Source: Bacteroides sp.
GTDB taxonomy: Bacteria; Bacillota; Clostridia; Lachnospirales; Lachnospiraceae
Direction: 5' to 3'
Assembly (NCBI GenBank): GCA_023666705.1
Contig: JAMPBO010000006.1
Coordinates: forward strand, 96,461-160,460
Length of the DNA: 64,000 bases
Shown here: positions 1 through 64,000 of the stretch, one piece after another
Numbering within the stretch: the first letter of the stretch is position 1
Layout of the letters: the number at the start of each line of letters is the position of its first letter
The notes under the pieces: model-generated
What the model was told of the DNA's origin: nothing
The model's database searches: none
What the model saw: only the letters and a program-made list of their open reading frames with translations
Program-made: the position numbers and the translations under genes

Positions 1-816
1 GAGACAGAACCGCAGGTTGAAGAAATAAAAGCAGAGGCAGCACCACAGCCGGAGAAAGCAAAAGCAGAAACTGTGCCACAGTCTGAAAGTGAAAAACCGA
101 CAAAGAAGGAAACAGATGTAGACCTCATTAAGAGCAGAATAAAAGAACTGGTAGGCGAAGTGCCTACGGCAAAGACAAAGAGTGAGGGAGATACAATAAA
201 AACGCTGGAGGAGTTGGATGAATTCTTAGACAGTAAGCCGCCGGTCGTTAAGAAAAATGTTGTAAAGGTCAACAGGGCTGCCTTGATACAGAGTGCCGCA
301 GAGCATGAAAGTGTTACGGAGGAATTAACCAGTGATGCACCAAAGCCTGAGAAAAAGGCAGATAAAAAATCCGCAAAGAAGGCGGAAAACGGACAGGTGC
401 CTGTGATTCAGGAGGTATATGAGGATGCGGCTGAAAAGACAGAAAAGCCAAAGAGCAACTCCGTACTCAGCAAATCCGTTGAGGATGCAAGTGTAAATAA
501 TATTTTGAATGCACCGAAGATTAATCCATATATCGTCAGGGTAAACACTGAGGAACGAATTATGATTACCAAGGCAACCTTTAAGATTGGTAAGGCTACG
601 AGGGGGGTAGACTATACCGTTAGCGGAAATGGTGCCGTAAGCCGTCAGCATGCGGCGATTATTCAGAAGGATGGTGTGTGTTATATCAAGGACAACAAAT
701 CAACGAATCATACATATGTAAATGGAAGATTGGTTGAGGAGGGGGCAGAAGAAATCCTTACACATGAATCGGTAATCAAGCTTGGCGATGAAGAATTTAT
801 CTTTAAGCTAAGATAA
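1..816 (+). CDS. FHA-domain protein, 5' end outside window
   Basis: The frame is open from base 1, so the start lies upstream; 271 residues are visible. About 170 residues form a Lys/Glu/Ala-rich, low-complexity and probably disordered region. The C-terminal ~95 residues are an FHA domain (phosphothreonine-peptide reader): a strand ending IGK, the SRQHA motif, and NKSTNHTYVNG, which matches the S-x-x-H and N/G positions of the fold. The usual phosphate-contacting Arg of the G-R motif is Lys here (IGK). No membrane segment is visible, so it is probably cytoplasmic. The domain is clearly paralogous to the FHA of the next gene 69 bp downstream (both end GDEEF-F-LR). Followed by PP2C and Ser/Thr kinase genes, it is probably a reader in that pathway. 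The upstream part of the protein is unknown. Confidence 0.85.
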   Translation, partial: ETEPQVEEIKAEAAPQPEKAKAETVPQSESEKPTKKETDVDLIKSRIKELVGEVPTAKTKSEGDTIKTLEELDEFLDSKPPVVKKNVVKVNRAALIQSAAEHESVTEELTSDAPKPEKKADKKSAKKAENGQVPVIQEVYEDAAEKTEKPKSNSVLSKSVEDASVNNILNAPKINPYIVRVNTEERIMITKATFKIGKATRGVDYTVSGNGAVSRQHAAIIQKDGVCYIKDNKSTNHTYVNGRLVEEGAEEILTHESVIKLGDEEFIFKLR

Positions 817-885
817 TATTGAAGTGAAAAACAAAATAATTTATAGGCGTGTGTAAAAAAGTAGTAGGGGAAAGAGGAGGTATTT

Positions 886-2376
886 ATGAAAAAAACTGAC
901 ATTGTAGTCACAAAACAAAATGATGTGGACGTCATTAAATATGACCTTAAGGCGTCGGATGTGTATGACGACAAAGCCGCAGATAAGGCGGCAAGCCTGC
1001 AAAACATTATTCCGTTCCAGTATAGCGATGAGGACGGAAAAAGAACGATTACTTCTTATGTGAGAGAGCAAACAACACTTGAGATGCTGTTCAAAAAAAC
1101 CTTGAATAAGAAACAGGTATTATCAATTATCAAAGGACTTGTGTCCGTGTATGAAATGGGAGCACAGGGAATACCTGTCAGTTATATCGTGAAGGAACCG
1201 TCATATGTGTACATTAATGAAAGTACATATGAGGTCAAGTGTATTCTGATTGCCATCAAACAGGATGTTTTGCCTTTGGCGGAAATTCCTGTATTCTTTC
1301 GGGAAGTTATTTCCAAAATGATATTTGACGAAAATGACAAGGACAATTATGTTGCAAAAATGTTGTCCATTATAAATGCTGCTGATTTCTCAATTGGAAA
1401 CCTGAAGGGCTATGTTGAGAAAGAAATTGAGGTGACGGGGAAGCCTGCCGTACAAAATCAGGTAAAAGTAAACAAGCTTGGCGTAATGAATAATATTCAA
1501 AACGCAAACAGGCAGGCACAAATGCAGGGGCAACCACCACAGGGAATGGGGGCACCGATGCAGCCGAACATGCCGAAGCCACAGGGGATGCCGCCAGTGC
1601 AGCCACCACAAGGGATGGGGGCACCAGTGACACCGAACATGCCGAAGCCACAGGGGATGCCGCCAGTGCAGCCACCACAAGGGATGGGGGCACCGATGCA
1701 GCCGAACATGCCGAAGCCACAGGGGATGCCGCCAGTGCAGCCACCACAAGGGATGGGGGCACCGATGCAGCCGAACATGCCGAAGCCACAGGGGATGCCG
1801 CCAGTGCAGCCACCACAAGGGATGGGGGCACCAGTGACACCGAACATGCCGAAGCCACAAGGGATGGGGGCACCAGTGACACCGAACATGCCGAAGCCAC
1901 AGGGGATGCCGCCAGTGCAGCCACCACAAGGGATGGGAGCACCAGTGACACCGAGCATGCCGAAGCCACAGGGGATGCCGCCAGTGCAGCCACCACAAGG
2001 GATGGGAGCACCGATGCAACCGACATCTGCCATGCCAAATGGAAGCTTTGTTGGACAGATGGGAAGCAAGCCGATACCACATATGGTGAGAAAGAAGACA
2101 GGCGAGACAATTAATATAACAAAATCCGAATTTTCTATAGGAAAATCCAAGACAAAGGCGGATTATTCCATTGAGGATAACCCTGCAATAAGCAGAGTGC
2201 ACTGTATTATTGTACAAAAAGAAGGGGTTAATTACATTAAAGATAATAACTCTACCAACCACACATATTTAAATGGTGTGGAGCTTGCTCCCGGGAAGGA
2301 ACACTTGCTTAAGAATAAGACATTGGTTCAGATGGGCGATGAGGAGTTTGTTTTTCTGTTAAGAAAGGGAGAATAG
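886..2376 (+). CDS. DUF6382-like and FHA domain protein with Pro/Gln/Met-rich repeat linker
   Basis: The 496-residue protein has three parts. Residues ~1-190 form a globular domain that resembles, from memory, the DUF6382 N-terminal domain of Lachnospiraceae FHA proteins. Residues ~215-385 are tandem 23-residue repeats of the type QPPQGMGAPMQPNMPKPQ. Residues ~395-494 are an FHA domain with IGK, AISRVHC and NSTNHTYLNG. AGAGGAGG lies 5 bases before the ATG. There is no signal peptide or membrane segment, so it should be cytoplasmic, with the linker acting as a long flexible spacer between two binding modules. It is followed after one base by a PP2C gene, so the two are probably translationally coupled. 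As in the upstream FHA, Lys replaces the usual phosphate-binding Arg. The role as scaffold or reader is inferred. Confidence 0.85.
   Translation: MKKTDIVVTKQNDVDVIKYDLKASDVYDDKAADKAASLQNIIPFQYSDEDGKRTITSYVREQTTLEMLFKKTLNKKQVLSIIKGLVSVYEMGAQGIPVSYIVKEPSYVYINESTYEVKCILIAIKQDVLPLAEIPVFFREVISKMIFDENDKDNYVAKMLSIINAADFSIGNLKGYVEKEIEVTGKPAVQNQVKVNKLGVMNNIQNANRQAQMQGQPPQGMGAPMQPNMPKPQGMPPVQPPQGMGAPVTPNMPKPQGMPPVQPPQGMGAPMQPNMPKPQGMPPVQPPQGMGAPMQPNMPKPQGMPPVQPPQGMGAPVTPNMPKPQGMGAPVTPNMPKPQGMPPVQPPQGMGAPVTPSMPKPQGMPPVQPPQGMGAPMQPTSAMPNGSFVGQMGSKPIPHMVRKKTGETINITKSEFSIGKSKTKADYSIEDNPAISRVHCIIVQKEGVNYIKDNNSTNHTYLNGVELAPGKEHLLKNKTLVQMGDEEFVFLLRKGE
1531..2019 (+). repeat. 69-bp in-frame tandem repeats (Pro-rich linker)
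   Basis: Units begin at 1531, 1600, 1669, 1738, 1807, 1918 and 1987, each opening with the codons for QPPQGMGAP. The period is exactly 69 bp (23 residues) except for the fifth unit, which is 111 bp because a 42-bp stretch encoding PKPQGMGAPVTPNM is duplicated inside it. Two variants alternate (MQPN and VTPN). Near-identity at the DNA level points to recent expansion and probable length variation between strains. Long open frames on the opposite strand here result from the repeat composition. Confidence 0.95.
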
Positions 2377-2377
2377 G

Positions 2378-3148
2378 ATGAATTATATTGCGGCATTCCA
2401 TACGGATGTTGGGATAACAAAAAAAACAAATCAGGATTCCCTTGCAATCAAAATTGTAGAGACTGATAAAGGACCTGTTGCATTTGCCATTGTTTGTGAC
2501 GGTATGGGAGGGCTGGAAAAAGGAGAGCTTGCCAGCAAGGAGGTCACGCTTGCATTTTGTGAGTGGTTTGAAAATACGCTTATTGATGACATACAGGATG
2601 GAAGCTTTGCGGAAGAAAAGCTGATTAATCAATGGAATGAATTGATTCAGGAGCAAAACAAAAGGCTCGGCAAATATGGGGAAGATAATCATTTGCAGAT
2701 AGGAACGACCATATCAGCGATTTTGATGGTCAGCAATGAATATTACATTGTGCATGTGGGGGACAGCCGTGTATATCAGTTCACGAAAAGTGTGAATCAG
2801 CTCACTCACGACCAGACATTTGTGGCAAGGGAAATTGCAGCGGGAAGAATGACGCCGAGGCAGGCGAAAATTGACCCGAGAAGAAGTGTGCTTCTTCAAT
2901 GCGTGGGTGCATCGTCGGTGGTGGAGCCTGAATTTGCAAAGGGAAATGTAGAGAAAAATGCCGTATATATGATATGCTCGGACGGCTTCCGGCATCAGAT
3001 ATCCGAGGATGAAATGATGGAGAAAATAGGACCCGCAGGAAGCACGGATGAGGAAAAAATGAAGTTTGGCTGTATGTATCTCACGGAGCTTGTCAAGAGC
3101 AGAAATGAGGCAGACAACATAACGGTTGCATTAATCAGGACAATATAA
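2378..3148 (+). CDS. PP2C-family Ser/Thr phosphatase
   Basis: 256 residues forming one PP2C (PPM) catalytic domain that removes phosphate from Ser/Thr using two metal ions. Visible motifs are TNQDS near the N-terminus, CDGMGG (metal-binding Asp and Gly), GDSRVY, CSDGF and the C-terminal EADNITV, all in the usual order. No membrane segment is seen, so it is cytoplasmic. The ATG follows the upstream stop by one base, with AGAAAGGGAG a few bases before it, so it is likely coupled to the FHA gene. The kinase gene starts 30 bp after its stop. It most likely reverses phosphorylation by that kinase, as in PrkC/PrpC pairs; this pairing is inferred from position. Confidence 0.93.
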   Translation: MNYIAAFHTDVGITKKTNQDSLAIKIVETDKGPVAFAIVCDGMGGLEKGELASKEVTLAFCEWFENTLIDDIQDGSFAEEKLINQWNELIQEQNKRLGKYGEDNHLQIGTTISAILMVSNEYYIVHVGDSRVYQFTKSVNQLTHDQTFVAREIAAGRMTPRQAKIDPRRSVLLQCVGASSVVEPEFAKGNVEKNAVYMICSDGFRHQISEDEMMEKIGPAGSTDEEKMKFGCMYLTELVKSRNEADNITVALIRTI

Positions 3149-3178
3149 TACCGTTTGAAAATTGGGAAGGAAATGGAC

Positions 3179-5335
3179 ATGACGAAGGAAGGTACTGTAT
3201 TAGACGGAAAATATGAAATATGGAAAGAAGTCGGACGTGGCGGAATGTCCATCGTTTATCTTGCCAGAGATAACCGTCTTAACAAACAGTGGGCGGTCAA
3301 GGAGATAAAAAATGACGGTTCCAAGTCTACGCAGACGCTTTTAAAGGGCTTGGAGCGTGAGGCAAATATTCTTAAAAATGTGGACCACCCTGTACTTCCG
3401 AGAATCGTGGATATCATCAACCAGGACGGCACAATCTATGTCGTAATGGATTTTATAGAAGGAACCACTATAAGTGACCGGTTAAAAAAAGAGGGGGCAC
3501 AGCCGCAGGAAACGGTTATCGAATGGGGACTCCAGCTTGCAAGTGCACTGGATTATCTTCACAATATGAATCCGCCTGTTATATACAGAGATATGAAGCC
3601 CTCCAATGTTATGATTAAGCCAGAGGGCGGTGTAAAGCTGATAGACTTTGGAACGGCAAAGGAATATATTGTTGAAAATAATGCGGATACGACGGCACTT
3701 GGAACACGTGGCTATGCAGCACCGGAACAGTTTGGTGACAAACAGGGACGAGGCATATACAACACGGATGCAAGAACGGATATCTACAATTTGGGAGCAA
3801 CCCTGTACCATATCGTAACAGGCATGAATCCGTGTGAGCCGCCATACGAAATCAGACCAATACGGGAATGGAATCCTGCCCTTTCATCAGGTCTGGAAAA
3901 GATAATATTAAAATGTACACAAGCGGATCCAAATGACAGATACCAGAATTGTAAGGAGCTTATGTATGCGTTAGAGCATTACAATGAGTTAGATGATGCA
4001 TACAGGAAAAAGAATAAAAAGAAGCTGGGGCTGTTTATCACTACATCGGTTCTTACGGTGGCTGCCGCAATCACATCTGCAGTGGGCTACAGTGGTCTCC
4101 AGAGAATAAAAATGGATAATTACAACAGCTACATTGAAACAGGAAACGATTACAGAATTGAAGAAAGATATGCTGAGGCAGCAGAACAGTATAAAAAGGC
4201 ATTTGAGCTGGACGGAACGGATGCGGAGGCATACAACAAATATATTCAGACGTACATAGATGCTTCTAATGTTGTAAATGAAGAAAATATACCTGCACTT
4301 GATTTGGAAAACGGGCTTAATGTTGTTTCCAACAGGGTAAAGTCAGGCTACGATAATGTAGATAAAAACGCTGCTGTTTTATATAAGCTGGCAATCACCT
4401 ATTTTGACGAGCTTGGAGATTATAAGACGGCGACAAAATATTTTGACATGATAAATTCCAATGACAGTGAATATGGTGAACTTGCAGGGTATTATGGCTC
4501 CGTGTCCCTGATACTTTCCAGTACGGACCCGGATAAGCAGGAGCTGATTGAGCAGGTGAACAGCTTTGCGGTGTACAATCAGAGTGAATATACAAACCAG
4601 AATGTTGACAAGTTCATCAATTACAAGACAATCGGCAGGATTTATGCTACCTATATTACATACGAGGGTGTAGCAGGGCAGGCGGAGCAGGTTATGAATC
4701 AGGCTGTGTCGGATTTGGAGGAATATACGGGAAGTGACATAGATGTCAATGATTACTTCTATGCATATTACGACAATTTAACGGTTATATACGAAACTTT
4801 GGCTAAAAATGCTGAGGATGAGGCTGAGCAGGCACAATATTACAATGATGTCATTACCTATTGCGAGGAATACATGAATGTAAACGACATTAAGGTGGAA
4901 AATTCGGGTCAGGTCGGAATAGGCGGAACAAATGACAATGTATATAACACCGCCTATTATAATAAAATTTCCAAAATCGCTGCATGCTACAATCTGCTGG
5001 GGAAATATGATGAGGCGGTTGAAACATACAAAAAAGCAGAGGAACGACTTGGAACGGATAATGTTATGAGCAATAAAATATATGCAGAGCACCTTGATTA
5101 CATATATTCCTATTGCGAGGCGAGACAGCAAAATCCAACTTTATGGGCACGGGAGCTTCCGGACGAGTTGGCGGAGCTTTTAAGTGTTTACAAAAGTGGA
5201 GCAGGCGTGTCGGATATCGAGTCAAACAAGACGTGGAAAAAGAGAAAAGAGAATATGGAAATGCTGTCAGAAAACCGGTACGGCACAGAGGCGGACGATG
5301 AGGAAGCAACGACAGAAAGTGAAGCTGCGGAGTAG
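3179..5335 (+). CDS. Membrane Ser/Thr protein kinase with C-terminal TPR-like region
   Basis: 718 residues from the ATG at 3179, chosen because GGAAGG (3165-3170) sits 8 bases upstream; the frame is open to a TTG at 3155. The kinase domain spans residues ~8-270: glycine loop GRGGMSIVY, Lys41 in AVKE, catalytic YRDMKPSN (Asp138; Tyr replaces His of HRD), DFG at 156-158, and the activation segment GTRGYAAPEQ. Key residues for activity are present. A KKNKKK stretch precedes one membrane helix at ~283-304. The remaining ~410 residues are helical with TPR-like periodicity (for example YAEAAEQYKKAFELD) and should lie outside the membrane. No PASTA domains are seen, unlike PrkC. It sits between the PP2C gene and the TSVL-repeat membrane protein. 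Confidence 0.93.
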   Translation: MTKEGTVLDGKYEIWKEVGRGGMSIVYLARDNRLNKQWAVKEIKNDGSKSTQTLLKGLEREANILKNVDHPVLPRIVDIINQDGTIYVVMDFIEGTTISDRLKKEGAQPQETVIEWGLQLASALDYLHNMNPPVIYRDMKPSNVMIKPEGGVKLIDFGTAKEYIVENNADTTALGTRGYAAPEQFGDKQGRGIYNTDARTDIYNLGATLYHIVTGMNPCEPPYEIRPIREWNPALSSGLEKIILKCTQADPNDRYQNCKELMYALEHYNELDDAYRKKNKKKLGLFITTSVLTVAAAITSAVGYSGLQRIKMDNYNSYIETGNDYRIEERYAEAAEQYKKAFELDGTDAEAYNKYIQTYIDASNVVNEENIPALDLENGLNVVSNRVKSGYDNVDKNAAVLYKLAITYFDELGDYKTATKYFDMINSNDSEYGELAGYYGSVSLILSSTDPDKQELIEQVNSFAVYNQSEYTNQNVDKFINYKTIGRIYATYITYEGVAGQAEQVMNQAVSDLEEYTGSDIDVNDYFYAYYDNLTVIYETLAKNAEDEAEQAQYYNDVITYCEEYMNVNDIKVENSGQVGIGGTNDNVYNTAYYNKISKIAACYNLLGKYDEAVETYKKAEERLGTDNVMSNKIYAEHLDYIYSYCEARQQNPTLWARELPDELAELLSVYKSGAGVSDIESNKTWKKRKENMEMLSENRYGTEADDEEATTESEAAE

Positions 5336-5346
5336 ATTGGAGAGTG

Positions 5347-6234
5347 ATGAAAATGGCAGACATTTACAATATATGTTTCTACGGCGGACTTGTGTTAGCT
5401 TCATTACTCCTTGTAACTTCCATCGTGCTGTTTATCGTATTGAAGATACCAAGTGTGATTGGCGAGCTTACGGGAAGTACCGCCAGGAAAAGCATGGAAG
5501 AAATGAAGACAAGCAACAAGGGCTCTAGTGCAGTGTCGAAGAAGGAACAGGGTAAATATTACAATCAGGCATCAGGAAAGATAAAAGTAAGACAGGCGAT
5601 GTCGGCGGAAGCAATTAAGAAAAATAATGACAATACAACGATGATACTTGGAGACGGTGTTGCAGATGATACTGTAACAGCAGAACCGAAGCCAACTGCC
5701 AAAAAGACGGAGCCTGTGCCAAAAAAAGATACGGATATTGATGAGAAGGCAACAGATGTCTTAAGGGACGATGAGGCAACCGACGTTTTGAGGGATGACG
5801 ACGAAGCGGAGACAAGCGTGCTTAGTGAGGAGGAAGAAACAAGCGTCCTTACGGATAACGATGAAGCGGAGACAAGCGTGCTTCATGCGGAGGAAGAAAC
5901 AAGCGTCCTTACGGATAACGATGAGGCGGAGACAAGCGTGCTTCATGCGGAGGAAGAAACAAGTGTCCTTACGGATAACGAGGAAGCGGAGACAAGCGTG
6001 CTTCATGCGGAGGAAGAAACAAACGTCCTTACGGATGACGATGGGGCGGAGACAAGTGTGCTTCATGCGGAGGAAGAAACAAGTGTCCTTACGGAGTACG
6101 ACGAACCAGAAACAAGCGTGCTTGGCAGGGATTCTTCCACAACGGTACTCACCAGCATGGCAAACACCGGGCTGTCATCTAAGGTTAAGGTTACATATAA
6201 TATAGTAGTAGTCCATACGGATGAGCAATTATAA
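5347..6234 (+). CDS. Single-pass membrane protein with cytoplasmic TSVL repeat tail
   Basis: 295 residues if translated from the ATG at 5347 (GGAG at 5339-5342; the ATG at 5353 is also possible). One membrane helix at residues ~8-32 is followed by a basic segment (TARK), so by the positive-inside rule the long tail is cytoplasmic. The tail is Lys-rich, then highly acidic with about a dozen T-x-V-L motifs in 20-residue repeats (AETSVLHAEEETSVL). Each is a Thr in an acidic context with Leu at +3, compatible with kinase substrate and FHA pT-x-x-L/I/V ligand sites. Its gene lies between the kinase and the giant Ig-like protein. I do not recognise a named family. The phosphorylated-tail role is inference; the repeats and topology are direct readings. 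Confidence 0.85.
   Translation: MKMADIYNICFYGGLVLASLLLVTSIVLFIVLKIPSVIGELTGSTARKSMEEMKTSNKGSSAVSKKEQGKYYNQASGKIKVRQAMSAEAIKKNNDNTTMILGDGVADDTVTAEPKPTAKKTEPVPKKDTDIDEKATDVLRDDEATDVLRDDDEAETSVLSEEEETSVLTDNDEAETSVLHAEEETSVLTDNDEAETSVLHAEEETSVLTDNEEAETSVLHAEEETNVLTDDDGAETSVLHAEEETSVLTEYDEPETSVLGRDSSTTVLTSMANTGLSSKVKVTYNIVVVHTDEQL
5806..6153 (+). repeat. 60-bp tandem repeats encoding AETSVL/EETSVL
   Basis: Units start at 5806, 5866, 5926, 5986, 6046 and 6106 with an exact 60-bp period; the last is divergent and ends in STTVLT. Each unit holds two T-S/N-V-L motifs. Two TDVL motifs precede the array at about 5753-5793. The Thr and the V-L pair are kept while the spacer varies (TDNDE, TDNEE, TDDDG, TEYDE), which suggests selection on the motif. 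Confidence 0.95.
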
Positions 6235-6247
6235 GGGGGGCGAAATT

Positions 6248-9200
6248 GTGAAACGATTATTCTTTTACAAAAACAACAAAATGAGAATACTTGCATTTGC
6301 ACTGGCAGTGCTTATGATGATGACGCCTTTTTTTGCCCATGCAGGCTTGAAAAAGGATAGTCAGGCAGCAGATTCAAACGAAGAAGCAACGATTGAGGAT
6401 TTGGATGTGGACCTTGATGCGGAAACTGAGGTGGAAAATCTGCAGATAAATCCTATATGGAAGGTTTGTGATGCTGACGGAAATCTGATGGATGTTGACG
6501 AAGGTCAGTTTTACAAGGAAGCGGTTGTAAGTACGTCTGATGGTGATAGCACCAGTGTCAATAACGGAATTTTGGTATATGGCTATAAGGATAAGGATGG
6601 AGAATTTCAAGCTCTGGGAGATAGTAAAACTATCAGCACATCAGGAGAATACACGCCTGCAATTGCATATTACACAAAAGATGCGGAAGGGCAGCCTGTC
6701 GAGAAGATAAAACTTTGGGTGGGCGAAAAAACAATAAAGATAGATGCAGATGCCCCGCAGGTCGATACATATGTATTAAATGAAATTGACAAGGGTGATA
6801 TGGCAGGAAAGCCGGACAAAGATGGCAATATTGGGACAATTTATGTAAATCCAAAGGGAACGGACAAAAAATTTAAGCTGCAGATTTGGGGAAGCGATGG
6901 AGCAGGCAGCGGCTTAAAAAAAATAACGTTTGACGGGACGGAGCTTACATCAGATAATTCAACTTTCCTGACGGGTGAAATTCAACCAAGTGCAGATGCG
7001 ATACATACAATTATTCTTGAGGACAATGTGGGCAATCAGCGGTCGGTCACCTTTACACTCATCGAGGATGCGACGAATCCTGTAATATCTAATGATAAAG
7101 CTGCTACACTTGATGCGGATGGAAGAGAGCAAAGTATAATTGATACAGTAAGTAAGGCAACCTCTGTAACAATCAGTGCAGAGGTTACAGAGGATAATAT
7201 AAAGGATGTTATTTTGTCTCTTGAAACAGACGAAGGTACGACAGAATACAAATGGTCAGAGGGTAACTTAGTCAACGATAATAATCAATATTCATTTGAG
7301 ATAACGAATATTGAAACAGGTGATTATGCGTTCTGGTTCAAAGCGGAGGATAAAGCGGGAAATAAAGCAGAATCGAATAAAAAAAATTTTTATATCATCA
7401 ATACGCCTCCAACCCTTTCAAATTTTGAACTTCAATATAAGGGAAAAAATGGAAGGTGGCAGAAAGCTAACTTTAACGAGGCAGAAAATAAATATGTTCT
7501 GAATCCCGTCGGCAATTTGGAGTATCGCCTATATGTTACTGCCGCCGCAGGCGTTAAGACACATGGAAATACTGTGACAGTCAAATTAGAGAGCAGCGAA
7601 TTTACGAAGCTTAATAATACAGATAATTATATTTTAAATCTGGAGAATTACACAACCGATAATTTGAAGGGTTTATCGGGAAAAACAATACAGGCAGAGG
7701 ATAAATTTGGCAACGAAGGAACGACTGCCATTCCTGAAATTACAGTTGCCAATACGGATGTGACCGTCATAACAAATAAGTTTGGATGGGACGGTGAAGT
7801 AAAGACAGACTTGAATGACATACCTGCTTACATTAACAGCCGGCATGAATTTACAGTTTATGTCCAGTCGTTTTATGATATTGATGCAGAAAACACAGTG
7901 CTTACAAACGGAACGGACACCATTTCCTGTAAACCGATTGAAAAAGCCCGTATTACATACGACGAGGCAACAGGTATCATCGAGACGCCTGTAACCTTTG
8001 TTATCGGTGATATGTCAGTTAGTACATTATTTAAGGACTATAAGCTTAAGGTTTGTGATACAAGGGGAAATAGCAATGAAAATTTTGCATTAAAGGAAAT
8101 TCTTTTGGACCTCGAACGCCCATATCTGAAGGAGACTGAGGTAACGGATCAGGATGGAACTGTTATCACGGATTTTTCCAGGTGGTACCAGTCGGCAACG
8201 CTTGCTTACACTGTAAGCGGCGGAGATAATTTGGATGCCACCTTAAAGTCACCACTGGAAGCGGTAGCTTATGTCATAAGCAACGCAGGGACATCTAACG
8301 GAACAAATCAGGTGGATGTTACGGAGGGTGTGACAGAGATTTCAGGTGAGCTTACTGTGCCTGAATCGGATGCTTCTGCGGGAACGGTGATTACGTTTGC
8401 GGCAGAGGATAAGGCAGGTAATTCGATTCAGACGGCAAACCGCTCAAATGTTGTAACGGTAAAGGTTGACCAAACCGAGCCGGAGATAGCAGGTGTCAAG
8501 GTAAATGAGACCGTAATATCCAAGGCGGATGGAACACCGGATGAGTGTACGATTGTTCCTGTAAGAAGGCAGACTCCGATTGAGGTTACCGTGAGGGACA
8601 ATCTTGCAATTGAAAGCATACGGATAAGCCTGAAGGATCCTCAGGGGAATGCCGTTACATTGGGAAATAGTTTTCGGCAGTTTTCGGCAGATGAGGCTCT
8701 GAAGCAGGGAAATACCGTATTGCAGGAAACACTTAAGGCAGGACTTGATGTTAGCGGATTGGCTGAAGGAAAGTATACGCTTACCGTTAAGGTAGTGGAT
8801 AAGGCAGGAAATGAGAAAGAAATTTCCGGCTATGAATTTATTATCAATACCAAAACGCCTGTTATTCTTGACAAGGCAACTGGAAAGGCACCTGTAAGTG
8901 ATAAAAGCTGGCACAATGAGGCATCGTTTAAAAAGACCTTTGCAGTAAGCTTAAGCTCCGCAGAGGGAAGATTAAAGACAATTACTTACACGATTGAGGA
9001 CAGCAGGGGCAATATCAGGGAGAAAAATATTATCAGCAATGGAATGATTTGCAATGAACAGGGAAATCCTACATTCCGACCTGCTTCTGGCACTATGGAG
9101 TTTGACGTGGATATACCGGAGGCAGCAAGGGCATCGGGCACAAAGCTTACCATTCATGTGGTGGATATGGGTGAAAATGAGGCGACCAGCACCGTGAATT

Positions 9201-11368
9201 ACCTGTATGATAAAATCAACCCATATACGGATGATTTGACCATAGACGGCAGCGATACATTCACTGCTCCGATTGCAACAAAAAATCCTGAGATTGCAGT
9301 GAGGGTAGGTGATACCCTTACGCTTGAAACGGTCAATATAAGTGTAAGGGGACCGAAGAAAACTACGGCTAAAAGCTTTGATTTTAAGTATAATGCGGCA
9401 GGTACATCAGGCATTGAGAGAAGCTTTAAGAAAAAGCTGAGTGATATTATTGGAAATAACATTCCGGATGGCAGATATACGGTTGTTGTATCCGTGAAGG
9501 ATAAGGCGGGAAATACATCCGAAAATGAAAGAATTTCATTTGACATAGACAGGACGAAGCCGGTTGTGACCGTAAAGGCGGCGTCGGGAACGGCAAGCAA
9601 AAAGACGAAAAATCCGTATTATTATAATACGGATGTAGGCATTGAACTTACCTATACCGAGGTAAATTTGGATAAGGTTACCGTAACGGACAACGGAACA
9701 CCTGTGCAAAATCTTGACTGGAAGGCTGTAACGGGCACTGACGGAAAATACAGGGCAAGGCTTACGGTGGGCACAGAGGGAATACATAAGCTGGCTATCG
9801 TGGCGGTCGACAAAACGGGAAATACATCGTCAACGAAGCAGATAACCTTTGTTGTGGATAAGACTGTCCCTGACATAACCGCAGCGGTAAACGGCACGAC
9901 TTACACGGACAGCATGGGACAGCTTATGCTTACAGGTACGGCTGCAGTTGCAATGACCGTAAGGGATGCGAACATTGACACGGCGGACAATTATGTCCAG
10001 GTTATAAAAAAGATTCCTGACAAGGAGGAGCTGACGACAAAGTATGCTAAGACGTCAAACCTCAATATGTCCTTCGATGAGGAGGCAGAATATACCGTAA
10101 ACTTCTATGCAGTTGATATGGCAAACAATAAGAGCACTGCCCGGACAGTGGGCTTCCGTGTAGATAAGGAAGCACCAAATCTCAGCATATCAGGAGCAGT
10201 GGGAAGCGGTACATCATCAAGTGCTGCAGTTGTTACATTTACCATGCGGGAAGCGTTCTGGTGGGATGCAGGCGGAACTGTCAGTATATATCGCAAAGCT
10301 GGTGATGCTAATGCCGAGGAGCTTTACAAGACAATTGAACTAAAGCCTGCGGCATATGAGACATCGGTGTCTGAAACCTTGACGGAGACAGGCGTGTACA
10401 GGTTTGAGGTTGAAGCCTCTGACAGGGTAGGTCATACGGCAAATGTAAGTCAGACCTTTACCATTGACAGGGATGCACCTGTCATCACCTTAAACGGCGT
10501 CAATGATTATGACAAGACAAGTACAAATGTAGAGTTTACCGCACAGATTACGGATGAATTTTACACTTCAAAGAAGGTTACAATAACAGGTACAAGAACG
10601 GACGAGACGGGAAAGGTGAATGACATCAGCTTTTCAGGCTACAGCCAAGGTGCAAATCCGACTGTAATAAGTGAGAACTTTACGGATGACGGTATCTATG
10701 ATGTGACGATAGTATCATCCGATGCAGCAGGAAATGAGCAGAGAAGTCAGGTGCATTTTACCATTGATAAGAGTGCCCCTGTAATCGGCGATTTGTCTTC
10801 CTATGATGGCAAGGTGCTTACGGGCTTTAGCTGGGACATAGATTTGGATGACATTGTTTCCGACCTTACCGTATGTGATGTTCATATGTATTTGAACGGA
10901 AGCGAGTATGACGGTGTATCTGAGATAGAGGACGGCTCATATGTGCTTCGTGTCGTGGCTACGGATGAGCTGGGACACACGACGGAAAAAGAGGTAAGCT
11001 TTGAGCTTGATACCAAGGCACCTGTATTCATCGTGACAGGTGTTGAAAAGGATGAGGTTAAGGATGAGCCTTATACAATCGAGGTATCACTTCAGCTTAG
11101 CGAGGATATGCTCAGCGAGGTTATATTAAACGGAAAGCAAATGAACATCAGCGAAAATGTATGTCGGTTTGATGTGACGGAAAAGGGCGATTATACCCTT
11201 GAGCTTAAGGCGGTAGATCATGCAGGCAATGAGGCAGCAGATACCATAGCGTTCAGATATGGACAGGAAAAAACCATGTGGTGGCTGTGGATAATTCTAT
11301 TACTGGCAATCATTCTTTTGACGGTTATAATTATCATCATTGCAAAGAGACGTAAGGATAATAGATAA
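6248..11368 (+). CDS. Giant membrane-anchored Ig-like repeat surface protein
   Basis: 1706 residues from the GTG at 6248, chosen because GGGGGG (6235-6240) lies 7 bases upstream; an in-frame ATG at 6221 lies inside the previous gene. A signal peptide is visible (KR, then AFALAVLMMMTPFFAHA). The body is a chain of bacterial Ig-like domains marked by recurring DKTxPxI and DKAGN motifs about every 90-110 residues. The C-terminus is one helix (WWLWIILLLAIILLTVIIIII) and KRRKDNR, so it is held by a stop-transfer helix and not by an LPXTG sortase signal. It should project from the cell as a long stalk. It lies in the kinase/phosphatase operon, so it may be the surface structure that the operon senses or controls. 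Ligand unknown. Confidence 0.88.
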   Translation: MKRLFFYKNNKMRILAFALAVLMMMTPFFAHAGLKKDSQAADSNEEATIEDLDVDLDAETEVENLQINPIWKVCDADGNLMDVDEGQFYKEAVVSTSDGDSTSVNNGILVYGYKDKDGEFQALGDSKTISTSGEYTPAIAYYTKDAEGQPVEKIKLWVGEKTIKIDADAPQVDTYVLNEIDKGDMAGKPDKDGNIGTIYVNPKGTDKKFKLQIWGSDGAGSGLKKITFDGTELTSDNSTFLTGEIQPSADAIHTIILEDNVGNQRSVTFTLIEDATNPVISNDKAATLDADGREQSIIDTVSKATSVTISAEVTEDNIKDVILSLETDEGTTEYKWSEGNLVNDNNQYSFEITNIETGDYAFWFKAEDKAGNKAESNKKNFYIINTPPTLSNFELQYKGKNGRWQKANFNEAENKYVLNPVGNLEYRLYVTAAAGVKTHGNTVTVKLESSEFTKLNNTDNYILNLENYTTDNLKGLSGKTIQAEDKFGNEGTTAIPEITVANTDVTVITNKFGWDGEVKTDLNDIPAYINSRHEFTVYVQSFYDIDAENTVLTNGTDTISCKPIEKARITYDEATGIIETPVTFVIGDMSVSTLFKDYKLKVCDTRGNSNENFALKEILLDLERPYLKETEVTDQDGTVITDFSRWYQSATLAYTVSGGDNLDATLKSPLEAVAYVISNAGTSNGTNQVDVTEGVTEISGELTVPESDASAGTVITFAAEDKAGNSIQTANRSNVVTVKVDQTEPEIAGVKVNETVISKADGTPDECTIVPVRRQTPIEVTVRDNLAIESIRISLKDPQGNAVTLGNSFRQFSADEALKQGNTVLQETLKAGLDVSGLAEGKYTLTVKVVDKAGNEKEISGYEFIINTKTPVILDKATGKAPVSDKSWHNEASFKKTFAVSLSSAEGRLKTITYTIEDSRGNIREKNIISNGMICNEQGNPTFRPASGTMEFDVDIPEAARASGTKLTIHVVDMGENEATSTVNYLYDKINPYTDDLTIDGSDTFTAPIATKNPEIAVRVGDTLTLETVNISVRGPKKTTAKSFDFKYNAAGTSGIERSFKKKLSDIIGNNIPDGRYTVVVSVKDKAGNTSENERISFDIDRTKPVVTVKAASGTASKKTKNPYYYNTDVGIELTYTEVNLDKVTVTDNGTPVQNLDWKAVTGTDGKYRARLTVGTEGIHKLAIVAVDKTGNTSSTKQITFVVDKTVPDITAAVNGTTYTDSMGQLMLTGTAAVAMTVRDANIDTADNYVQVIKKIPDKEELTTKYAKTSNLNMSFDEEAEYTVNFYAVDMANNKSTARTVGFRVDKEAPNLSISGAVGSGTSSSAAVVTFTMREAFWWDAGGTVSIYRKAGDANAEELYKTIELKPAAYETSVSETLTETGVYRFEVEASDRVGHTANVSQTFTIDRDAPVITLNGVNDYDKTSTNVEFTAQITDEFYTSKKVTITGTRTDETGKVNDISFSGYSQGANPTVISENFTDDGIYDVTIVSSDAAGNEQRSQVHFTIDKSAPVIGDLSSYDGKVLTGFSWDIDLDDIVSDLTVCDVHMYLNGSEYDGVSEIEDGSYVLRVVATDELGHTTEKEVSFELDTKAPVFIVTGVEKDEVKDEPYTIEVSLQLSEDMLSEVILNGKQMNISENVCRFDVTEKGDYTLELKAVDHAGNEAADTIAFRYGQEKTMWWLWIILLLAIILLTVIIIIIAKRRKDNR

Positions 11369-11381
11369 AGCAGGAGTAAAT

Positions 11382-12125
11382 ATGGTAGAACAGGCACTTC
11401 TTACGAATCCCGGCGGACGGGAAAATAATGAAGATTATGTGATAATGGCTGAATACGGGGAAGAACGATGCTTTGTGCTCTGCGATGGTCTGGGGGGACA
11501 TGAGTGTGGAGAGGTGGCATCTTCTTCCGTTGCAGAATTTGTTGCCGGACTGTTCCGTAAGTCCGGCGATTACCCTGCATTTATTGACGATGCATTTTTG
11601 CTGTCCCAGGCAATGCTGCTTGACCTCCAAAAGCAAAAGGGCATGCAGGATGCCATGAAAACAACCATGGTTGTTCTTGTTGTCACTGCGGAACAGATTA
11701 AGTGGGGGCATATTGGAGACAGCCGGCTTTACCATATCTATCATAATGGAATGAGCTACGAGCGGACGAAGGATCACAGCTTAGTGCAGCTTCTCGCAGA
11801 TATGGGAGAAATAACAGAGGATGAAATGAGAAATCATGCGGATAGAAATAAGCTGTTGCGGGTGATGGGAAGTGAGTGGGGAAGCAAGTCCTACGATAAA
11901 AGCGGAGTGCTGGAGCGGGACGGCTCTAGTCATGCATTTGCACTTATGACGGATGGCTTTTGGGAATATGTCCATGAAAGTGAAATGATGCAGCTTCAAA
12001 ATCAGTCGGCTACCTGTGAGGAATGGCTCCAAAAGATGGAGCGGCTTGTTCTGGAACGTGCGGATATGTCAAAAACGGACAATTATTCCGCTATATGCGT
12101 AAGAGTAAATGATGTTCAATCTTGA
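11382..12125 (+). CDS. Second PP2C-family phosphatase
   Basis: 247 residues from the ATG at 11382, preceded by GGAG (11372-11375); the frame stays open upstream into the end of the Ig-like gene. PP2C motifs in order are ENNEDY, CDGLGG, GHIGDSRLYH, MTDGF and KTDNYSAICV, so the metal-binding residues look intact. It is soluble and cytoplasmic. It is only moderately like the PP2C at 2378, so it is not a recent duplicate. Two phosphatases in one operon suggest different targets, for example kinase and tail. The start lies 13 bp after the Ig-like protein stop. Confidence 0.92.
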   Translation: MVEQALLTNPGGRENNEDYVIMAEYGEERCFVLCDGLGGHECGEVASSSVAEFVAGLFRKSGDYPAFIDDAFLLSQAMLLDLQKQKGMQDAMKTTMVVLVVTAEQIKWGHIGDSRLYHIYHNGMSYERTKDHSLVQLLADMGEITEDEMRNHADRNKLLRVMGSEWGSKSYDKSGVLERDGSSHAFALMTDGFWEYVHESEMMQLQNQSATCEEWLQKMERLVLERADMSKTDNYSAICVRVNDVQS

Positions 12126-12134
12126 GGTATTGCA

Positions 12135-12788
12135 ATGAATCAATTTGAGGCAGTTATTTTTGATATGGACGGGGTTATTTTCGACACGGAAAAGCTGTAC
12201 CGGAAATATCAGCTTTTAGAGGGCAAAAAAAGAGGAATACCTGACGAGGTAATGAACCGTGCCTGTGAGCGGATTGCAGGTGGCAACAAATATACAAACA
12301 AAAAGCCCTTTGAGGATATCGTGGGAAGAAATATTGATTATTTTGAATTCAGGGAACACGTGATGGAGGGGCTTGACAATCATATCAGGGAATTTGGCGT
12401 AGATATTAAGGATGGCGTAAAGGAGCTTCTTTCGTACCTCAGGGAGCGGGAAGTGAAAATTGGACTTGCAACCTCGACGGCGAGGGAGCGGGCAACGCTT
12501 TACCTGAAAACCCATGAAATTTATGATTATTTTGATAAGCTGATCTTTGGCGATATGATAGAAAATGGCAAGCCGGCACCTGATATTTACTTAAAGGCGT
12601 GCGAACTGCTCTGTGTGGAACCAAAGCGTGCGATTGCTGTGGAAGATTCCTTGAATGGAATAAAATCAGCAGGGCTTGCAGGGACATATCCCGTTATGGT
12701 GATAGATTTGATTTTACCAAATGAGGAAGTGAAGCCTTACATTAAAAAGGTTTATAATAAAATTATAGAAGTGGAAGAGCTTATATAA
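12135..12788 (+). CDS. HAD-superfamily hydrolase, beta-phosphoglucomutase-like
   Basis: 217 residues. HAD motif I is FDMDGVIFDTE (nucleophile Asp plus acid/base Asp), motif II is ATSTARE, then the Lys of GKPAPDIY and VEDSLNGI (motif IV acid). A helical cap at residues ~15-85 fits the beta-phosphoglucomutase / phosphatase subgroup (cap C1). The substrate cannot be read from the sequence; sugar phosphate or general phosphatase activity is likely. It begins 9 bp after the PP2C stop with GAGG ahead of its ATG, so it may be the tail of the signalling operon or simply co-transcribed. Confidence 0.88.
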   Translation: MNQFEAVIFDMDGVIFDTEKLYRKYQLLEGKKRGIPDEVMNRACERIAGGNKYTNKKPFEDIVGRNIDYFEFREHVMEGLDNHIREFGVDIKDGVKELLSYLREREVKIGLATSTARERATLYLKTHEIYDYFDKLIFGDMIENGKPAPDIYLKACELLCVEPKRAIAVEDSLNGIKSAGLAGTYPVMVIDLILPNEEVKPYIKKVYNKIIEVEELI

Positions 12789-12813
12789 AAATTGGCGATA
12801 GAAGGTGACAGAT

Positions 12814-13155
12814 ATGATGAATTTATTAATTGTAATCCTGAAAAAAGCAGAACAGATTACAGAGATATGCAAGGATTTGGCGGAGGAGGGCGTACATGGC
12901 GGTACGATACTGGATGGAATGGGTATGGCAAGCATCATTGAAAAAATGGATGACCTGCCGATATTCGGGATGCTCCGATCAATACTTGCGGACGATGATG
13001 AGAATGAGACAGTTAAAATCATGCTTTTTGTTATGGACGATAAGGAGCTTGAAAAGGCAAGAACAACGATAAGACAGGTTGTGGGTCTGGACGAGCCAAA
13101 TACGGGTATTATGTTTGCAGTTCCGGTATCGTTCGTTGAGGGATTGGGGGCATAA
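12814..13155 (+). CDS. PII-like regulatory protein
   Basis: 113 residues from the ATG at 12814 (GAAGG at 12801-12805 gives normal spacing; a GTG at 12805 overlaps that site). Size and pattern resemble the PII/PII-like ferredoxin fold: an N-terminal strand LLIVILKKAEQITEI, a Gly-rich turn, a helix, a central strand (KIMLFVMDD) and a C-terminal strand ending VPVSFVEGLG. The canonical PII T-loop with its modified Tyr is not recognisable. It lies 4 bp upstream of an antiporter, so it probably senses a small molecule and controls that transporter, as PII-like proteins do for other membrane proteins; this is inferred from context. Confidence 0.6.
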   Translation: MMNLLIVILKKAEQITEICKDLAEEGVHGGTILDGMGMASIIEKMDDLPIFGMLRSILADDDENETVKIMLFVMDDKELEKARTTIRQVVGLDEPNTGIMFAVPVSFVEGLGA

Positions 13156-13159
13156 GGCA

Positions 13160-14329
13160 ATGCTGAATACGATGACTTATGTTGCCATTATGCTTTTGGC
13201 TGCCCTGCTGGCAGGCAAGCTGGTAAAGAAAATGAAGCTTCCAAATGTGACGGGATACCTTGTGATTGGACTTTTAATCGGTCCAAACTGTATTGGTATT
13301 TTGCCGGAGGAATTTCTTGGAAGCATGTCGATTGTAACGGACTTTGCACTTGGATGTATTGCATTTTCAATCGGGGCAGAGTTTCGGATTAAATTTTTGA
13401 AGAAGGTCGGAAAGGCACCGATTGTCATAGGAGTTCTCGAGGGTGTGGGAGCTGTATTTGTGGTAGATTTGGTGCTTTTAATTTGCGGTTATGATGTCAC
13501 CTTTGCACTTGCCATGGGTGCAATTGCAAGTGCGACGGCAGCGGCATCCACGCTTATGATTGTGAAGCAGTACAAGGCAAAAGGACCTGTGACAAACACG
13601 CTTTTGCCGGTGGTGGCACTGGATGATGCGGTGGCACTTATGGCATTCGGTATTTCCATGGCGGTTGCAAATGTGATTTCCTCCCATGGGGATACATCAA
13701 TCGGAAAGCTTTTGCTTGAGCCGTGCGTTGAGATCATCGGCGGAATTGCATTTGGTGCCCTGCTTGGAATCATTATGGTATTTGCGGTAAAGTGGTACAC
13801 AGGAAGGGGAAACCGTCTTACGGTCACAATTATGATGATTATGATATGTGTCGGTGTATCCAATATGGTGGGTTTTTCCTCCCTGCTTGCGTGTATGGTT
13901 CTCAGCATGGTATTTGTAAATCTGTCTAATTTTAGGGAAAAGATATACGAGCCGATGGATAGAATCACGCCGCCTGTGTATATGATGTTTTTCATTATAT
14001 CAGGAGCCTCCCTTGACGTTACGATAATCGCGTCTGTCGGTGCGGTTGGTGCAATCTATGTGATAGGAAGGGTTGTAGGTAAGGTACTTGGTGCTTCCCT
14101 GGGGGCACGTATTTCAAAGGCACCAAAGGTTGTAAGTAAATGGCTTGGCTTTACCCTTGTTCCACAGGAAGGCGTTGCAATCGGACTTGCAACCTCGGCA
14201 GCGGCGACCCTGCCTGAATACGGAAAGCAAATACAGACAATCGTGCTCTGTGGTGTCGTTATATACGAGCTTATCGGTCCAATCATTACAAAAACGGCAC
14301 TGATAAAAGCAGGTGAGATTCAGGCATAA
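13160..14329 (+). CDS. Cation/proton antiporter (CPA2-type)
   Basis: 389 residues from the ATG at 13160; the open frame continues upstream within the previous gene, but the text there is its shadow. About 10-12 hydrophobic helices are visible, beginning TYVAIMLLAALLAGKLV. The motif GYLVIGLLIGPNCIGILPEE is typical of KefB/NhaA-like sodium/proton exchangers, and VVALDDAVALMAFG carries the adjacent Asp pair expected in the ion-binding site. No C-terminal TrkA-N (RCK) domain is present. Inner-membrane ion homeostasis is the likely role, with sodium or potassium undecided. It is paired with the PII-like protein immediately upstream. Confidence 0.88.
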   Translation: MLNTMTYVAIMLLAALLAGKLVKKMKLPNVTGYLVIGLLIGPNCIGILPEEFLGSMSIVTDFALGCIAFSIGAEFRIKFLKKVGKAPIVIGVLEGVGAVFVVDLVLLICGYDVTFALAMGAIASATAAASTLMIVKQYKAKGPVTNTLLPVVALDDAVALMAFGISMAVANVISSHGDTSIGKLLLEPCVEIIGGIAFGALLGIIMVFAVKWYTGRGNRLTVTIMMIMICVGVSNMVGFSSLLACMVLSMVFVNLSNFREKIYEPMDRITPPVYMMFFIISGASLDVTIIASVGAVGAIYVIGRVVGKVLGASLGARISKAPKVVSKWLGFTLVPQEGVAIGLATSAAATLPEYGKQIQTIVLCGVVIYELIGPIITKTALIKAGEIQA

Positions 14330-14374
14330 TGGCATTTAACCAAACATACATTGTACTATTGAAGTGTTTGGGGG

Positions 14375-14746
14375 ATGCTTAAATTGACGAAATCAGGTTA
14401 TGTTATAAGTATGGTGAAGGCATTGCTGATATCATATCTTGTCACTGCAGTGTTACTGATGCTGCTTGCCCTTGGAATGTATAAGCTTGGACTTTCCAAC
14501 AGCGTAGTCGGGATATGTATTACGTTTGTGTACATATTTGCCGCATCCGTGGGCGGATTGATTATCGGTAAAAAAGTGAAGCAAAAGAAGTTCCTGTGGG
14601 GAATGGCGATAGGGGTACTGTATGCCGCAGTTATCTTTGCTGTTGCACTTCTTATGGGACATGACGGGGCGGGAATTGTGCAGGATGGAGTGAGCACGGC
14701 AATGCTTTGTGTGAGCGGCGGGCTTTTAGGCGGCATGATAAGTTAA
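14375..14746 (+). CDS. Small four-helix membrane protein, TIGR04086-like
   Basis: 123 residues with four hydrophobic segments: residues ~14-35, 43-65, 73-94 and 103-122. The last contains GGLLGGMI and the second is followed by GKKVKQKKF. This layout and the position directly upstream of SCIFF match the TIGR04086 membrane protein family as I remember it. Start choice is uncertain: the ATG at 14375 directly abuts GGGGG, while a TTG at 14384 sits at a better distance. Function unknown; it may belong with SCIFF maturation or export. Confidence 0.7.
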   Translation: MLKLTKSGYVISMVKALLISYLVTAVLLMLLALGMYKLGLSNSVVGICITFVYIFAASVGGLIIGKKVKQKKFLWGMAIGVLYAAVIFAVALLMGHDGAGIVQDGVSTAMLCVSGGLLGGMIS

Positions 14747-14776
14747 AAAAAGCTTTTATTTACAAATGTGATGTGA

Positions 14777-14782
14777 TATAAT
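14777..14782 (+). promoter_or_regulatory. Extended -10 promoter for the SCIFF gene
   Basis: TATAAT preceded by TG and one base (TGATATAAT) is an extended -10 element 38 bases before the SCIFF ATG. No good -35 hexamer is present at 17 bases, which extended -10 promoters tolerate. This would allow SCIFF to be transcribed separately from the upstream membrane gene. Confidence 0.55.
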
Positions 14783-14819
14783 GCCATGAGGAAACATTTA
14801 AGTAGGAGGAAACAAAACA

Positions 14820-14960
14820 ATGCAGAGAATAAAAACATTAACAAATAAGACTTTAAGCAGTACAGTAGTGAAGGGCGGCTGCGGTGAGTGCCAGACATCT
14901 TGTCAGTCAGCATGTAAGACTTCCTGTACAGTTGGAAACCAGAGCTGCGAGAACAAGTAA
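14820..14960 (+). CDS. scfA: SCIFF ranthipeptide precursor (six cysteines in forty-five)
   Basis: 46 residues, too short for most gene finders. It has a basic leader (MQRIKTLTNKTLSST) and a core with six cysteines at positions 21, 24, 28, 32, 36 and 43, which is the defining spacing of the SCIFF family. AGGAGG lies 10 bases before the ATG. SCIFF peptides are substrates of a radical SAM/SPASM enzyme that makes sulfur-to-carbon thioether bonds; that enzyme follows 99 bp downstream. SCIFF is close to universal in Clostridia, and its final role is still unsettled. Confidence 0.95.
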   Translation: MQRIKTLTNKTLSSTVVKGGCGECQTSCQSACKTSCTVGNQSCENK

Positions 14961-15002
14961 TTTATATGTGCAGTTACATACATAAGTGTTATTTACCTTG
15001 AT

Positions 15003-15034
15003 TAAAGGGGACCATCAGTGGATAGTCCTCTTTA
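15003..15034 (+). other. Hairpin between SCIFF gene and its maturase
   Basis: A 10-bp stem, TAAAGGGGAC with GTCCTCTTTA (one G-U pair), encloses a 12-base loop. It lies between the abundant-peptide gene and the enzyme gene. It may be a partial terminator or an mRNA 3'-end stabiliser setting a high peptide-to-enzyme ratio. The following T-tract is weak. Confidence 0.55.
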
Positions 15035-15059
15035 GTTGTGTTATTGTAAGGAGTGTCAC

Positions 15060-16442
15060 ATGATCCATCAGTATAAAAATAATGGATATAACATCGTCCT
15101 TGACATAGCAAGCGGTTCCGTGCATGTGGTTGATGATTTGGTATATGATATGATAGAGCTGTACCAGACTTTGTCCGAGACGCAGATTGCAGAGGCAATT
15201 AAAAAAAAATACGGACAGGCATATAGCAGTCAGGATATTCACGAGGCATATGGGGATATAACTGCCCTGAAGGAAAGTGGTCAGTTATTTACCGAGGATG
15301 TATATAAGGATGTTATTATAGATTTTAAAAAAAGAAAAACTGTTGTCAAGGCGTTATGCCTGCATGTTGCCCACGACTGTAATATGGCATGCAAATATTG
15401 CTTTGCAGATGAGGGGTCCTATAACGGTAAGCCGAGAGAGCTTATGAGTGCTGAGGTAGGAAAGAAAGCACTGGATTTCCTCGTGGAGCACTCAGGAAAC
15501 CGTGTAAATCTTGAGGTTGATTTTTTTGGCGGGGAACCGCTTATGAATTTTGAGGCTGTCAAGGAAATTGTTGCCTACGGCAGAAGCATTGAGAAGGCGG
15601 CAGGCAAAAACTTCCGGTTTACCCTTACGACAAATGGAATTTTGTTGAATGACGAGGTTGTGGAATTTTGCAACAAAGAAATTTCAAATGTAGTTTTAAG
15701 CTTAGACGGAAGAAAATGTGTCAATGATAATATGAGACCATTTGCAAACGGAAAAGGCAGCTACGATGTAATTGTCCCTAAATTTCAAAATTTTGTTGCG
15801 AAAAGGGGCGATAAAAGCTATTATGTGAGAGGAACCTTTACAAGGCATAATCTTGATTTCCTTGAGGATTTCAAGGCGATGGTTGATTTGGGCTTTCGGG
15901 AGATTTCACTGGAGCCTGTTGTTGCAGGACCTGACTGTGATTATTCCATCCGTGAGGAGGATATTTGGACAATCTGTAACCAGTACGATGAGCTGGCAAA
16001 GTATCTCATAGCACTTACAAGGGGAGGAACACCTGTGACATTTTTCCATTTCATGCTTGATTTAAACGGTGGTCCCTGTGTGTACAAACGCTTGTCGGGC
16101 TGCGGGTCAGGCACCGAGTATCTTGCGGTTACGCCGACAGGAGAGTTGTATCCGTGCCACCAGTTTGTAAGCTACGATGAATTTAAGCTTGGCAATGTAT
16201 TTGACGGTATTGCAAAAACAGATATCACGGATGAATTTAAGCTTTGTAATGTATATGCCAAGGACAAATGCCGTGACTGCTTTGCAAGATTTTACTGCAG
16301 CGGGGGTTGTGCGGCAAATTCATTCCAGTTTCATGGTAATATATTAGATGCATATGATATAGGCTGCAAACTGCAACGCAAGCGTGTTGAGTGTGCAATT
16401 ATGATAAAAGCGGCACTTGCCGAATTAGAAGAAGGAGAATAA
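15060..16442 (+). CDS. scfB: SCIFF maturase, radical SAM/SPASM thioether enzyme
   Basis: 460 residues from the ATG at 15060, chosen because AAGGAG (15048-15053) sits 6 bases upstream; a TTG at 15036 in frame has no such site. The N-terminal ~90 residues form the peptide-recognition region. The radical SAM cluster motif is CNMACKYC, followed by FFGGEPLMN. The C-terminal SPASM region carries many cysteines (CGSGTEYLAVTPTGELYPC and then CRDCFARFYCSGGC) for two auxiliary 4Fe-4S clusters. The enzyme converts SCIFF cysteines to thioethers. It lies 4 bp upstream of secDF. Confidence 0.95.
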   Translation: MIHQYKNNGYNIVLDIASGSVHVVDDLVYDMIELYQTLSETQIAEAIKKKYGQAYSSQDIHEAYGDITALKESGQLFTEDVYKDVIIDFKKRKTVVKALCLHVAHDCNMACKYCFADEGSYNGKPRELMSAEVGKKALDFLVEHSGNRVNLEVDFFGGEPLMNFEAVKEIVAYGRSIEKAAGKNFRFTLTTNGILLNDEVVEFCNKEISNVVLSLDGRKCVNDNMRPFANGKGSYDVIVPKFQNFVAKRGDKSYYVRGTFTRHNLDFLEDFKAMVDLGFREISLEPVVAGPDCDYSIREEDIWTICNQYDELAKYLIALTRGGTPVTFFHFMLDLNGGPCVYKRLSGCGSGTEYLAVTPTGELYPCHQFVSYDEFKLGNVFDGIAKTDITDEFKLCNVYAKDKCRDCFARFYCSGGCAANSFQFHGNILDAYDIGCKLQRKRVECAIMIKAALAELEEGE

Positions 16443-16446
16443 CAAA

Positions 16447-18684
16447 ATGAAGAAAGCAAGGAGAAAGGCAATACTGGTCCTGTTGATATTTCTGGCTCTG
16501 TTGGCAGGTGGTATCTACATGGCAGCATATGGTGTAGGAGGAAATGAAGCAGGAAAAGCAGCAAATATTCCTTTGGGTCTTGATTTGCAGGGCGGTCTTA
16601 GTGTGACGTACCGGATTGTTACACCGGGTGCCTCCGAGGAACAGATTAATGCGACCGTTGATAAGCTTCAGCGGAGAGTTGATACCTATAGCTCAGAGGG
16701 TGAGGTTTATCCTGAGGGGGATGACAGAATAACCGTTGAGGTTCCGATAAAGGATGCGGAGAAAATGGATGCATATGCAATTCTTGAGGAGCTCGGACAG
16801 CCGGGTACCTTGGAATTCCTTGACTCTGAAAACTTTGAACTGTGGGCAGCCGGGGAGGAGTATGAGTATGTCGTAAACGGTGCGGACATCAAAAATGCAG
16901 ATGCAGGCGTTGATGATTCGGGCGTTGCCCAGGATTATGTGGTACAGCTTCAGTTTACTGATGAAGGAACCAAGAAGTTTGCAAAGGCAACAGCAGAAAA
17001 TATCGGAAAGCCAATTTATATTATATATGACAATCAGGTGCAAAGCTACCCTACCGTCCAGACCGAAATAACAGACGGTAATGCGGTTATCAACGGAATG
17101 GAGGACTATGACAGGGCAAAGCAGCTTGCAGACACTATCAAAATAGGAGCACTTCCGCTTGAGCTTGAACAGCTCCAGTACAATATCGTAGGTGCCAAGC
17201 TTGGCACGGAGGCAATTTCAACCAGTATCAAGGCAGGCGTTATCGGTCTTGGAATCGTATGCCTGCTCATGATGATTATATATCTTGTGCCTGGCTTTAT
17301 CGCATCTATTGCACTTGTTGCATATGTTGTGCTTATGCTGCTATTTTTGAACATCAGAAGTGTTGTTCTTACTCTGCCGGGACTTGCAGGTATTGTGCTT
17401 TCCATCGGTATGGCGGTTGATGCAAATGTTATTATCTTTACCCGTATCAAGGAGGAAATTGCGGCAGGTAAAAATGTAAAAACAGCAGTTTCGTCAGGAT
17501 TTTCCAAGGCACTTTCTTCCATCCTTGACGGAAACATAACAACCTTGATTGCGGCATTTGTGCTTATGGCACTTGGAACAGGAAGCATTAAGGGATTTGC
17601 AAATACACTTGTAATCGGTATTCTGCTTTCCATGTTTACGGCACTTGTCATTACAAAGCTGCTGTTAAATGTAGCGGTTAATCTGGGTATTACAAATAAA
17701 AAGTGCTATGGACAGGCAAAGGAACCAAAGGTACGGAACTATGTAAAGAATTCCAAAGTATGCTTTGCCATATCTGCGGCACTCATTATACTTGGACTTG
17801 TTTTCCTTCCGATTAACAAGTCAAGGGATGGACAAATATTAAACTTTAGTCTTGAGTTTACCGGCGGAGCATCCACGACCGTAGAATTTACGGAGCAGTA
17901 TGATTTGGCACGTGTGGAAAATGAAATTATCCCTGTCATTGTTGAAAATACGGGACTTAGTGCAGGTGATATTCAGATACAGACTGTTGAGGGAACCAAT
18001 CAGGTTATCTTTAAGACCATCGACCTTTCCGTGGATGACGGTAACAAGGAGGACAGTGCTTCTGCAACGGATGCGGCAGAGCAGAACATAAACGAGGGCG
18101 GACTGGAAAAGGTAATCAGGGATAACTTTGAGGTTGTTTCTGTAAGTACAAGTAATATCGGTTCTACGATAAGCGGAGAAATGAGAAAGGATGCCATCGT
18201 TGCAATTATCGTTGCATCCATACTGATGCTGATATATATTGCAATAAGATTTTCGGATGTGAAGTTTGGTGCCAGTGCGGTGCTTGCACTGATACATGAC
18301 GTTATGGTAGTCTTTATGCTATACTCGGTTGCGAGTTTATCCGTCGGCAATACATTTATAGCATGTATGCTTACGATTGTCGGTTACTCCATCAATGCAA
18401 CAATTATCATATTTGACCGTATCAGGGAAAATATGAAGCTGATGGGCAGGGATGACTTGGAAAATGTTGTAAATACAAGTATTTCCCAGACATTTACAAG
18501 AACGATTTACACTTCACTGACCACGTTTGTCATGGTACTGGTGCTCTTTATCATGGGTGTGGCTTCCCTGAAGGAATTTACACTCACGTTGATGGCAGGT
18601 ATCCTGTGTGGTGCATACTCGTCCGTATGTATTACGGGTCCACTTTGGTATATGCTGAAAAAGAAATTTACAAAGAGTGCATAA
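16447..18684 (+). CDS. secDF: Protein translocase subunit SecDF (fused)
   Basis: 745 residues in a single chain, where E. coli has separate SecD and SecF. The SecD half (residues ~1-430) opens with a membrane helix and GLDLQGGLSVTY, then the P1 periplasmic domain and VDANVIIFTRIKEE. The SecF half (~440-745) contains FSLEFTGGASTTVEF and a second membrane block with SINATIIIFDRIREN. Twelve helices are expected. It uses the proton gradient to help pull proteins out of SecYEG. GGAG lies 8 bases before the ATG. Its position next to SCIFF genes is recurrent in Clostridia and may mean shared expression more than direct function. Confidence 0.95.
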   Translation: MKKARRKAILVLLIFLALLAGGIYMAAYGVGGNEAGKAANIPLGLDLQGGLSVTYRIVTPGASEEQINATVDKLQRRVDTYSSEGEVYPEGDDRITVEVPIKDAEKMDAYAILEELGQPGTLEFLDSENFELWAAGEEYEYVVNGADIKNADAGVDDSGVAQDYVVQLQFTDEGTKKFAKATAENIGKPIYIIYDNQVQSYPTVQTEITDGNAVINGMEDYDRAKQLADTIKIGALPLELEQLQYNIVGAKLGTEAISTSIKAGVIGLGIVCLLMMIIYLVPGFIASIALVAYVVLMLLFLNIRSVVLTLPGLAGIVLSIGMAVDANVIIFTRIKEEIAAGKNVKTAVSSGFSKALSSILDGNITTLIAAFVLMALGTGSIKGFANTLVIGILLSMFTALVITKLLLNVAVNLGITNKKCYGQAKEPKVRNYVKNSKVCFAISAALIILGLVFLPINKSRDGQILNFSLEFTGGASTTVEFTEQYDLARVENEIIPVIVENTGLSAGDIQIQTVEGTNQVIFKTIDLSVDDGNKEDSASATDAAEQNINEGGLEKVIRDNFEVVSVSTSNIGSTISGEMRKDAIVAIIVASILMLIYIAIRFSDVKFGASAVLALIHDVMVVFMLYSVASLSVGNTFIACMLTIVGYSINATIIIFDRIRENMKLMGRDDLENVVNTSISQTFTRTIYTSLTTFVMVLVLFIMGVASLKEFTLTLMAGILCGAYSSVCITGPLWYMLKKKFTKSA

Positions 18685-18688
18685 CGTA

Positions 18689-18730
18689 AAAGAACAAAGG
18701 GGTTGGCGGCAGCCGACTCCTTTGTTCTTT
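18689..18730 (+). terminator. Strong hairpin terminator after secDF
   Basis: A 19-bp stem (18689-18707 with 18712-18730, containing G-U pairs) encloses the loop GGCA. It starts with AAAGAACAAAGG and ends TCCTTTGTTCTTT, so it could work on both strands. It closes the SCIFF-secDF transcript. Confidence 0.9.
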
Positions 18731-18737
18731 CATAAGA

Positions 18738-18950
18738 AATAGGCAATTGCGAAATGTCATATTATCGAAAAGTAGTTGTACAATATAGACAATATCGCAA
18801 GCAAGGTGCTTTGGAACCGCCGGTGCTTAGCGAGGTCTTTTCGAGCTTAGCACCGTTGCGAGTGACAAGCAGCGAAAGCGTGCCTTGTGGTGATATTGTC
18901 TATATTGAACAACGAATGTTTGAAAAGATAGCATTTCGCAATTGCCTATT
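18738..18950. mobile_element. MITE-like palindromic element with 19-bp inverted repeats
   Basis: The 213-bp element begins AATAGGCAATTGCGAAATG and ends with its exact reverse complement (18932-18950). CATAAGA flanks both sides (18731-18737 and 18951-18957) and can be read as 7 to 9 bp, the hallmark of a target-site duplication. A second perfect inverted pair, CAATATAGACAATATC with GATATTGTCTATATTG, lies inside, and the centre is also imperfectly self-complementary, so the transcript would fold into one long hairpin. No transposase is encoded. It sits between the secDF terminator and recJ. The family is not recognised. Confidence 0.8.
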
Positions 18951-18977
18951 CATAAGAAACATATGATGAGGGAATGT

Positions 18978-20753
18978 ATGGATGCAAAATGGACAGTCTG
19001 TGGCAAAAGGGCAGACTTTAAAGGAATAGGCGAAAAGTTTGGCATTGACCAGGTGATTGCCCGTGTGATAAGAAACCGTGACGTAATCGGCGATGCTGCC
19101 ATTGATATGTATTTAAACGGTACACTTGACATGGTTCATGACCCACGGCTGATGGCAGACATGGAACGGGGCTGTCAGATTATGGCGGAAAAGATACGTG
19201 AAGGAAAATCCATAAGGATTATATCCGACTACGATGTGGATGGCGTGATGTCCAATTACATTTTGCTTGACGGACTGAGACGCTTAGGGGCAAAGGTTAC
19301 ATATGAAATACCTGACAGAGTGACGGATGGATATGGAATCAATGAGCGTATGATTGAAGATGCGTATCGGGACGGCGTTGACACCATTATAACCTGTGAC
19401 AATGGAATTGCCGCATTTCCTGCCATATCACTTGCAAAAAAGTACGGCATGACCATTATTGTCACTGACCATCATGATATTCCATATGAGATAGACGGGG
19501 GAAACAACCGACAGTATAAGCTGGTGGATGCAGATGCGGTTATTGACATTAAGCGGGAGGATTGCAGTTATCCCTACAAGGGGCTTTGCGGTGCCGGTGT
19601 CGCATATAAATTTATACGGTGTCTTTACGATACGGTGGGAGCATCGTGGGAGGATCCGGAACGGTATATTGAAATGCTGGCGATTGCTACCCAGTGTGAT
19701 GTGATGGAGCTTACCGATGAAAACAGAATCTATGTCAGGGAGGGGCTGAAGCTGCTCCAACGGACAAAAAATATAGGCTTGAAATGTTTGATTGACCAAA
19801 ATGGGCTGGCAGGGAAGCAGATTTATTCCTATCATCTGGGTTTTGTCCTGGGACCATGCATCAATGCCGCAGGCAGGCTGGAAAGTGCACGTGAGGGGCT
19901 GGAGCTTCTCTTGTGTGGGGATGAGGCGGAGGCTATGAAAATGGCTGCTTCGCTTATGGAACTTAACACAAAACGAAAAGGGATGACCAATGATGGCGTT
20001 TTGGATGCAGTCAGGGAGGTGGAAGACGGGTTAAGGGATGATACGGTTTTAGTCATCTATCTGCCAAAGCTCCATGAAAGTCTTGCAGGCATAGTTGCAG
20101 GCAGAATCAGGGAACAATATTATAAGCCTGTGTTTGTCATGACGGATTCAGAGGAAGGAATGTTAAAGGGTTCGGGGCGTTCCATCGAGGGCTACCACAT
20201 GTTTGATGCCCTCAGTGAAATAAAAGATATTTTGGAAAAGTTTGGCGGGCATGCACTTGCGGCAGGGCTTTCCATTCGGGCGGACAGACTTTCGGATATG
20301 AGAAGACTGTTAAATGAAAATCAACGACTGACCGAAGAACAGCTTACACCTGTTGTAAAAATTGATGTTCCGATGCCGATATCGTACCTGTCCATTCCGT
20401 TGGTGGAGCAGCTAAAGCTGCTTGAGCCGTTTGGCAAGGGAAATGAAAAGCCTTTGTTTGCACAGGCACGGCTTGGCATAAAATCTGCAAGAGTGTTTGG
20501 TGCCGACGGCAGATATATCCGGATTTGCTTTCAGGATGAAGATGGAGCTACCATGGAGGCAGTGGATTTCGACGGAATTCAGTTTCAGGAATGTATAAAA
20601 GTGTGGTTTAATGACGAAGAATGTGGTAAAATATTAAAAGGTTTGCCCAACCAGATAAAACTGGATGTGGCATATTATCCTGATATCAATGAATATGGGG
20701 GTAGAAGGACAGTTCAGATTAAACCGGTAATGTACCGGAAAAGTGCAGATTGA
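18978..20753 (+). CDS. recJ: Single-stranded-DNA exonuclease, RecJ family
   Basis: 591 residues from the ATG at 18978 (GAGGGA at 18968-18973); earlier in-frame ATGs at 18963 and 18966 lie just after the inserted element. DHH phosphoesterase motifs are IISDYDVDGVMS, TCDNGI, VTDHHDIP and GPCINAAGRL, followed by a DHHA1-type region with GSGRSIEGYHMFDAL and GGHALAAGLS. RecJ degrades single-stranded DNA 5' to 3' in recombination and repair. The terminal OB-like part is short relative to long RecJ forms. It is first in a recJ-apt-rsh run common in Clostridia. Confidence 0.92.
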   Translation: MDAKWTVCGKRADFKGIGEKFGIDQVIARVIRNRDVIGDAAIDMYLNGTLDMVHDPRLMADMERGCQIMAEKIREGKSIRIISDYDVDGVMSNYILLDGLRRLGAKVTYEIPDRVTDGYGINERMIEDAYRDGVDTIITCDNGIAAFPAISLAKKYGMTIIVTDHHDIPYEIDGGNNRQYKLVDADAVIDIKREDCSYPYKGLCGAGVAYKFIRCLYDTVGASWEDPERYIEMLAIATQCDVMELTDENRIYVREGLKLLQRTKNIGLKCLIDQNGLAGKQIYSYHLGFVLGPCINAAGRLESAREGLELLLCGDEAEAMKMAASLMELNTKRKGMTNDGVLDAVREVEDGLRDDTVLVIYLPKLHESLAGIVAGRIREQYYKPVFVMTDSEEGMLKGSGRSIEGYHMFDALSEIKDILEKFGGHALAAGLSIRADRLSDMRRLLNENQRLTEEQLTPVVKIDVPMPISYLSIPLVEQLKLLEPFGKGNEKPLFAQARLGIKSARVFGADGRYIRICFQDEDGATMEAVDFDGIQFQECIKVWFNDEECGKILKGLPNQIKLDVAYYPDINEYGGRRTVQIKPVMYRKSAD

Positions 20754-20786
20754 TATGGAAATAATGATGGATAAGGAGCTGATATC

Positions 20787-21311
20787 GTGAAAAAGGTTGA
20801 AGATTATATTAAGAGTATTCCTGATTTTCCAAAAGAGGGAATCATATTCAGGGACGTGACAAGCGTATTGGAAAGTCCGGAGGGCTTTGCCCTTGCCATG
20901 GATGCCATGAATCAGGAGCTGGAGGGACTTGATTACGATTATATTGCAGGCATAGAATCCAGAGGCTTCATATTTGGAGCGGGTATTGCATATATGAATA
21001 AAAAAGGATTTATTCCAGTCAGAAAAAAGGGAAAGCTTCCGAGAGAAACCATAGAGATGGGATATGACCTCGAATACGGACAGGCAGTGATTGAGATGCA
21101 CAAGGATGCAATCAAGCCGGGAGATAAGGTTGTCCTTATCGATGACCTGATTGCCACGGGCGGCACAGTGGAAGCTGCGGCAAAGCTTGTGGAACAGCTT
21201 GGCGGAGAAGTAGTAAAGATGGTGTTTCTCATAGAATTGGTTGACTTAAAGGCAAGAGATTTACTCACAAAATACGACATAGCATCGGTTGTGAAATATG
21301 AGGGCGAGTAA
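20787..21311 (+). CDS. apt: Adenine phosphoribosyltransferase
   Basis: 174 residues, the usual length for this enzyme. It starts at GTG (20787) with AAGGAG 8 bases upstream. Diagnostic motifs are IPDFPKEGIIFRDVT, GIESRGFIFG, FIPVRKKGKLP and the PRPP loop VVLIDDLIATGGT. It makes AMP from adenine and PRPP (purine salvage, cytoplasm). It lies between recJ and the ppGpp synthetase gene. Confidence 0.97.
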   Translation: MKKVEDYIKSIPDFPKEGIIFRDVTSVLESPEGFALAMDAMNQELEGLDYDYIAGIESRGFIFGAGIAYMNKKGFIPVRKKGKLPRETIEMGYDLEYGQAVIEMHKDAIKPGDKVVLIDDLIATGGTVEAAAKLVEQLGGEVVKMVFLIELVDLKARDLLTKYDIASVVKYEGE

Positions 21312-21315
21312 CATA

Positions 21316-21331
21316 TACGGTATATACCGTA
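21316..21331. promoter_or_regulatory. Perfect 16-bp palindrome before rsh
   Basis: TACGGTATATACCGTA is a perfect palindrome 4 bases after the apt stop and 16 bases before the rsh ATG. It could be a dimeric regulator site or a short mRNA hairpin near the rsh ribosome binding site. No regulator is assigned. Confidence 0.4.
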
Positions 21332-21347
21332 GAAAGAAGTGATTGGT

Positions 21348-23612
21348 ATGGCAGAGGAAATGAAAAAACAAGAGGCTCTGAAAAAGGAGCTGAGCAAGCC
21401 GGATGATTTTACGCCGCCGGAGGTATTATATGATAAGCTGATTGACACCATAAAAAGATATCATCCATCCTCTGATGTTTCGTTGATTGAAAAGGCATAC
21501 AAAATTGCCTATGAGGCACATAAAAATCAGCTTAGAAAATCCGGGGAGCCTTATATTATCCACCCGCTATGTGTGGCAATTATTTTGGCGGAGCTTGAGC
21601 TGGACAAGGAGACTATCGTAGGCGGAATTCTCCATGATGTAGTTGAGGATACGGTTATGACCATAGACGAGATTGCAACTGAATTTTCGGACGAGATTGC
21701 ACTTCTTGTTGATGGCGTTACAAAGCTTACACAGCTGGATTTGTCGCAGGATAAGATTGAGATTCAGGCTGAAAACCTGCGTAAGATGTTCCTTGCCATG
21801 GCAAAGGATATTCGGGTTATCCTGATAAAACTGGCGGACCGTCTCCACAATTTGAGAACCCTGCAGTATCAGTCGCCAAGTAAACAGATTGAAAAAGCAC
21901 GTGAGACAATGGATATCTATGCGCCAATCGCACACAGGCTTGGTATATCCAAGATAAAAATTGAGCTGGATGATTTATCCATGAGCTACCTTTATCCTGA
22001 CGTGTATAAGTCACTGAAGGAGGAGGTCAATACAAGACTTTCCTCAGGCGAGGAATTTATCAAAAATATTGTAAACGAAGTATGCGAATATATGAAGGAA
22101 TCGGACATCAAGTGTGAGGTTGATGGCAGGGTGAAGCATTTATTCAGTGTGTACAAGAAAATGATTACCCAGAACAAGACTCTCGACCAGATATATGATA
22201 TTTATGCCATACGAATTAAGGTTGATACGGTGCGAGACTGCTATGCGGCACTCGGTACGATACATGAGAAATATAAACCGATTCCGGGCAGATTTAAGGA
22301 TTATATTGCCATGCCGAAGGAAAACATGTACCAGTCCCTGCATACAACTCTAATCGGTCCGGGCGGTAAGCCATTCGAGATACAGATACGAACCTATGAA
22401 ATGCATAAAACTGCCGAGTATGGTATTGCTGCACACTGGAAGTATAAGGAGGGACCTGTCAACCAGAAGGAGCAGGAGGAGCAGAAGCTGAGCTGGCTCA
22501 GACAGATTTTGGAGTGGCAGACGGATACGGCGGACAACAAGGAGTTTATGAGCTTTGTAAAGACGGATTTGGATTTGTTCTCCGACCAGGTGTATTGTTT
22601 TACGCCTGCAGGTGATGTAAAAAATCTGCCGAAGGGATCCACACCGATTGATTTTGCCTATAGTATTCACACTGCTGTGGGCAACAAAATGATAGGGGCA
22701 CGTGTAAATGGACGGCAGGTGCCAATTGAGACGGAGCTTCACAACGGTGACAGGGTAGAAATTATAACCTCACAGAACAGTAAGGGGCCAAGTCATGACT
22801 GGCTATCCCTTGTCAAGAGCTCACAGGCAAAAACAAAGATTAACCAGTGGTTCCGCATTGAAAATAAGGTTGATAATATACAAAAGGGAAAGGATGCCAT
22901 AGCTGCCTATTGTAAGTCAAAGTCCATTGCACTTTCAGATATCCTTGCACCTGAGCTTAAGGAAAGCGTGTTAAAGAAATACAATTTCACTACATGGGAT
23001 GCACTTCTTGCATCCGTCGGTCATGGAGGCATGAAAGAGGGGCAGGTTGTAAACCGGCTGCTTGAGGAATATAACAAGGAGCAGGCAGAAAAGGTTACGG
23101 AGGAGCAAATCGTTGACAAGATTAATACACCCGGACGTGGAACTGCACTTCCAAAGGGTGGCATTGTCGTAAAGGGAATTGATGATGTGGCGGTGCGTTT
23201 TTCCAAGTGCTGCACTCCTGTACCAGGCGATGAGATAGTTGGTTATATTACAAGGGGAAGAGGTGTTTCCATTCACCGTACCGACTGTATCAATGTTCTT
23301 TGCATGGACGAGTTTGACAGGGAGCGTCTGATTGAGGCAGATTGGGCGGATGGACCGTCGCAGGTATCCAATCTGTACAGTACGGAGATTATCATATATG
23401 CTTCCGAGAGCACGGGACTTGTGTTTGAGCTGTCTAAAATATTTAATGAGGAAAATATAAATTTAACAGGTATGAATGTGAGAACAAGCAAGCAGGGAAA
23501 GGCAACCGTGTTAGTGAAGTTCGAAATTCGTTCCAAGGAGCAGTTGACAAAGCTTATCGCAAAAATTCGTTCCATTGAGGGCGTTATTGATATAGAGAGG
23601 GCTGCAGGCTAA
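21348..23612 (+). CDS. rsh: Bifunctional (p)ppGpp synthetase/hydrolase, RelA/SpoT
   Basis: 754 residues from the ATG at 21348 (a GTG at 21339 is possible; the Shine-Dalgarno match is weak either way). Domain order is the long Rsh type: HD hydrolase (~50-200) with HPLCVA and LHDVVEDT, synthetase (~240-370) with YDIYAIRI and MPKENMYQSLHTT, TGS (~395-455) with YCFTPAGDVKNLPKG, then a zinc-finger/helical region (CCTPVPGD) and C-terminal ACT (VSNLYSTEIII onward). Both active sites look complete, so it should make and break the stringent alarmone. The window carries a second small HD hydrolase at 48336. Confidence 0.96.
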   Translation: MAEEMKKQEALKKELSKPDDFTPPEVLYDKLIDTIKRYHPSSDVSLIEKAYKIAYEAHKNQLRKSGEPYIIHPLCVAIILAELELDKETIVGGILHDVVEDTVMTIDEIATEFSDEIALLVDGVTKLTQLDLSQDKIEIQAENLRKMFLAMAKDIRVILIKLADRLHNLRTLQYQSPSKQIEKARETMDIYAPIAHRLGISKIKIELDDLSMSYLYPDVYKSLKEEVNTRLSSGEEFIKNIVNEVCEYMKESDIKCEVDGRVKHLFSVYKKMITQNKTLDQIYDIYAIRIKVDTVRDCYAALGTIHEKYKPIPGRFKDYIAMPKENMYQSLHTTLIGPGGKPFEIQIRTYEMHKTAEYGIAAHWKYKEGPVNQKEQEEQKLSWLRQILEWQTDTADNKEFMSFVKTDLDLFSDQVYCFTPAGDVKNLPKGSTPIDFAYSIHTAVGNKMIGARVNGRQVPIETELHNGDRVEIITSQNSKGPSHDWLSLVKSSQAKTKINQWFRIENKVDNIQKGKDAIAAYCKSKSIALSDILAPELKESVLKKYNFTTWDALLASVGHGGMKEGQVVNRLLEEYNKEQAEKVTEEQIVDKINTPGRGTALPKGGIVVKGIDDVAVRFSKCCTPVPGDEIVGYITRGRGVSIHRTDCINVLCMDEFDRERLIEADWADGPSQVSNLYSTEIIIYASESTGLVFELSKIFNEENINLTGMNVRTSKQGKATVLVKFEIRSKEQLTKLIAKIRSIEGVIDIERAAG

Positions 23613-23646
23613 GTTGTTTTAAGATGAATTCAAAGAGGAGATATCA

Positions 23647-24279
23647 ATGGCAAATATAATCGTTATTACAAATATGCTTGGTTCGTTTGCAACCAATTGT
23701 TATACAATCGCAAACACGGATACGAGGGAGGCGGTTATCGTAGACCCTGCTGACAGAGCGGATTTTCTTGTACAGATGTACAAAAACCAGAACTTAAATC
23801 CGATTGCCGTATTGCTTACCCATGGACATGCGGACCATATCGGGGCACTTCCGGGTATCAGGAAGGCTTACCCTGACATTACGGTATATGCGGGAAAGGC
23901 GGAGGAGGCACTTCTCAAAAATCCGTCAACCAATCTTTCTGCCACGTTCGGTTATCCGACAGAGGTAGAAGCGGACAAATATGTGGAGGATGGCGATGTA
24001 ATAGAACTCTTAGGCGTGGAGATTACATGTATTCATGTTCCAGGGCATACAATTGGAGGAACCTGCTATTACATTGCGGAGCAGGAGGTACTGTTTTCAG
24101 GTGATACCTTATTTGCAGGAAGCATCGGACGCTCTGATTTTCCGACAGGCGATGAGCGGGCACTTTTGGAAAATATTGAAAAGAAGCTTTTCGTGTTGCC
24201 TGATCATGTGACGGTATATCCGGGACACAATGCAAGAACAACCATAAAACGGGAGAGAGAGACAAATCCATATTTTTAG
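23647..24279 (+). CDS. MBL-fold metallohydrolase, glyoxalase II-like
   Basis: 210 residues with the metallo-beta-lactamase motif THGHADHIGA (HxHxDH), VPGHTIGG for the next metal His, FSGDTLFAGSIGRSD for the bridging Asp, and YPGHNARTT. This is the YcbL/glyoxalase II-like class acting on thioesters such as S-lactoylglutathione; the physiological substrate in this organism is not readable. It is soluble. It lies 34 bp after rsh, preceded by AGAGGAG, and is commonly found between rsh and hemZ in Clostridia. Confidence 0.9.
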   Translation: MANIIVITNMLGSFATNCYTIANTDTREAVIVDPADRADFLVQMYKNQNLNPIAVLLTHGHADHIGALPGIRKAYPDITVYAGKAEEALLKNPSTNLSATFGYPTEVEADKYVEDGDVIELLGVEITCIHVPGHTIGGTCYYIAEQEVLFSGDTLFAGSIGRSDFPTGDERALLENIEKKLFVLPDHVTVYPGHNARTTIKRERETNPYF

Positions 24280-24369
24280 CATATACCAGTTTATGAATGT
24301 TATTTTTGGTTTATACAATAGTCGTTAATGCGATACAAAATATGGATGTTTAGTATAAAGGTATGGGAC

Positions 24370-25812
24370 ATGATACAGCTTGTTCAGAATAAACAGGATT
24401 ACAACAATGATTTAAGAGCCATGCTGATGGCTTTTTTTCCCCGAAAAAAGATAATGGAAAAGCTGCCTGCGGGACAGACTGCAGAGCTTGTCATGGAAGT
24501 GCGTTATGAGTGCGGCGTGACGGTATTAAGCTTACGTGGGGCAGGTGGATTTGAGGCACAAAAAACACTCGACATGGATTACCGTCTGAGGGACAGCTTC
24601 CGGAACGGACTTAAAATGGCAGCCTACGAGCTTTTGTGCGGGTTCACAAAAAGGACCCTTCCGTGGGGTGACCTTACAGGGGTCAGACCTACAAAAATTG
24701 CAATGAAGCAGCTTAAAAATGGTGCGGACATTGACAGTACAGTAAGACATTATATCAGGGAATATGGTGTGTCCGAAAAAAAGGCAAGGCTTGGTACTCT
24801 GATTGCAGGGCATGAGCTTACGCTAACCTCAGATTTTGATTTTGAGCGGGATTACTGCCTTTATATTGGAATCCCATTTTGTCCAAGCAGGTGTCTTTAC
24901 TGCTCTTTTACTTCTTATCCGATTGAAGTATACAGGAAACAGGCAAAGCTGTATATAGAGAGGCTTAAGGAGGAGATAAGCACTGTAAAGGATATGCTGC
25001 ATGACGGAAGACGGCTTGTTTCCATCTATATAGGAGGCGGCACACCCACATCCATCAGCCATGAGCTTTTGGACGAGCTGCTTACCCATATTGACGCTGT
25101 ATTTGACAGAACATTCTTAAAGGAATATACGGTTGAGGCAGGCAGACCTGACAGCCTTACGGAAGCGAAGCTTAAGGTGTTAAAGGCACATGGGATAACG
25201 AGAATCAGCATCAATCCCCAGACAATGAACGATGCCACTCTTGAGAAAATTGGGCGGGCACACACATCTGCACAAACGGAGGCGGCATTTCGGCTTGCAC
25301 GGGCGTGCGGCTTTGACAATATAAACATGGATATAATAGCAGGACTTCCTGGTGAGGACATTGACAGTATGGAACACACGCTGGCGAGGCTCAAAAGGCT
25401 TAGTCCTGAGAGTATAACAGTTCATTCCCTTGCAATAAAGCGGGCGGCAAATTTAAACCATCAGATGGACGAATTTGCAGGGGAGATACATCGTGACACG
25501 GACCGGATGTTAGATGCGGTGGGCGATGTGGCGGCATCCCTTAACATGGAGCCGTATTATCTTTACAGACAAAAAAATATCGGCGGTAATCTGGAAAATG
25601 TGGGGTATGCCCTACCGGGTAGGGAATGTCTTTACAACATTCTTATCATGGAGGAGCTGACAGACATTATTGCGTTAGGTGCAGGTGCATCCACAAAGCT
25701 TACCTTCCATAAGGAAAACAGGGTAGAACGGACTGAAAACTGTAAATCGGTTGACGACTACATAGAACGGCTGGATGAGATGCTGGACAGAAAAAGGAAG
25801 CTGCTGTTGTGA
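24370..25812 (+). CDS. hemZ: Coproporphyrinogen III dehydrogenase-like radical SAM protein HemZ
   Basis: 480 residues from the ATG at 24370 (AAAGG about 8 bases upstream; earlier ATGs at 24328 and 24346 lack a site). The N-terminal ~160 residues are the HemZ-specific region with PWGDLTGVRPTK. The radical SAM motif is PFCPSRCLYCSF (CX3CX2C), followed by YIGGGTPTS and GLPGED. This fits the HemN/HemZ family, which can oxidise coproporphyrinogen anaerobically, although many HemN-like proteins are HemW chaperones; activity is therefore inferred. Its stop is only 3 bp from the end of the convergent AraC gene, with no terminator visible. Confidence 0.88.
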   Translation: MIQLVQNKQDYNNDLRAMLMAFFPRKKIMEKLPAGQTAELVMEVRYECGVTVLSLRGAGGFEAQKTLDMDYRLRDSFRNGLKMAAYELLCGFTKRTLPWGDLTGVRPTKIAMKQLKNGADIDSTVRHYIREYGVSEKKARLGTLIAGHELTLTSDFDFERDYCLYIGIPFCPSRCLYCSFTSYPIEVYRKQAKLYIERLKEEISTVKDMLHDGRRLVSIYIGGGTPTSISHELLDELLTHIDAVFDRTFLKEYTVEAGRPDSLTEAKLKVLKAHGITRISINPQTMNDATLEKIGRAHTSAQTEAAFRLARACGFDNINMDIIAGLPGEDIDSMEHTLARLKRLSPESITVHSLAIKRAANLNHQMDEFAGEIHRDTDRMLDAVGDVAASLNMEPYYLYRQKNIGGNLENVGYALPGRECLYNILIMEELTDIIALGAGASTKLTFHKENRVERTENCKSVDDYIERLDEMLDRKRKLLL

Positions 25813-25815
25813 TAT

Positions 25816-26577
25816 TTATGGATGCTTGTTTTTTCCTATGTCGGTACTTCTAAAATACAGGCTTTGATACTTTTTAGGTGTCAGGCCTGTTTTTTTGCGG
25901 AATATTTCCGTGAAGTAACTCTGGCTCGGAAATGCCAGAATTGACGAAATTTCAGCAGGCTTGTATTCGGAATATTTCAACATATTGCAGGCTGTTTCTA
26001 TTTTTTTGTCCTGAATATAACCGCTGATTGTCTGCCCCGTTTCTTTTTTAAATATTGAGGAAAGATAGGAAGCGTTCAAATCGGTATGTTTGGCGAGAAC
26101 ATCAATTGTAATACGGGTGTGCAGGCTGTCACATATATAGTCAATGCATTTTACAACAGGCAGGGAACATATTTTAGCTTTTCTCAAGTTTTTCATACGC
26201 TGTGTATAATCAACACAAGCAATGAGATGAAGCTCGGATACTTCCTGTGCGGTGTTGCATTTGTCAGCTTTTTGAATGTAAAAGTCACTGATGCCGTATG
26301 CCGAAGATAACTCCATGCCACCCTCAATACAGTATCGTGCTACAAGGGCAACGGTTACGACAAAATGATATTTCATATGTTGTAAGTAATCATCGGAGAG
26401 TTTGCCGAGTCCTTGCTTTGACACCAAAGGTTCCTCCCTACAAAGCTGCTTGACTTTTTTGACATTGCCTTCTTTGATACAGGCGTAAAATTCCAGCTCA
26501 GGGTTGTAAGGGGCATGTAAAAGGTCGTTTTCCCGTTGGACAAATTCCCTGTAAAACATTTCTTTTTGTATGTCCAT
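25816..26577 (-). CDS. AraC-family transcriptional regulator
   Basis: 253 residues from the ATG at 26577 (GAGG five bases upstream; a GTG at 26583 is less likely). The C-terminal ~100 residues are the AraC double helix-turn-helix: CIDYICDSLHTRITIDVLAKHTDLNASYLSSIFKKE read in two halves, then SQSYFTEIFRKKTGLTPKKY, the family signature. The N-terminal ~150 residues are helical and not a cupin-type sugar-binding domain; they contain many cysteines (about six) with no clear metal motif. It is divergent from the GH16 glucanase gene and probably controls it, a frequent arrangement for glycan-use genes. Confidence 0.88.
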   Translation of the reverse strand: MDIQKEMFYREFVQRENDLLHAPYNPELEFYACIKEGNVKKVKQLCREEPLVSKQGLGKLSDDYLQHMKYHFVVTVALVARYCIEGGMELSSAYGISDFYIQKADKCNTAQEVSELHLIACVDYTQRMKNLRKAKICSLPVVKCIDYICDSLHTRITIDVLAKHTDLNASYLSSIFKKETGQTISGYIQDKKIETACNMLKYSEYKPAEISSILAFPSQSYFTEIFRKKTGLTPKKYQSLYFRSTDIGKNKHP

Positions 26578-26669
26578 AGTCACCTCATAGTATTGAAATT
26601 ACTGTTAAGCGTTACATTGGTTTTTGCATATGTAAAAAAATTTTAAAACCATGAGATTATTATATAATA

Positions 26670-26702
26670 AAAACGATATAAAAGCAATTAAAACGATATA
26701 AA
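26670..26702. promoter_or_regulatory. Direct repeats, possible AraC-type operator
   Basis: AAAACGATATAAA occurs twice (26670-26682 and 26690-26702) with a period of 20 bp, about two helical turns. AraC-family proteins typically bind two tandem half sites at this spacing. The site lies between the divergent regulator and glucanase genes. The rest of 26584-26869 is AT-rich then a leader with a possible hairpin (26789-26798 with 26830-26839) that matches no riboswitch I know. Confidence 0.5.
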
Positions 26703-26869
26703 TATTAAGTTCATTCTGATATAACAAGGATACATATATTACAGAGGTGGCAGCAAGTGAAAAATGGGTCATCTGATGGTGCATAGGGATGAGCAAAGGT
26801 GTGCCGTAACAGGGTCTGAAAAAGCATAGCTTTGCCCATGAATGCCGAAATAAAAAAGGAGGAGTGGAA

Positions 26870-29800
26870 ATGAAACAATGGAAACGCAGATTGGCTGTTT
26901 TGGTTGCTTTGGTTTTAATGGTAAGTGCAATGCCTTTAAATGCACAGGCGGCTGCCAAAAAGGGAACGGTTAAAACCGTTACCATTACAAACCCAAGTAC
27001 AAAAACGTTGGTACTGAAAAAGGGACAAAAATTTAAGCTGAAGACAAAAGTAGTGACCACGGGTAAGGCAAGTAAGAAGGTAACATTCTGGTCTTCAAAC
27101 AAAAGTATCGTAAAGGTAAGCAGTAAAGGAACCGTTAAGGCTTTAAAAAAAGGAAAAGCATGGATTACGGTAAGAAGTGTTGCCAATAAAAAGAAAAAGG
27201 CATCCATTAAGGTTATTGTGGGTTCGCCTGTCACAAAGGTAAAGCTTAATAAGACGAGCTTAAAGTTGACGGAGGGGAAAACCACAACGTTGAAAGCAAC
27301 CTTATCACCCAAAAAGCCATCTGTTAAGAAGGTAAGCTTTACCTCAAGCAATTCAAAGGTTGCGAAGGTAAACAGCAAAGGTAAGGTGACTGCGGTGAAA
27401 GCAGGAAAAGCAAACATCACTGTAAAGGCAATGGACGGAAGTGGAAAAAAGGCTGTCTGCAAGGTGACGGTTGTTAAGAAGAAGCCAACGACGGAGAAGC
27501 CAACGACAGAGAAGCCAACGACGGAGAAGCCAACGACAGAGAAGCCAACGACAGAGAAGCCAACGACGGAGGAACCAACGACGGAGGAACCGGGCTTATC
27601 CTATGATGGTTATGAATTGAAGTGGCAGGATGATTTTGAAAGCGGTGCATTAAACAGGGATGACTGGAATGTGGAGCTCCATGAGCCTGGTTGGGTCAAT
27701 CAGGAGTGGCAGGAGTATGTTGATAGCGAAGAAAATGTTTATATTGAGGACGGCAACCTTGTATTAAAGCCTGTGCAGAAAATAGTGGATGGCGAGACGG
27801 TTTACACCTCAGGACGTGTCAACACACAGGGCAAGCATGATTTTACATATGGATTATTCGAGGTTCGTGCAAAGGTTCCTACAGGTACGGGATATTTACC
27901 TGCCTTTTGGATGATGCCGACAGATGAAAATCTGTATGGTCAATGGCCACGGTGTGGTGAAATTGATATCATGGAGGTTATGGGACAGGAAAATGATAAG
28001 GTATACGGCACAATTCATTATGGAGAGCCGCATGCTGAAAGTCAGGGCACAAAGAAGCTGGCACAAGGGAATTTTTCAGACGAATATCATACATTTAGCT
28101 GCGAGTGGCAGCCTGGCAGTATAAAATGGTATGTGGACGGTGTATTATATCATGAGGAAAATGATTGGTTTTCTGCAACAGAGGGACAGGGAACTGTGTC
28201 ATACCCTGCACCGTTTGATCAGCCGTTTTACATGATTTTGAACCTTGCAGTCGGCGGAAGCTGGGTCGGCTATCCGGATGAAGATACAGATTTTGAAAAT
28301 CAGAAATTTGTTATTGATTATGTAAGGGCATATCAGAAGACGGAGGGCTATGATGACACTAATGTAACAAAGCCTGAGAAGCCGCCTGTAACATTGAGAG
28401 AGCCTGATGCAAACGGAAATTATGTAAATAACAGTGATTTTTTGACTGTAGAGGACTTGACGGACGAAACAGACTGGCAGTTTATGACAGCACTTGGCGG
28501 GGAAGCAACTGCTGCTATTGTACAGAATAGTCAAATGGGTTCTGCAATCAAGATAGAAACTACTGATAAGGGTACAGTAGATTACAGCGTACAGCTCGTG
28601 CAGCATAAGGTGCCTTTAAAGCAAGGGGCAAAATATAAGCTTATATTTAATGCTTACGCAGAGGAAGCAAGAACCATGTATGCGGGCATTGGTACAATTG
28701 GTGACAGAAGCTGGAAGAAATATGTTAACAGTGAAATTAATTTGACAACTGAAAAGCAGACCTACATATGCGAATTTAATATGAGTGATGAGGATTATGA
28801 AAATGCCCGTATTGAGTTTAATATGGGTAATATAGAACCGCAATCAACTATTTATATCAGTAATGTTAAGCTGGAGCAGATGGGCGAATTTGAAATTGAT
28901 GACAGTAAAACAGTCAGGGCTGACGGCAATTATGTATACAACGGAAGCTTCCAGGAGGGCACAAACCGAATGGAATACTGGGAGATTACAGATGCAGGAA
29001 CGAAAGCAGATGTCAGTGTAACAGGCATAAATGATGGACGCAGATTGAAGGTGATATCTTCAGGCTGTGATAATGCAAATGAGGTTTTATTAAAGCAAAC
29101 AGAGCTTCCTATTACATCAGGAAAATATGAGCTTAGCTTTGAGGCGGAGCTTGCAGAGCCTGCTGTCGGTGATACGGTGGAGCTTGCAGTTTGTGTAGCA
29201 GGCGGCAGGGAAACATTTACGCTTAATAAGGATGAAAAGAAGTTGTATACATATAAGTTCGAAATCGCAGATGATGTTGTGATTACGGATATTGATGATA
29301 TTGTATTCGAGTTTGGAGTAAATGGTACCGTATTGATGGATAATATCAGGCTTGTGGAGGATACACTGATTAAAAACGGTAGCTTTAACGCAGGAACTTC
29401 AGGATATGATATATATGTAGAGAACAGTGCTTCTGCAAGTTATGTCGTGGACAGTCAAAGTGAGGATAATGCACTTGATTTAACGATAAAAAAGAGTGGA
29501 GACGCAGAGTGGAAGATTCAGGTGAAGCAAAATAATGTTAAGCTGGAAAAGGATAAATGCTATGAATTAAAGTTTGATATTAAGAGTTCCTTGGCACGTC
29601 CTATCCAGTATGCAATTCAAAGAGATGGATCCATGCATAAGACGGAAAGTGGGGCGGAAGATTGGACGCCATATGTACAAGAGACAATTCCTTTGACGGA
29701 ATATGGTTCTAATGGAGCATATACCACAGTTTCAAAGAAATTTAAAATGACATTTGATACTGACGAGGGTTCTATCTTTAACATTGCTTTAGGTGGCAAT

Positions 29801-30874
29801 AACCTTACAACACAGCACAGGATATGTATTGACAATATTTCCTTAACTGAAATCGATGAATCTGAGATGCCATTCATACCTGCAATTGAGGCAGGTGTGG
29901 AAATGTTAGATAACATTGATTTTTCGAATGATGGAGACGGCTGGGAGAAAGCGATTACTTCACCGGGTGCTGCCAATGTAACATTTGCAGATGGCAAAGC
30001 AGTGTATGCAATTACAAATGTCGGTGATGAGGATTGGAATGTACAGTTAAAGCAGTCAGGAATTACACTTGAAAAAGGCAGTGAATACAAGGCTGCCTTT
30101 AAGGTTAAGTCCGATGTGGCACGTACCATAAAGCTTGCGTTTCTCGATGCATCCTACAATTGGTATGGTGGTGCTGACATTACTTTGACGGCAAATGAAG
30201 AAAAGCTTGTAGAGTGTACATTTGTGGTAAGTCAGGATACCAGTGATGAAATTACAATGGTTGTATCCATGGGACAGATATATAATGGGGAAGGCACTGA
30301 CAGGGAACTGGTTAATACCCCTGTATCTACCATTACAATGTCAGATTTTTCATTAAAAAAGCTTGAGACGCAAGAAGTAGCTGACGGTGAAAACATACTC
30401 AAAAATGCCGATTTTTCTGATGCGGATGACAGCATGGCAGGCTGGACGGAAACGATAGCAAATTGGGACGGTCTTACTGCAAGTGCGGTAAGGAGCATTG
30501 CAGAAGGTGTAATCACATATGCCATTGAAAATGTGGGAACGGAGGATTGGCATATACAGTTGAAGCAGAGTGGACTTTCTCTGGAAGAAGGTGGTAAATA
30601 CAAGGTGGCATTTACAATTTCTTCAACAAAGGCAAGGTCTGTAAAGTCAGGCGTAATGTCAACAGAATACACATGGTATGGTGGAAACACGGTTGCTCTG
30701 GCTGCAAATCAGACAAAACAGGTGGAGTACGAATTTACAATGGACGCAAATGACAGTACGGCAGACTTTTTCATCTCAATGGGTCAGCTTGCTGATGATG
30801 AGGGCAATGCAATTGATACGCCTGCATCCACCATTAAAATTTCCAATATTTCAATAACTAAAGTTGTTGAATAA
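26870..30874 (+). CDS. Secreted GH16 beta-glucanase with Big2 domains and five CBM4/9-like modules
   Basis: 1334 residues from the ATG at 26870 (AGGAGG 7 bases upstream). Order: signal peptide (KRR, then VLVALVLMVSAMPLNAQA); two lysine-rich Big_2 domains (~30-205); a TTEKP linker; GH16 catalytic domain (~243-498) with the signature GEIDIMEVMG, where Glu364 and Glu369 are nucleophile and acid/base; then five CBM4/9-like modules marked by openings such as NGSF, NADF or NIDF and WxxQLKQ. GH16 enzymes with this EIDIxE form usually cut beta-1,3-glucan (laminarin) or mixed-linkage glucan. No membrane anchor or LPXTG is present, so it is released or held by wall binding. Linkage specificity is inferred. 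Confidence 0.92.
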   Translation: MKQWKRRLAVLVALVLMVSAMPLNAQAAAKKGTVKTVTITNPSTKTLVLKKGQKFKLKTKVVTTGKASKKVTFWSSNKSIVKVSSKGTVKALKKGKAWITVRSVANKKKKASIKVIVGSPVTKVKLNKTSLKLTEGKTTTLKATLSPKKPSVKKVSFTSSNSKVAKVNSKGKVTAVKAGKANITVKAMDGSGKKAVCKVTVVKKKPTTEKPTTEKPTTEKPTTEKPTTEKPTTEEPTTEEPGLSYDGYELKWQDDFESGALNRDDWNVELHEPGWVNQEWQEYVDSEENVYIEDGNLVLKPVQKIVDGETVYTSGRVNTQGKHDFTYGLFEVRAKVPTGTGYLPAFWMMPTDENLYGQWPRCGEIDIMEVMGQENDKVYGTIHYGEPHAESQGTKKLAQGNFSDEYHTFSCEWQPGSIKWYVDGVLYHEENDWFSATEGQGTVSYPAPFDQPFYMILNLAVGGSWVGYPDEDTDFENQKFVIDYVRAYQKTEGYDDTNVTKPEKPPVTLREPDANGNYVNNSDFLTVEDLTDETDWQFMTALGGEATAAIVQNSQMGSAIKIETTDKGTVDYSVQLVQHKVPLKQGAKYKLIFNAYAEEARTMYAGIGTIGDRSWKKYVNSEINLTTEKQTYICEFNMSDEDYENARIEFNMGNIEPQSTIYISNVKLEQMGEFEIDDSKTVRADGNYVYNGSFQEGTNRMEYWEITDAGTKADVSVTGINDGRRLKVISSGCDNANEVLLKQTELPITSGKYELSFEAELAEPAVGDTVELAVCVAGGRETFTLNKDEKKLYTYKFEIADDVVITDIDDIVFEFGVNGTVLMDNIRLVEDTLIKNGSFNAGTSGYDIYVENSASASYVVDSQSEDNALDLTIKKSGDAEWKIQVKQNNVKLEKDKCYELKFDIKSSLARPIQYAIQRDGSMHKTESGAEDWTPYVQETIPLTEYGSNGAYTTVSKKFKMTFDTDEGSIFNIALGGNNLTTQHRICIDNISLTEIDESEMPFIPAIEAGVEMLDNIDFSNDGDGWEKAITSPGAANVTFADGKAVYAITNVGDEDWNVQLKQSGITLEKGSEYKAAFKVKSDVARTIKLAFLDASYNWYGGADITLTANEEKLVECTFVVSQDTSDEITMVVSMGQIYNGEGTDRELVNTPVSTITMSDFSLKKLETQEVADGENILKNADFSDADDSMAGWTETIANWDGLTASAVRSIAEGVITYAIENVGTEDWHIQLKQSGLSLEEGGKYKVAFTISSTKARSVKSGVMSTEYTWYGGNTVALAANQTKQVEYEFTMDANDSTADFFISMGQLADDEGNAIDTPASTIKISNISITKVVE
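27485..27589 (+). repeat. 15-bp repeats encoding PTTEK linker
   Basis: Seven in-frame copies of a 15-bp unit (CCAACGACGGAGAAG and variants) start at 27485 and repeat every 15 bp, encoding PTTEK/PTTEE. Such Thr-Pro linkers join wall or substrate-binding domains to a catalytic domain and may be glycosylated. Confidence 0.93.
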
Positions 30875-30902
30875 ACATACTTTTCATTTCATAACTTCCT
30901 TG

Positions 30903-30933
30903 CAACGGTCTTTGGGTTCTCCAAAGGCCGTTG
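30903..30933 (+). terminator. Hairpin terminator after GH16 gene
   Basis: CAACGGTCTTTGG pairs with CCAAAGGCCGTTG (13 bp with a G-U pair) around the loop GTTCT. The downstream T-run is short (TTGCATTTAAT), so efficiency is uncertain. Confidence 0.75.
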
Positions 30934-30965
30934 TTGCATTTAATGTTAAGGAACAGAGAAAATAC

Positions 30966-30994
30966 TTGACATTTTGTATTGTGAAAAATATGAT
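30966..30994 (+). promoter_or_regulatory. Consensus sigma-A promoter for hisS
   Basis: TTGACA (30966-30971) and TATGAT (30989-30994) are separated by exactly 17 bases. The ~100-base leader to the hisS ATG shows no T-box (no conserved TGGnACC-type element), so hisS appears not to be controlled by tRNA-dependent antitermination. Confidence 0.75.
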
Positions 30995-31099
30995 GGTATG
31001 TAGTTGTCATGTAGTTATGCTTGAGACAAAGAGCAGGTACAGAACATATACATACTGATAGCAGGTACGATGAAGCATGGCAATTAAGGAGGAAATAGA

Positions 31100-32365
31100 A
31101 TGACAATGAAAAAAAAGCCCGTTACGGGCATGAAGGATATTCTGCCAAGGGAAATGGCAATTCGTGATTATGTCATTGACATGATAAAGACAACCTATAA
31201 GCAGTTTGGTTTTACATCCGTGGAAACTCCATGCGTGGAGCATATTGAAAATCTTTCCAGCAAGCAGGGTGGAGAAAATGAAAAGCTGATTTTTAAGATT
31301 TTGAAACGGGGTGACAAGCTTGCATCCGCCATTGAAGCTGTTTCTTCGGAGGATGTTAATGTGTTGGTGGACGGAGGACTCCGCTATGATTTGACCGTTC
31401 CGCTTTCCCGTTACTATGCAAATCATGCAAACGATTTGCCAAGTCCGTTTAAGGCATTGCAGATGGGAAATGTATGGAGGGCTGACCGCCCGCAGAGAGG
31501 ACGCTACCGTCAGTTTATGCAGTGTGATATAGATATACTCGGGGAACCGTCCATTTTGGCTGAGATAGAACTGATTACGGCAACGACTACCTTGCTTGGC
31601 AAGGTTGGCTTTTCTGATTTTACCATTCGTCTGAATAACAGAAAAATGCTAAAGGCAATGGCGGCTTACAGTGGTTTTTCAGAGGAGGATTACGACAGTG
31701 TGTTTATTACACTGGACAAGATGGACAAGATTGGCATGGATGGGGTAGCGGAAGAACTGGTTTCGCAGGGCTACCCGAAAGAGAACGTGGATAAATATTT
31801 GGACTTATTTAAAAGCGTGTCAGATGATATTAGCGGTGTCCGCTATTTGGGTGAGACGCTGGGGGCATATCTGGAGTCAGGCGTTTCCTCGGATTTGGAG
31901 GCGATTATGACAAGCGTTGAAGCGGCAAAATCGGCTGATTTTAAAATTGTGTTTGACCCTACGCTTGTAAGGGGAATGTCCTACTATACGGGACCGATTT
32001 TTGAAATTTCCATGGATGAATTTGGCGGCTCCGTAGGCGGCGGTGGACGTTACGATGAAATGATTGGAAGATTTACGGGTCAGGACACACCTGCATGTGG
32101 ATTTTCCATAGGCTTTGAGCGGATTGTAATGCTTCTTTTGGAAAGAGAAGAGTACAATAGTTTGGGAAACGCAGAAAAAAAGGCATACCTGATTGAAAAG
32201 AATATGCCAACTGACAAAATGACCGGCATTCTGCAAAAGGCAAAGGCAGAGCGTGAGGCGGGTATGCAGGTGAACGTAGTTATGATGAAGAAAAACAAGA
32301 AGTTCCAGAAGGAACAGATGGAGAAGGAAGGATATACTTCCTTTGAGGAATTTTTTGTCAGATAG
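31100..32365 (+). CDS. hisS: Histidine--tRNA ligase with shortened C-terminal domain
   Basis: 421 residues; AAGGAGG 7 bases before the ATG. Class II motifs are present: motif 2 region GNVWRADRPQRGRYRQFMQCDID, the HisRS signatures LVRGMSYYTGPIFEI and SVGGGGRYD, and motif 3 GFSIGFER. After motif 3 only ~85 residues remain, about 50 fewer than in E. coli-type HisRS, so the anticodon-binding domain looks truncated. From memory this short form is usual in Lachnospiraceae, so it is probably the working enzyme and not HisZ. It charges tRNA-His in the cytoplasm. Confidence 0.88.
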   Translation: MTMKKKPVTGMKDILPREMAIRDYVIDMIKTTYKQFGFTSVETPCVEHIENLSSKQGGENEKLIFKILKRGDKLASAIEAVSSEDVNVLVDGGLRYDLTVPLSRYYANHANDLPSPFKALQMGNVWRADRPQRGRYRQFMQCDIDILGEPSILAEIELITATTTLLGKVGFSDFTIRLNNRKMLKAMAAYSGFSEEDYDSVFITLDKMDKIGMDGVAEELVSQGYPKENVDKYLDLFKSVSDDISGVRYLGETLGAYLESGVSSDLEAIMTSVEAAKSADFKIVFDPTLVRGMSYYTGPIFEISMDEFGGSVGGGGRYDEMIGRFTGQDTPACGFSIGFERIVMLLLEREEYNSLGNAEKKAYLIEKNMPTDKMTGILQKAKAEREAGMQVNVVMMKKNKKFQKEQMEKEGYTSFEEFFVR

Positions 32366-32405
32366 GAGCTTCTAATCAACGGATGTTCAAATGACAGGTG
32401 GTAAT

Positions 32406-33197
32406 ATGAATACTTACGGATATGTATGTAAAATGCAGATATTGAGAAGCATGACTTACAAGTTTAATGTGTATGGCAATATTCTCATGCAGACGATTCT
32501 GATGCTGACGACTTCGTTTTTTTGGAAGGCACTGTATCAGAATGCGGAGACGGTACAGGGCGTGGAGGTTGACAGCATGCTCACCTACACGATTATTTCG
32601 TCTTGCATTTCCGTTGTCCTGACCACTAATGTGGAACGAAGAATTACGAAAAGCGTGGAGAAAGGAACAATTGCGGTTGACCTCATGCGTCCCGTAAATC
32701 TGTTTGCCGTATTTTTTGCCGAGGATATAGGAAATGTGGTTGCGTTATTTTTTCAAAATCTGCTGCCGATTATTTTTATCGGTTGTATTTTTATACAGGT
32801 ACCGCTTCCGGCATCAGGGTTTTCCCTGTTTATGTTTTTTGTCAGTCTGCTTATCGCTTTTTTTATCAACTGGCTGATTGCGGCAATGTTTGGAATGTGG
32901 TCGTTTACTGCGATTAACATGGATGCACTCATTCAGGTAAAACGGCATGTGCTCAGACTTTTGTCGGGAAGTATGATTCCCCTGTGGTTTTTCCCTGCGT
33001 GGCTGCGGACGATTTTGGAGCTGTTTCCATTTGCCTATTTGTATCAGCTTCCACTCAGCATTTATATAGGGAAATATGATGAACATTCACTGGTGCGGGG
33101 CATTGGTATCCAGCTTATTTGGCTTATAGCGTTGTCTGTTTTGTTTTATGTCTTACAAAAACGGGTGACAAAGCGGGTTATGATACAGGGAGGCTGA
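32406..33197 (+). CDS. ABC-2 type exporter permease, subunit 1
   Basis: 263 residues from the ATG at 32406 (GGTGG just upstream; an ATG at 32391 has no site). Six hydrophobic segments fit an ABC-2 membrane subunit of the short PF06182-like kind, with the GTIAVDLMRPVN segment before a helix that recurs in these permeases. It is the first of two permeases and an ATPase (32406-35045), which together would form an exporter. The substrate is unknown; related systems export drugs, peptides or glycans. Confidence 0.85.
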   Translation: MNTYGYVCKMQILRSMTYKFNVYGNILMQTILMLTTSFFWKALYQNAETVQGVEVDSMLTYTIISSCISVVLTTNVERRITKSVEKGTIAVDLMRPVNLFAVFFAEDIGNVVALFFQNLLPIIFIGCIFIQVPLPASGFSLFMFFVSLLIAFFINWLIAAMFGMWSFTAINMDALIQVKRHVLRLLSGSMIPLWFFPAWLRTILELFPFAYLYQLPLSIYIGKYDEHSLVRGIGIQLIWLIALSVLFYVLQKRVTKRVMIQGG

Positions 33198-33201
33198 TAA
33201 A

Positions 33202-34026
33202 ATGAAACGGGCTTTGGAAACGATGGTTCATTACCTTGACGTTACACTTGTAAATATCCGTATGGCACTTTTACGGGTTGTGGAGTATCCGTCGAATTTT
33301 GTCGGATGGCTGTTATCCAATCCGATACAGTTTTTGGTGGGCTTTGCCACAATCCAATTTGTGGTGGCGGAGTTTGGTGAGATAAACGGATGGAATTATG
33401 GACAACTGGCATTTTTGTATGGGCTGGCAGTGCTGTCCCATGCACTTTCCATGATTTTTTTTGTACAGGGATGGTTTATGGGAAACTATGTGCTTCAGGG
33501 TGAGTTTGACCGGTTTCTTACAAGACCAATGAGCGTTTTATACCAGTTCTTTTTTACGCAGGTCAATATAATCGGAGTGACGGATTTAATTCCCGGACTT
33601 TGCGTGTTTTTGTATGGATGCAGTAAAGTTGGATTTCGCTGGAGCATTGGGAACATTTTTTTGATTGTTGTGCTGTTGACAGGCGGGACACTGATTCGTG
33701 GGGGTATTTATATTATACTGGGAACGACCACCTTCTGGACAAAAAGCAATGGCGATTTCGCCCAGTATACGCAGGAAATTTTTGATAAAACCACTATGTA
33801 TCCATTATCCATGTATCCCGAAAGTATTCAGTTTATTTTGACGTATCTGATTCCGATTGGGTGGGTTACCTTTTATCCTGTGTCAAATATGCTGGGCTTG
33901 TCCGACAGTTACCTGCAGACGTCGGTGGCGGTATGGGTTACATTTTTTGCAGGGATACTGGTTATGACCCTGGCGGCATTATTTTTCCGTGTGGGACTGA
34001 GAAATTATGAGAGTGCAGGAAACTGA
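33202..34026 (+). CDS. ABC-2 type exporter permease, subunit 2
   Basis: 274 residues with about six membrane helices and the matching segment GEFDRFLTRPMSVLYQ, which parallels VDLMRPVN of the partner, so the two permeases likely form a heterodimer. It starts 4 bp after the first permease stop with GGAGG ahead of the ATG. The ATPase gene follows after 44 bp. Confidence 0.85.
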   Translation: MKRALETMVHYLDVTLVNIRMALLRVVEYPSNFVGWLLSNPIQFLVGFATIQFVVAEFGEINGWNYGQLAFLYGLAVLSHALSMIFFVQGWFMGNYVLQGEFDRFLTRPMSVLYQFFFTQVNIIGVTDLIPGLCVFLYGCSKVGFRWSIGNIFLIVVLLTGGTLIRGGIYIILGTTTFWTKSNGDFAQYTQEIFDKTTMYPLSMYPESIQFILTYLIPIGWVTFYPVSNMLGLSDSYLQTSVAVWVTFFAGILVMTLAALFFRVGLRNYESAGN

Positions 34027-34070
34027 TAAGCACGCTATACCCTGCATGGGAAAAACAGGCGGAGGAAGAT

Positions 34071-35045
34071 ATGATTGAAGTAAAAAGTATAAGCAAGTCC
34101 TATCAGGTCATCCGGAAGCAGGAGGGATTCCGGGGTGCATTAAAGGGGCTGGTTTCACGGGAAAGCAAAACCATTCAGGCGGTAAACAATATAAGCTTCC
34201 GGATTAATACAGGTGAAATTGTAGGCTTTATCGGACCAAACGGAGCAGGTAAGAGCACAACCATAAAAATGATGGCAGGTATTCTGACGCCAAGCAGCGG
34301 CGAAATATTAATCAATGGAGTTGACATCCACAAGCACAGGAAGCAGGTGGTTCAGGATATTGGTGTGGTATTTGGTCAGAGGTCACAGCTTGACTGGGAT
34401 CTCCGGTTGGGGGAAAGCTTTGAACTGCTCCGGCACATATACCGGATTGACCCTAACCAATATCAGGAAATGCTTTCTGCCATGGATGATATATTGGCAA
34501 TAAAGGAGCTATTAAATAAGCCTGTGCGTCAGATGTCATTGGGGCAGAGGGTGAAGGGAGATTTGGTTGCCGCCATGCTGCATTCCCCGTCCGTGCTGTT
34601 TTTGGACGAGCCTACAATCGGCTTGGATGTCGGTGCGAAATATGCATTACGTAAATTTGTAAAGGAAGTCAATGCAATAAGAAATACGACAGTCATTCTG
34701 ACGACCCATGATTTGGGGGATATCGAACAATTATGCGACAGAATCATTATCATCAATCACGGCGAGCTTGTGGAGGATGGAAATTTAGAGGAAATTGTTG
34801 ACCGAATTGCACCATATAAAACCCTGGTGGTAGAATATTATGATGAAAATGCTCCGCAGCATGAGCAGAGTGAGTTGTTTTTCCATGAAGGGAATGTGGC
34901 GAAATACCGGTTTATGAAAAAGGATATAACGGCGGCAGCGTTAATTCAGGGTTTGTCCGCTGAGGTACAAATTAAGGATGTGTCCATAGAGGAGGCGGGT
35001 ATTGATGATATTATCCGGATTGCATATGGACAGCTTAAGGAGTAA
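34071..35045 (+). CDS. ABC exporter ATP-binding protein
   Basis: 324 residues. Walker A is GPNGAGKST, Q-loop VVFGQRSQL, signature MSLGQRVKGDL (LSGGQ variant), Walker B VLFLDEPTIGLD and the switch His in TTHDLGD. About 90 extra C-terminal residues follow the nucleotide-binding domain, as in drug/antibiotic exporter ATPases of this class. It powers the two ABC-2 permeases just upstream. GGAGGAAG precedes its ATG. Confidence 0.93.
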   Translation: MIEVKSISKSYQVIRKQEGFRGALKGLVSRESKTIQAVNNISFRINTGEIVGFIGPNGAGKSTTIKMMAGILTPSSGEILINGVDIHKHRKQVVQDIGVVFGQRSQLDWDLRLGESFELLRHIYRIDPNQYQEMLSAMDDILAIKELLNKPVRQMSLGQRVKGDLVAAMLHSPSVLFLDEPTIGLDVGAKYALRKFVKEVNAIRNTTVILTTHDLGDIEQLCDRIIIINHGELVEDGNLEEIVDRIAPYKTLVVEYYDENAPQHEQSELFFHEGNVAKYRFMKKDITAAALIQGLSAEVQIKDVSIEEAGIDDIIRIAYGQLKE

Positions 35046-35087
35046 AATACAACTAAATTTACATGATGTGAAAAACAGGAGGCAGAT

Positions 35088-36884
35088 ATGGCAGAATCAA
35101 TGAAGGGTTTGAAAAGAACCCATAGATGTACAGAGGTAAGCAACAAAAATGTGGGCGAAACCGTTACCGTGATGGGCTGGGTACAAAAAAGCAGAAACAA
35201 GGGTGGAATTATATTTGTTGACCTGCGGGATAGAAGCGGTATTCTTCAGGTGATATTTGAGGAGGCAAATGTAGGGGCAGAAGGGTTTGCAAAGGCGGAA
35301 AAGCTTAGAAGTGAGTTTGTAGCTGCCATTACAGGAACTGTGTCAAAGCGTGAGGGAGCCGTAAATGAAAATCTTGCAACAGGAGATATTGAGATTATTG
35401 CAAAGGATATAAGAATTCTTTCCGAGTCGGAAACACCTCCGTTTCCGATTGAGGAAAACAGCAAGACGAAGGAGGAGCTTAGGCTTAAGTACCGGTACCT
35501 TGATTTGAGACGTCCTGACTTACAGGGTAATTTAATTATGAGAAGCAGGGTTACAACACTGACAAGGGCATTTCTTGCCGATGAGGGCTTTATAGAAATA
35601 GAGACGCCGACGCTTTGCAAATCTACGCCTGAGGGTGCAAGAGACTACTTAGTACCAAGCAGGGTGCATCCGGGAAGCTTTTATGCACTGCCGCAGTCGC
35701 CACAGATCTATAAGCAGCTTCTGATGTGTTCAGGCTATGACAGATATTTTCAGGTGGCAAGATGTTACCGTGATGAGGACCTTCGTGCTGACAGGCAGCC
35801 TGAGTTCACCCAGATAGACATGGAGCTTTCCTTTGTGGATGTTGATGATGTTATAGATGTAAACGAGAGACTGCTTGCAAAGCTGTTTAAGGAAATCATT
35901 GGTGTAGAGGTTGCATTGCCGATACAGCGTATGACCTACAGGGAAGCCATGGAACGCTTTGGTTCGGATAAGCCTGATTTAAGATTTGGCATGGAGCTTC
36001 AGGATATAACGGATATCGTTAAGGATTGTGAATTTGGCGTATTTAAGGGTGCCATCGATGCTGGCGGAAGTGTCCGCGGTATCAATGCAAAGGGACAGGG
36101 AGCCATGCCGCGTAAGAAGATAGATGCATTGGTTGATTTCGTAAAAGGATATGGTGCAAAGGGACTTGCATATATTGCACTTGGAGAGGATGGTACGGTG
36201 AGATCCTCCTTTGCCAAGTTTATGAAGGACGAAGAGATGGACGCAATCATAAAGGCGATGAAGGGAGAGGCAGGAGATTTACTTCTTTTTGCCGCTGATA
36301 AGACAAAGCTTGTTTATGATGTGCTCGGTGCCCTTCGTCTGGAGATAGCGGAAAATCTTGGACTGTTAGACAAGAATGAGTATAAATTTGTATGGATTAC
36401 GGAGTTCCCGTTGCTTGAGTGGAATGAGGACTTAAACAGATATCAGGCAATGCATCATCCGTTTACGATGCCAATGGAGGAGGATTTGCCATATATTGAT
36501 ACCGACCCTGGAAGGGTACGTGCAAAGGCATATGATATTGTGTTAAACGGAACAGAGTTAGGTGGTGGCAGTGTCCGTATCCATCAAAATGACGTGCAGG
36601 AAAAAATGTTTGAGGCACTTGGATTTTCCAAAGAAAACGCATACAATCAGTTTGGATTTTTGCTCAATGCATTTAAATATGGCGTTCCGCCACATGCAGG
36701 ACTGGCATATGGTCTTGACCGCCTGATTATGCTCATGGCGAAGGAGGACTCCATCCGTGACGTTATCGCATTTCCTAAGGTAAAGGATGCGTCATGTCTT
36801 ATGAGTGAGGCACCGAATGTAGTAGACCCGAAGCAGCTTGAGGAGCTGGGCATAGCTGCCGCACCAAAAAACGATATGCCATAA
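35088..36884 (+). CDS. aspS: Aspartate--tRNA ligase
   Basis: 598 residues, the bacterial AspRS length. An N-terminal OB-fold anticodon domain (GWVQKSRNKGGIIFVDLRD) is followed by class II motif 2 (FQVARCYRDEDLRADRQPEF), the bacterial GAD insertion (~290-410), and motif 3 (GLAYGLDRLIML). The active-site residues look intact. AGGAGG precedes the ATG. Whether this is discriminating or also charges tRNA-Asn cannot be decided here. It follows the exporter ATPase by 42 bp and may share its transcript. Confidence 0.96.
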   Translation: MAESMKGLKRTHRCTEVSNKNVGETVTVMGWVQKSRNKGGIIFVDLRDRSGILQVIFEEANVGAEGFAKAEKLRSEFVAAITGTVSKREGAVNENLATGDIEIIAKDIRILSESETPPFPIEENSKTKEELRLKYRYLDLRRPDLQGNLIMRSRVTTLTRAFLADEGFIEIETPTLCKSTPEGARDYLVPSRVHPGSFYALPQSPQIYKQLLMCSGYDRYFQVARCYRDEDLRADRQPEFTQIDMELSFVDVDDVIDVNERLLAKLFKEIIGVEVALPIQRMTYREAMERFGSDKPDLRFGMELQDITDIVKDCEFGVFKGAIDAGGSVRGINAKGQGAMPRKKIDALVDFVKGYGAKGLAYIALGEDGTVRSSFAKFMKDEEMDAIIKAMKGEAGDLLLFAADKTKLVYDVLGALRLEIAENLGLLDKNEYKFVWITEFPLLEWNEDLNRYQAMHHPFTMPMEEDLPYIDTDPGRVRAKAYDIVLNGTELGGGSVRIHQNDVQEKMFEALGFSKENAYNQFGFLLNAFKYGVPPHAGLAYGLDRLIMLMAKEDSIRDVIAFPKVKDASCLMSEAPNVVDPKQLEELGIAAAPKNDMP

Positions 36885-36935
36885 TAGAAAAGCAAAATAT
36901 CTCAATATGCTTAGATAGTGTAAAAATACAAAGTA

Positions 36936-36984
36936 AAAGGGGCTTGTCATATATATGCCTTGAATTTTAGTGGACAGCCCCTTT
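36936..36984. terminator. Bidirectional terminator between aspS and the sensor kinase gene
   Basis: AAAGGGGCTTGTC (36936-36948) pairs with GACAGCCCCTTT (36973-36984), with one bulged T and a ~24-base loop. It separates convergent genes and can end transcripts from both directions. Confidence 0.75.
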
Positions 36985-38458
36985 ATAAGTCATAGCTCGT
37001 CAGCTTTGAGGTTTCGCCCGGACGTGGCTCAGGCTTATAGATTTCAGGCGTTATCTTCTTTAGGGAGAAGGTGAATTCACTTCCCACGCCCTCCGTGCTG
37101 ACCACGTTTATATTTTCGTTGTGTGCCTTTATGATTTCCCTTGTTATGGCAAGTCCGAGACCAGTGCCCTGTTTGTCACGGCCCCGTGATGCATCCGCTT
37201 TGTAAAAACGGACCCATACCTTGTTTAGGGAATCACTTGGAATGCCACAGCCCTCATCTTTGACGGATACAAATATTTTTTCACGTTTTTCCTCCAAGGT
37301 GATATAGATGCTTTTCCCCTCCGACGTAAATTTAATTGCATTGTCAAGGAGATTGTATATCACCTGCTGGATTTTTGTCTTATCGGCATTTACCGTTGTG
37401 ATTTCACAGTGGTTATTCAGGATGAGGGAAATATTTTTCTCCTGACATTTTCCCTCAAAGGTATTGATTGCATTTTTTACGAGGTCGATAATGTCAAAGT
37501 CCTTTGTAATCAGCCATAAGCCATAGGAATCGTAGTTATTAAGCTCAAGCAGGCTTGAGGTAAGCTTAGTCAGACGCAGGGTTTCATTGAGGACGATGCT
37601 TAAGTATTTGTCCTGTTTCTCAGGCGGAATCGTTCCATCCTGAATCGCTTCAATGTATCCTTTTATGGAGGTGAGCGGTGACCTGAAATCGTGGGAGATA
37701 TTGGAGATAAATTCACGTCTGTACTCGTCCAGCTTGGAAAGCTCGGATGCCATGTACTCCAGCGTGGTGGCAAGCTGTCCGATTTCATCGTCTGAGGTAA
37801 TATCCATTTTCGTCTCAAAATTCCCTGTGGAATATTCCTCAGCCACAGAGTTGATTTTCTTAATCGGTTTCATTATTTTGCCTGATATGAGAGCCAGCAG
37901 CACAAAGGATATAATGATAAGCAGGAGAAACGGTATGTATATCACCTGAAGCATGTCCTTTTGGACACTCCGGATTTGTGAAACCGTTGAATGAATCAGT
38001 ATCATTCCGTTTGGCTCCCCGGCAGTTTCAATTGGCATCGTAACCGTGATTACCTCATCGTTGAATAAGCCATAAAAATCTCCCGTAAGTGTCTGTCCCT
38101 TTGTTATGTCAAAATTCTGGTCCACAAGAAATATATTGGTCGGCACCTCAATATTTTCCTTGGTGCTGGATGCAACAATCATAATGCCCTTCATGTCAAC
38201 CACCCAAATGCTGGCATCCAGTCTATCGCTGTAGTATTGCAGGTTTTCCTGTGTGTATTCCAGCGTATAAACGCCCCGTACAAAATTTGATATTGTCTGT
38301 TCGCCTATCAGATATGCCTCATTTGTAAGTACCTCGGATTTTTCGGCAACCAATGCCTTTTTTGTGGCATAGGAGGAGTAGAAAATCAGTACGGTAAATG
38401 TAGCAAGAAATATAAGCAGGAAGCTCAAAAAAATTCGGTCAAACAGGGAATGTTTCAT
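36983..38458 (-). CDS. Membrane sensor histidine kinase
   Basis: 491 residues. Two membrane helices (~8-30 and ~170-195) flank an extracytoplasmic sensor domain of about 140 residues, followed by a HAMP domain (IMKPIKKINSVAEEYSTGNF), the HisKA box (FISNISHDFRSPLTSIKGYI, phosphorylated His) and the HATPase domain with N, G1 (VKDEGCGIP) and G2 (GTGLGLAI) boxes. It autophosphorylates in response to an unknown outer signal and passes phosphate to the adjacent regulator, which ends 1 bp before its ATG (coupled). Confidence 0.95.
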   Translation of the reverse strand: MKHSLFDRIFLSFLLIFLATFTVLIFYSSYATKKALVAEKSEVLTNEAYLIGEQTISNFVRGVYTLEYTQENLQYYSDRLDASIWVVDMKGIMIVASSTKENIEVPTNIFLVDQNFDITKGQTLTGDFYGLFNDEVITVTMPIETAGEPNGMILIHSTVSQIRSVQKDMLQVIYIPFLLLIIISFVLLALISGKIMKPIKKINSVAEEYSTGNFETKMDITSDDEIGQLATTLEYMASELSKLDEYRREFISNISHDFRSPLTSIKGYIEAIQDGTIPPEKQDKYLSIVLNETLRLTKLTSSLLELNNYDSYGLWLITKDFDIIDLVKNAINTFEGKCQEKNISLILNNHCEITTVNADKTKIQQVIYNLLDNAIKFTSEGKSIYITLEEKREKIFVSVKDEGCGIPSDSLNKVWVRFYKADASRGRDKQGTGLGLAITREIIKAHNENINVVSTEGVGSEFTFSLKKITPEIYKPEPRPGETSKLTSYDL

Positions 38459-38459
38459 A

Positions 38460-39170
38460 TTATCTCACCTCGAATTTGTAGCCCTTGCCCCAAACGGTGC
38501 TGATGGACCAGTTATGGTTTTCGTTCAGCTTTTCGCGGAGCCGTTTAATGTGTACGTCAACGGTCCGGGAATCACCAATGTATGCGTAGCCCCAAAGTGT
38601 ATCGAGAAGCTGGTCTCTTGTAAAAACCTGATTTGGCTTCTTTGCCAGAAAGTATAACAATTCAAGCTCCTTTGGGGGCATTTCTATCTGGCGTCCCTCA
38701 AAGGTAACCGTATAATTTGTAATATTGATAAGCAGTCCGTCGTATTCGACAAAATTACCCTGATGCTCCGTCTCAATTGCCACGTTTGTTTTATCCGTAT
38801 CAACCGTAGTACGACGCAAAACTGCCTTTACCCGTGCAACAAGCTCGTTTGAGTCAAATGGTTTAATCATATAATCGTCCGCTCCGATTTTAAGACCAAG
38901 CACCTTGTCAAAAACCTCACCCTTTGCCGAGAGCATGATGATGGGCGTATTTTTTGTTTTTCGGATTTCTGTGCATACCTCGTAGCCATCTATGTCAGGG
39001 AGCATAATATCAAGCAGTATCAGATGGGGATTGTATGTCTTCGAAAGTCTTAGGGCATCTTTGCCGTTATACGCTATTTCCGTGGCAAAACATTCCTTTA
39101 CAAGATAAAGTGAAATAAGCTCTGCTATATTTTCGTCATCGTCAACAATCAGTATTCTTTGCTTTTCCAT
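38460..39170 (-). CDS. OmpR/PhoB-family response regulator
   Basis: 236 residues. The receiver domain has acidic DDDE near the start, the phospho-acceptor Asp in LILLDIMLPDIDG, Thr/Ser LSAKGE and Lys KPFD. The C-terminal winged helix carries ELLYFLAKKPNQVFTRDQLLDTLWG and SRTVDVHIKRLREKL. It is the partner of the downstream kinase. Target genes are not shown by the sequence. Confidence 0.96.
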   Translation of the reverse strand: MEKQRILIVDDDENIAELISLYLVKECFATEIAYNGKDALRLSKTYNPHLILLDIMLPDIDGYEVCTEIRKTKNTPIIMLSAKGEVFDKVLGLKIGADDYMIKPFDSNELVARVKAVLRRTTVDTDKTNVAIETEHQGNFVEYDGLLINITNYTVTFEGRQIEMPPKELELLYFLAKKPNQVFTRDQLLDTLWGYAYIGDSRTVDVHIKRLREKLNENHNWSISTVWGKGYKFEVR

Positions 39171-39187
39171 TCAAAACCTCCAATGTC

Positions 39188-41593
39188 TTATAACTCTACA
39201 ATTGTAACACCGTGTTCCCCCTCGCCATACTCACCGGAGCGGAAGGATTTAACATAGTTTTGCGTTTTCAGATATTTGTGTATGCCTGTCCGCAGGGCAC
39301 CGGTTCCTTTTCCGTGAATGATGGTCACTTTTTCCATGTGGGAAAGGCAGGCGTCATCAAGAAACTTATCTATTTCCATGACCGCCTCGTCCACCGTCAT
39401 TCCCATGACATTCAGCTCTGGTGAAAATGTCATTGCCTTATTTATGGAGGTGCGTCCCGAGCTGTGGGTTCCGCCTCCAAGTGCAGGCTTTTTTTGTTTG
39501 TATTTTTCGGCATCCGTAGTAAAATCAGGCTCGTTTACAATCAGCAGATCGCTGATATGCAGCCTGGAGCTGAGTATGCCCATCTGTACCGTAACGTTTC
39601 CCTTTTGGTCGGGAAGGGTACTAAGGGTTCCCTTGGCTCCCATGCTGAGCACATGGACCTTGTCGCCAATGTGGAAGTCGGATGCTTTGTGGTTTGAGGT
39701 CTGTTTTTTTGCAGTGTCGGCTTCCGGACTGTAGGACTTAAGCTTGTCACGCAGCTTTCCACGTGCATCCTCCATTAATTTCATGTCCGCTTTTTGCGGA
39801 TTGCTACGCCATTTATTGTAGTCACTTATTGTCTTGTCAGCAACATTTTTTGCTTCATCAATAATGTTGCGTGCCTCGTTTCTTGCCTTTTCCAGTATTT
39901 CGCTTTTCTTTTTGTCAAGGCTTTCTTCCTTTTCCGAAATACGTTTTTTCAGCAGTTCGATTTCTTTTTTGTAGCTTTCGATTGCCGCCTTGTCGGCATC
40001 AATGGCCGTTTTGTTTTTCTCAAGCTCTGACAGGAGCGTTTCCATGTCAACCGCATCGCTGTCAAGCTGTGCCTTTGCGGTGTCAATGATATGGTCAGGC
40101 AGTCCCAGCTTACTTGATATGGCAAATGCATTGGACTTGCCCGGAATACCAAGCATAAGCTTGTAGGTAGGCTTTAGCGTGGCAACATCAAATTCGCAGG
40201 ATGCATTTTCAACACCATCAGCGGAAAGTGCAAATGTCTTTAATTCGCTGTAATGGGTGGTCGCCATGCATCGTGCTCCCATATCCTTTAAATGCTTTAG
40301 TATTGCGATTGCAAGTGCAGCACCCTCTATGGGGTCAGTGCCCCCGCCAAGCTCATCAAACAGGCAGAGTGAGTGGGGCGTGGCATGGTTCACAATATAT
40401 ACGATATTGCTCATGTGGGAGGAAAAGGTTGAGAGGCTTTGCTCTATACTTTGTTCGTCCCCAATATCCGCAAAAACATCATCAAATACGGAAAGCTTAG
40501 AGCCCTCCAAGGCAGGAATGTGAAGACCTGCCTGCCCCATCAGTGTAAATAATCCCAAGGTTTTTAAGGAAACAGTTTTTCCACCTGTATTTGGACCCGT
40601 GACGATAAGGAGATTGTAGCCTTCGCCAAGTCTGATATCGACAGGGACAACCGTGTGCTTATCCAACAGCGGATGCCTTCCGTTTTTTATATCAACAATG
40701 CCATCCGTGTTAAAAATTGGTTCGCTGGCATCCATGGCACGGGCCAGCTTTGCCCTTGCAAAAATGAAATCAAGCTCAGTCAGTAATTTGGAGTCGTAGT
40801 CAATATCTTCAACTGCCCCGGCTGCCAGTTTGCTCAAGTTTTCCAGTATGGCTTCAATCTCTAAAAGCTCTGCACCCTCAAGCTCCTTTATCTCGTTGTT
40901 CAGGTTGACAACGGACATCGGCTCAATAAAAAGTGTCGAGCCGGTTTGGGATCTGTCATGAATCATGCCTGGAAAGGCGGAGCGGTATTCCTGTTTGACG
41001 GGGATACAGTATCTTCCGTTCCGCATGGTTATCAGGCTGTCCTGAAGCTGGTCCTTTGTGGCATCATTTTTTATGAGCTTGCTGAGCTGCTGGTGCAGCT
41101 TGTCGTTGGTAAGCTTGATGTTCCGCCGGATAGACTTAAGCTTGGAGGATGCATCGTCAGGAAATTCATTTTCCGAAATGATACACCTTTTTATTTCCGA
41201 GGAAATGTGCGAAAGTGGTATAAGCTGGTGAAAACGTCCGGATAAACTGTCAACGGGTTTTTCTTCTGCAGTATCATCGTATGCCTTTGCATTTTCACAC
41301 ACGGTCAAAAGAGCAGCAATATCTAAAAGCTCCTTTGATGTCAGCGTTGCATTGACAAAGAGGCGTTTGATGGAAGCACCCGTATCGGAAAGCCCCGAAA
41401 AGGATAAATTTCCATATTCCTCAAGCCGGAGATATGCATCCCGCGTCTCGCTTTGCAGTGTCTTTATTGTATGAATATCCTTCTGTGGCTTCATCCTGTC
41501 ACAGCGGTGCTTTGCCATCGGTGAAGCTGCATATTCCGTCAGCATGGATAATATTTTGTTGTATTCCAGTAACCGTAAGCTGCGTTTATTCAT
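39188..41593 (-). CDS. mutS2: Endonuclease/ATPase MutS2
   Basis: 801 residues. It lacks the MutS mismatch-recognition domain and has the MutS2 order: core/lever (~1-300), ATPase with Walker A GPNTGGKTVSLKTLG and Walker B LFDELGGGTDPIEG, a long charged coiled coil (~520-620), and a C-terminal Smr endonuclease domain with HGKGTGALRTGIHKYL. MutS2 suppresses recombination and, in Bacillus, splits collided ribosomes. It is upstream of the two-component genes on the same strand. Confidence 0.95.
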   Translation of the reverse strand: MNKRSLRLLEYNKILSMLTEYAASPMAKHRCDRMKPQKDIHTIKTLQSETRDAYLRLEEYGNLSFSGLSDTGASIKRLFVNATLTSKELLDIAALLTVCENAKAYDDTAEEKPVDSLSGRFHQLIPLSHISSEIKRCIISENEFPDDASSKLKSIRRNIKLTNDKLHQQLSKLIKNDATKDQLQDSLITMRNGRYCIPVKQEYRSAFPGMIHDRSQTGSTLFIEPMSVVNLNNEIKELEGAELLEIEAILENLSKLAAGAVEDIDYDSKLLTELDFIFARAKLARAMDASEPIFNTDGIVDIKNGRHPLLDKHTVVPVDIRLGEGYNLLIVTGPNTGGKTVSLKTLGLFTLMGQAGLHIPALEGSKLSVFDDVFADIGDEQSIEQSLSTFSSHMSNIVYIVNHATPHSLCLFDELGGGTDPIEGAALAIAILKHLKDMGARCMATTHYSELKTFALSADGVENASCEFDVATLKPTYKLMLGIPGKSNAFAISSKLGLPDHIIDTAKAQLDSDAVDMETLLSELEKNKTAIDADKAAIESYKKEIELLKKRISEKEESLDKKKSEILEKARNEARNIIDEAKNVADKTISDYNKWRSNPQKADMKLMEDARGKLRDKLKSYSPEADTAKKQTSNHKASDFHIGDKVHVLSMGAKGTLSTLPDQKGNVTVQMGILSSRLHISDLLIVNEPDFTTDAEKYKQKKPALGGGTHSSGRTSINKAMTFSPELNVMGMTVDEAVMEIDKFLDDACLSHMEKVTIIHGKGTGALRTGIHKYLKTQNYVKSFRSGEYGEGEHGVTIVEL

Positions 41594-41745
41594 GGCATAA
41601 TCCTTTATTTTAAAATTATTTCTATCTACATTTTATAGTATAATCGTCAAAATATAAAGCTTAATTTTACTTGCACTCAAGGAAATATAGTGTTATCTTG
41701 TTTGTAATGTTTATTTAGAAATAAAAAAGGAGCATACAAGACAGA

Positions 41746-42687
41746 ATGAATTATATAAATGAACTCCGTGACGGAGATATGATATCAGAGGTTTATCTTT
41801 GCAAGTCAAAGCTTGATTTAAAAACGAAGGCAGGAAAAAGCTATTACTCGCTCTCCCTTCAGGATAGGACGGGAACGGTTGATGCCAAAATATGGGAGCT
41901 TAACAACGGAATATCACATTTTGAGGCAATGGATTACATACGGGTTGAGGCACAGGTTACAACCTTTAACGGTGCGTTGCAGCTGAATATAAAGAGGGTC
42001 AGGGTTGCTGATGCGGGAGAGTTTGACCCCTCTGATTATATGCCGTGCTCCGAAAAAAATATTGAGGAGATGTATAAGGAGCTGTTAGGGCTGGTTGACA
42101 GTATAAATGAACCGCATGTGAAGGCACTTTTAAAAAGCGTATTTGTAGATGATAGGGCGTTTGTGGAAAAGTTTAAGAAACATTCGGCGGCAAAATCCAT
42201 TCACCATGGCTTTATCGGTGGTCTGCTGGAGCATTCCTTATCTGTTGCAAAGCTTTGTGGTTACCTTGCAGAACAATATCCGGTATTAAAGAGAGATTTG
42301 CTTGTGTCAGCCGCACTTTTGCACGATATAGGAAAGGTGGATGAACTATCTGATTTTCCTGAAAATGATTATACGGACAAGGGGCAGCTTGTAGGTCACA
42401 TTGTTATGGGAACGATGCTGGTAAATGAGAAAATAAAGGAAATACCTGACTTTCCGGCAGGCTTTGCCGATGAGCTTTTGCACTGTATCCTTTCCCATCA
42501 TGGGGAGCTTGAATATGGCTCACCGAAGAAGCCGGCGTTGATTGAGGCACTTGCCCTGGCACATGCAGATAACATAGATGCAAAAATACAGACCTTTACC
42601 GAGCTGCTAAATGCAAACAAGGATAAGAGCGGATGGCTTGGCTACAATAAAATGTTTGAATCAAATGTGAGAATGACAAATGATTAA
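41746..42687 (+). CDS. yhaM: YhaM-type 3'-5' exoribonuclease (OB-fold plus HD)
   Basis: 313 residues. An N-terminal OB-fold (KSYYSLSLQDRTGTVDAKIWE) is followed by an HD domain with HHGFIGGLLEHSLSV and ALLHDIGKVDEL, then SHHGELEYGSPKKP. This is the YhaM/Cbf1 architecture, which degrades RNA 3' to 5' with Mn/Co. The GGAG at 41729-41732 lies 13 bases before the ATG, an unusually long spacing, and no better start exists. It overlaps the next gene by 8 bases. Confidence 0.92.
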   Translation: MNYINELRDGDMISEVYLCKSKLDLKTKAGKSYYSLSLQDRTGTVDAKIWELNNGISHFEAMDYIRVEAQVTTFNGALQLNIKRVRVADAGEFDPSDYMPCSEKNIEEMYKELLGLVDSINEPHVKALLKSVFVDDRAFVEKFKKHSAAKSIHHGFIGGLLEHSLSVAKLCGYLAEQYPVLKRDLLVSAALLHDIGKVDELSDFPENDYTDKGQLVGHIVMGTMLVNEKIKEIPDFPAGFADELLHCILSHHGELEYGSPKKPALIEALALAHADNIDAKIQTFTELLNANKDKSGWLGYNKMFESNVRMTND

Positions 42688-44125
42688 GAATGATTGTTAT
42701 GAGGTTTACATTGAAGATATTGGAACGGACGGTGAGGGCATTGGTCATATTAAGGACCGCCAAAATGACCGCAGCTTTACCCTGTTTGTAAAGGATACGC
42801 TGATTGGCGACAGGGCACTCGTACGTATTGTTAAGGTTAAGAAAACATATGCATACGGCAGGGTGGAGGAGATTATGGAGCCGTCACCCCACAGGGTAAC
42901 ACCTGTGTGTGACAAGGCAAGAAGCTGTGGCGGGTGCAGCCTGATGCATATGTCATATGAAAAACAGGTGGAATACAAGTGGAATAAAGTTAAGTCATGT
43001 TTGGAACGAATCGGGGGAATCAGCGGAGCTGGTGCATATATGGAACCACCGCATGGAATGGATGAGCCATATTTTTACAGAAATAAAATGCAGCTTCCCG
43101 TAGGGCGGGATAGAGCGGGCAAAGTTGTAATTGGCTTTTACGCAGGAAGAACTCATTCGATTGTCGATTTGGGTAAGTGTCACATTGGTCATCCCATCAA
43201 TGATTATATCATAAAATACATGAGAAAATGGTTTGCAAAGTTTGATGACGGAAGCATTGCTTATCATGAGGAAAGCCATAGTGGACTTGTGCGGCATATT
43301 CTTACAAGGGTAGGCTTTTGCACAGGGGAGCTTATGGTGTGCCTTGTAATCAATGGGAATGGGTTGAAAAGGGATGAGGCTGATGCACTGGTCCGTCTGC
43401 TTACTGAGGCAGTAGATAAATATAATGCAGTCCGCAATACGGAACCTGAAATAACATTGAAAAGCGTATGCATCAATATAAACAGGGAAAAGACCAACAA
43501 AATTTTGGGAAGCCGCTGCGAAACCGTATGGGGACGAAGCTATATACAGGATTATATCGGAGATATTTTATTTAACATTTCCCCAATGTCTTTTTATCAG
43601 GTAAATCCTGTACAGACAAAGGAAATTTACGACAAGGCAATCGAGTACGCAAAGCTTGAGGGTGGAGAGACCGTGTGGGACCTGTACTGCGGAATTGGCA
43701 CGATTTCCTTGTGCCTTGCTGCAAAGGCAGGAAAGGTATTTGGTGTTGAGGTTATTCCGCAGGCAATAGAGGATGCACGGGAAAATGCAAGGATAAACGA
43801 CATCAAAAATGCTGCGTTTTATTGTGGAAAGGCGGAAATCGTCGTGCCAGAATTTTATCGGCAGGAAAGTGGCAGTGCTGGGAAGCATCCTGACGTTATC
43901 GTTGTTGACCCACCGAGAAAGGGCTGTGAAAGAGTGCTGCTTGATACGATTGTTGCCATGGCACCTGAAAGGCTTGTCTATGTAAGCTGTGACCCTGCAA
44001 CCCTTGCAAGGGATATAAAAATATTATCAGAGCAGGGATATAAGCTGGAACAGGCGGCTGTTTTTGATGCCTTTTGCCAGGGAACCCATGTGGAGACGGT
44101 AGCGAAGCTTTCACGGGAAATCTGA
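42680..44125 (+). CDS. rlmD: 23S rRNA (uracil-5-)-methyltransferase, RlmD/TrmA family
   Basis: 481 residues. An N-terminal TRAM domain (GTDGEGIGHIKD) is followed by the iron-sulfur cysteines (CDKARSCGGCSLMHMSY), a SAM-binding region DLYCGIGTISLCLAA, the motif DPPRKGCE and the catalytic Cys in SCDPATLARD. It methylates U in 23S rRNA, or U54 in tRNA in some clades. Gram-positive members often have dual names (RlmCD), so the exact U site is uncertain. It is translationally coupled to yhaM. Confidence 0.92.
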   Translation: MIKNDCYEVYIEDIGTDGEGIGHIKDRQNDRSFTLFVKDTLIGDRALVRIVKVKKTYAYGRVEEIMEPSPHRVTPVCDKARSCGGCSLMHMSYEKQVEYKWNKVKSCLERIGGISGAGAYMEPPHGMDEPYFYRNKMQLPVGRDRAGKVVIGFYAGRTHSIVDLGKCHIGHPINDYIIKYMRKWFAKFDDGSIAYHEESHSGLVRHILTRVGFCTGELMVCLVINGNGLKRDEADALVRLLTEAVDKYNAVRNTEPEITLKSVCININREKTNKILGSRCETVWGRSYIQDYIGDILFNISPMSFYQVNPVQTKEIYDKAIEYAKLEGGETVWDLYCGIGTISLCLAAKAGKVFGVEVIPQAIEDARENARINDIKNAAFYCGKAEIVVPEFYRQESGSAGKHPDVIVVDPPRKGCERVLLDTIVAMAPERLVYVSCDPATLARDIKILSEQGYKLEQAAVFDAFCQGTHVETVAKLSREI

Positions 44126-44144
44126 AAGCAGAAGTTGCTTTTCA
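44123..44144. terminator. Short hairpin between convergent genes
   Basis: TGAAAGCA pairs with TGCTTTTCA (one bulge) around a 5-base loop, in the 16-bp gap between rlmD and the XRE gene. It is weak but positioned to end both. Confidence 0.4.
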
Positions 44145-44354
44145 TCCATAGGGCGTCTTTACATTCGTCTGGCACAAAAGATAGTCGATGCTTGTATTGT
44201 ATATTTTTGAAAGCTTAATTAAAATCTGGGTCGGAATATCATTTTCTTCGGTTTCGTACTTTGAGTATCCGGTTTGAGACATGCCAAGCATTGCGGCAAG
44301 CTTTGCCTGCGATAAGTCAGCGTCTTCACGTAATGCCCTCAATCTGTTGCTCAC
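44142..44354 (-). CDS. Small XRE/Cro-type HTH repressor
   Basis: 70 residues starting at the GTG at 44354, which has AGGTG six bases upstream; an upstream GTG at 44363 overlaps that site. Nearly the whole protein is a Cro/CI helix-turn-helix: RLRALREDADLSQAKLAAML, then GMSQTGYSKYETEENDIP, and IDYLLC. No sensor domain is present. Two 17-bp palindromes lie in its promoter and in that of the divergent GGDEF gene, so it probably represses both. It is convergent with rlmD. Confidence 0.9.
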   Translation of the reverse strand: MSNRLRALREDADLSQAKLAAMLGMSQTGYSKYETEENDIPTQILIKLSKIYNTSIDYLLCQTNVKTPYG

Positions 44355-44381
44355 TGTAATCACCTCATGGGTATTATATGT

Positions 44382-44398
44382 TAACCTGATACAGGGTA
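44382..44398. promoter_or_regulatory. Operator-like palindrome 1 (XRE promoter)
   Basis: TAACCTGATACAGGGTA is a 17-bp palindrome with one mismatch. It falls just upstream of TATAAT on the minus strand (44373-44378), where a bound repressor would block XRE transcription. Confidence 0.65.
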
Positions 44399-44406
44399 TT
44401 GATTTC

Positions 44407-44423
44407 TAACCTGAAATAGGTTA
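44407..44423. promoter_or_regulatory. Operator-like palindrome 2 (GGDEF gene promoter)
   Basis: TAACCTGAAATAGGTTA has perfect 6-bp arms and the same TAACCTG half site as the first palindrome, 25 bp away. It overlaps the -35 region of a promoter whose -10 is TATAGT (44445-44450 or 44450-44455), ahead of the diguanylate cyclase gene. Confidence 0.65.
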
Positions 44424-44500
44424 AAATATTTCCATTATTGCAAATATAGTATAGTATGTTCCAAGCGTCAGAAAATAATCTATGGATAATGGAGAAAAAC

Positions 44501-46351
44501 ATGGATAGCTACGTTAAGGGTAATCCCACAAAAGAAGAAATGGCAAAGCAGCTAAACTTAGATGCTGCGTTGATGGAATGTGTAAAAACGTTGTATGCCA
44601 GTGATGATGTGAATACTGCCATAAATGAGCTTTTACAAATTATTGCAGACTTTCACGATGCAGACAGGGCATACATTTTTGAATTTGATAAGGAAATGCT
44701 GCTCATGGATAACACCTACGAGTGGTGTAAGGATGGTGTTGAACCGCAGATTGATGTGTTACAAAATTTAGACATACACATAATTGACAGGTGGTTTAAG
44801 CATTTTGATGAAAAAGGCGAATTTTTTATCAGCTCACGGGTGGGTGAAATCAGCGAAGAGTCGGATGAATACAAAATACTTGCCATGCAGGATATAAGCA
44901 GTCTTATGGCGGCTCCATTATACCTAAAAGGGAAAATGCTGGGCTTTTTGGGTGTTGACAACCCGAACAAAAATACGGAAACCTTATATTTGCTCAGGTC
45001 GGTTTCTGCATTTGTCGTAAATGACATTGAGAGACGTGTGACATTGGAGCAAAAAATGATAGAAGCCATTGCAGGAATTTATGTTTCCATGCATGTGTTG
45101 AACCTTAAGGACAATACACAGAGAGAATTTCAGAGCACCGCAGATGTAAGAAGGTTTGTAAATCAGAAGGAACATGCAGACCGGCAGATGCGGCAGATGA
45201 TGACAGAGCTTACAGACCCTGCTTATGTGGATGTCATTTTGAAGTTTACGGATCTCAGTACTTTGAATGAACGGATGAAGGACGTAAATATTATCAGTGA
45301 GGAGCTGTTAGCGAAAAACGGACATTGGTGCAGGGCTCATTTTATTCTTGTCAGCAGGGATGATTTGGGGAACCTAAAGCAGGTGATTTATGCAATACAG
45401 TATATTGATGAGGAAAAAAAGCGGGAGCTTGCATACCAGGATGCACTAAAGCAGGCACTGGAAAATAAAAATGAGATTTACAGCGAAATGCTTCAAATGC
45501 AAAGCAGCGGTATTATTGCCATGGATATTGAGAAAAGGGAGCTTCTCATGGTCAACAATGCAGCGTTGAAGCTGTTTGGTTTTTCTGACAGAAGCGAGCT
45601 TGGAGGTGGAATTGACCGTCTTACCGACAAGATTGTGTCAGGGGACAGAAAAAAGATTACAAAAAGCTTTATGGGGCTTACGGAGGTAGGCGATGAATAT
45701 ATATGCGAATACACCGTTCCAAATAACGGGAACGAGAACGGATATACATGTATCCTGTCACAGTCAAGGGTAGTTGTCATTGCAAACGGCGACAAGATAA
45801 ACATAACCTCCCTGACGGACGTTACAGAAAAGAAGAAAATGGAACAGAAGCTTATCGTTCTTTCACAGACGGACTCCCTCACCAAGATAAACAACAGAGG
45901 AAGCGGGGAGTATCGGATAGAAGCTATCTTAAAGGGAAAGGTAAGTGGCATGTTCTGTCTTTGCGATGTGGATAAATTCAAATCGGTAAATGACACTTAC
46001 GGACATACGGTAGGTGATAAGGTGTTGATTGAAATTGCAGGCTGTTTAAAGAGAAGCTTTGGGAGTGGAGATGTAATCATGAGGCTTGGCGGCGATGAAT
46101 TTGCCGTTTTTGTTGTGGGTGTCTGTGATGAGGAAACAGGCAAAAACTGTATTGAGCGTTTCTTTGGCGAGCTTGCCAAAATCACAATTGAGGAAATGGA
46201 AGGAAAAGGTGTGCGTGTCAGTCTTGGTGCCGTGATTCATAAAAAAGAGAACAGGGAAACCTTTGACCAGCTTTATCAAAAGGCAGATACAGCAATGTAT
46301 GTCTGTAAAAATGACAAAAATAAACAGTTTGACTTTTATAAACAGACATAA
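44501..46351 (+). CDS. GAF-PAS-GGDEF diguanylate cyclase
   Basis: 616 residues from the ATG at 44501 (GGAG 7 bases upstream); the earlier ATG at 44456 overlaps the -10 element. A GAF-like sensor (~60-180), a middle sensor region with PAS-like block (~340-440: SGIIAMDIEKRELLMVN) and a GGDEF domain (~455-616) with an exact RLGGDEFAVF motif and DVDKFKSVNDTYGH are visible. It should convert two GTP to c-di-GMP. The RxxD inhibitory site five residues before GGDEF is absent (GSGD), so no product inhibition is expected. No membrane segment. The next gene is the opposing phosphodiesterase. Confidence 0.93.
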   Translation: MDSYVKGNPTKEEMAKQLNLDAALMECVKTLYASDDVNTAINELLQIIADFHDADRAYIFEFDKEMLLMDNTYEWCKDGVEPQIDVLQNLDIHIIDRWFKHFDEKGEFFISSRVGEISEESDEYKILAMQDISSLMAAPLYLKGKMLGFLGVDNPNKNTETLYLLRSVSAFVVNDIERRVTLEQKMIEAIAGIYVSMHVLNLKDNTQREFQSTADVRRFVNQKEHADRQMRQMMTELTDPAYVDVILKFTDLSTLNERMKDVNIISEELLAKNGHWCRAHFILVSRDDLGNLKQVIYAIQYIDEEKKRELAYQDALKQALENKNEIYSEMLQMQSSGIIAMDIEKRELLMVNNAALKLFGFSDRSELGGGIDRLTDKIVSGDRKKITKSFMGLTEVGDEYICEYTVPNNGNENGYTCILSQSRVVVIANGDKINITSLTDVTEKKKMEQKLIVLSQTDSLTKINNRGSGEYRIEAILKGKVSGMFCLCDVDKFKSVNDTYGHTVGDKVLIEIAGCLKRSFGSGDVIMRLGGDEFAVFVVGVCDEETGKNCIERFFGELAKITIEEMEGKGVRVSLGAVIHKKENRETFDQLYQKADTAMYVCKNDKNKQFDFYKQT

Positions 46352-46431
46352 ACCGCGTCATGGCTCTTGATTTAACGGAGAACGTGAATTATAATAAAAG
46401 GAGGCGTTGGAGGAAAAAAGAGGAAAAAACT

Positions 46432-48339
46432 ATGTCAATACGAATGCAGTGTTGCGGTATTGTTTTAATGCTGTTGTTGTTTTATTTTTATATACGTCAG
46501 AGACGTATATCTCTTGACACCCAAAAGGCTTTTTTGAGAGTTTTTTGGGCTACTTTCTTTTGCCTTGTTTTCGACATATTATCCATTGTTGCCATTTGGC
46601 ATCGTCATTTGCTGGGGGCAGGCTTCGTCAAATTGATTGCCAAAAGCTATCTGGTTACACTTCTCTTTGTTGCATATACCGCACTGACTTATATGTGTGT
46701 GGATATGTTTGAAACAAGGGAAATGTACAGAAAGAGAATGAAATTATATACGGCCTTGCTTGCAGCCGGTATAGCCGGCACATATGCCGCACCGATTGAT
46801 TATCATTATGCTGAGGATGGAAAAACCGTTCTTTATACCCATGGACCAAGCCTTTTTGTGACCTATGGCATGGCTTTGGTTTTTTTTGCTATCATTTTTT
46901 ATATGCTGGTACAAAAAAAGGGGAAAATCAATCCAAGACGCCGCGAGGCAGTTTTTATATGGCTGATTATCTGGATTGTTGCGTCACAAATTCAGTTCAT
47001 GTACACGAATATTCTTATCGTCGGTTACGCAGGCGCAATCGGAATCATGGTTCTCTATCTGAAGCTGGAAAATCCGGAGACAAATCTTGACAGACAGACG
47101 GGAATGTTTAACGGAGGAGCATTGCACCAGTATACACGACAGATGTTTGCGAAGAAAAAGGATTTTTCGGCAGTCGGAATTTTCTTTGAGGACATTGCAT
47201 ACCAAAATATAACGTCAGAAAAAAGGGAAGCCGTCAAGATGGAAATTATCGAATATTTTTTGAAGATTCCCGAGGCACTTCCGTTTAAAAATTCCCAAGG
47301 TGAAATTATTATGCTGTTTCGCGATACAGATATGGCAGAGCGGCAACTGGAAGAAATGCGGCAAAGATTTATGCTTGGCTGGGGAGATAATGACAAAAAA
47401 CAGGTACATCCCAAATGGTTATTTCTGCCACATGCCAACGTGATAAACCGCACGGAGGATTTTTATGAGCTGATACGGTGGGCACGGGATGACGAAAAGC
47501 AATTTACCGAAAATGATTTATGCCGTATCAGTGATGAAATGGTTGACAAGATAAACCGGAAAAATGAGATGGGGCAGTTGATTATTGATGCTATTAACAA
47601 TGACAGGGTTGATGTATTTTATCAGCCAATTTTCTCTACGGATCAGCACCGCTTTACTGCCGCCGAGGCACTTGTGCGGATATGGGATGATGATGGAAAG
47701 CTGGTTATGCCGGGTGCTTTTATCGATATTGCGGAAGAAAGCGGAATGATACTCAAGCTTGGTGAGCTTGTATTTGAACGGGTGTGCCGCTTTATTAAGG
47801 AAAATCCGTTAGAACATTTTGGGCTACAGTATATGGAGGTCAATCTCTCCGTTGTTCAGTGTGCATATGATTATCTGGCAACCGATTACATAAGAATCAT
47901 GGATAAGTACGGTGTTGACCCAAAGTTTGTAAATCTGGAAATTACCGAGTCTGCCTCAACCAATGCAAAAAAGACATTGCTTGAAAATATGGAGGCACTG
48001 ATAGGCTATGGTGTAAGCTTTTCGCTGGATGATTTTGGAACGGGACAGTCAAATTTGAACTACATCGTGGACATGCCGGTTGAAATTGTTAAATTTGACA
48101 AGAGCATGACCAACGCATATTTTGAAAACAGGAAGGCAAAATATGTTATGGATGCGGCGATACACATGATACATGGAATGGGGCTCAAGATTGTATCTGA
48201 GGGTATTGAAACGGAGGAGCAATACCGTACAATGGAGGAGCTGGGCATCAACCATATACAGGGCTATTATTTTTCAAAGCCGCTTTCAGAAAAAGAATTT
48301 ATTACATTCCTTAATAATCGGAAAGAGGTGCACATGTGA
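46432..48339 (+). CDS. Membrane EAL-domain c-di-GMP phosphodiesterase
   Basis: 635 residues from the ATG at 46432 (GAGG about 9 bases upstream). Seven or so helices occupy residues 1-215, followed by a degenerate GGDEF domain (~225-370; no GGDEF motif) and an EAL domain (~385-630). Catalytic motifs are EALVRI, EVNLS, LEITES, DDFGTGQSN, KFDKSM, SEGIET and QGYYFSKP, so activity is expected. The membrane part may sense a signal. Its stop overlaps the next start by 4 bases. With the upstream cyclase it forms a make-and-break pair for c-di-GMP. Confidence 0.92.
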   Translation: MSIRMQCCGIVLMLLLFYFYIRQRRISLDTQKAFLRVFWATFFCLVFDILSIVAIWHRHLLGAGFVKLIAKSYLVTLLFVAYTALTYMCVDMFETREMYRKRMKLYTALLAAGIAGTYAAPIDYHYAEDGKTVLYTHGPSLFVTYGMALVFFAIIFYMLVQKKGKINPRRREAVFIWLIIWIVASQIQFMYTNILIVGYAGAIGIMVLYLKLENPETNLDRQTGMFNGGALHQYTRQMFAKKKDFSAVGIFFEDIAYQNITSEKREAVKMEIIEYFLKIPEALPFKNSQGEIIMLFRDTDMAERQLEEMRQRFMLGWGDNDKKQVHPKWLFLPHANVINRTEDFYELIRWARDDEKQFTENDLCRISDEMVDKINRKNEMGQLIIDAINNDRVDVFYQPIFSTDQHRFTAAEALVRIWDDDGKLVMPGAFIDIAEESGMILKLGELVFERVCRFIKENPLEHFGLQYMEVNLSVVQCAYDYLATDYIRIMDKYGVDPKFVNLEITESASTNAKKTLLENMEALIGYGVSFSLDDFGTGQSNLNYIVDMPVEIVKFDKSMTNAYFENRKAKYVMDAAIHMIHGMGLKIVSEGIETEEQYRTMEELGINHIQGYYFSKPLSEKEFITFLNNRKEVHM

Positions 48340-48794
48340 TTTATACTACACTTACGAAAAAAGCGTTAAATATTTGTTACACGGCACACCACGGACAGCT
48401 TGATAAGGGAGGGGTGCCCTATGTGTTTCATCCCTTACATCTTGCGGAACAGATGGAGGATGAAACTAGTGTCTGCACGGCTCTGCTGCATGATGTTGTG
48501 GAGGATGGGCATGTCAGTCTTGCGGCATTGCGGGACGCAGGTTTTCCCGAACAGGTCGTGGAGGCGGTCAGGCTTCTTACCCGCCCAAAGGATATGGATT
48601 ATATGGACTACATAAGAGGACTTGCACAAAATGAATTGGCGGCAAGGATTAAGCTGGCTGACCTTGAACACAATATGGATATGTCGCGGCTTACGGGCGT
48701 CAGGGAAAAGGACATGAAACGTGTGGAAAAATATAAAGAGGCAGTAAAAATATTAGGAGAATATCATGGAAAAGAAGGAAATGGTTTACTATAA
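48336..48794 (+). CDS. Mesh1-like HD hydrolase (possible small alarmone hydrolase)
   Basis: 152 residues starting at GTG (48336), 7 bases after GAGG and overlapping the EAL stop. The fold matches the N-terminal hydrolase domain of RelA/SpoT alone: AHHGQLDKGGVPYVFHPLHLA, ALLHDVVEDG (HD and ED), and ARIKLADLEHNMD. This is the size and pattern of Mesh1/small alarmone hydrolases, which remove pyrophosphate from (p)ppGpp. Activity and substrate are inferred. It overlaps the next gene by 29 bases. Together with Rsh at 21348 it would be a second alarmone-degrading enzyme. Confidence 0.8.
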   Translation: MIYTTLTKKALNICYTAHHGQLDKGGVPYVFHPLHLAEQMEDETSVCTALLHDVVEDGHVSLAALRDAGFPEQVVEAVRLLTRPKDMDYMDYIRGLAQNELAARIKLADLEHNMDMSRLTGVREKDMKRVEKYKEAVKILGEYHGKEGNGLL

Positions 48795-49230
48795 ACTGGA
48801 TGCGGTTGACGAGCAGATCCTTACAATGCTCCAGGATAATGCAAGGGTGTCCTTGAAGGAAATCGCAGAGCGGGTATTTATGTCTCCCACAGCAGTGGGG
48901 GCAAGAATAGACAAAATGCTTCAGGAGGGCGTTCTGGAGGGATTTACGACACGGATTAATCCGGAAGCAATGGGACATTACATCAAGGCATTTATTAACC
49001 TTCAGGTGGAGCCTGACCAGAAAAAGGAATTTTATCCGTACATAGACAGTGTTATGAATGTGGTGGAATGCAACTGTGTTACGGGTGATTACTCGATGCT
49101 GATTGAGGTCCGGTTTCCGACGACCACGGAGCTTGACCGTTTTATCGGAGAGCTGCAGAGGTTTGGAAAGACCAAAACACAGATTGTTTTTTCCACTTGT
49201 GTAAAGCACCGCTGCAAATATTGGAGGTAA
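48766..49230 (+). CDS. Lrp/AsnC-family transcriptional regulator
   Basis: 154 residues. The N-terminal winged HTH (LDAVDEQILTMLQDNARVSL, then EIAERVFMSPTAVGARIDKM) and the RAM ligand domain (INPEAMGHYIKAFINLQV, CNCVTGDYSMLIEV) are both clear. Such proteins sense amino acids. The glutamate dehydrogenase gene follows, so it is a natural candidate regulator of gdhA. The start lies inside the previous gene, with AAATATTAGGAG upstream. Confidence 0.92.
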   Translation: MEKKEMVYYKLDAVDEQILTMLQDNARVSLKEIAERVFMSPTAVGARIDKMLQEGVLEGFTTRINPEAMGHYIKAFINLQVEPDQKKEFYPYIDSVMNVVECNCVTGDYSMLIEVRFPTTTELDRFIGELQRFGKTKTQIVFSTCVKHRCKYWR

Positions 49231-49269
49231 GAAAAGATGCTTTGCCTCGCAAAAATATGTAATATGACG

Positions 49270-49304
49270 AAAAACTTGTTTTTTCAAACTAAAAACAAGT
49301 TTTT
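49270..49304 (+). terminator. Perfect 14-bp inverted repeat, terminator or operator
   Basis: AAAAACTTGTTTTT (49270-49283) and AAAAACAAGTTTTT (49291-49304) are exact complements around a 7-base loop, with T residues following. It ends the c-di-GMP/Lrp transcript and abuts the gdhA -35, so an Lrp operator role is also possible. Confidence 0.7.
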
Positions 49305-49306
49305 TC

Positions 49307-50726
<1,420 letters not shown>

Positions 50727-50759
50727 CCGCAAGGTCACTGACATGATATAAGATATTTC

Positions 50760-50807
50760 AAAGGGGCTGTCGCAGTAAGATTTAAGGAACTGTGACAGTC
50801 CCTTTTT
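50760..50807 (+). terminator. gdhA terminator
   Basis: AAAGGGGCTGTCGCAG pairs with CTGTGACAGTCCCTTTT (G-U pairs allowed), followed by T residues. Its GGGGCTGTC core resembles the terminator at 36936. Confidence 0.85.
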
Positions 50808-50935
50808 GGACGAATGAAGAGGAAAAAATATATTTTAACTTTGCTGCCGCATTTGACTGAAAAATTAGAAAATGGTATGATACTAAATATGATTACGCAC
50901 AATTGAGTTTATTTCCTACGGGGAAAGGAGAACAC

Positions 50936-52891
50936 ATGTCATATGTTGAATATGAAAAGGCACAGAAATTAGGATTAAAGGCCTTTAAAAATGCAATTGC
51001 AAAGGGAGAGTCTGAGTATCTTCCCGTGCTTGATGAAATATTGGAGGATGCTGAAATACAAAGCGAAGTAAATCTTGGACTTGTGGATATTCCGCTTGAC
51101 AGAGTTGTGGGAACAAGCAATATGGGCAGAACCTATGCGTTTGCCAACAACTTTATGCCTATCCTTGATTATAAGACGGAGTTTGGTGCAAAATGGTCCT
51201 CCCTTTGTGACAGTCAGGTTGAGGAGGGGATACGTGACCCCATAAAGGTTTATGAATACATGAACTACTTTTATGTCGTGGAGGGGAACAAAAGAGTTTC
51301 CGTATTAAAATATTTTGAGGCGGTAACAATCCCTGCGATGGTCACAAGGAAAATACCGAAGAAATCGGACAATCTGCAGGTTAAAATATATTATGAATTC
51401 ATGGATTTCTACAAAATCACGGGAATTAATTATCTGTGGTTTTCCCAGGAGGGCTGTTTCCAGAGGATGCTTGAGCTTACATCACAGGATGTGGAGGCGG
51501 AATGGAATGAAGAACAGGTCAGGGACTTTGGCTCGGCACATCACAATTTCTGTAAGGCACTGCAATCAAAAAAGGGTGAAAAGCTGCCGATAACAAGCGG
51601 TGATGCATTTTTGATATTTATAGACTTATATGGCTATGAAGCAATCAAAAACCTTACAGAAGCGGAAATGAAAGAGAAAATCCATCTTCTCTGGGATGAA
51701 TTTTTAATAGAGTCAAAGGGCAGGGAAGTGAAGCTTGCCATGGAGCCGTCAAAGAAAGGCAGGAAGAAGTTGACGGATTATTTCTCAAGCTCATCGCCAA
51801 AGAAGGTTATGGTTGCATTTGTATTTGACAAAAATCCGGATGAGTCAGACTGGCTTTACGGACATGAGCTTGGAAGAATTTATCTTGAGGAAAATTGTAA
51901 GGACCGAATCAAAACGGTGAAGGTACATAACCTCAACTCGGAGGAGGACGCCGTAATTGCAATGGAGGACCTGATTCTCATGGGTGTGAAGATTATTTTC
52001 ACAACCTCATCCAAGCAGGTTAAGGCAAGCCTTAAGGTTGCGGTCAACCACCCTGACGTAAGCATATTAAACTGTTCCCTTAATACGTCGCACAAAATTA
52101 TAAGTACCTATTATGCAAGGCTGTATGAGGTTAAATTTCTTGCAGGAATGGTTGCAGGTGCACTTACCAAAAACGGAAAGATAGGATACATAGCAGATTA
52201 TCCGATTATCGGTATGCCTGCAAATGTAAATGCGTTTGCACTGGGTGCCAAGATGGTAAATCCTTATGCAAAGGTCTATTTGGAATGGACGACGATAAGG
52301 GATGTGTCAATAGAAAGCGTTCTGGAAAAATTCAGACAACTGAATATAGAATATGTTTCCGACCAGCTTATGTTCCGTTCGGAGGTCAACAACAGACAGT
52401 TTGGACTTTACAGCATTGTTGGCGGTAAGATAGAAAATCTTGCCATGCCTGTGTATTTATGGGGCGTCTTTTATGAAAAGCTTGTAGACTCCATTGTGAG
52501 CGGCGCCTTGAATGAGGAGATTTCAAATATTGATGAGGCACTTAATTATTGGTGGGGATTGTCATCGGGTGTTGTAGACCTGATATGCTCGGAGAAGATA
52601 CCTGAGGGAACGAAGAAGCTTGTTGAAATTATGAAAGAGCTTATCATGGAGAATAAAATAAGTCCGTTTCAGGGAACCATTACCTCAAGGTCAGGTGAAA
52701 AAAAGAATGACGGCGGTGGAGAAATGCTTCCTGAGGATATCATGCTTATGAACTACCTTGTAGATAATATCGAAGGTGAAATACCGGAGATAGAAGAGCT
52801 TAAGGATGAGGCAAAGAAAATCGTTGAGCTGAAAGGAGTTGCCGAGAACACGGAGGATGCAGAAGCTGCAATGCCGGATGAGGAGAATTAA
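50936..52891 (+). CDS. Cytoplasmic ParB/Srx-like domain fused to a BMP ligand-binding domain
   Basis: 651 residues from the ATG at 50936 (AAGGAG 6 bases upstream). Residues ~50-150 look like a ParB/sulfiredoxin fold: DIPLDRVVGTSNMGR, DPIKVYEYMNYFYVV and EGNKRVSVLKY (compare the ParB box). Residues ~285-600 resemble a BMP (basic membrane protein, nucleoside-binding) periplasmic-binding domain: KKVMVAFVFDKNPDESDWLY and then KIGYIADYPIIGMPANVNAFALGA. BMP domains are normally secreted lipoproteins, but no signal peptide or lipobox is present. It is therefore probably an internal sensor or nucleoside-responsive switch. Three bases separate it from a phosphoesterase gene. Function is not known. Confidence 0.72.
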   Translation: MSYVEYEKAQKLGLKAFKNAIAKGESEYLPVLDEILEDAEIQSEVNLGLVDIPLDRVVGTSNMGRTYAFANNFMPILDYKTEFGAKWSSLCDSQVEEGIRDPIKVYEYMNYFYVVEGNKRVSVLKYFEAVTIPAMVTRKIPKKSDNLQVKIYYEFMDFYKITGINYLWFSQEGCFQRMLELTSQDVEAEWNEEQVRDFGSAHHNFCKALQSKKGEKLPITSGDAFLIFIDLYGYEAIKNLTEAEMKEKIHLLWDEFLIESKGREVKLAMEPSKKGRKKLTDYFSSSSPKKVMVAFVFDKNPDESDWLYGHELGRIYLEENCKDRIKTVKVHNLNSEEDAVIAMEDLILMGVKIIFTTSSKQVKASLKVAVNHPDVSILNCSLNTSHKIISTYYARLYEVKFLAGMVAGALTKNGKIGYIADYPIIGMPANVNAFALGAKMVNPYAKVYLEWTTIRDVSIESVLEKFRQLNIEYVSDQLMFRSEVNNRQFGLYSIVGGKIENLAMPVYLWGVFYEKLVDSIVSGALNEEISNIDEALNYWWGLSSGVVDLICSEKIPEGTKKLVEIMKELIMENKISPFQGTITSRSGEKKNDGGGEMLPEDIMLMNYLVDNIEGEIPEIEELKDEAKKIVELKGVAENTEDAEAAMPDEEN

Positions 52892-52894
52892 CAA

Positions 52895-53485
52895 ATGAAA
52901 ATTTTGTTGTTGGCGGATGAAGAGTCAAAATATTATTGGGATTTTTTTGAAAAGAAAAAGCTGGAAAACATAGATTTGATTATATCGTGTGGTGATTTGG
53001 CACCACAGTTTTTGTCGTTCCTTGCCACATTTTCCAAGGTTCCCATCTTGTATGTGAAGGGAAACCACGATTACTGTTATGACGAGACGCCCCCGGATGG
53101 CTGCATCTGCATTGATGATGATATTTATGTGCATGAGGGCGTGAAAATAATGGGGCTTGGAGGCTGCATGAGCTACAATTACGGACCACTGCAGTTTACT
53201 GAGGAGGAAATGAAAAAGAGAGCCAAAAAGCTTAGGAGAAAGGCAAAAAAGCTGGGCGGTATAGATGTACTGATTACACATTCACCTGCATACCGGCTGA
53301 ATGACGGGCAGGACCTGCCGCATACAGGTTTTCAGGTGTTCCTTGACCTGATGGATGAGTATAAGCCACAGCTTTTTGCACACGGTCATGTACACATCAA
53401 TTATGGCAGGGACTTTAAGAGGGAGTCCACATATAACGGCACCAAGGTGATTAATGCATTTGAAAAATATATTGTGGAAATATAA
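52895..53485 (+). CDS. Calcineurin-like metallophosphoesterase
   Basis: 196 residues. Dinuclear-metal motifs are present: LLLADE (His of the usual DxH is absent; Asp only), SCGDLAP, KGNHDY, THSPAY and HGHVHINYG. It belongs to the YfcE/MJ0936-like group that cleaves phosphodiesters or monoesters, with unknown substrate. It starts 3 bases after the ParB/BMP fusion, so the two proteins probably work together. A promoter for the next gene separates it from the kinase. Confidence 0.88.
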   Translation: MKILLLADEESKYYWDFFEKKKLENIDLIISCGDLAPQFLSFLATFSKVPILYVKGNHDYCYDETPPDGCICIDDDIYVHEGVKIMGLGGCMSYNYGPLQFTEEEMKKRAKKLRRKAKKLGGIDVLITHSPAYRLNDGQDLPHTGFQVFLDLMDEYKPQLFAHGHVHINYGRDFKRESTYNGTKVINAFEKYIVEI

Positions 53486-53490
53486 AGAAG

Positions 53491-53519
53491 TTGTGTATAA
53501 ATGCATAGTTTGATATAAT
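53491..53519 (+). promoter_or_regulatory. Promoter for the zinc-ribbon kinase gene
   Basis: TTGTGT (53491-53496) and TATAAT (53514-53519) are 17 bases apart and lie 38 bases before the kinase ATG, so the kinase can be made independently of the upstream pair. Confidence 0.6.
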
Positions 53520-53556
53520 AAATAACATCTTTTGTTTTATAAATAGGAGGAACCAT

Positions 53557-55968
53557 ATGCAAACAAGGTACGACAGATGTCCGAATTGCATGCAGGCAAT
53601 TCAGGAAAATGAGGATACATGTTCATACTGCGGGTTTGATATAAATGGATACGAGGAACGGTCCAATTGTCTCAAGCCGTTTACTGTTTTAGAAAATAAA
53701 TATATGCTTGGACGTGTAATAGGTGTCGGCGGCTTTGGCATAACATATATAGGATGGGATTTAAATCTCCAGACATATATTGCGATTAAGGAATATTTCC
53801 CTGACAGTATTGCAGGGCGTGATGCATCAAGGTCTGAGGAGGTTATACCAAACGAGGGAAGCAGGGAAATATATGACAAGGGCTTGAAGCGTTATGTTGA
53901 GGAAGCCCAAAATATTTCCAGGTTCTACCAGCTTCAGGGTATTGTTTCCGTAAAGGATTTCTTCTATGCAAACGGAACGGCTTACATCGTAATGGAATAC
54001 ATAAATGGAATTAACCTTAAGGAGTATCTGAAAAATTGTGGTGGAAGACTGGACGAGGCAACGGTGCTTGCACTGATGAAGCCAGTATTTGAATCAATGT
54101 ATCAGATACACAATTCGGGGCTCGTCCACAGGGATATCAGTCCTGATAACATAATGGTTGATACCGAGGGAAAGATAAAGCTTATCGATTTTGGTTCGGC
54201 GAGAGGACAGTCGGCGGAGAGCGATAAGACCTACACGGTAATTTTAAAGCATGGTTATGCACCGTCGGAGCAGTATTATGCAAAAGGAAATCAGGGACCA
54301 TGGACGGATATATACAGTCTTTGTGCGACCATGTACAAAATGCTTACAGGTATGGTGCCTCCAAACAGTGTGGAGAGAATGGAGCAGGATATGTACCAGT
54401 CTCCGTCCTCCATGGGCATTCCGGTTTCACAACGCACGGCAAGCGTACTGGCAAAGGGGCTTGCAGTTAAAATAAATGACAGATATCAAAATATCGGGCA
54501 GCTTCTCACGGACCTTTACGGGGAGGCACCGGTTGTACAGGCAGGCAGCAGCATTCCGATAGCTTCGGCAGCCGCACAGGCAAACAGCATGTCATTGTCA
54601 AAGCAGTCCATGCATATCAGCGGACCTGTGGGGGCAAGCACGAAGGGAAAGGACAACCGGAAAACAGGTTACATTGTCATTAGTGCACTGGCTGCAGTTG
54701 TTCTTGTGGCTGTGCTTGCAATCGTGTTAGGCGGCGGTGGAGATAAAAAGAAGAAGGAAACGACAGAGTCTCAGCCTGTGGCATCATCAGGAGACAGCGG
54801 TACCGGTGAAAAAACGGATGATACCACAGAGACGACAACGGAGAAAGATACAGAAGGAAGCACGGAGGAAGGCGGCTATGTATACCAAAGTCCGAAAGAG
54901 CTTTCAGATAACTGGAGAGATTATCAGTTTCGGGTGAACGATACCATGTACCAGCTTCCTGTACCATATGCCGACTGGATTGCGGCAGGCTGGAAAGCTG
55001 ACCGTATACCGACTACCTTGGCAGCAGGTGCAGATGATACGGTACAATTTCATATGGACGGCGTGCAGCTATATGCTACGATTGCCAATTTTGGATTATC
55101 CGAGCTGGACATCAGCGACTGCTTTATCATCGGAATCAGAATTGAAATAGAGGATATCAGCGAGAATATGGAGTTTGAGCTTCCGGCAGGAATTATGCTG
55201 GGCAAGGCAAGCGAAGCAGATATAAAAGTAAGCTATGGGGCACCCGAATATAGATTCGAGGATGAGGACGACGGAGCGGTCCGCCTTGATTATGCAGGAG
55301 ATTCATGGGACGATGGAATGGATTTGAAGGTTGATGCAGATGGGAAGCTCAGTTCAATCCGCATGGCAAATATTGCCGTACCGGAGGGATTAGAGAGTGA
55401 GCCGTCACAGATTAGCACGGATGCACCGGGCATCAATGATTTGTATAAGGCACCGGAAGGTCCGTCTACAGACCGGTTTGATGCAATTATTACCTTGGAT
55501 GGGGTAAATTACCAGCTTCCTGTACCTGCGTCAGTGCTTGCAGAAAACGGATGGATTCTGGATACGGCAACGGAGGAATACCTTTTAGGTGAGGATATGA
55601 CGACAACCTATATGGAGAAGAATGGTAGCAGAATAGAGGTTAAGCTTTACAACTATACGCAAAATGCAATACTTCCGATAAATGCATATGTGGTTCAGAT
55701 TGGAGTTGAGGCGGGTTATATAGACCTCGATGTTGTTTTTCCGGGAGGGCTTAAGCTCGGAGGTGACGCATCGGAGTTTGGGAAGCTGTATGGTGATTTG
55801 GGTGATGATTATTTTGTAAGTGAATATTCGACAGCAACCTATGAGCATGCGTATTATTACTATAACACGAAAACCTTTGAATATGTTTTAATGTCCATAC
55901 GGTCAAATCCTGAAACGGGAAAGATTGAGTCGATAGATTGCGAGAATAAACCAAACAGCGTAAATTAA
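53557..55968 (+). CDS. Ser/Thr kinase with N-terminal zinc ribbon and duplicated outer domain
   Basis: 803 residues. Cys8, 11, 22 and 25 form a zinc ribbon (CPNC and CSYC). The kinase domain (~45-330) has GVGGFGITY, Lys78 in AIKEY, HRDISPDN (Asp193) and DFG (211-213), so it should be active. A membrane helix (~370-392, GYIVISALAAVVLVAVLAIV) and a Thr/Glu-rich spacer follow. The outer part has two related ~150-residue modules, each beginning with a Y/F-V/I-N/D pattern and QLPVP (VNDTMYQLPVP and LDGVNYQLPVP), so the domain was duplicated. Its partner phosphatase is not adjacent. It is unlike the kinase at 3179, which has no zinc ribbon. Confidence 0.92.
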   Translation: MQTRYDRCPNCMQAIQENEDTCSYCGFDINGYEERSNCLKPFTVLENKYMLGRVIGVGGFGITYIGWDLNLQTYIAIKEYFPDSIAGRDASRSEEVIPNEGSREIYDKGLKRYVEEAQNISRFYQLQGIVSVKDFFYANGTAYIVMEYINGINLKEYLKNCGGRLDEATVLALMKPVFESMYQIHNSGLVHRDISPDNIMVDTEGKIKLIDFGSARGQSAESDKTYTVILKHGYAPSEQYYAKGNQGPWTDIYSLCATMYKMLTGMVPPNSVERMEQDMYQSPSSMGIPVSQRTASVLAKGLAVKINDRYQNIGQLLTDLYGEAPVVQAGSSIPIASAAAQANSMSLSKQSMHISGPVGASTKGKDNRKTGYIVISALAAVVLVAVLAIVLGGGGDKKKKETTESQPVASSGDSGTGEKTDDTTETTTEKDTEGSTEEGGYVYQSPKELSDNWRDYQFRVNDTMYQLPVPYADWIAAGWKADRIPTTLAAGADDTVQFHMDGVQLYATIANFGLSELDISDCFIIGIRIEIEDISENMEFELPAGIMLGKASEADIKVSYGAPEYRFEDEDDGAVRLDYAGDSWDDGMDLKVDADGKLSSIRMANIAVPEGLESEPSQISTDAPGINDLYKAPEGPSTDRFDAIITLDGVNYQLPVPASVLAENGWILDTATEEYLLGEDMTTTYMEKNGSRIEVKLYNYTQNAILPINAYVVQIGVEAGYIDLDVVFPGGLKLGGDASEFGKLYGDLGDDYFVSEYSTATYEHAYYYYNTKTFEYVLMSIRSNPETGKIESIDCENKPNSVN

Positions 55969-56007
55969 AGTATATTAAATAAAGACGTATTCAAGGAGGT
56001 ATATAGA

Positions 56008-57366
56008 ATGGCAGAAATAAGTTTTGATGAGATAATAGATGAATACGTTCGTTTCTGTAACGAATCAGGGAAAATAGACCTGAATTTATATGAGGAATAT
56101 AACGTAAAACGAGGATTAAGAGACTCCAATGGACGGGGCGTGCTTACAGGACTGACTGAGGTTTCAGATGTGGTTGCCTTTAAGGTGGAGGAAGGAAAGA
56201 GAATACCGATACAGGGTGAATTGTATTTTCAGGGGTATGAGGTGAAGAAGCTTGTGGAGGGCTTCCGAAACAGCCTTTACGGCTTTGAGGAGGCAACCTA
56301 CCTGCTTTTATTCGGAGAGCTGCCTACTAAGCCACAGCTTGAGAGCTTTGTTGAGGTTTTGGAGGATTTAAGGCAATTGCCGGAATCCTTTAACCGTGAT
56401 GTCATCATGAAGGCTCCGAGCAATGATATGATGAATGTGTTACAAAAATGTGTGCTGACGCTTTATTCATACGATGCAAACCCAAATGATTTAAGCATCA
56501 AAAATGTTTTGATGCAGTGCCTGAAGCTGATTGCACAGTTTCCTGTTATGGCGGCTTATGGCTATCAGGCATACAGACATTACTATATGGATAAGAGCCT
56601 CGTCATCCACAGACCGAAGAAAGGACTTTCAACGGCGGAAAACATTTTAAGACTTCTTCGTACAGACGGAAAATATACGGAGCTTGAGGCGAAGGTACTG
56701 GATGTCTGCCTTGTCATACATGCCGAGCATGGCGGCGGTAACAATTCCACTTTTACGACACATGTGCTTTCGTCAACGGGAACGGATACATATTCAGCGG
56801 TGGCAGCCTCACTTGGCTCCCTGAAGGGACCAAGACACGGTGGAGCAAACCTTAAGGTTCAGCAGATGTTTGATGACCTAAAGAGTCATGTTAAGGATTG
56901 GCAAAATGAGGATGAGATAACGGATTATCTCCAAGGTCTTCTTGATAAAAAGGGCTTTGACAAGTCAGGTCTGATATACGGCATGGGTCATGCGGTTTAC
57001 AGTGAGTCGGATCCGAGGGCGGTTATATTGAAAAAATATGCAAGAAAGCTGTCGGAGGAGAAAGGGCTGGAGGAAGAATTTGCACTGTATGACAGAGTTG
57101 AAACGATAGCGGCAAGGCTTATCGCGGAACACAGAAAGACCTTTAAGACGGTAAGTGCAAATGTTGATTTTTACAGCGGCTTCGTTTACACGATGCTCAA
57201 GCTGCCAATCGAAATATTTACACCGATATTTGCCATATCAAGAATATCAGGCTGGTCGGCGCACCGTATTGAGGAGCTTGTAAACAAGGGTAAAATCATA
57301 AGACCTGCATACAAGTTTGTCGGTCTGCATAAGGACTATGTCCCGATTGAACAAAGGAAATGGTAG
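56008..57366 (+). CDS. gltA: Citrate synthase
   Basis: 452 residues. Motifs of the citrate/2-methylcitrate synthase family are present: GELYFQGYEVKKL, HAEHGGGNNSTFTTHVLSSTGTD, LGSLKGPRHGGAN and YGMGHAVYSESDPR with the catalytic His and Asp. It joins acetyl-CoA and oxaloacetate. A 2-methylcitrate role is less likely without prp genes nearby. AAGGAGG precedes the ATG. No aconitase or isocitrate dehydrogenase genes are within the window, but gdhA upstream could use the 2-oxoglutarate made by this route. Confidence 0.92.
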   Translation: MAEISFDEIIDEYVRFCNESGKIDLNLYEEYNVKRGLRDSNGRGVLTGLTEVSDVVAFKVEEGKRIPIQGELYFQGYEVKKLVEGFRNSLYGFEEATYLLLFGELPTKPQLESFVEVLEDLRQLPESFNRDVIMKAPSNDMMNVLQKCVLTLYSYDANPNDLSIKNVLMQCLKLIAQFPVMAAYGYQAYRHYYMDKSLVIHRPKKGLSTAENILRLLRTDGKYTELEAKVLDVCLVIHAEHGGGNNSTFTTHVLSSTGTDTYSAVAASLGSLKGPRHGGANLKVQQMFDDLKSHVKDWQNEDEITDYLQGLLDKKGFDKSGLIYGMGHAVYSESDPRAVILKKYARKLSEEKGLEEEFALYDRVETIAARLIAEHRKTFKTVSANVDFYSGFVYTMLKLPIEIFTPIFAISRISGWSAHRIEELVNKGKIIRPAYKFVGLHKDYVPIEQRKW

Positions 57367-57376
57367 GGGGATTTTT

Positions 57377-58243
57377 ATGTGGATTGCAGATGGCTGGGAT
57401 GATTATGAGGTTATAGACTGCAGTGAGGGAGAAAAGCTGGAACGCTGGGGCAAATATATCCTGCTCCGTCCGGACCCTCAGGTTATATGGAATACGCCAA
57501 AGAAAAATGGCACATGGAAAAAAATAAATGCCCACTATCACAGAAGCAAAAGCGGCGGCGGTGAATGGGAATTCATAAAGCTGCCAGAGCAGTGGCAAAT
57601 CGGGTATAAGGGGCTGAGATTTAATCTTAAGCCCTTTGCCTTTAAGCATACGGGACTTTTTCCGGAGCAGGCGGTTAATTGGGATTGGTTTGGGAATATT
57701 ATAAGACAGGCAGACCGGACGGTTAAGGTGCTGAATCTCTTTGCCTATACAGGCGGTGCAACACTTGCCGCTGCAAAGGCAGGTGCTGCTGTCACTCATG
57801 TGGATGCCTCAAAGGGCATGGTAAATTGGGCAAAGGAAAATGCCACATCCTCCGGTTTGGCAGATGCACCTGTAAGGTGGCTGGTTGACGACTGTGTTAA
57901 GTTCGTGGAAAGAGAAATCAGGCGTGGAAACAAATATGATGGAATTATAATGGATCCGCCGTCCTATGGCAGGGGACCAAAGGGAGAGATTTGGAAGCTG
58001 GAGGAACGCATTTACCCGTTTATTGGGCTGTGCAGTAAGCTTTTGTCAGATGACCCGCTATTTTTTCTTGTAAATTCATATACGACAGGACTTGCTCCGT
58101 CTGTGCTTTGCTATATGATAGAAACGACAGTTGGGAAAAAATACGGAGGAAAAACGGAAGCATCGGAAATTGGACTTCCCGTAACTGAAACAGGACTTTG
58201 TCTTCCTTGTGGTGCTTCAGGGAGATGGGTAAGTAAGGAGTAA
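57377..58243 (+). CDS. Class I SAM-dependent methyltransferase (rRNA-type)
   Basis: 288 residues from the ATG at 57377 (GGGG 8 bases upstream). The SAM-binding motif is VLNLFAYTGGATLAAAKAGA, then VTHVDASKG, and the DPPSYGRGPKG motif, of the NPPY type. This is the RlmI/YccW-like group, which methylates cytosine in 23S rRNA, but there is no N-terminal PUA domain, so the target is unsure. It lies 10 bp after citrate synthase, and cardiolipin synthase follows 7 bp later. Confidence 0.85.
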   Translation: MWIADGWDDYEVIDCSEGEKLERWGKYILLRPDPQVIWNTPKKNGTWKKINAHYHRSKSGGGEWEFIKLPEQWQIGYKGLRFNLKPFAFKHTGLFPEQAVNWDWFGNIIRQADRTVKVLNLFAYTGGATLAAAKAGAAVTHVDASKGMVNWAKENATSSGLADAPVRWLVDDCVKFVEREIRRGNKYDGIIMDPPSYGRGPKGEIWKLEERIYPFIGLCSKLLSDDPLFFLVNSYTTGLAPSVLCYMIETTVGKKYGGKTEASEIGLPVTETGLCLPCGASGRWVSKE

Positions 58244-58250
58244 TGGTTGA

Positions 58251-59822
58251 ATGGAAAAGGGTGAAAAAAAGGTCAATATTGGTTCGACGAACAGAAACAG
58301 GCAGATGTTTGTTTTTAAAATGCTGGTTGTTGTAACCCTTATTGTATTGCAGATTATACTGTCCATCAAGGTATACAGTGCACTGGAGCAGTATGTCATA
58401 TATTGGCGTTCGGGTGCAGTGCTGCTTTCTATGTTTGTGGTACTTTATATTGTAAATAAGCAGGATAACCCTGCCTATAAGCTGGCATGGGTTGTCGTTG
58501 TGCTTGCGGCACCCCTGATTGGAGGAACGCTGTATGTCATGCTTGCAGGAAACAGAACGCGGGTTAAGTTTATAGAGGAAGCACTGGAAAACCATACGGA
58601 AACCTTTGAGTATATGCCGGATGATACGGAGAACCTTGAGGAGATAAAAGCCCTTTCCAAGAGTGCAAATGTGCAGTCGACCTATATATCAAAAACAGCA
58701 GGATACCCTGTTTACAAAAATACAAGCGTGAAATATTTTCCGCTCGGTGAGGAAAACTATGCCTGTCTGATGGAGGAGTTAAAAAAGGCAAAGCACTTTA
58801 TCTTCATGGAATATTTTATTATAAAACAGGGAGAAATGTGGGAAAGCATCCTTGAGGTGCTTGCACAAAAGGCAGCAGAGGGCGTTGATGTACGGCTGAT
58901 TTATGATGACTTTGGGTGTGCCATGTGGATACCATCAAGATTTATAGCGAACATGAAGGCACTGGGCATTAAGGCGGCACCGTTTAATCCTGTCGTACCG
59001 ATTATATCACTCAGACAAAATAACAGGGACCACAGAAAGATAACGGTGATAGATGGACACACAGGCTTTACGGGCGGAATTAATATTGCAGACGAATATA
59101 TAAATAAGATAAGCAGGTTCGGACACTGGAAGGATACGGGTATCATGCTTAAGGGTGAGGCGGTGTGGAACCTGACCGTAATGTTTTTGCAGACATGGAG
59201 AATGCTCACGAAGGAGGAGGACGATTACTCCATGTATGCTCCTATGAAATATAAAAAGACACCCGTATATTCAGACGGATACATCCAGCCTTACGGTGAT
59301 ACGCCTGTCGACGACGAAATTGTTGGAGAAAATATATACATTAACATGATAACCAAGGCAAAGCATTATGTTTATATTACAACGCCTTACCTTATTATCG
59401 ACAACGAGATGTTTACGGCACTGAGCCTTGCGGCAAAGAGCGGCGTGGATGTCAGGATTATAACGCCCGGAATACCTGACAAGAAAACGGTATATATGGT
59501 GACACAGTCATACTATTACCACCTTATAAAGGCGGGCGTAAAAATATATCAGTATACACCGGGCTTTATTCATGCAAAAACTTTTGTGGCGGATGACAAG
59601 GTTGCCACGGTAGGCACGATAAACATGGATTTCAGAAGTCTGTACCTGCACTTTGAGTGTGGTGTATGGATGTTCAATTCCAGTGTTATTTTTGATATCA
59701 AGGAGGATTACATGAAAACCCTTGAGAAATGCGATGAGGTAACTCTTGAGGAGCTGGAAAAGACGGGCATAATCAAGCGGGGCTTCCAAAGTATACTGCG
59801 GTTGATTTCACCATTGATGTAA
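58251..59822 (+). CDS. cls: Cardiolipin synthase
   Basis: 523 residues. Two N-terminal membrane helices (~25-45 and ~55-75, with more near 85-100) precede two phospholipase D HKD motifs: HRKITVIDGHTGFTGGIN and HAKTFVADDKVATVGTINMD. The membrane enzyme joins two phosphatidylglycerol molecules to form cardiolipin and glycerol. The ATG at 58251 has AAGGAG 10 bases upstream. It ends 72 bp before the next gene. Confidence 0.95.
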   Translation: MEKGEKKVNIGSTNRNRQMFVFKMLVVVTLIVLQIILSIKVYSALEQYVIYWRSGAVLLSMFVVLYIVNKQDNPAYKLAWVVVVLAAPLIGGTLYVMLAGNRTRVKFIEEALENHTETFEYMPDDTENLEEIKALSKSANVQSTYISKTAGYPVYKNTSVKYFPLGEENYACLMEELKKAKHFIFMEYFIIKQGEMWESILEVLAQKAAEGVDVRLIYDDFGCAMWIPSRFIANMKALGIKAAPFNPVVPIISLRQNNRDHRKITVIDGHTGFTGGINIADEYINKISRFGHWKDTGIMLKGEAVWNLTVMFLQTWRMLTKEEDDYSMYAPMKYKKTPVYSDGYIQPYGDTPVDDEIVGENIYINMITKAKHYVYITTPYLIIDNEMFTALSLAAKSGVDVRIITPGIPDKKTVYMVTQSYYYHLIKAGVKIYQYTPGFIHAKTFVADDKVATVGTINMDFRSLYLHFECGVWMFNSSVIFDIKEDYMKTLEKCDEVTLEELEKTGIIKRGFQSILRLISPLM

Positions 59823-59894
59823 AAACGGATCACTCACTGCAAGGCATGACAAAGTTTACATAATTCGACATATTTATTTTCTTTTTTTACATGT

Positions 59895-61235
59895 ATGAGA
59901 GAGAAATTGCCACAATATCCAAAGAATTCCTTGCGATTTGCCAAGGTAGGTCTTGACGGTGTATATTTGGATAGTGTAAAATATTATGTTAAGCAGGGTT
60001 ACTATGCCCTGATGGGTGGAGCGGTTATGGAAATTGCAGATGTAAAGACTGTCATACAAAAGGATATGCAGGGAAATCCTGATAGAATTGTTGTCAGTAA
60101 CAGGCAGGATAGCAGCTATCAGTACAAAAAACTGGATATACGGCATATGGACGACGAGGGGTTATATCAGATTACTTCTTATACGGATACGCAGGCATTC
60201 CAGAAAAATGTTGAGCCGGATAAGGTTGCAGATTACATAGTGGACGTATTTCCGGATAGACTAAAGCAGATAAACATTTACTTTGAAAACAGGGAAAAAA
60301 GCTATAAGCAGTCGAAGGGCGGAAAACTGCTTACCCATGAAACGAAACGGATTTGCTCAGGAAAACCGGCATACGGGCAGCACAATAGGACCAAAAATTA
60401 CATATTGAAAGAAGGAACGGTTATACCACCTCTGATTGATATGGGTGTGTTTACAAAGGACGGCAAGGTTGTAAGCTCCATGTACGATAAGTTTAAGCAG
60501 ATTAACAGATTTATTGAGATGGTTGACGATGTAGTCCGGTACAACACAAATGATGAGTTTAATATCATTGATTTTGGATGTGGGAAATCTTATCTTACCT
60601 TTATATTGTACTATTACCTGACTTATATAAAGCATCTGAAAACAAATATTATAGGGCTTGACCTTAAGGCAGATGTCATAAGGAAATGCAATGCTGCGGC
60701 GGAGAAATACGGATATGACAGACTGCAGTTTCAGGTGGGCGATATACAGGACTTTGACACAGGTATGAGGGTGGACATGGTTGTGACGCTCCATGCATGT
60801 GATACTGCGACGGATTTTGCACTGTCAAATGCGGTCCGCTGGAATGCAGGCTATATATTATCTGTCCCCTGCTGTCAGCATGAGGTGAATGGGCAGATGG
60901 ACTGCACGGCACTTGCACCGATGATGAAGCATGGACTGATTAAGGAACGAATGTCAGCACTTGCCACGGATGCCATAAGAGGTTCCATGCTGGAATTTTG
61001 CGGATATAAAGTACAGCTTATGGAATTTGTGGATATGGCTCACTCACCTAAGAATATTTTGATTCGTGCAGTGAAAAGCAATATACCAAAGGCAAAGAAA
61101 GCAAAAGCAAAGTCTGATGCGGAGCTTATGTGTCAGACCTTAAATATAAATCCTACCATATATCGGTTGTTGAAGGATTATGGCAGGAGCGAAAAACAAA
61201 ATTCAGTGGATAAAGAGGAGAGGGATTATGGCTAA
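59895..61235 (+). CDS. Methyltransferase of the Methyltransf_32 type
   Basis: 446 residues. The C-terminal half carries the SAM motif IIDFGCGKSYLTFILYYYL, then LHACDTATDFAL and SVPCCQHEVN, the pattern of the PF13679 family. The N-terminal half (~1-190) is a separate, unassigned domain. Substrate unknown. No clear ribosome binding site precedes the ATG at 59895; the TTG at 59907 has AGAGAGA before it and could be the real start. It overlaps the next gene by 8 bases. Confidence 0.8.
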   Translation: MREKLPQYPKNSLRFAKVGLDGVYLDSVKYYVKQGYYALMGGAVMEIADVKTVIQKDMQGNPDRIVVSNRQDSSYQYKKLDIRHMDDEGLYQITSYTDTQAFQKNVEPDKVADYIVDVFPDRLKQINIYFENREKSYKQSKGGKLLTHETKRICSGKPAYGQHNRTKNYILKEGTVIPPLIDMGVFTKDGKVVSSMYDKFKQINRFIEMVDDVVRYNTNDEFNIIDFGCGKSYLTFILYYYLTYIKHLKTNIIGLDLKADVIRKCNAAAEKYGYDRLQFQVGDIQDFDTGMRVDMVVTLHACDTATDFALSNAVRWNAGYILSVPCCQHEVNGQMDCTALAPMMKHGLIKERMSALATDAIRGSMLEFCGYKVQLMEFVDMAHSPKNILIRAVKSNIPKAKKAKAKSDAELMCQTLNINPTIYRLLKDYGRSEKQNSVDKEERDYG

Positions 61236-62196
61236 CAATAACAATCAGAAACCAAAGACAAAGGGCAATTATATCATGGGGGCAGTTTTTTCGATACTCG
61301 GTGCAATCCTGTTTGCATGTGCATTTGGATTTGGACTTTCAAACGGATTTAAGTATGTGTTTAAAGGTGCAACCAGCTATGAGGATATGATAGAGGAGCA
61401 GGGCTCTCTGGTAAAGGGAGAATATGTATCCGTGGATGCAAGGGCTGTAATTGACTGGTATGCTGAGACACAATATAAGATTAATGGAATCATACCTGCA
61501 GGCTCCAAGCAGCATTGCCTATTGTGGATTGATGACACTACCTTTGTTTCCCTTACAGTAAAAGGAGACGAAAACAAGGCAAAGATAAATAAGTTGATTG
61601 ACCAGACATACAAGTATCTCAACTATGAGACGGATGACCTTCCGGAAACCATTCATTTTGAAGGTGAGATAACCAGTATTGGTTCAGAGGTGAGTAAATA
61701 TTATAATGAGATACTGACCAACTGGCAAATTTCAGGGGATTCTGACCTGAAGGTGTATTACCTCACAATTGATACGACGAGCACAAAGCTTTCTATAGTA
61801 GGATATGGGATATTCGCACTTGCCATGATTATCATATGCATCGTATTATGCATAAGCAACATAAAAAATGCAAAGAATTTCGGGAAAGTAAATGCATATG
61901 GACAAAACACATATACAGCACCTGATGCAAACGCATATGGACAAAATACATATACAACATCTGACACAAATACGAACGCAAATATGTACCAGCAGAACAC
62001 ATATGATGGAAATGTAAACGCAGATATGTATTCCCAGAATACATATAGTGATAACAACGGTGGAAACACGTATAATCCAAATGGTTATGCAGATAACACA
62101 AACAGCTATGCAGCGGATGATGACGAAAAAACAGTTCTGATATCAGGAATGACAATGGGTTATACGGAGGAAACCGAAAAAAATTTAAAGGAGTGA
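61228..62196 (+). CDS. Two-TM membrane protein with Asn/Tyr-rich tail ending in DDDEKTVL
   Basis: 322 residues from the ATG at 61228 (GAGGAG upstream; an open frame starts at 61180 but lies in the previous gene). Basic N-terminus, helix ~20-40, an outer domain of ~140 residues, second helix ~190-212, then a cytoplasmic tail. The tail has repeats of NAYGQNTYT type (low complexity) and ends DDDEKTVLISGMTMGYTEE. The KTVL site in an acidic context resembles the TSVL repeats of the 5347 protein. A large surface protein follows 5 bp downstream. I do not recognise the family. Confidence 0.78.
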   Translation: MANNNNQKPKTKGNYIMGAVFSILGAILFACAFGFGLSNGFKYVFKGATSYEDMIEEQGSLVKGEYVSVDARAVIDWYAETQYKINGIIPAGSKQHCLLWIDDTTFVSLTVKGDENKAKINKLIDQTYKYLNYETDDLPETIHFEGEITSIGSEVSKYYNEILTNWQISGDSDLKVYYLTIDTTSTKLSIVGYGIFALAMIIICIVLCISNIKNAKNFGKVNAYGQNTYTAPDANAYGQNTYTTSDTNTNANMYQQNTYDGNVNADMYSQNTYSDNNGGNTYNPNGYADNTNSYAADDDEKTVLISGMTMGYTEETEKNLKE

Positions 62197-62201
62197 TTTG
62201 G

Positions 62202-64000
62202 ATGAAAAATATTTCAACGCGTTTTACAGCTAAAGCTTCAAAAAAGCGGGTTGTTGCCTTAATGCTCGCACTTCTTATGATTGTTACCATTCTTCCATCG
62301 GGCATTAAGGCGTTGGGAGCGGAGGCTGACTTGTTCACGGGCAATAACATTAACATGGATAAGTTTGAACTGGGTGCTTCCTATAAGGATGAGAACGGAA
62401 AAACGCAGGCGGTTGTACTGGAAAACGGTGGGGATTATACGCTTCCGTATGATGCCACGGTTGACCTTAACATGCACTTTAAGGTGGTGGACCCAAGTGC
62501 AATTGATGGGGGCACGGATTATATTTACAATGTCCCTGCAGGAATACGTGTGGACGTAGATGAGGATAAGGCTCTTATTACGACCACTGGAACGCAGATT
62601 GGTACGGTTAATATTGCAAGCACGGGAAAGCTGACCTTTCACTTTGATGAATCTGCACTTAACCATGGCGATGGCGTAGAGTTTTTTGTAGGCTTTAACG
62701 GTGGATTTTCCTCTGATTTTGAGGAGGACGGACATAAGGCACAGATATCATTTCCTACAGGTGCGGGCAACTACACCTTTGGCGTGACCTCCGAGGGAAA
62801 GACGGAGCCGGATGTTGACGATGATGTCAAGGATATGATTGTTGGCAAAAGCGGAAGCATGGAGGTTATTGACGGAAAGGTATATGTTAAATGGGAGATA
62901 TCGCTCAACGGAAATGGGCGTGAATCTTATGGCGGACAGATTATAGATAACCTTCCTGATGCTGTGAGCTATGTCGATTATAATAGCCTGCCGGCATCCC
63001 TGAAGAACTCTTTTGCAGGAGGCTATCCGGGGATAAGCTCTAATGCATGGGGTAACGGTTCGCCTAATCTTAGTGCACAGATTTCAGGCAACAGACTTAC
63101 CATTGATGTGAGCAACTGTGCGGCTGCATGGGGAAATACAGTTACCTTTTATACAGAACTTAAAGATAGTGCTTTTGGAGGAACGATTACAAATGGCACA
63201 TCAGTAACGGTAGACAATAATGTGGTATTTAACCCAAATGACGATACCAACCCTGTAACGGCTACGGGAAATGTAGACATAAGACCTGATATGGTGAAAA
63301 AGTCAGCAAGCGTATCAGGTGATATCGTCACATGGACAGTTGTTTTAAATTCTTCCAAGTTTAATATAGGCGGTACGACATACGAGGATATATTTGAAGA
63401 AAATATTGATACGGACTCCATTGTGGGCGGAGTAGGCGGAATAACCGTAAGCGGAATGAGTGCAACTCCTGTTCTTACGGATAATGGCTTTAAAATTGAT
63501 GTACCAGCCAATACGACAGGAACCGTGACAATCAGCTATCAGACGAAGATAAATGATGTGGCAGTGAATACAACAAATACTGCCAAGCTTACAGGAAGTA
63601 GCGACCCAAGCTATGATGTATCTGCTACAGCGAATGTTCCGGGAAGTAATTTGATGTATAAGAACTATGTAGGATTCGATCCGATTGCAAACACCCTGAC
63701 ATGGAACATTACCGTAAATCCTGACAGTAAAAGGCTGACGAATGTAGTGGTGGAGGATAGCTTTGATGCTAGCATAATGAAGCTTTCAAGCGTTAGTGGA
63801 GCCGAGCTTTCAGCCTCCTCAAATGCAGACGCAGGAGAACTTGTATTTAGTCTTGGCAATATCAGTGCACCTGTGAATATCACGGTTATTACTAAGGTTG
63901 CGGATAGTATTCTCAATTCTGAAGATGCATATACGAACTACAGAAATTATAAAAATAAGGCAAAAATGACCTCCGATGAATATCCGGATGGAATAGAGAG
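62202..64000 (+). CDS. Secreted adhesin-like protein, 3' end outside window
   Basis: 599 residues are visible and the frame is open at the window end; I read it through without a stop. A signal peptide (KKR, then VVALMLALLMIVTILPSGIKALG) is followed by collagen-adhesin-like domains with recurring V-x-W-x-I-x-L/V-N strands (VKWEISLNG, VTWTVVLNS, LTWNITVNP), about 150 residues apart. This is typical of Gram-positive wall-anchored pilin/adhesin proteins stabilised by isopeptide bonds. Whether an LPXTG motif follows is not visible. AAAGGAG lies 8 bases before the ATG. It is coupled to the upstream membrane protein. Confidence 0.85.
   Translation, partial: MKNISTRFTAKASKKRVVALMLALLMIVTILPSGIKALGAEADLFTGNNINMDKFELGASYKDENGKTQAVVLENGGDYTLPYDATVDLNMHFKVVDPSAIDGGTDYIYNVPAGIRVDVDEDKALITTTGTQIGTVNIASTGKLTFHFDESALNHGDGVEFFVGFNGGFSSDFEEDGHKAQISFPTGAGNYTFGVTSEGKTEPDVDDDVKDMIVGKSGSMEVIDGKVYVKWEISLNGNGRESYGGQIIDNLPDAVSYVDYNSLPASLKNSFAGGYPGISSNAWGNGSPNLSAQISGNRLTIDVSNCAAAWGNTVTFYTELKDSAFGGTITNGTSVTVDNNVVFNPNDDTNPVTATGNVDIRPDMVKKSASVSGDIVTWTVVLNSSKFNIGGTTYEDIFEENIDTDSIVGGVGGITVSGMSATPVLTDNGFKIDVPANTTGTVTISYQTKINDVAVNTTNTAKLTGSSDPSYDVSATANVPGSNLMYKNYVGFDPIANTLTWNITVNPDSKRLTNVVVEDSFDASIMKLSSVSGAELSASSNADAGELVFSLGNISAPVNITVITKVADSILNSEDAYTNYRNYKNKAKMTSDEYPDGIE

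Follow-up and report, generated by a model that had tools for sequence, protein, structure and literature searches.

What does a small single-helix membrane protein do when its tail carries a long series of near-identical threonine motifs and its gene directly follows that of a Ser/Thr kinase? This question is raised by a locus at the start of the window, by which we mean the whole stretch of 64,000 nucleotides analysed here. A preliminary description, made from the letters alone, had proposed that the motifs of this protein (K, hereafter the array protein) form a multivalent ligand for the FHA domains encoded nearby. In this work, we compare the locus with those of related genomes, and arrive at a reading that we consider likely: K would serve as a docking ladder of phosphothreonine (pThr) sites for FHA proteins, written by the kinase and erased by a phosphatase, and in this genome the ladder would belong to an orphan module.

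Organization of the locus

The features of the locus are listed in Table 1. The DUF6382 match of J1 is above the cut-off and lies upstream of the window; the complete ORF was read in locus L036. J2 has a similar domain at 886-1455, whose match (E 2.7e-4, 21.1 bits) is under the curated Pfam cut-off of 26.7, and an FHA domain at about 2134-2337; both domains were modelled. The kinase-like domain of the J proteins is probably a pseudokinase. Kinase D has a TPR-like outer part and, by eye, one transmembrane segment, and its catalytic motifs AVKE, YRDMKPSN, DFG and APEQ were all found. The ORF of K extends from 5344 to 6234, and comparison with orthologues makes the ATG at 5353 its likeliest start. 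When this ORF was searched against Pfam at E 1e-3, no family matched.

Long repeats also occur in other proteins of the window. The linker of J2 (1530-2012) is a long tandem repeat with a 69-bp unit, PPQGMGAPxxPNMPKPQGMPPVQ, and a GH16 and CBM protein of 1336 aa (26864-30874) has a (TTEKP)n repeat linker.

Table 1. Features of the locus, in window coordinates.
Feature	Position	Strand	Evidence or remark
J1: DUF6382-FHA protein, 650 aa	1..816 (5' end upstream of window)	+	FHA domain about 583-786; Pfam FHA E 1.9e-14
J2: DUF6382-like domain, Pro/Met/Gln repeat linker, FHA domain	886..2376	+	Pfam FHA E 1.8e-14
F: PP2C-type phosphatase, presumed eraser	2378..3148	+	PP2C_2 E 2.1e-13
D: Ser/Thr kinase, presumed writer	3155..5335	+	Pkinase E 1.2e-45; TPR matches
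K: array protein	5353..6234	+	orthologue alignment; hydropathy and charge counts
K: single N-terminal membrane helix (predicted)	about 5386-5442	+	hydropathy
K: outlying motif TMIL	5638..5649	+	
K: array of 14 TxVL motifs	5752..6150	+	overlaps the 60-bp tandem repeat
K: conserved C-terminal tail KVKVTYNIVVVHTDEQL	6181..6231	+	loose-pattern match in homologues
I: Ig-like surface protein, 1715 aa	6221..11368	+	Big_13 E 1.7e-31 and other matches; C-terminal membrane helix by eye
Second PP2C-type phosphatase	11340..12125	+	PP2C_2 E 1.3e-10

Sequence and topology of the array protein

K contains 15 T-x-[VI]-L sites, namely ten TSVL, two TDVL and one each of TNVL, TTVL and TMIL. The Thr codons of the 14 TxVL motifs are at 5752, 5779, 5812, 5839, 5872, 5899, 5932, 5959, 5992, 6019, 6052, 6079, 6112 and 6139. 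The array announced as a dozen TSVL motifs is therefore real, although its exact count is ten for TSVL and 14 for TxVL. TRF reports the underlying 60-bp repeat at 5793-6123, with 5.5 copies and 90% matches. The preliminary description had stated that this repeat keeps Thr and Val-Leu while the spacers drift; in the five units that can be aligned, the motif's codons for Thr, Val and Leu are indeed invariant, but so are several spacer codons, and invariance across five such young units alone is little proof.

Two further statements about the tail hold. It is strongly acidic, with 49 Asp or Glu against four Lys or Arg in 140 residues (131-270 of the translated stretch). In addition, among 33 orthologues, the median number of Lys and Arg is 0 ahead of the hydrophobic segment, against 11 in the 43 residues that follow, so that by the positive-inside rule the tail is expected to be cytoplasmic. 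At the extreme end, a loose pattern recovers a tail similar to that of K, of the type YNVVVVHTDEKI, in 61 of the 85 non-redundant homologues that are complete; the FHA model gives no explanation for this conserved element.

Conservation of the motif

We took genomes of the genus, of the family and of the class, where family and class are kinship labels of the genome collection used and the names Lachnospiraceae and Clostridia are deduced from named relatives. The kinase search matched all 37 genus genomes, some of the matches being distant kinases; a near full-length orthologue of kinase D is present in 34 of them, and in all 34 the next ORF is the array protein, in some cases cut by a contig end. 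Together these orthologues have 256 TxVL and no SxVL, while composition-preserving shuffles of their tails give means of 7.4 and 2.2, respectively. At x-x-[VI]-L windows with enough flank, the first position is Thr in 296 of 299, and no orthologue has fewer than three TxVL. The preliminary description had named random loss of Thr among orthologues as evidence against itself; this is not what we see. Spacers, lengths and repeat units vary among the species (ATDVLRDD, ETEVLGAT, PTDVLTQGGVGDD, ETTVLGGSKGE and others), and plain drift of one repeat is ruled out by the retention of the motif with these differing spacers. That the array is a low-complexity repeat expansion without function, as its young tandem repeat might suggest, is for the same reason barely credible, since T-x-[VI]-L persists in 34 orthologues whose repeat units are not alike.

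The family screen covered 250 genomes taken from a larger group. An array protein was present in 42 of them, from which 28 proteins and 29 loci with wider flanks were read. Homologues from three partly overlapping sets (genus, family and named genomes) numbered 131; removing 43 that were at least 70% alike and one whose middle part was too short left 87. In their 529 x-x-[VIL]-L windows, Thr occurs 499 times, Ser 8 times and other residues 22 times, whereas the same stretches contain 960 Thr and 1234 Ser outside the motif. The 12-mer contexts of the motif are mostly distinct (435 of 476); note that tandem copies are not independent events, so that the p-value of this contrast of Thr and Ser inside and outside the motif should not be taken as a probability. 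The number of copies per protein ranges from 0 to 15, with a median spacing of 14 residues, and the motif is absent from K in six of the 87 homologues.

The motif in front of FHA domains

The main evidence on the reader of the motif comes from the J proteins of relatives. Array-gene loci yielded 148 FHA domains above 60 bits with a custom profile, most but not all of them in DUF6382-type proteins and many cut at contig ends; 56 are non-redundant. In 27 of these 56 proteins, the motif, often as GETTVL, is present once or twice within 40 residues before the FHA domain. Over all 56, these 40 residues contain 44 motifs with Thr, none with Ser and seven with other residues. In a class screen of 291 genomes, 96 were DUF6382-positive and the best 30 loci were read, of which ten come from the window's own family and four lack a readable FHA core. 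The motif precedes the FHA domain in 21 of the remaining 26 (17 of 18 in other families and four of eight in the own family), and its distance from the Gly-Arg/Lys pair is 29-33 residues in 20 of the 21; a single motif with Ser was noted.

Because the same motif stands just before the FHA domains of related J proteins, we read the array as an FHA ligand; for the FHA part of the preliminary description this is independent support. On these sequence comparisons, the array is conserved and strict for Thr, and it is very likely such a ligand. In the window itself, the arrangement of GarA and OdhI, with a motif N-terminal to the FHA domain of the same protein, is not found: neither J1 nor J2 has a T-x-[VIL]-L motif near its FHA domain.

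The copies on K and those on J seem to be related in number. K has a mean of 3.4 copies where J has the motif and 7.4 where it does not (Mann-Whitney p 7.6e-6, with loci that have two J counted twice and phylogeny ignored). In addition, in the four loci with a motif-free K and a J in view (L110, L177, L117 and L210, the first two probably being one organism), the motif is on J.

The gene neighbourhood bears on another explanation, in which the motif is only the substrate consensus of the kinase and the tail a multisite phosphate sink or timer that no FHA domain reads. Acidic residues before Thr and hydrophobic ones behind it would suit a kinase consensus, and a kinase gene adjoins K in all loci examined, directly preceding it in 34/34 genus, 29/29 family and 69/69 named-genome loci, sets that overlap in part. 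PP2C genes upstream of K are nearly as constant (34/34, 27/29 and 69/69), and FHA genes are found there in 34/34, 18/29 and 67/69. However, a consensus for the kinase alone does not account for a second protein in which the same motif precedes FHA domains at an almost constant distance; moreover, all 11 family genomes without an FHA gene just upstream of K have a DUF6382-FHA frame elsewhere, and no array genome without FHA was found among these 11. We therefore regard the substrate-only explanation as decidedly unlikely.

The phosphate pocket of the FHA domains

In FHA domains, the usual phosphate-binding residue after Ile-Gly is Arg. The preliminary description had pointed out, as a caveat, that both FHA domains of the locus have Lys instead. 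The FHA fold is present in J1 and J2, and the observation itself is correct (IGK..SRxH..STNHT in J1): Lys occupies this position in 16 of 16 J1 and 33 of 34 J2 sequences of the genus. The residues of the recognition loops, Ser-Arg-x-His and Asn, are kept, with S43, R44, H46 and N65 invariant in J1 and J2 of the genus. Among 81 non-redundant domains, the pocket combinations are K..SRxH (55), R..GKxH (11), R..SRxH (4), R..GRxH (4), S..SRxH (2), K..SKxH (2) and K..SNxH (1), with two unread. Arg thus goes mostly with Gly-Lys. The caveat is weakened because Lys is the norm of this FHA subfamily and is paired with Ser-Arg in 55 of its 58 cases; that Lys marks a dead FHA domain is thought unlikely on these same grounds.

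A related explanation holds that no phosphate is needed and that the motif sits in the FHA groove as a constitutive tether. In 17 of the class-wide J proteins the motif is kept although the phosphate-binding Ser is replaced by Gly, and there the contact between motif and FHA domain may not involve phosphate; an unphosphorylated tail, the N-terminal one of DgcB itself, has been seen in the FHA groove of that protein (PMC6733907). We nevertheless consider a phosphate-free tether highly unlikely for K, where the preference for Thr over Ser is near absolute (499 to 8), J1 and J2 retain Ser-Arg-x-His and Asn, and the adjoining genes encode a kinase with its catalytic motifs and a phosphatase.

Relation to T7SSe and T7SSj

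The kinship of the locus with a described class of gene clusters was overlooked in the preliminary description. The T7SSe and T7SSj clusters encode a kinase D, a phosphatase F, an Ig-like protein I, a DUF6382-FHA protein J and single-helix proteins H/K (PMC11217815, Garrett and co-workers). As in the window, the kinase is a transmembrane protein, the phosphatase is of the PPM type and the Ig-like protein is membrane-bound, and the TPR outer part of the window's kinase is as described for TsjD (PMC11217815). Our K resembles TseK/TsjK or TseH, likened here by description only, in having a single helix and an unstructured cytoplasmic stretch; the text available of that paper gives no function for these proteins. 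Nor does the text available report a motif in the single-helix component, whereas the tail of the window's K has 14 copies (PMC11217815).

The secretion core was sought in the window's genome, whose completeness is estimated at 100%. For the EssC-type ATPase (TseC), the best TIGR03928 match has 107 bits, at an FtsK-type frame of 876 aa, against a cut-off of 778, and one FtsK match is above its cut-off. For WXG100 (TseA), no PF06013 match was obtained at E 1e-3, a search that a very divergent member could escape. Since neither an EssC nor a WXG100 match is present in the genome, the module is an orphan by these searches, and a working type VII secretion locus in this genome was ruled out on the same grounds.

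In relatives, the association varies. EssC is above the cut-off in 14 of the 37 genus genomes, in each case on a contig other than that of the array gene, with the reservation that the array contig is just 4-9 kb long in four EssC-bearing genomes (G023, G018, G016 and G005), where linkage is possible. The EssC search in the family covered 32 of its 42 array genomes, 17 of which have EssC above the cut-off; in six of these (G262, G184, G245, G259, G189 and G223), the array gene and EssC share a contig and are 9.6-14.5 kb apart. G189 also has a further EssC, with a second, weaker and putative array match at a distance of 1 kb. A sub-cut-off EssC piece is found at a contig end about 8 kb from the array gene in G131, and no EssC lies within 15 kb of the array gene in 25 of the 32. 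WXG100 and LXG genes accompany one EssC-linked array locus. In Butyrivibrio fibrisolvens 16/4 (L209), K has eight T-x-[VIL]-L sites and EssC pieces are downstream.

These data also concern the possibility that the motif is an FHA ligand read by a protein other than J1 and J2, such as a TseC-type ATPase, a third DUF6382-FHA protein or an ABC transporter with two FHA domains. The latter two are candidate readers in the window's own genome, which has five FHA matches and in which the third DUF6382-FHA protein has the usual Arg, and the ATPases of T7SSe retain pThr residues (PMC11217815). However, J1 and J2 are encoded close to K and on its strand, and the distribution of EssC just described offers no such ATPase near the array gene in most of the family array genomes examined and none in the window's genome. 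Another reader is thus unlikely, and we retain J1 and J2 as the preferred partners.

The third DUF6382-FHA protein (L001/L218, contig C31) has the sequence IGR and no T-x-[VIL]-L before its FHA domain. The ABC transporter (L002, contig C5) has its two FHA domains at the N-terminus in a layout like that of Rv1747, and the gene preceding it is, by eye, ftsZ-like.

Proposed mechanism and comparison with known systems

Under the FHA-ladder reading, K would offer FHA domains a ladder of binding sites tethered to the membrane. Each Thr in the [E/A]-T-x-V-L motifs would be phosphorylated by the transmembrane kinase, whose gene immediately precedes that of K; J1 and J2 would then dock through their FHA domains on the resulting pThr sites, gripping the Leu at pThr+3; and the PP2C phosphatase would erase the marks. 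FHA domains are noted for their acute specificity for pThr (PMC11884936), and they are also selective at pThr+3 (PMC5549992). The many sites of K could gather many J proteins beneath the membrane, close to the kinase and the Ig-like surface protein, and recruitment in cis (motif on J, as in GarA) and in trans (motif on K) may be two settings of one switch. In the window's genome, the module would run without the T7SSe/j secretion core, and its output may be an envelope signal, as suggested by the Ig-like partner and by the outer part of kinase D. We infer phosphorylation, FHA binding and erasure from the motif, the neighbouring genes and the conserved residues; the clustering of J is suggested by valency and by the precedent of Rv1747 (PMC9312465). 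Several observations count against the ladder: the missing pre-FHA motif of J1 and J2, the Lys in place of the usual Arg, the class-wide J proteins that keep the motif with Gly for the phosphate-binding Ser, the presence of other FHA proteins in the genome that could be the readers, the motif-free homologues (6/87), and the loci with no FHA gene just upstream (11/29 family and 2/69 named-genome).

In the literature, we found no phosphosite, binding or localisation report for these proteins, and nothing recognisable as this motif array; the work on T7SSe and DUF6382 that was found is PMC11217815. The main text of a phosphoproteome paper on C. difficile contains neither 'FHA' nor 'forkhead'.

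Several known systems share parts of this design. ETTSVF is the longer form of the GarA-type motif. GarA and OdhI have an ETTS phospho-motif N-terminal to the FHA domain (PMC12321487), just as the J proteins of relatives have a Thr-hydrophobic motif there; in the present case, however, a membrane protein distinct from J also bears the motif, and in many copies, J has a kinase-like domain, and J is not known to have a metabolic enzyme target. The TQXF repeats of MDC1, which are read by the FHA domains of RNF8 and Pellino, likewise place several pThr-x-x-hydrophobic copies on one scaffold (PMC11884936), although MDC1 acts in human nuclei in DNA damage, has four copies and is served by the kinase ATM, and the likeness to K is an analogy only. 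Rv1747 of M. tuberculosis combines FHA domains, a disordered linker, the kinase PknF, the phosphatase PstP and membrane clusters, but its FHA domains and linker are in one ABC transporter and it has no dedicated separate array (PMC9312465). In the PpkA-Fha-PppA system of T6SS, a transmembrane kinase, a phosphatase and an FHA protein govern a membrane machine; there the pThr is on Fha or TssL (Thr14), and a motif ladder is not mentioned in the parts of these sources available (PMC3953482, PMC12607579). The array would stay within the known principle of FHA scaffolds, as a variant of them; what it concerns is a component type for which we found no published function.

A broader generalization is tentative, and we hold it with slightly less than even confidence. 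Clusters of the T7SSe/j type would contain a membrane-anchored pThr ladder of 0-15 rungs, of which our searches found no description, which in evolution trades places with a motif in cis on the FHA-pseudokinase partner and whose rung number sets how many partners are gathered; several lineages of Lachnospiraceae would keep the free-standing envelope signalling module after, or before, its link with the secretion ATPase. If so, a testable job could be assigned to a component that, among the newer variants of type VII secretion, has been described simply as a single-helix protein (PMC11217815), and a kinase-FHA-phosphatase module would stand without the secretion core with which it was described. 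The homologues would also offer a natural series, from 0 to 15 near-identical docking sites, for relating FHA valency to clustering at the bacterial membrane.

Far from the locus, the window also encodes a second Ser/Thr kinase (53557-55968) and a DUF6709 protein (61228-62196). Near its C-terminal end, the latter has a lone acidic Thr-hydrophobic motif, DDDEKTVLISG.
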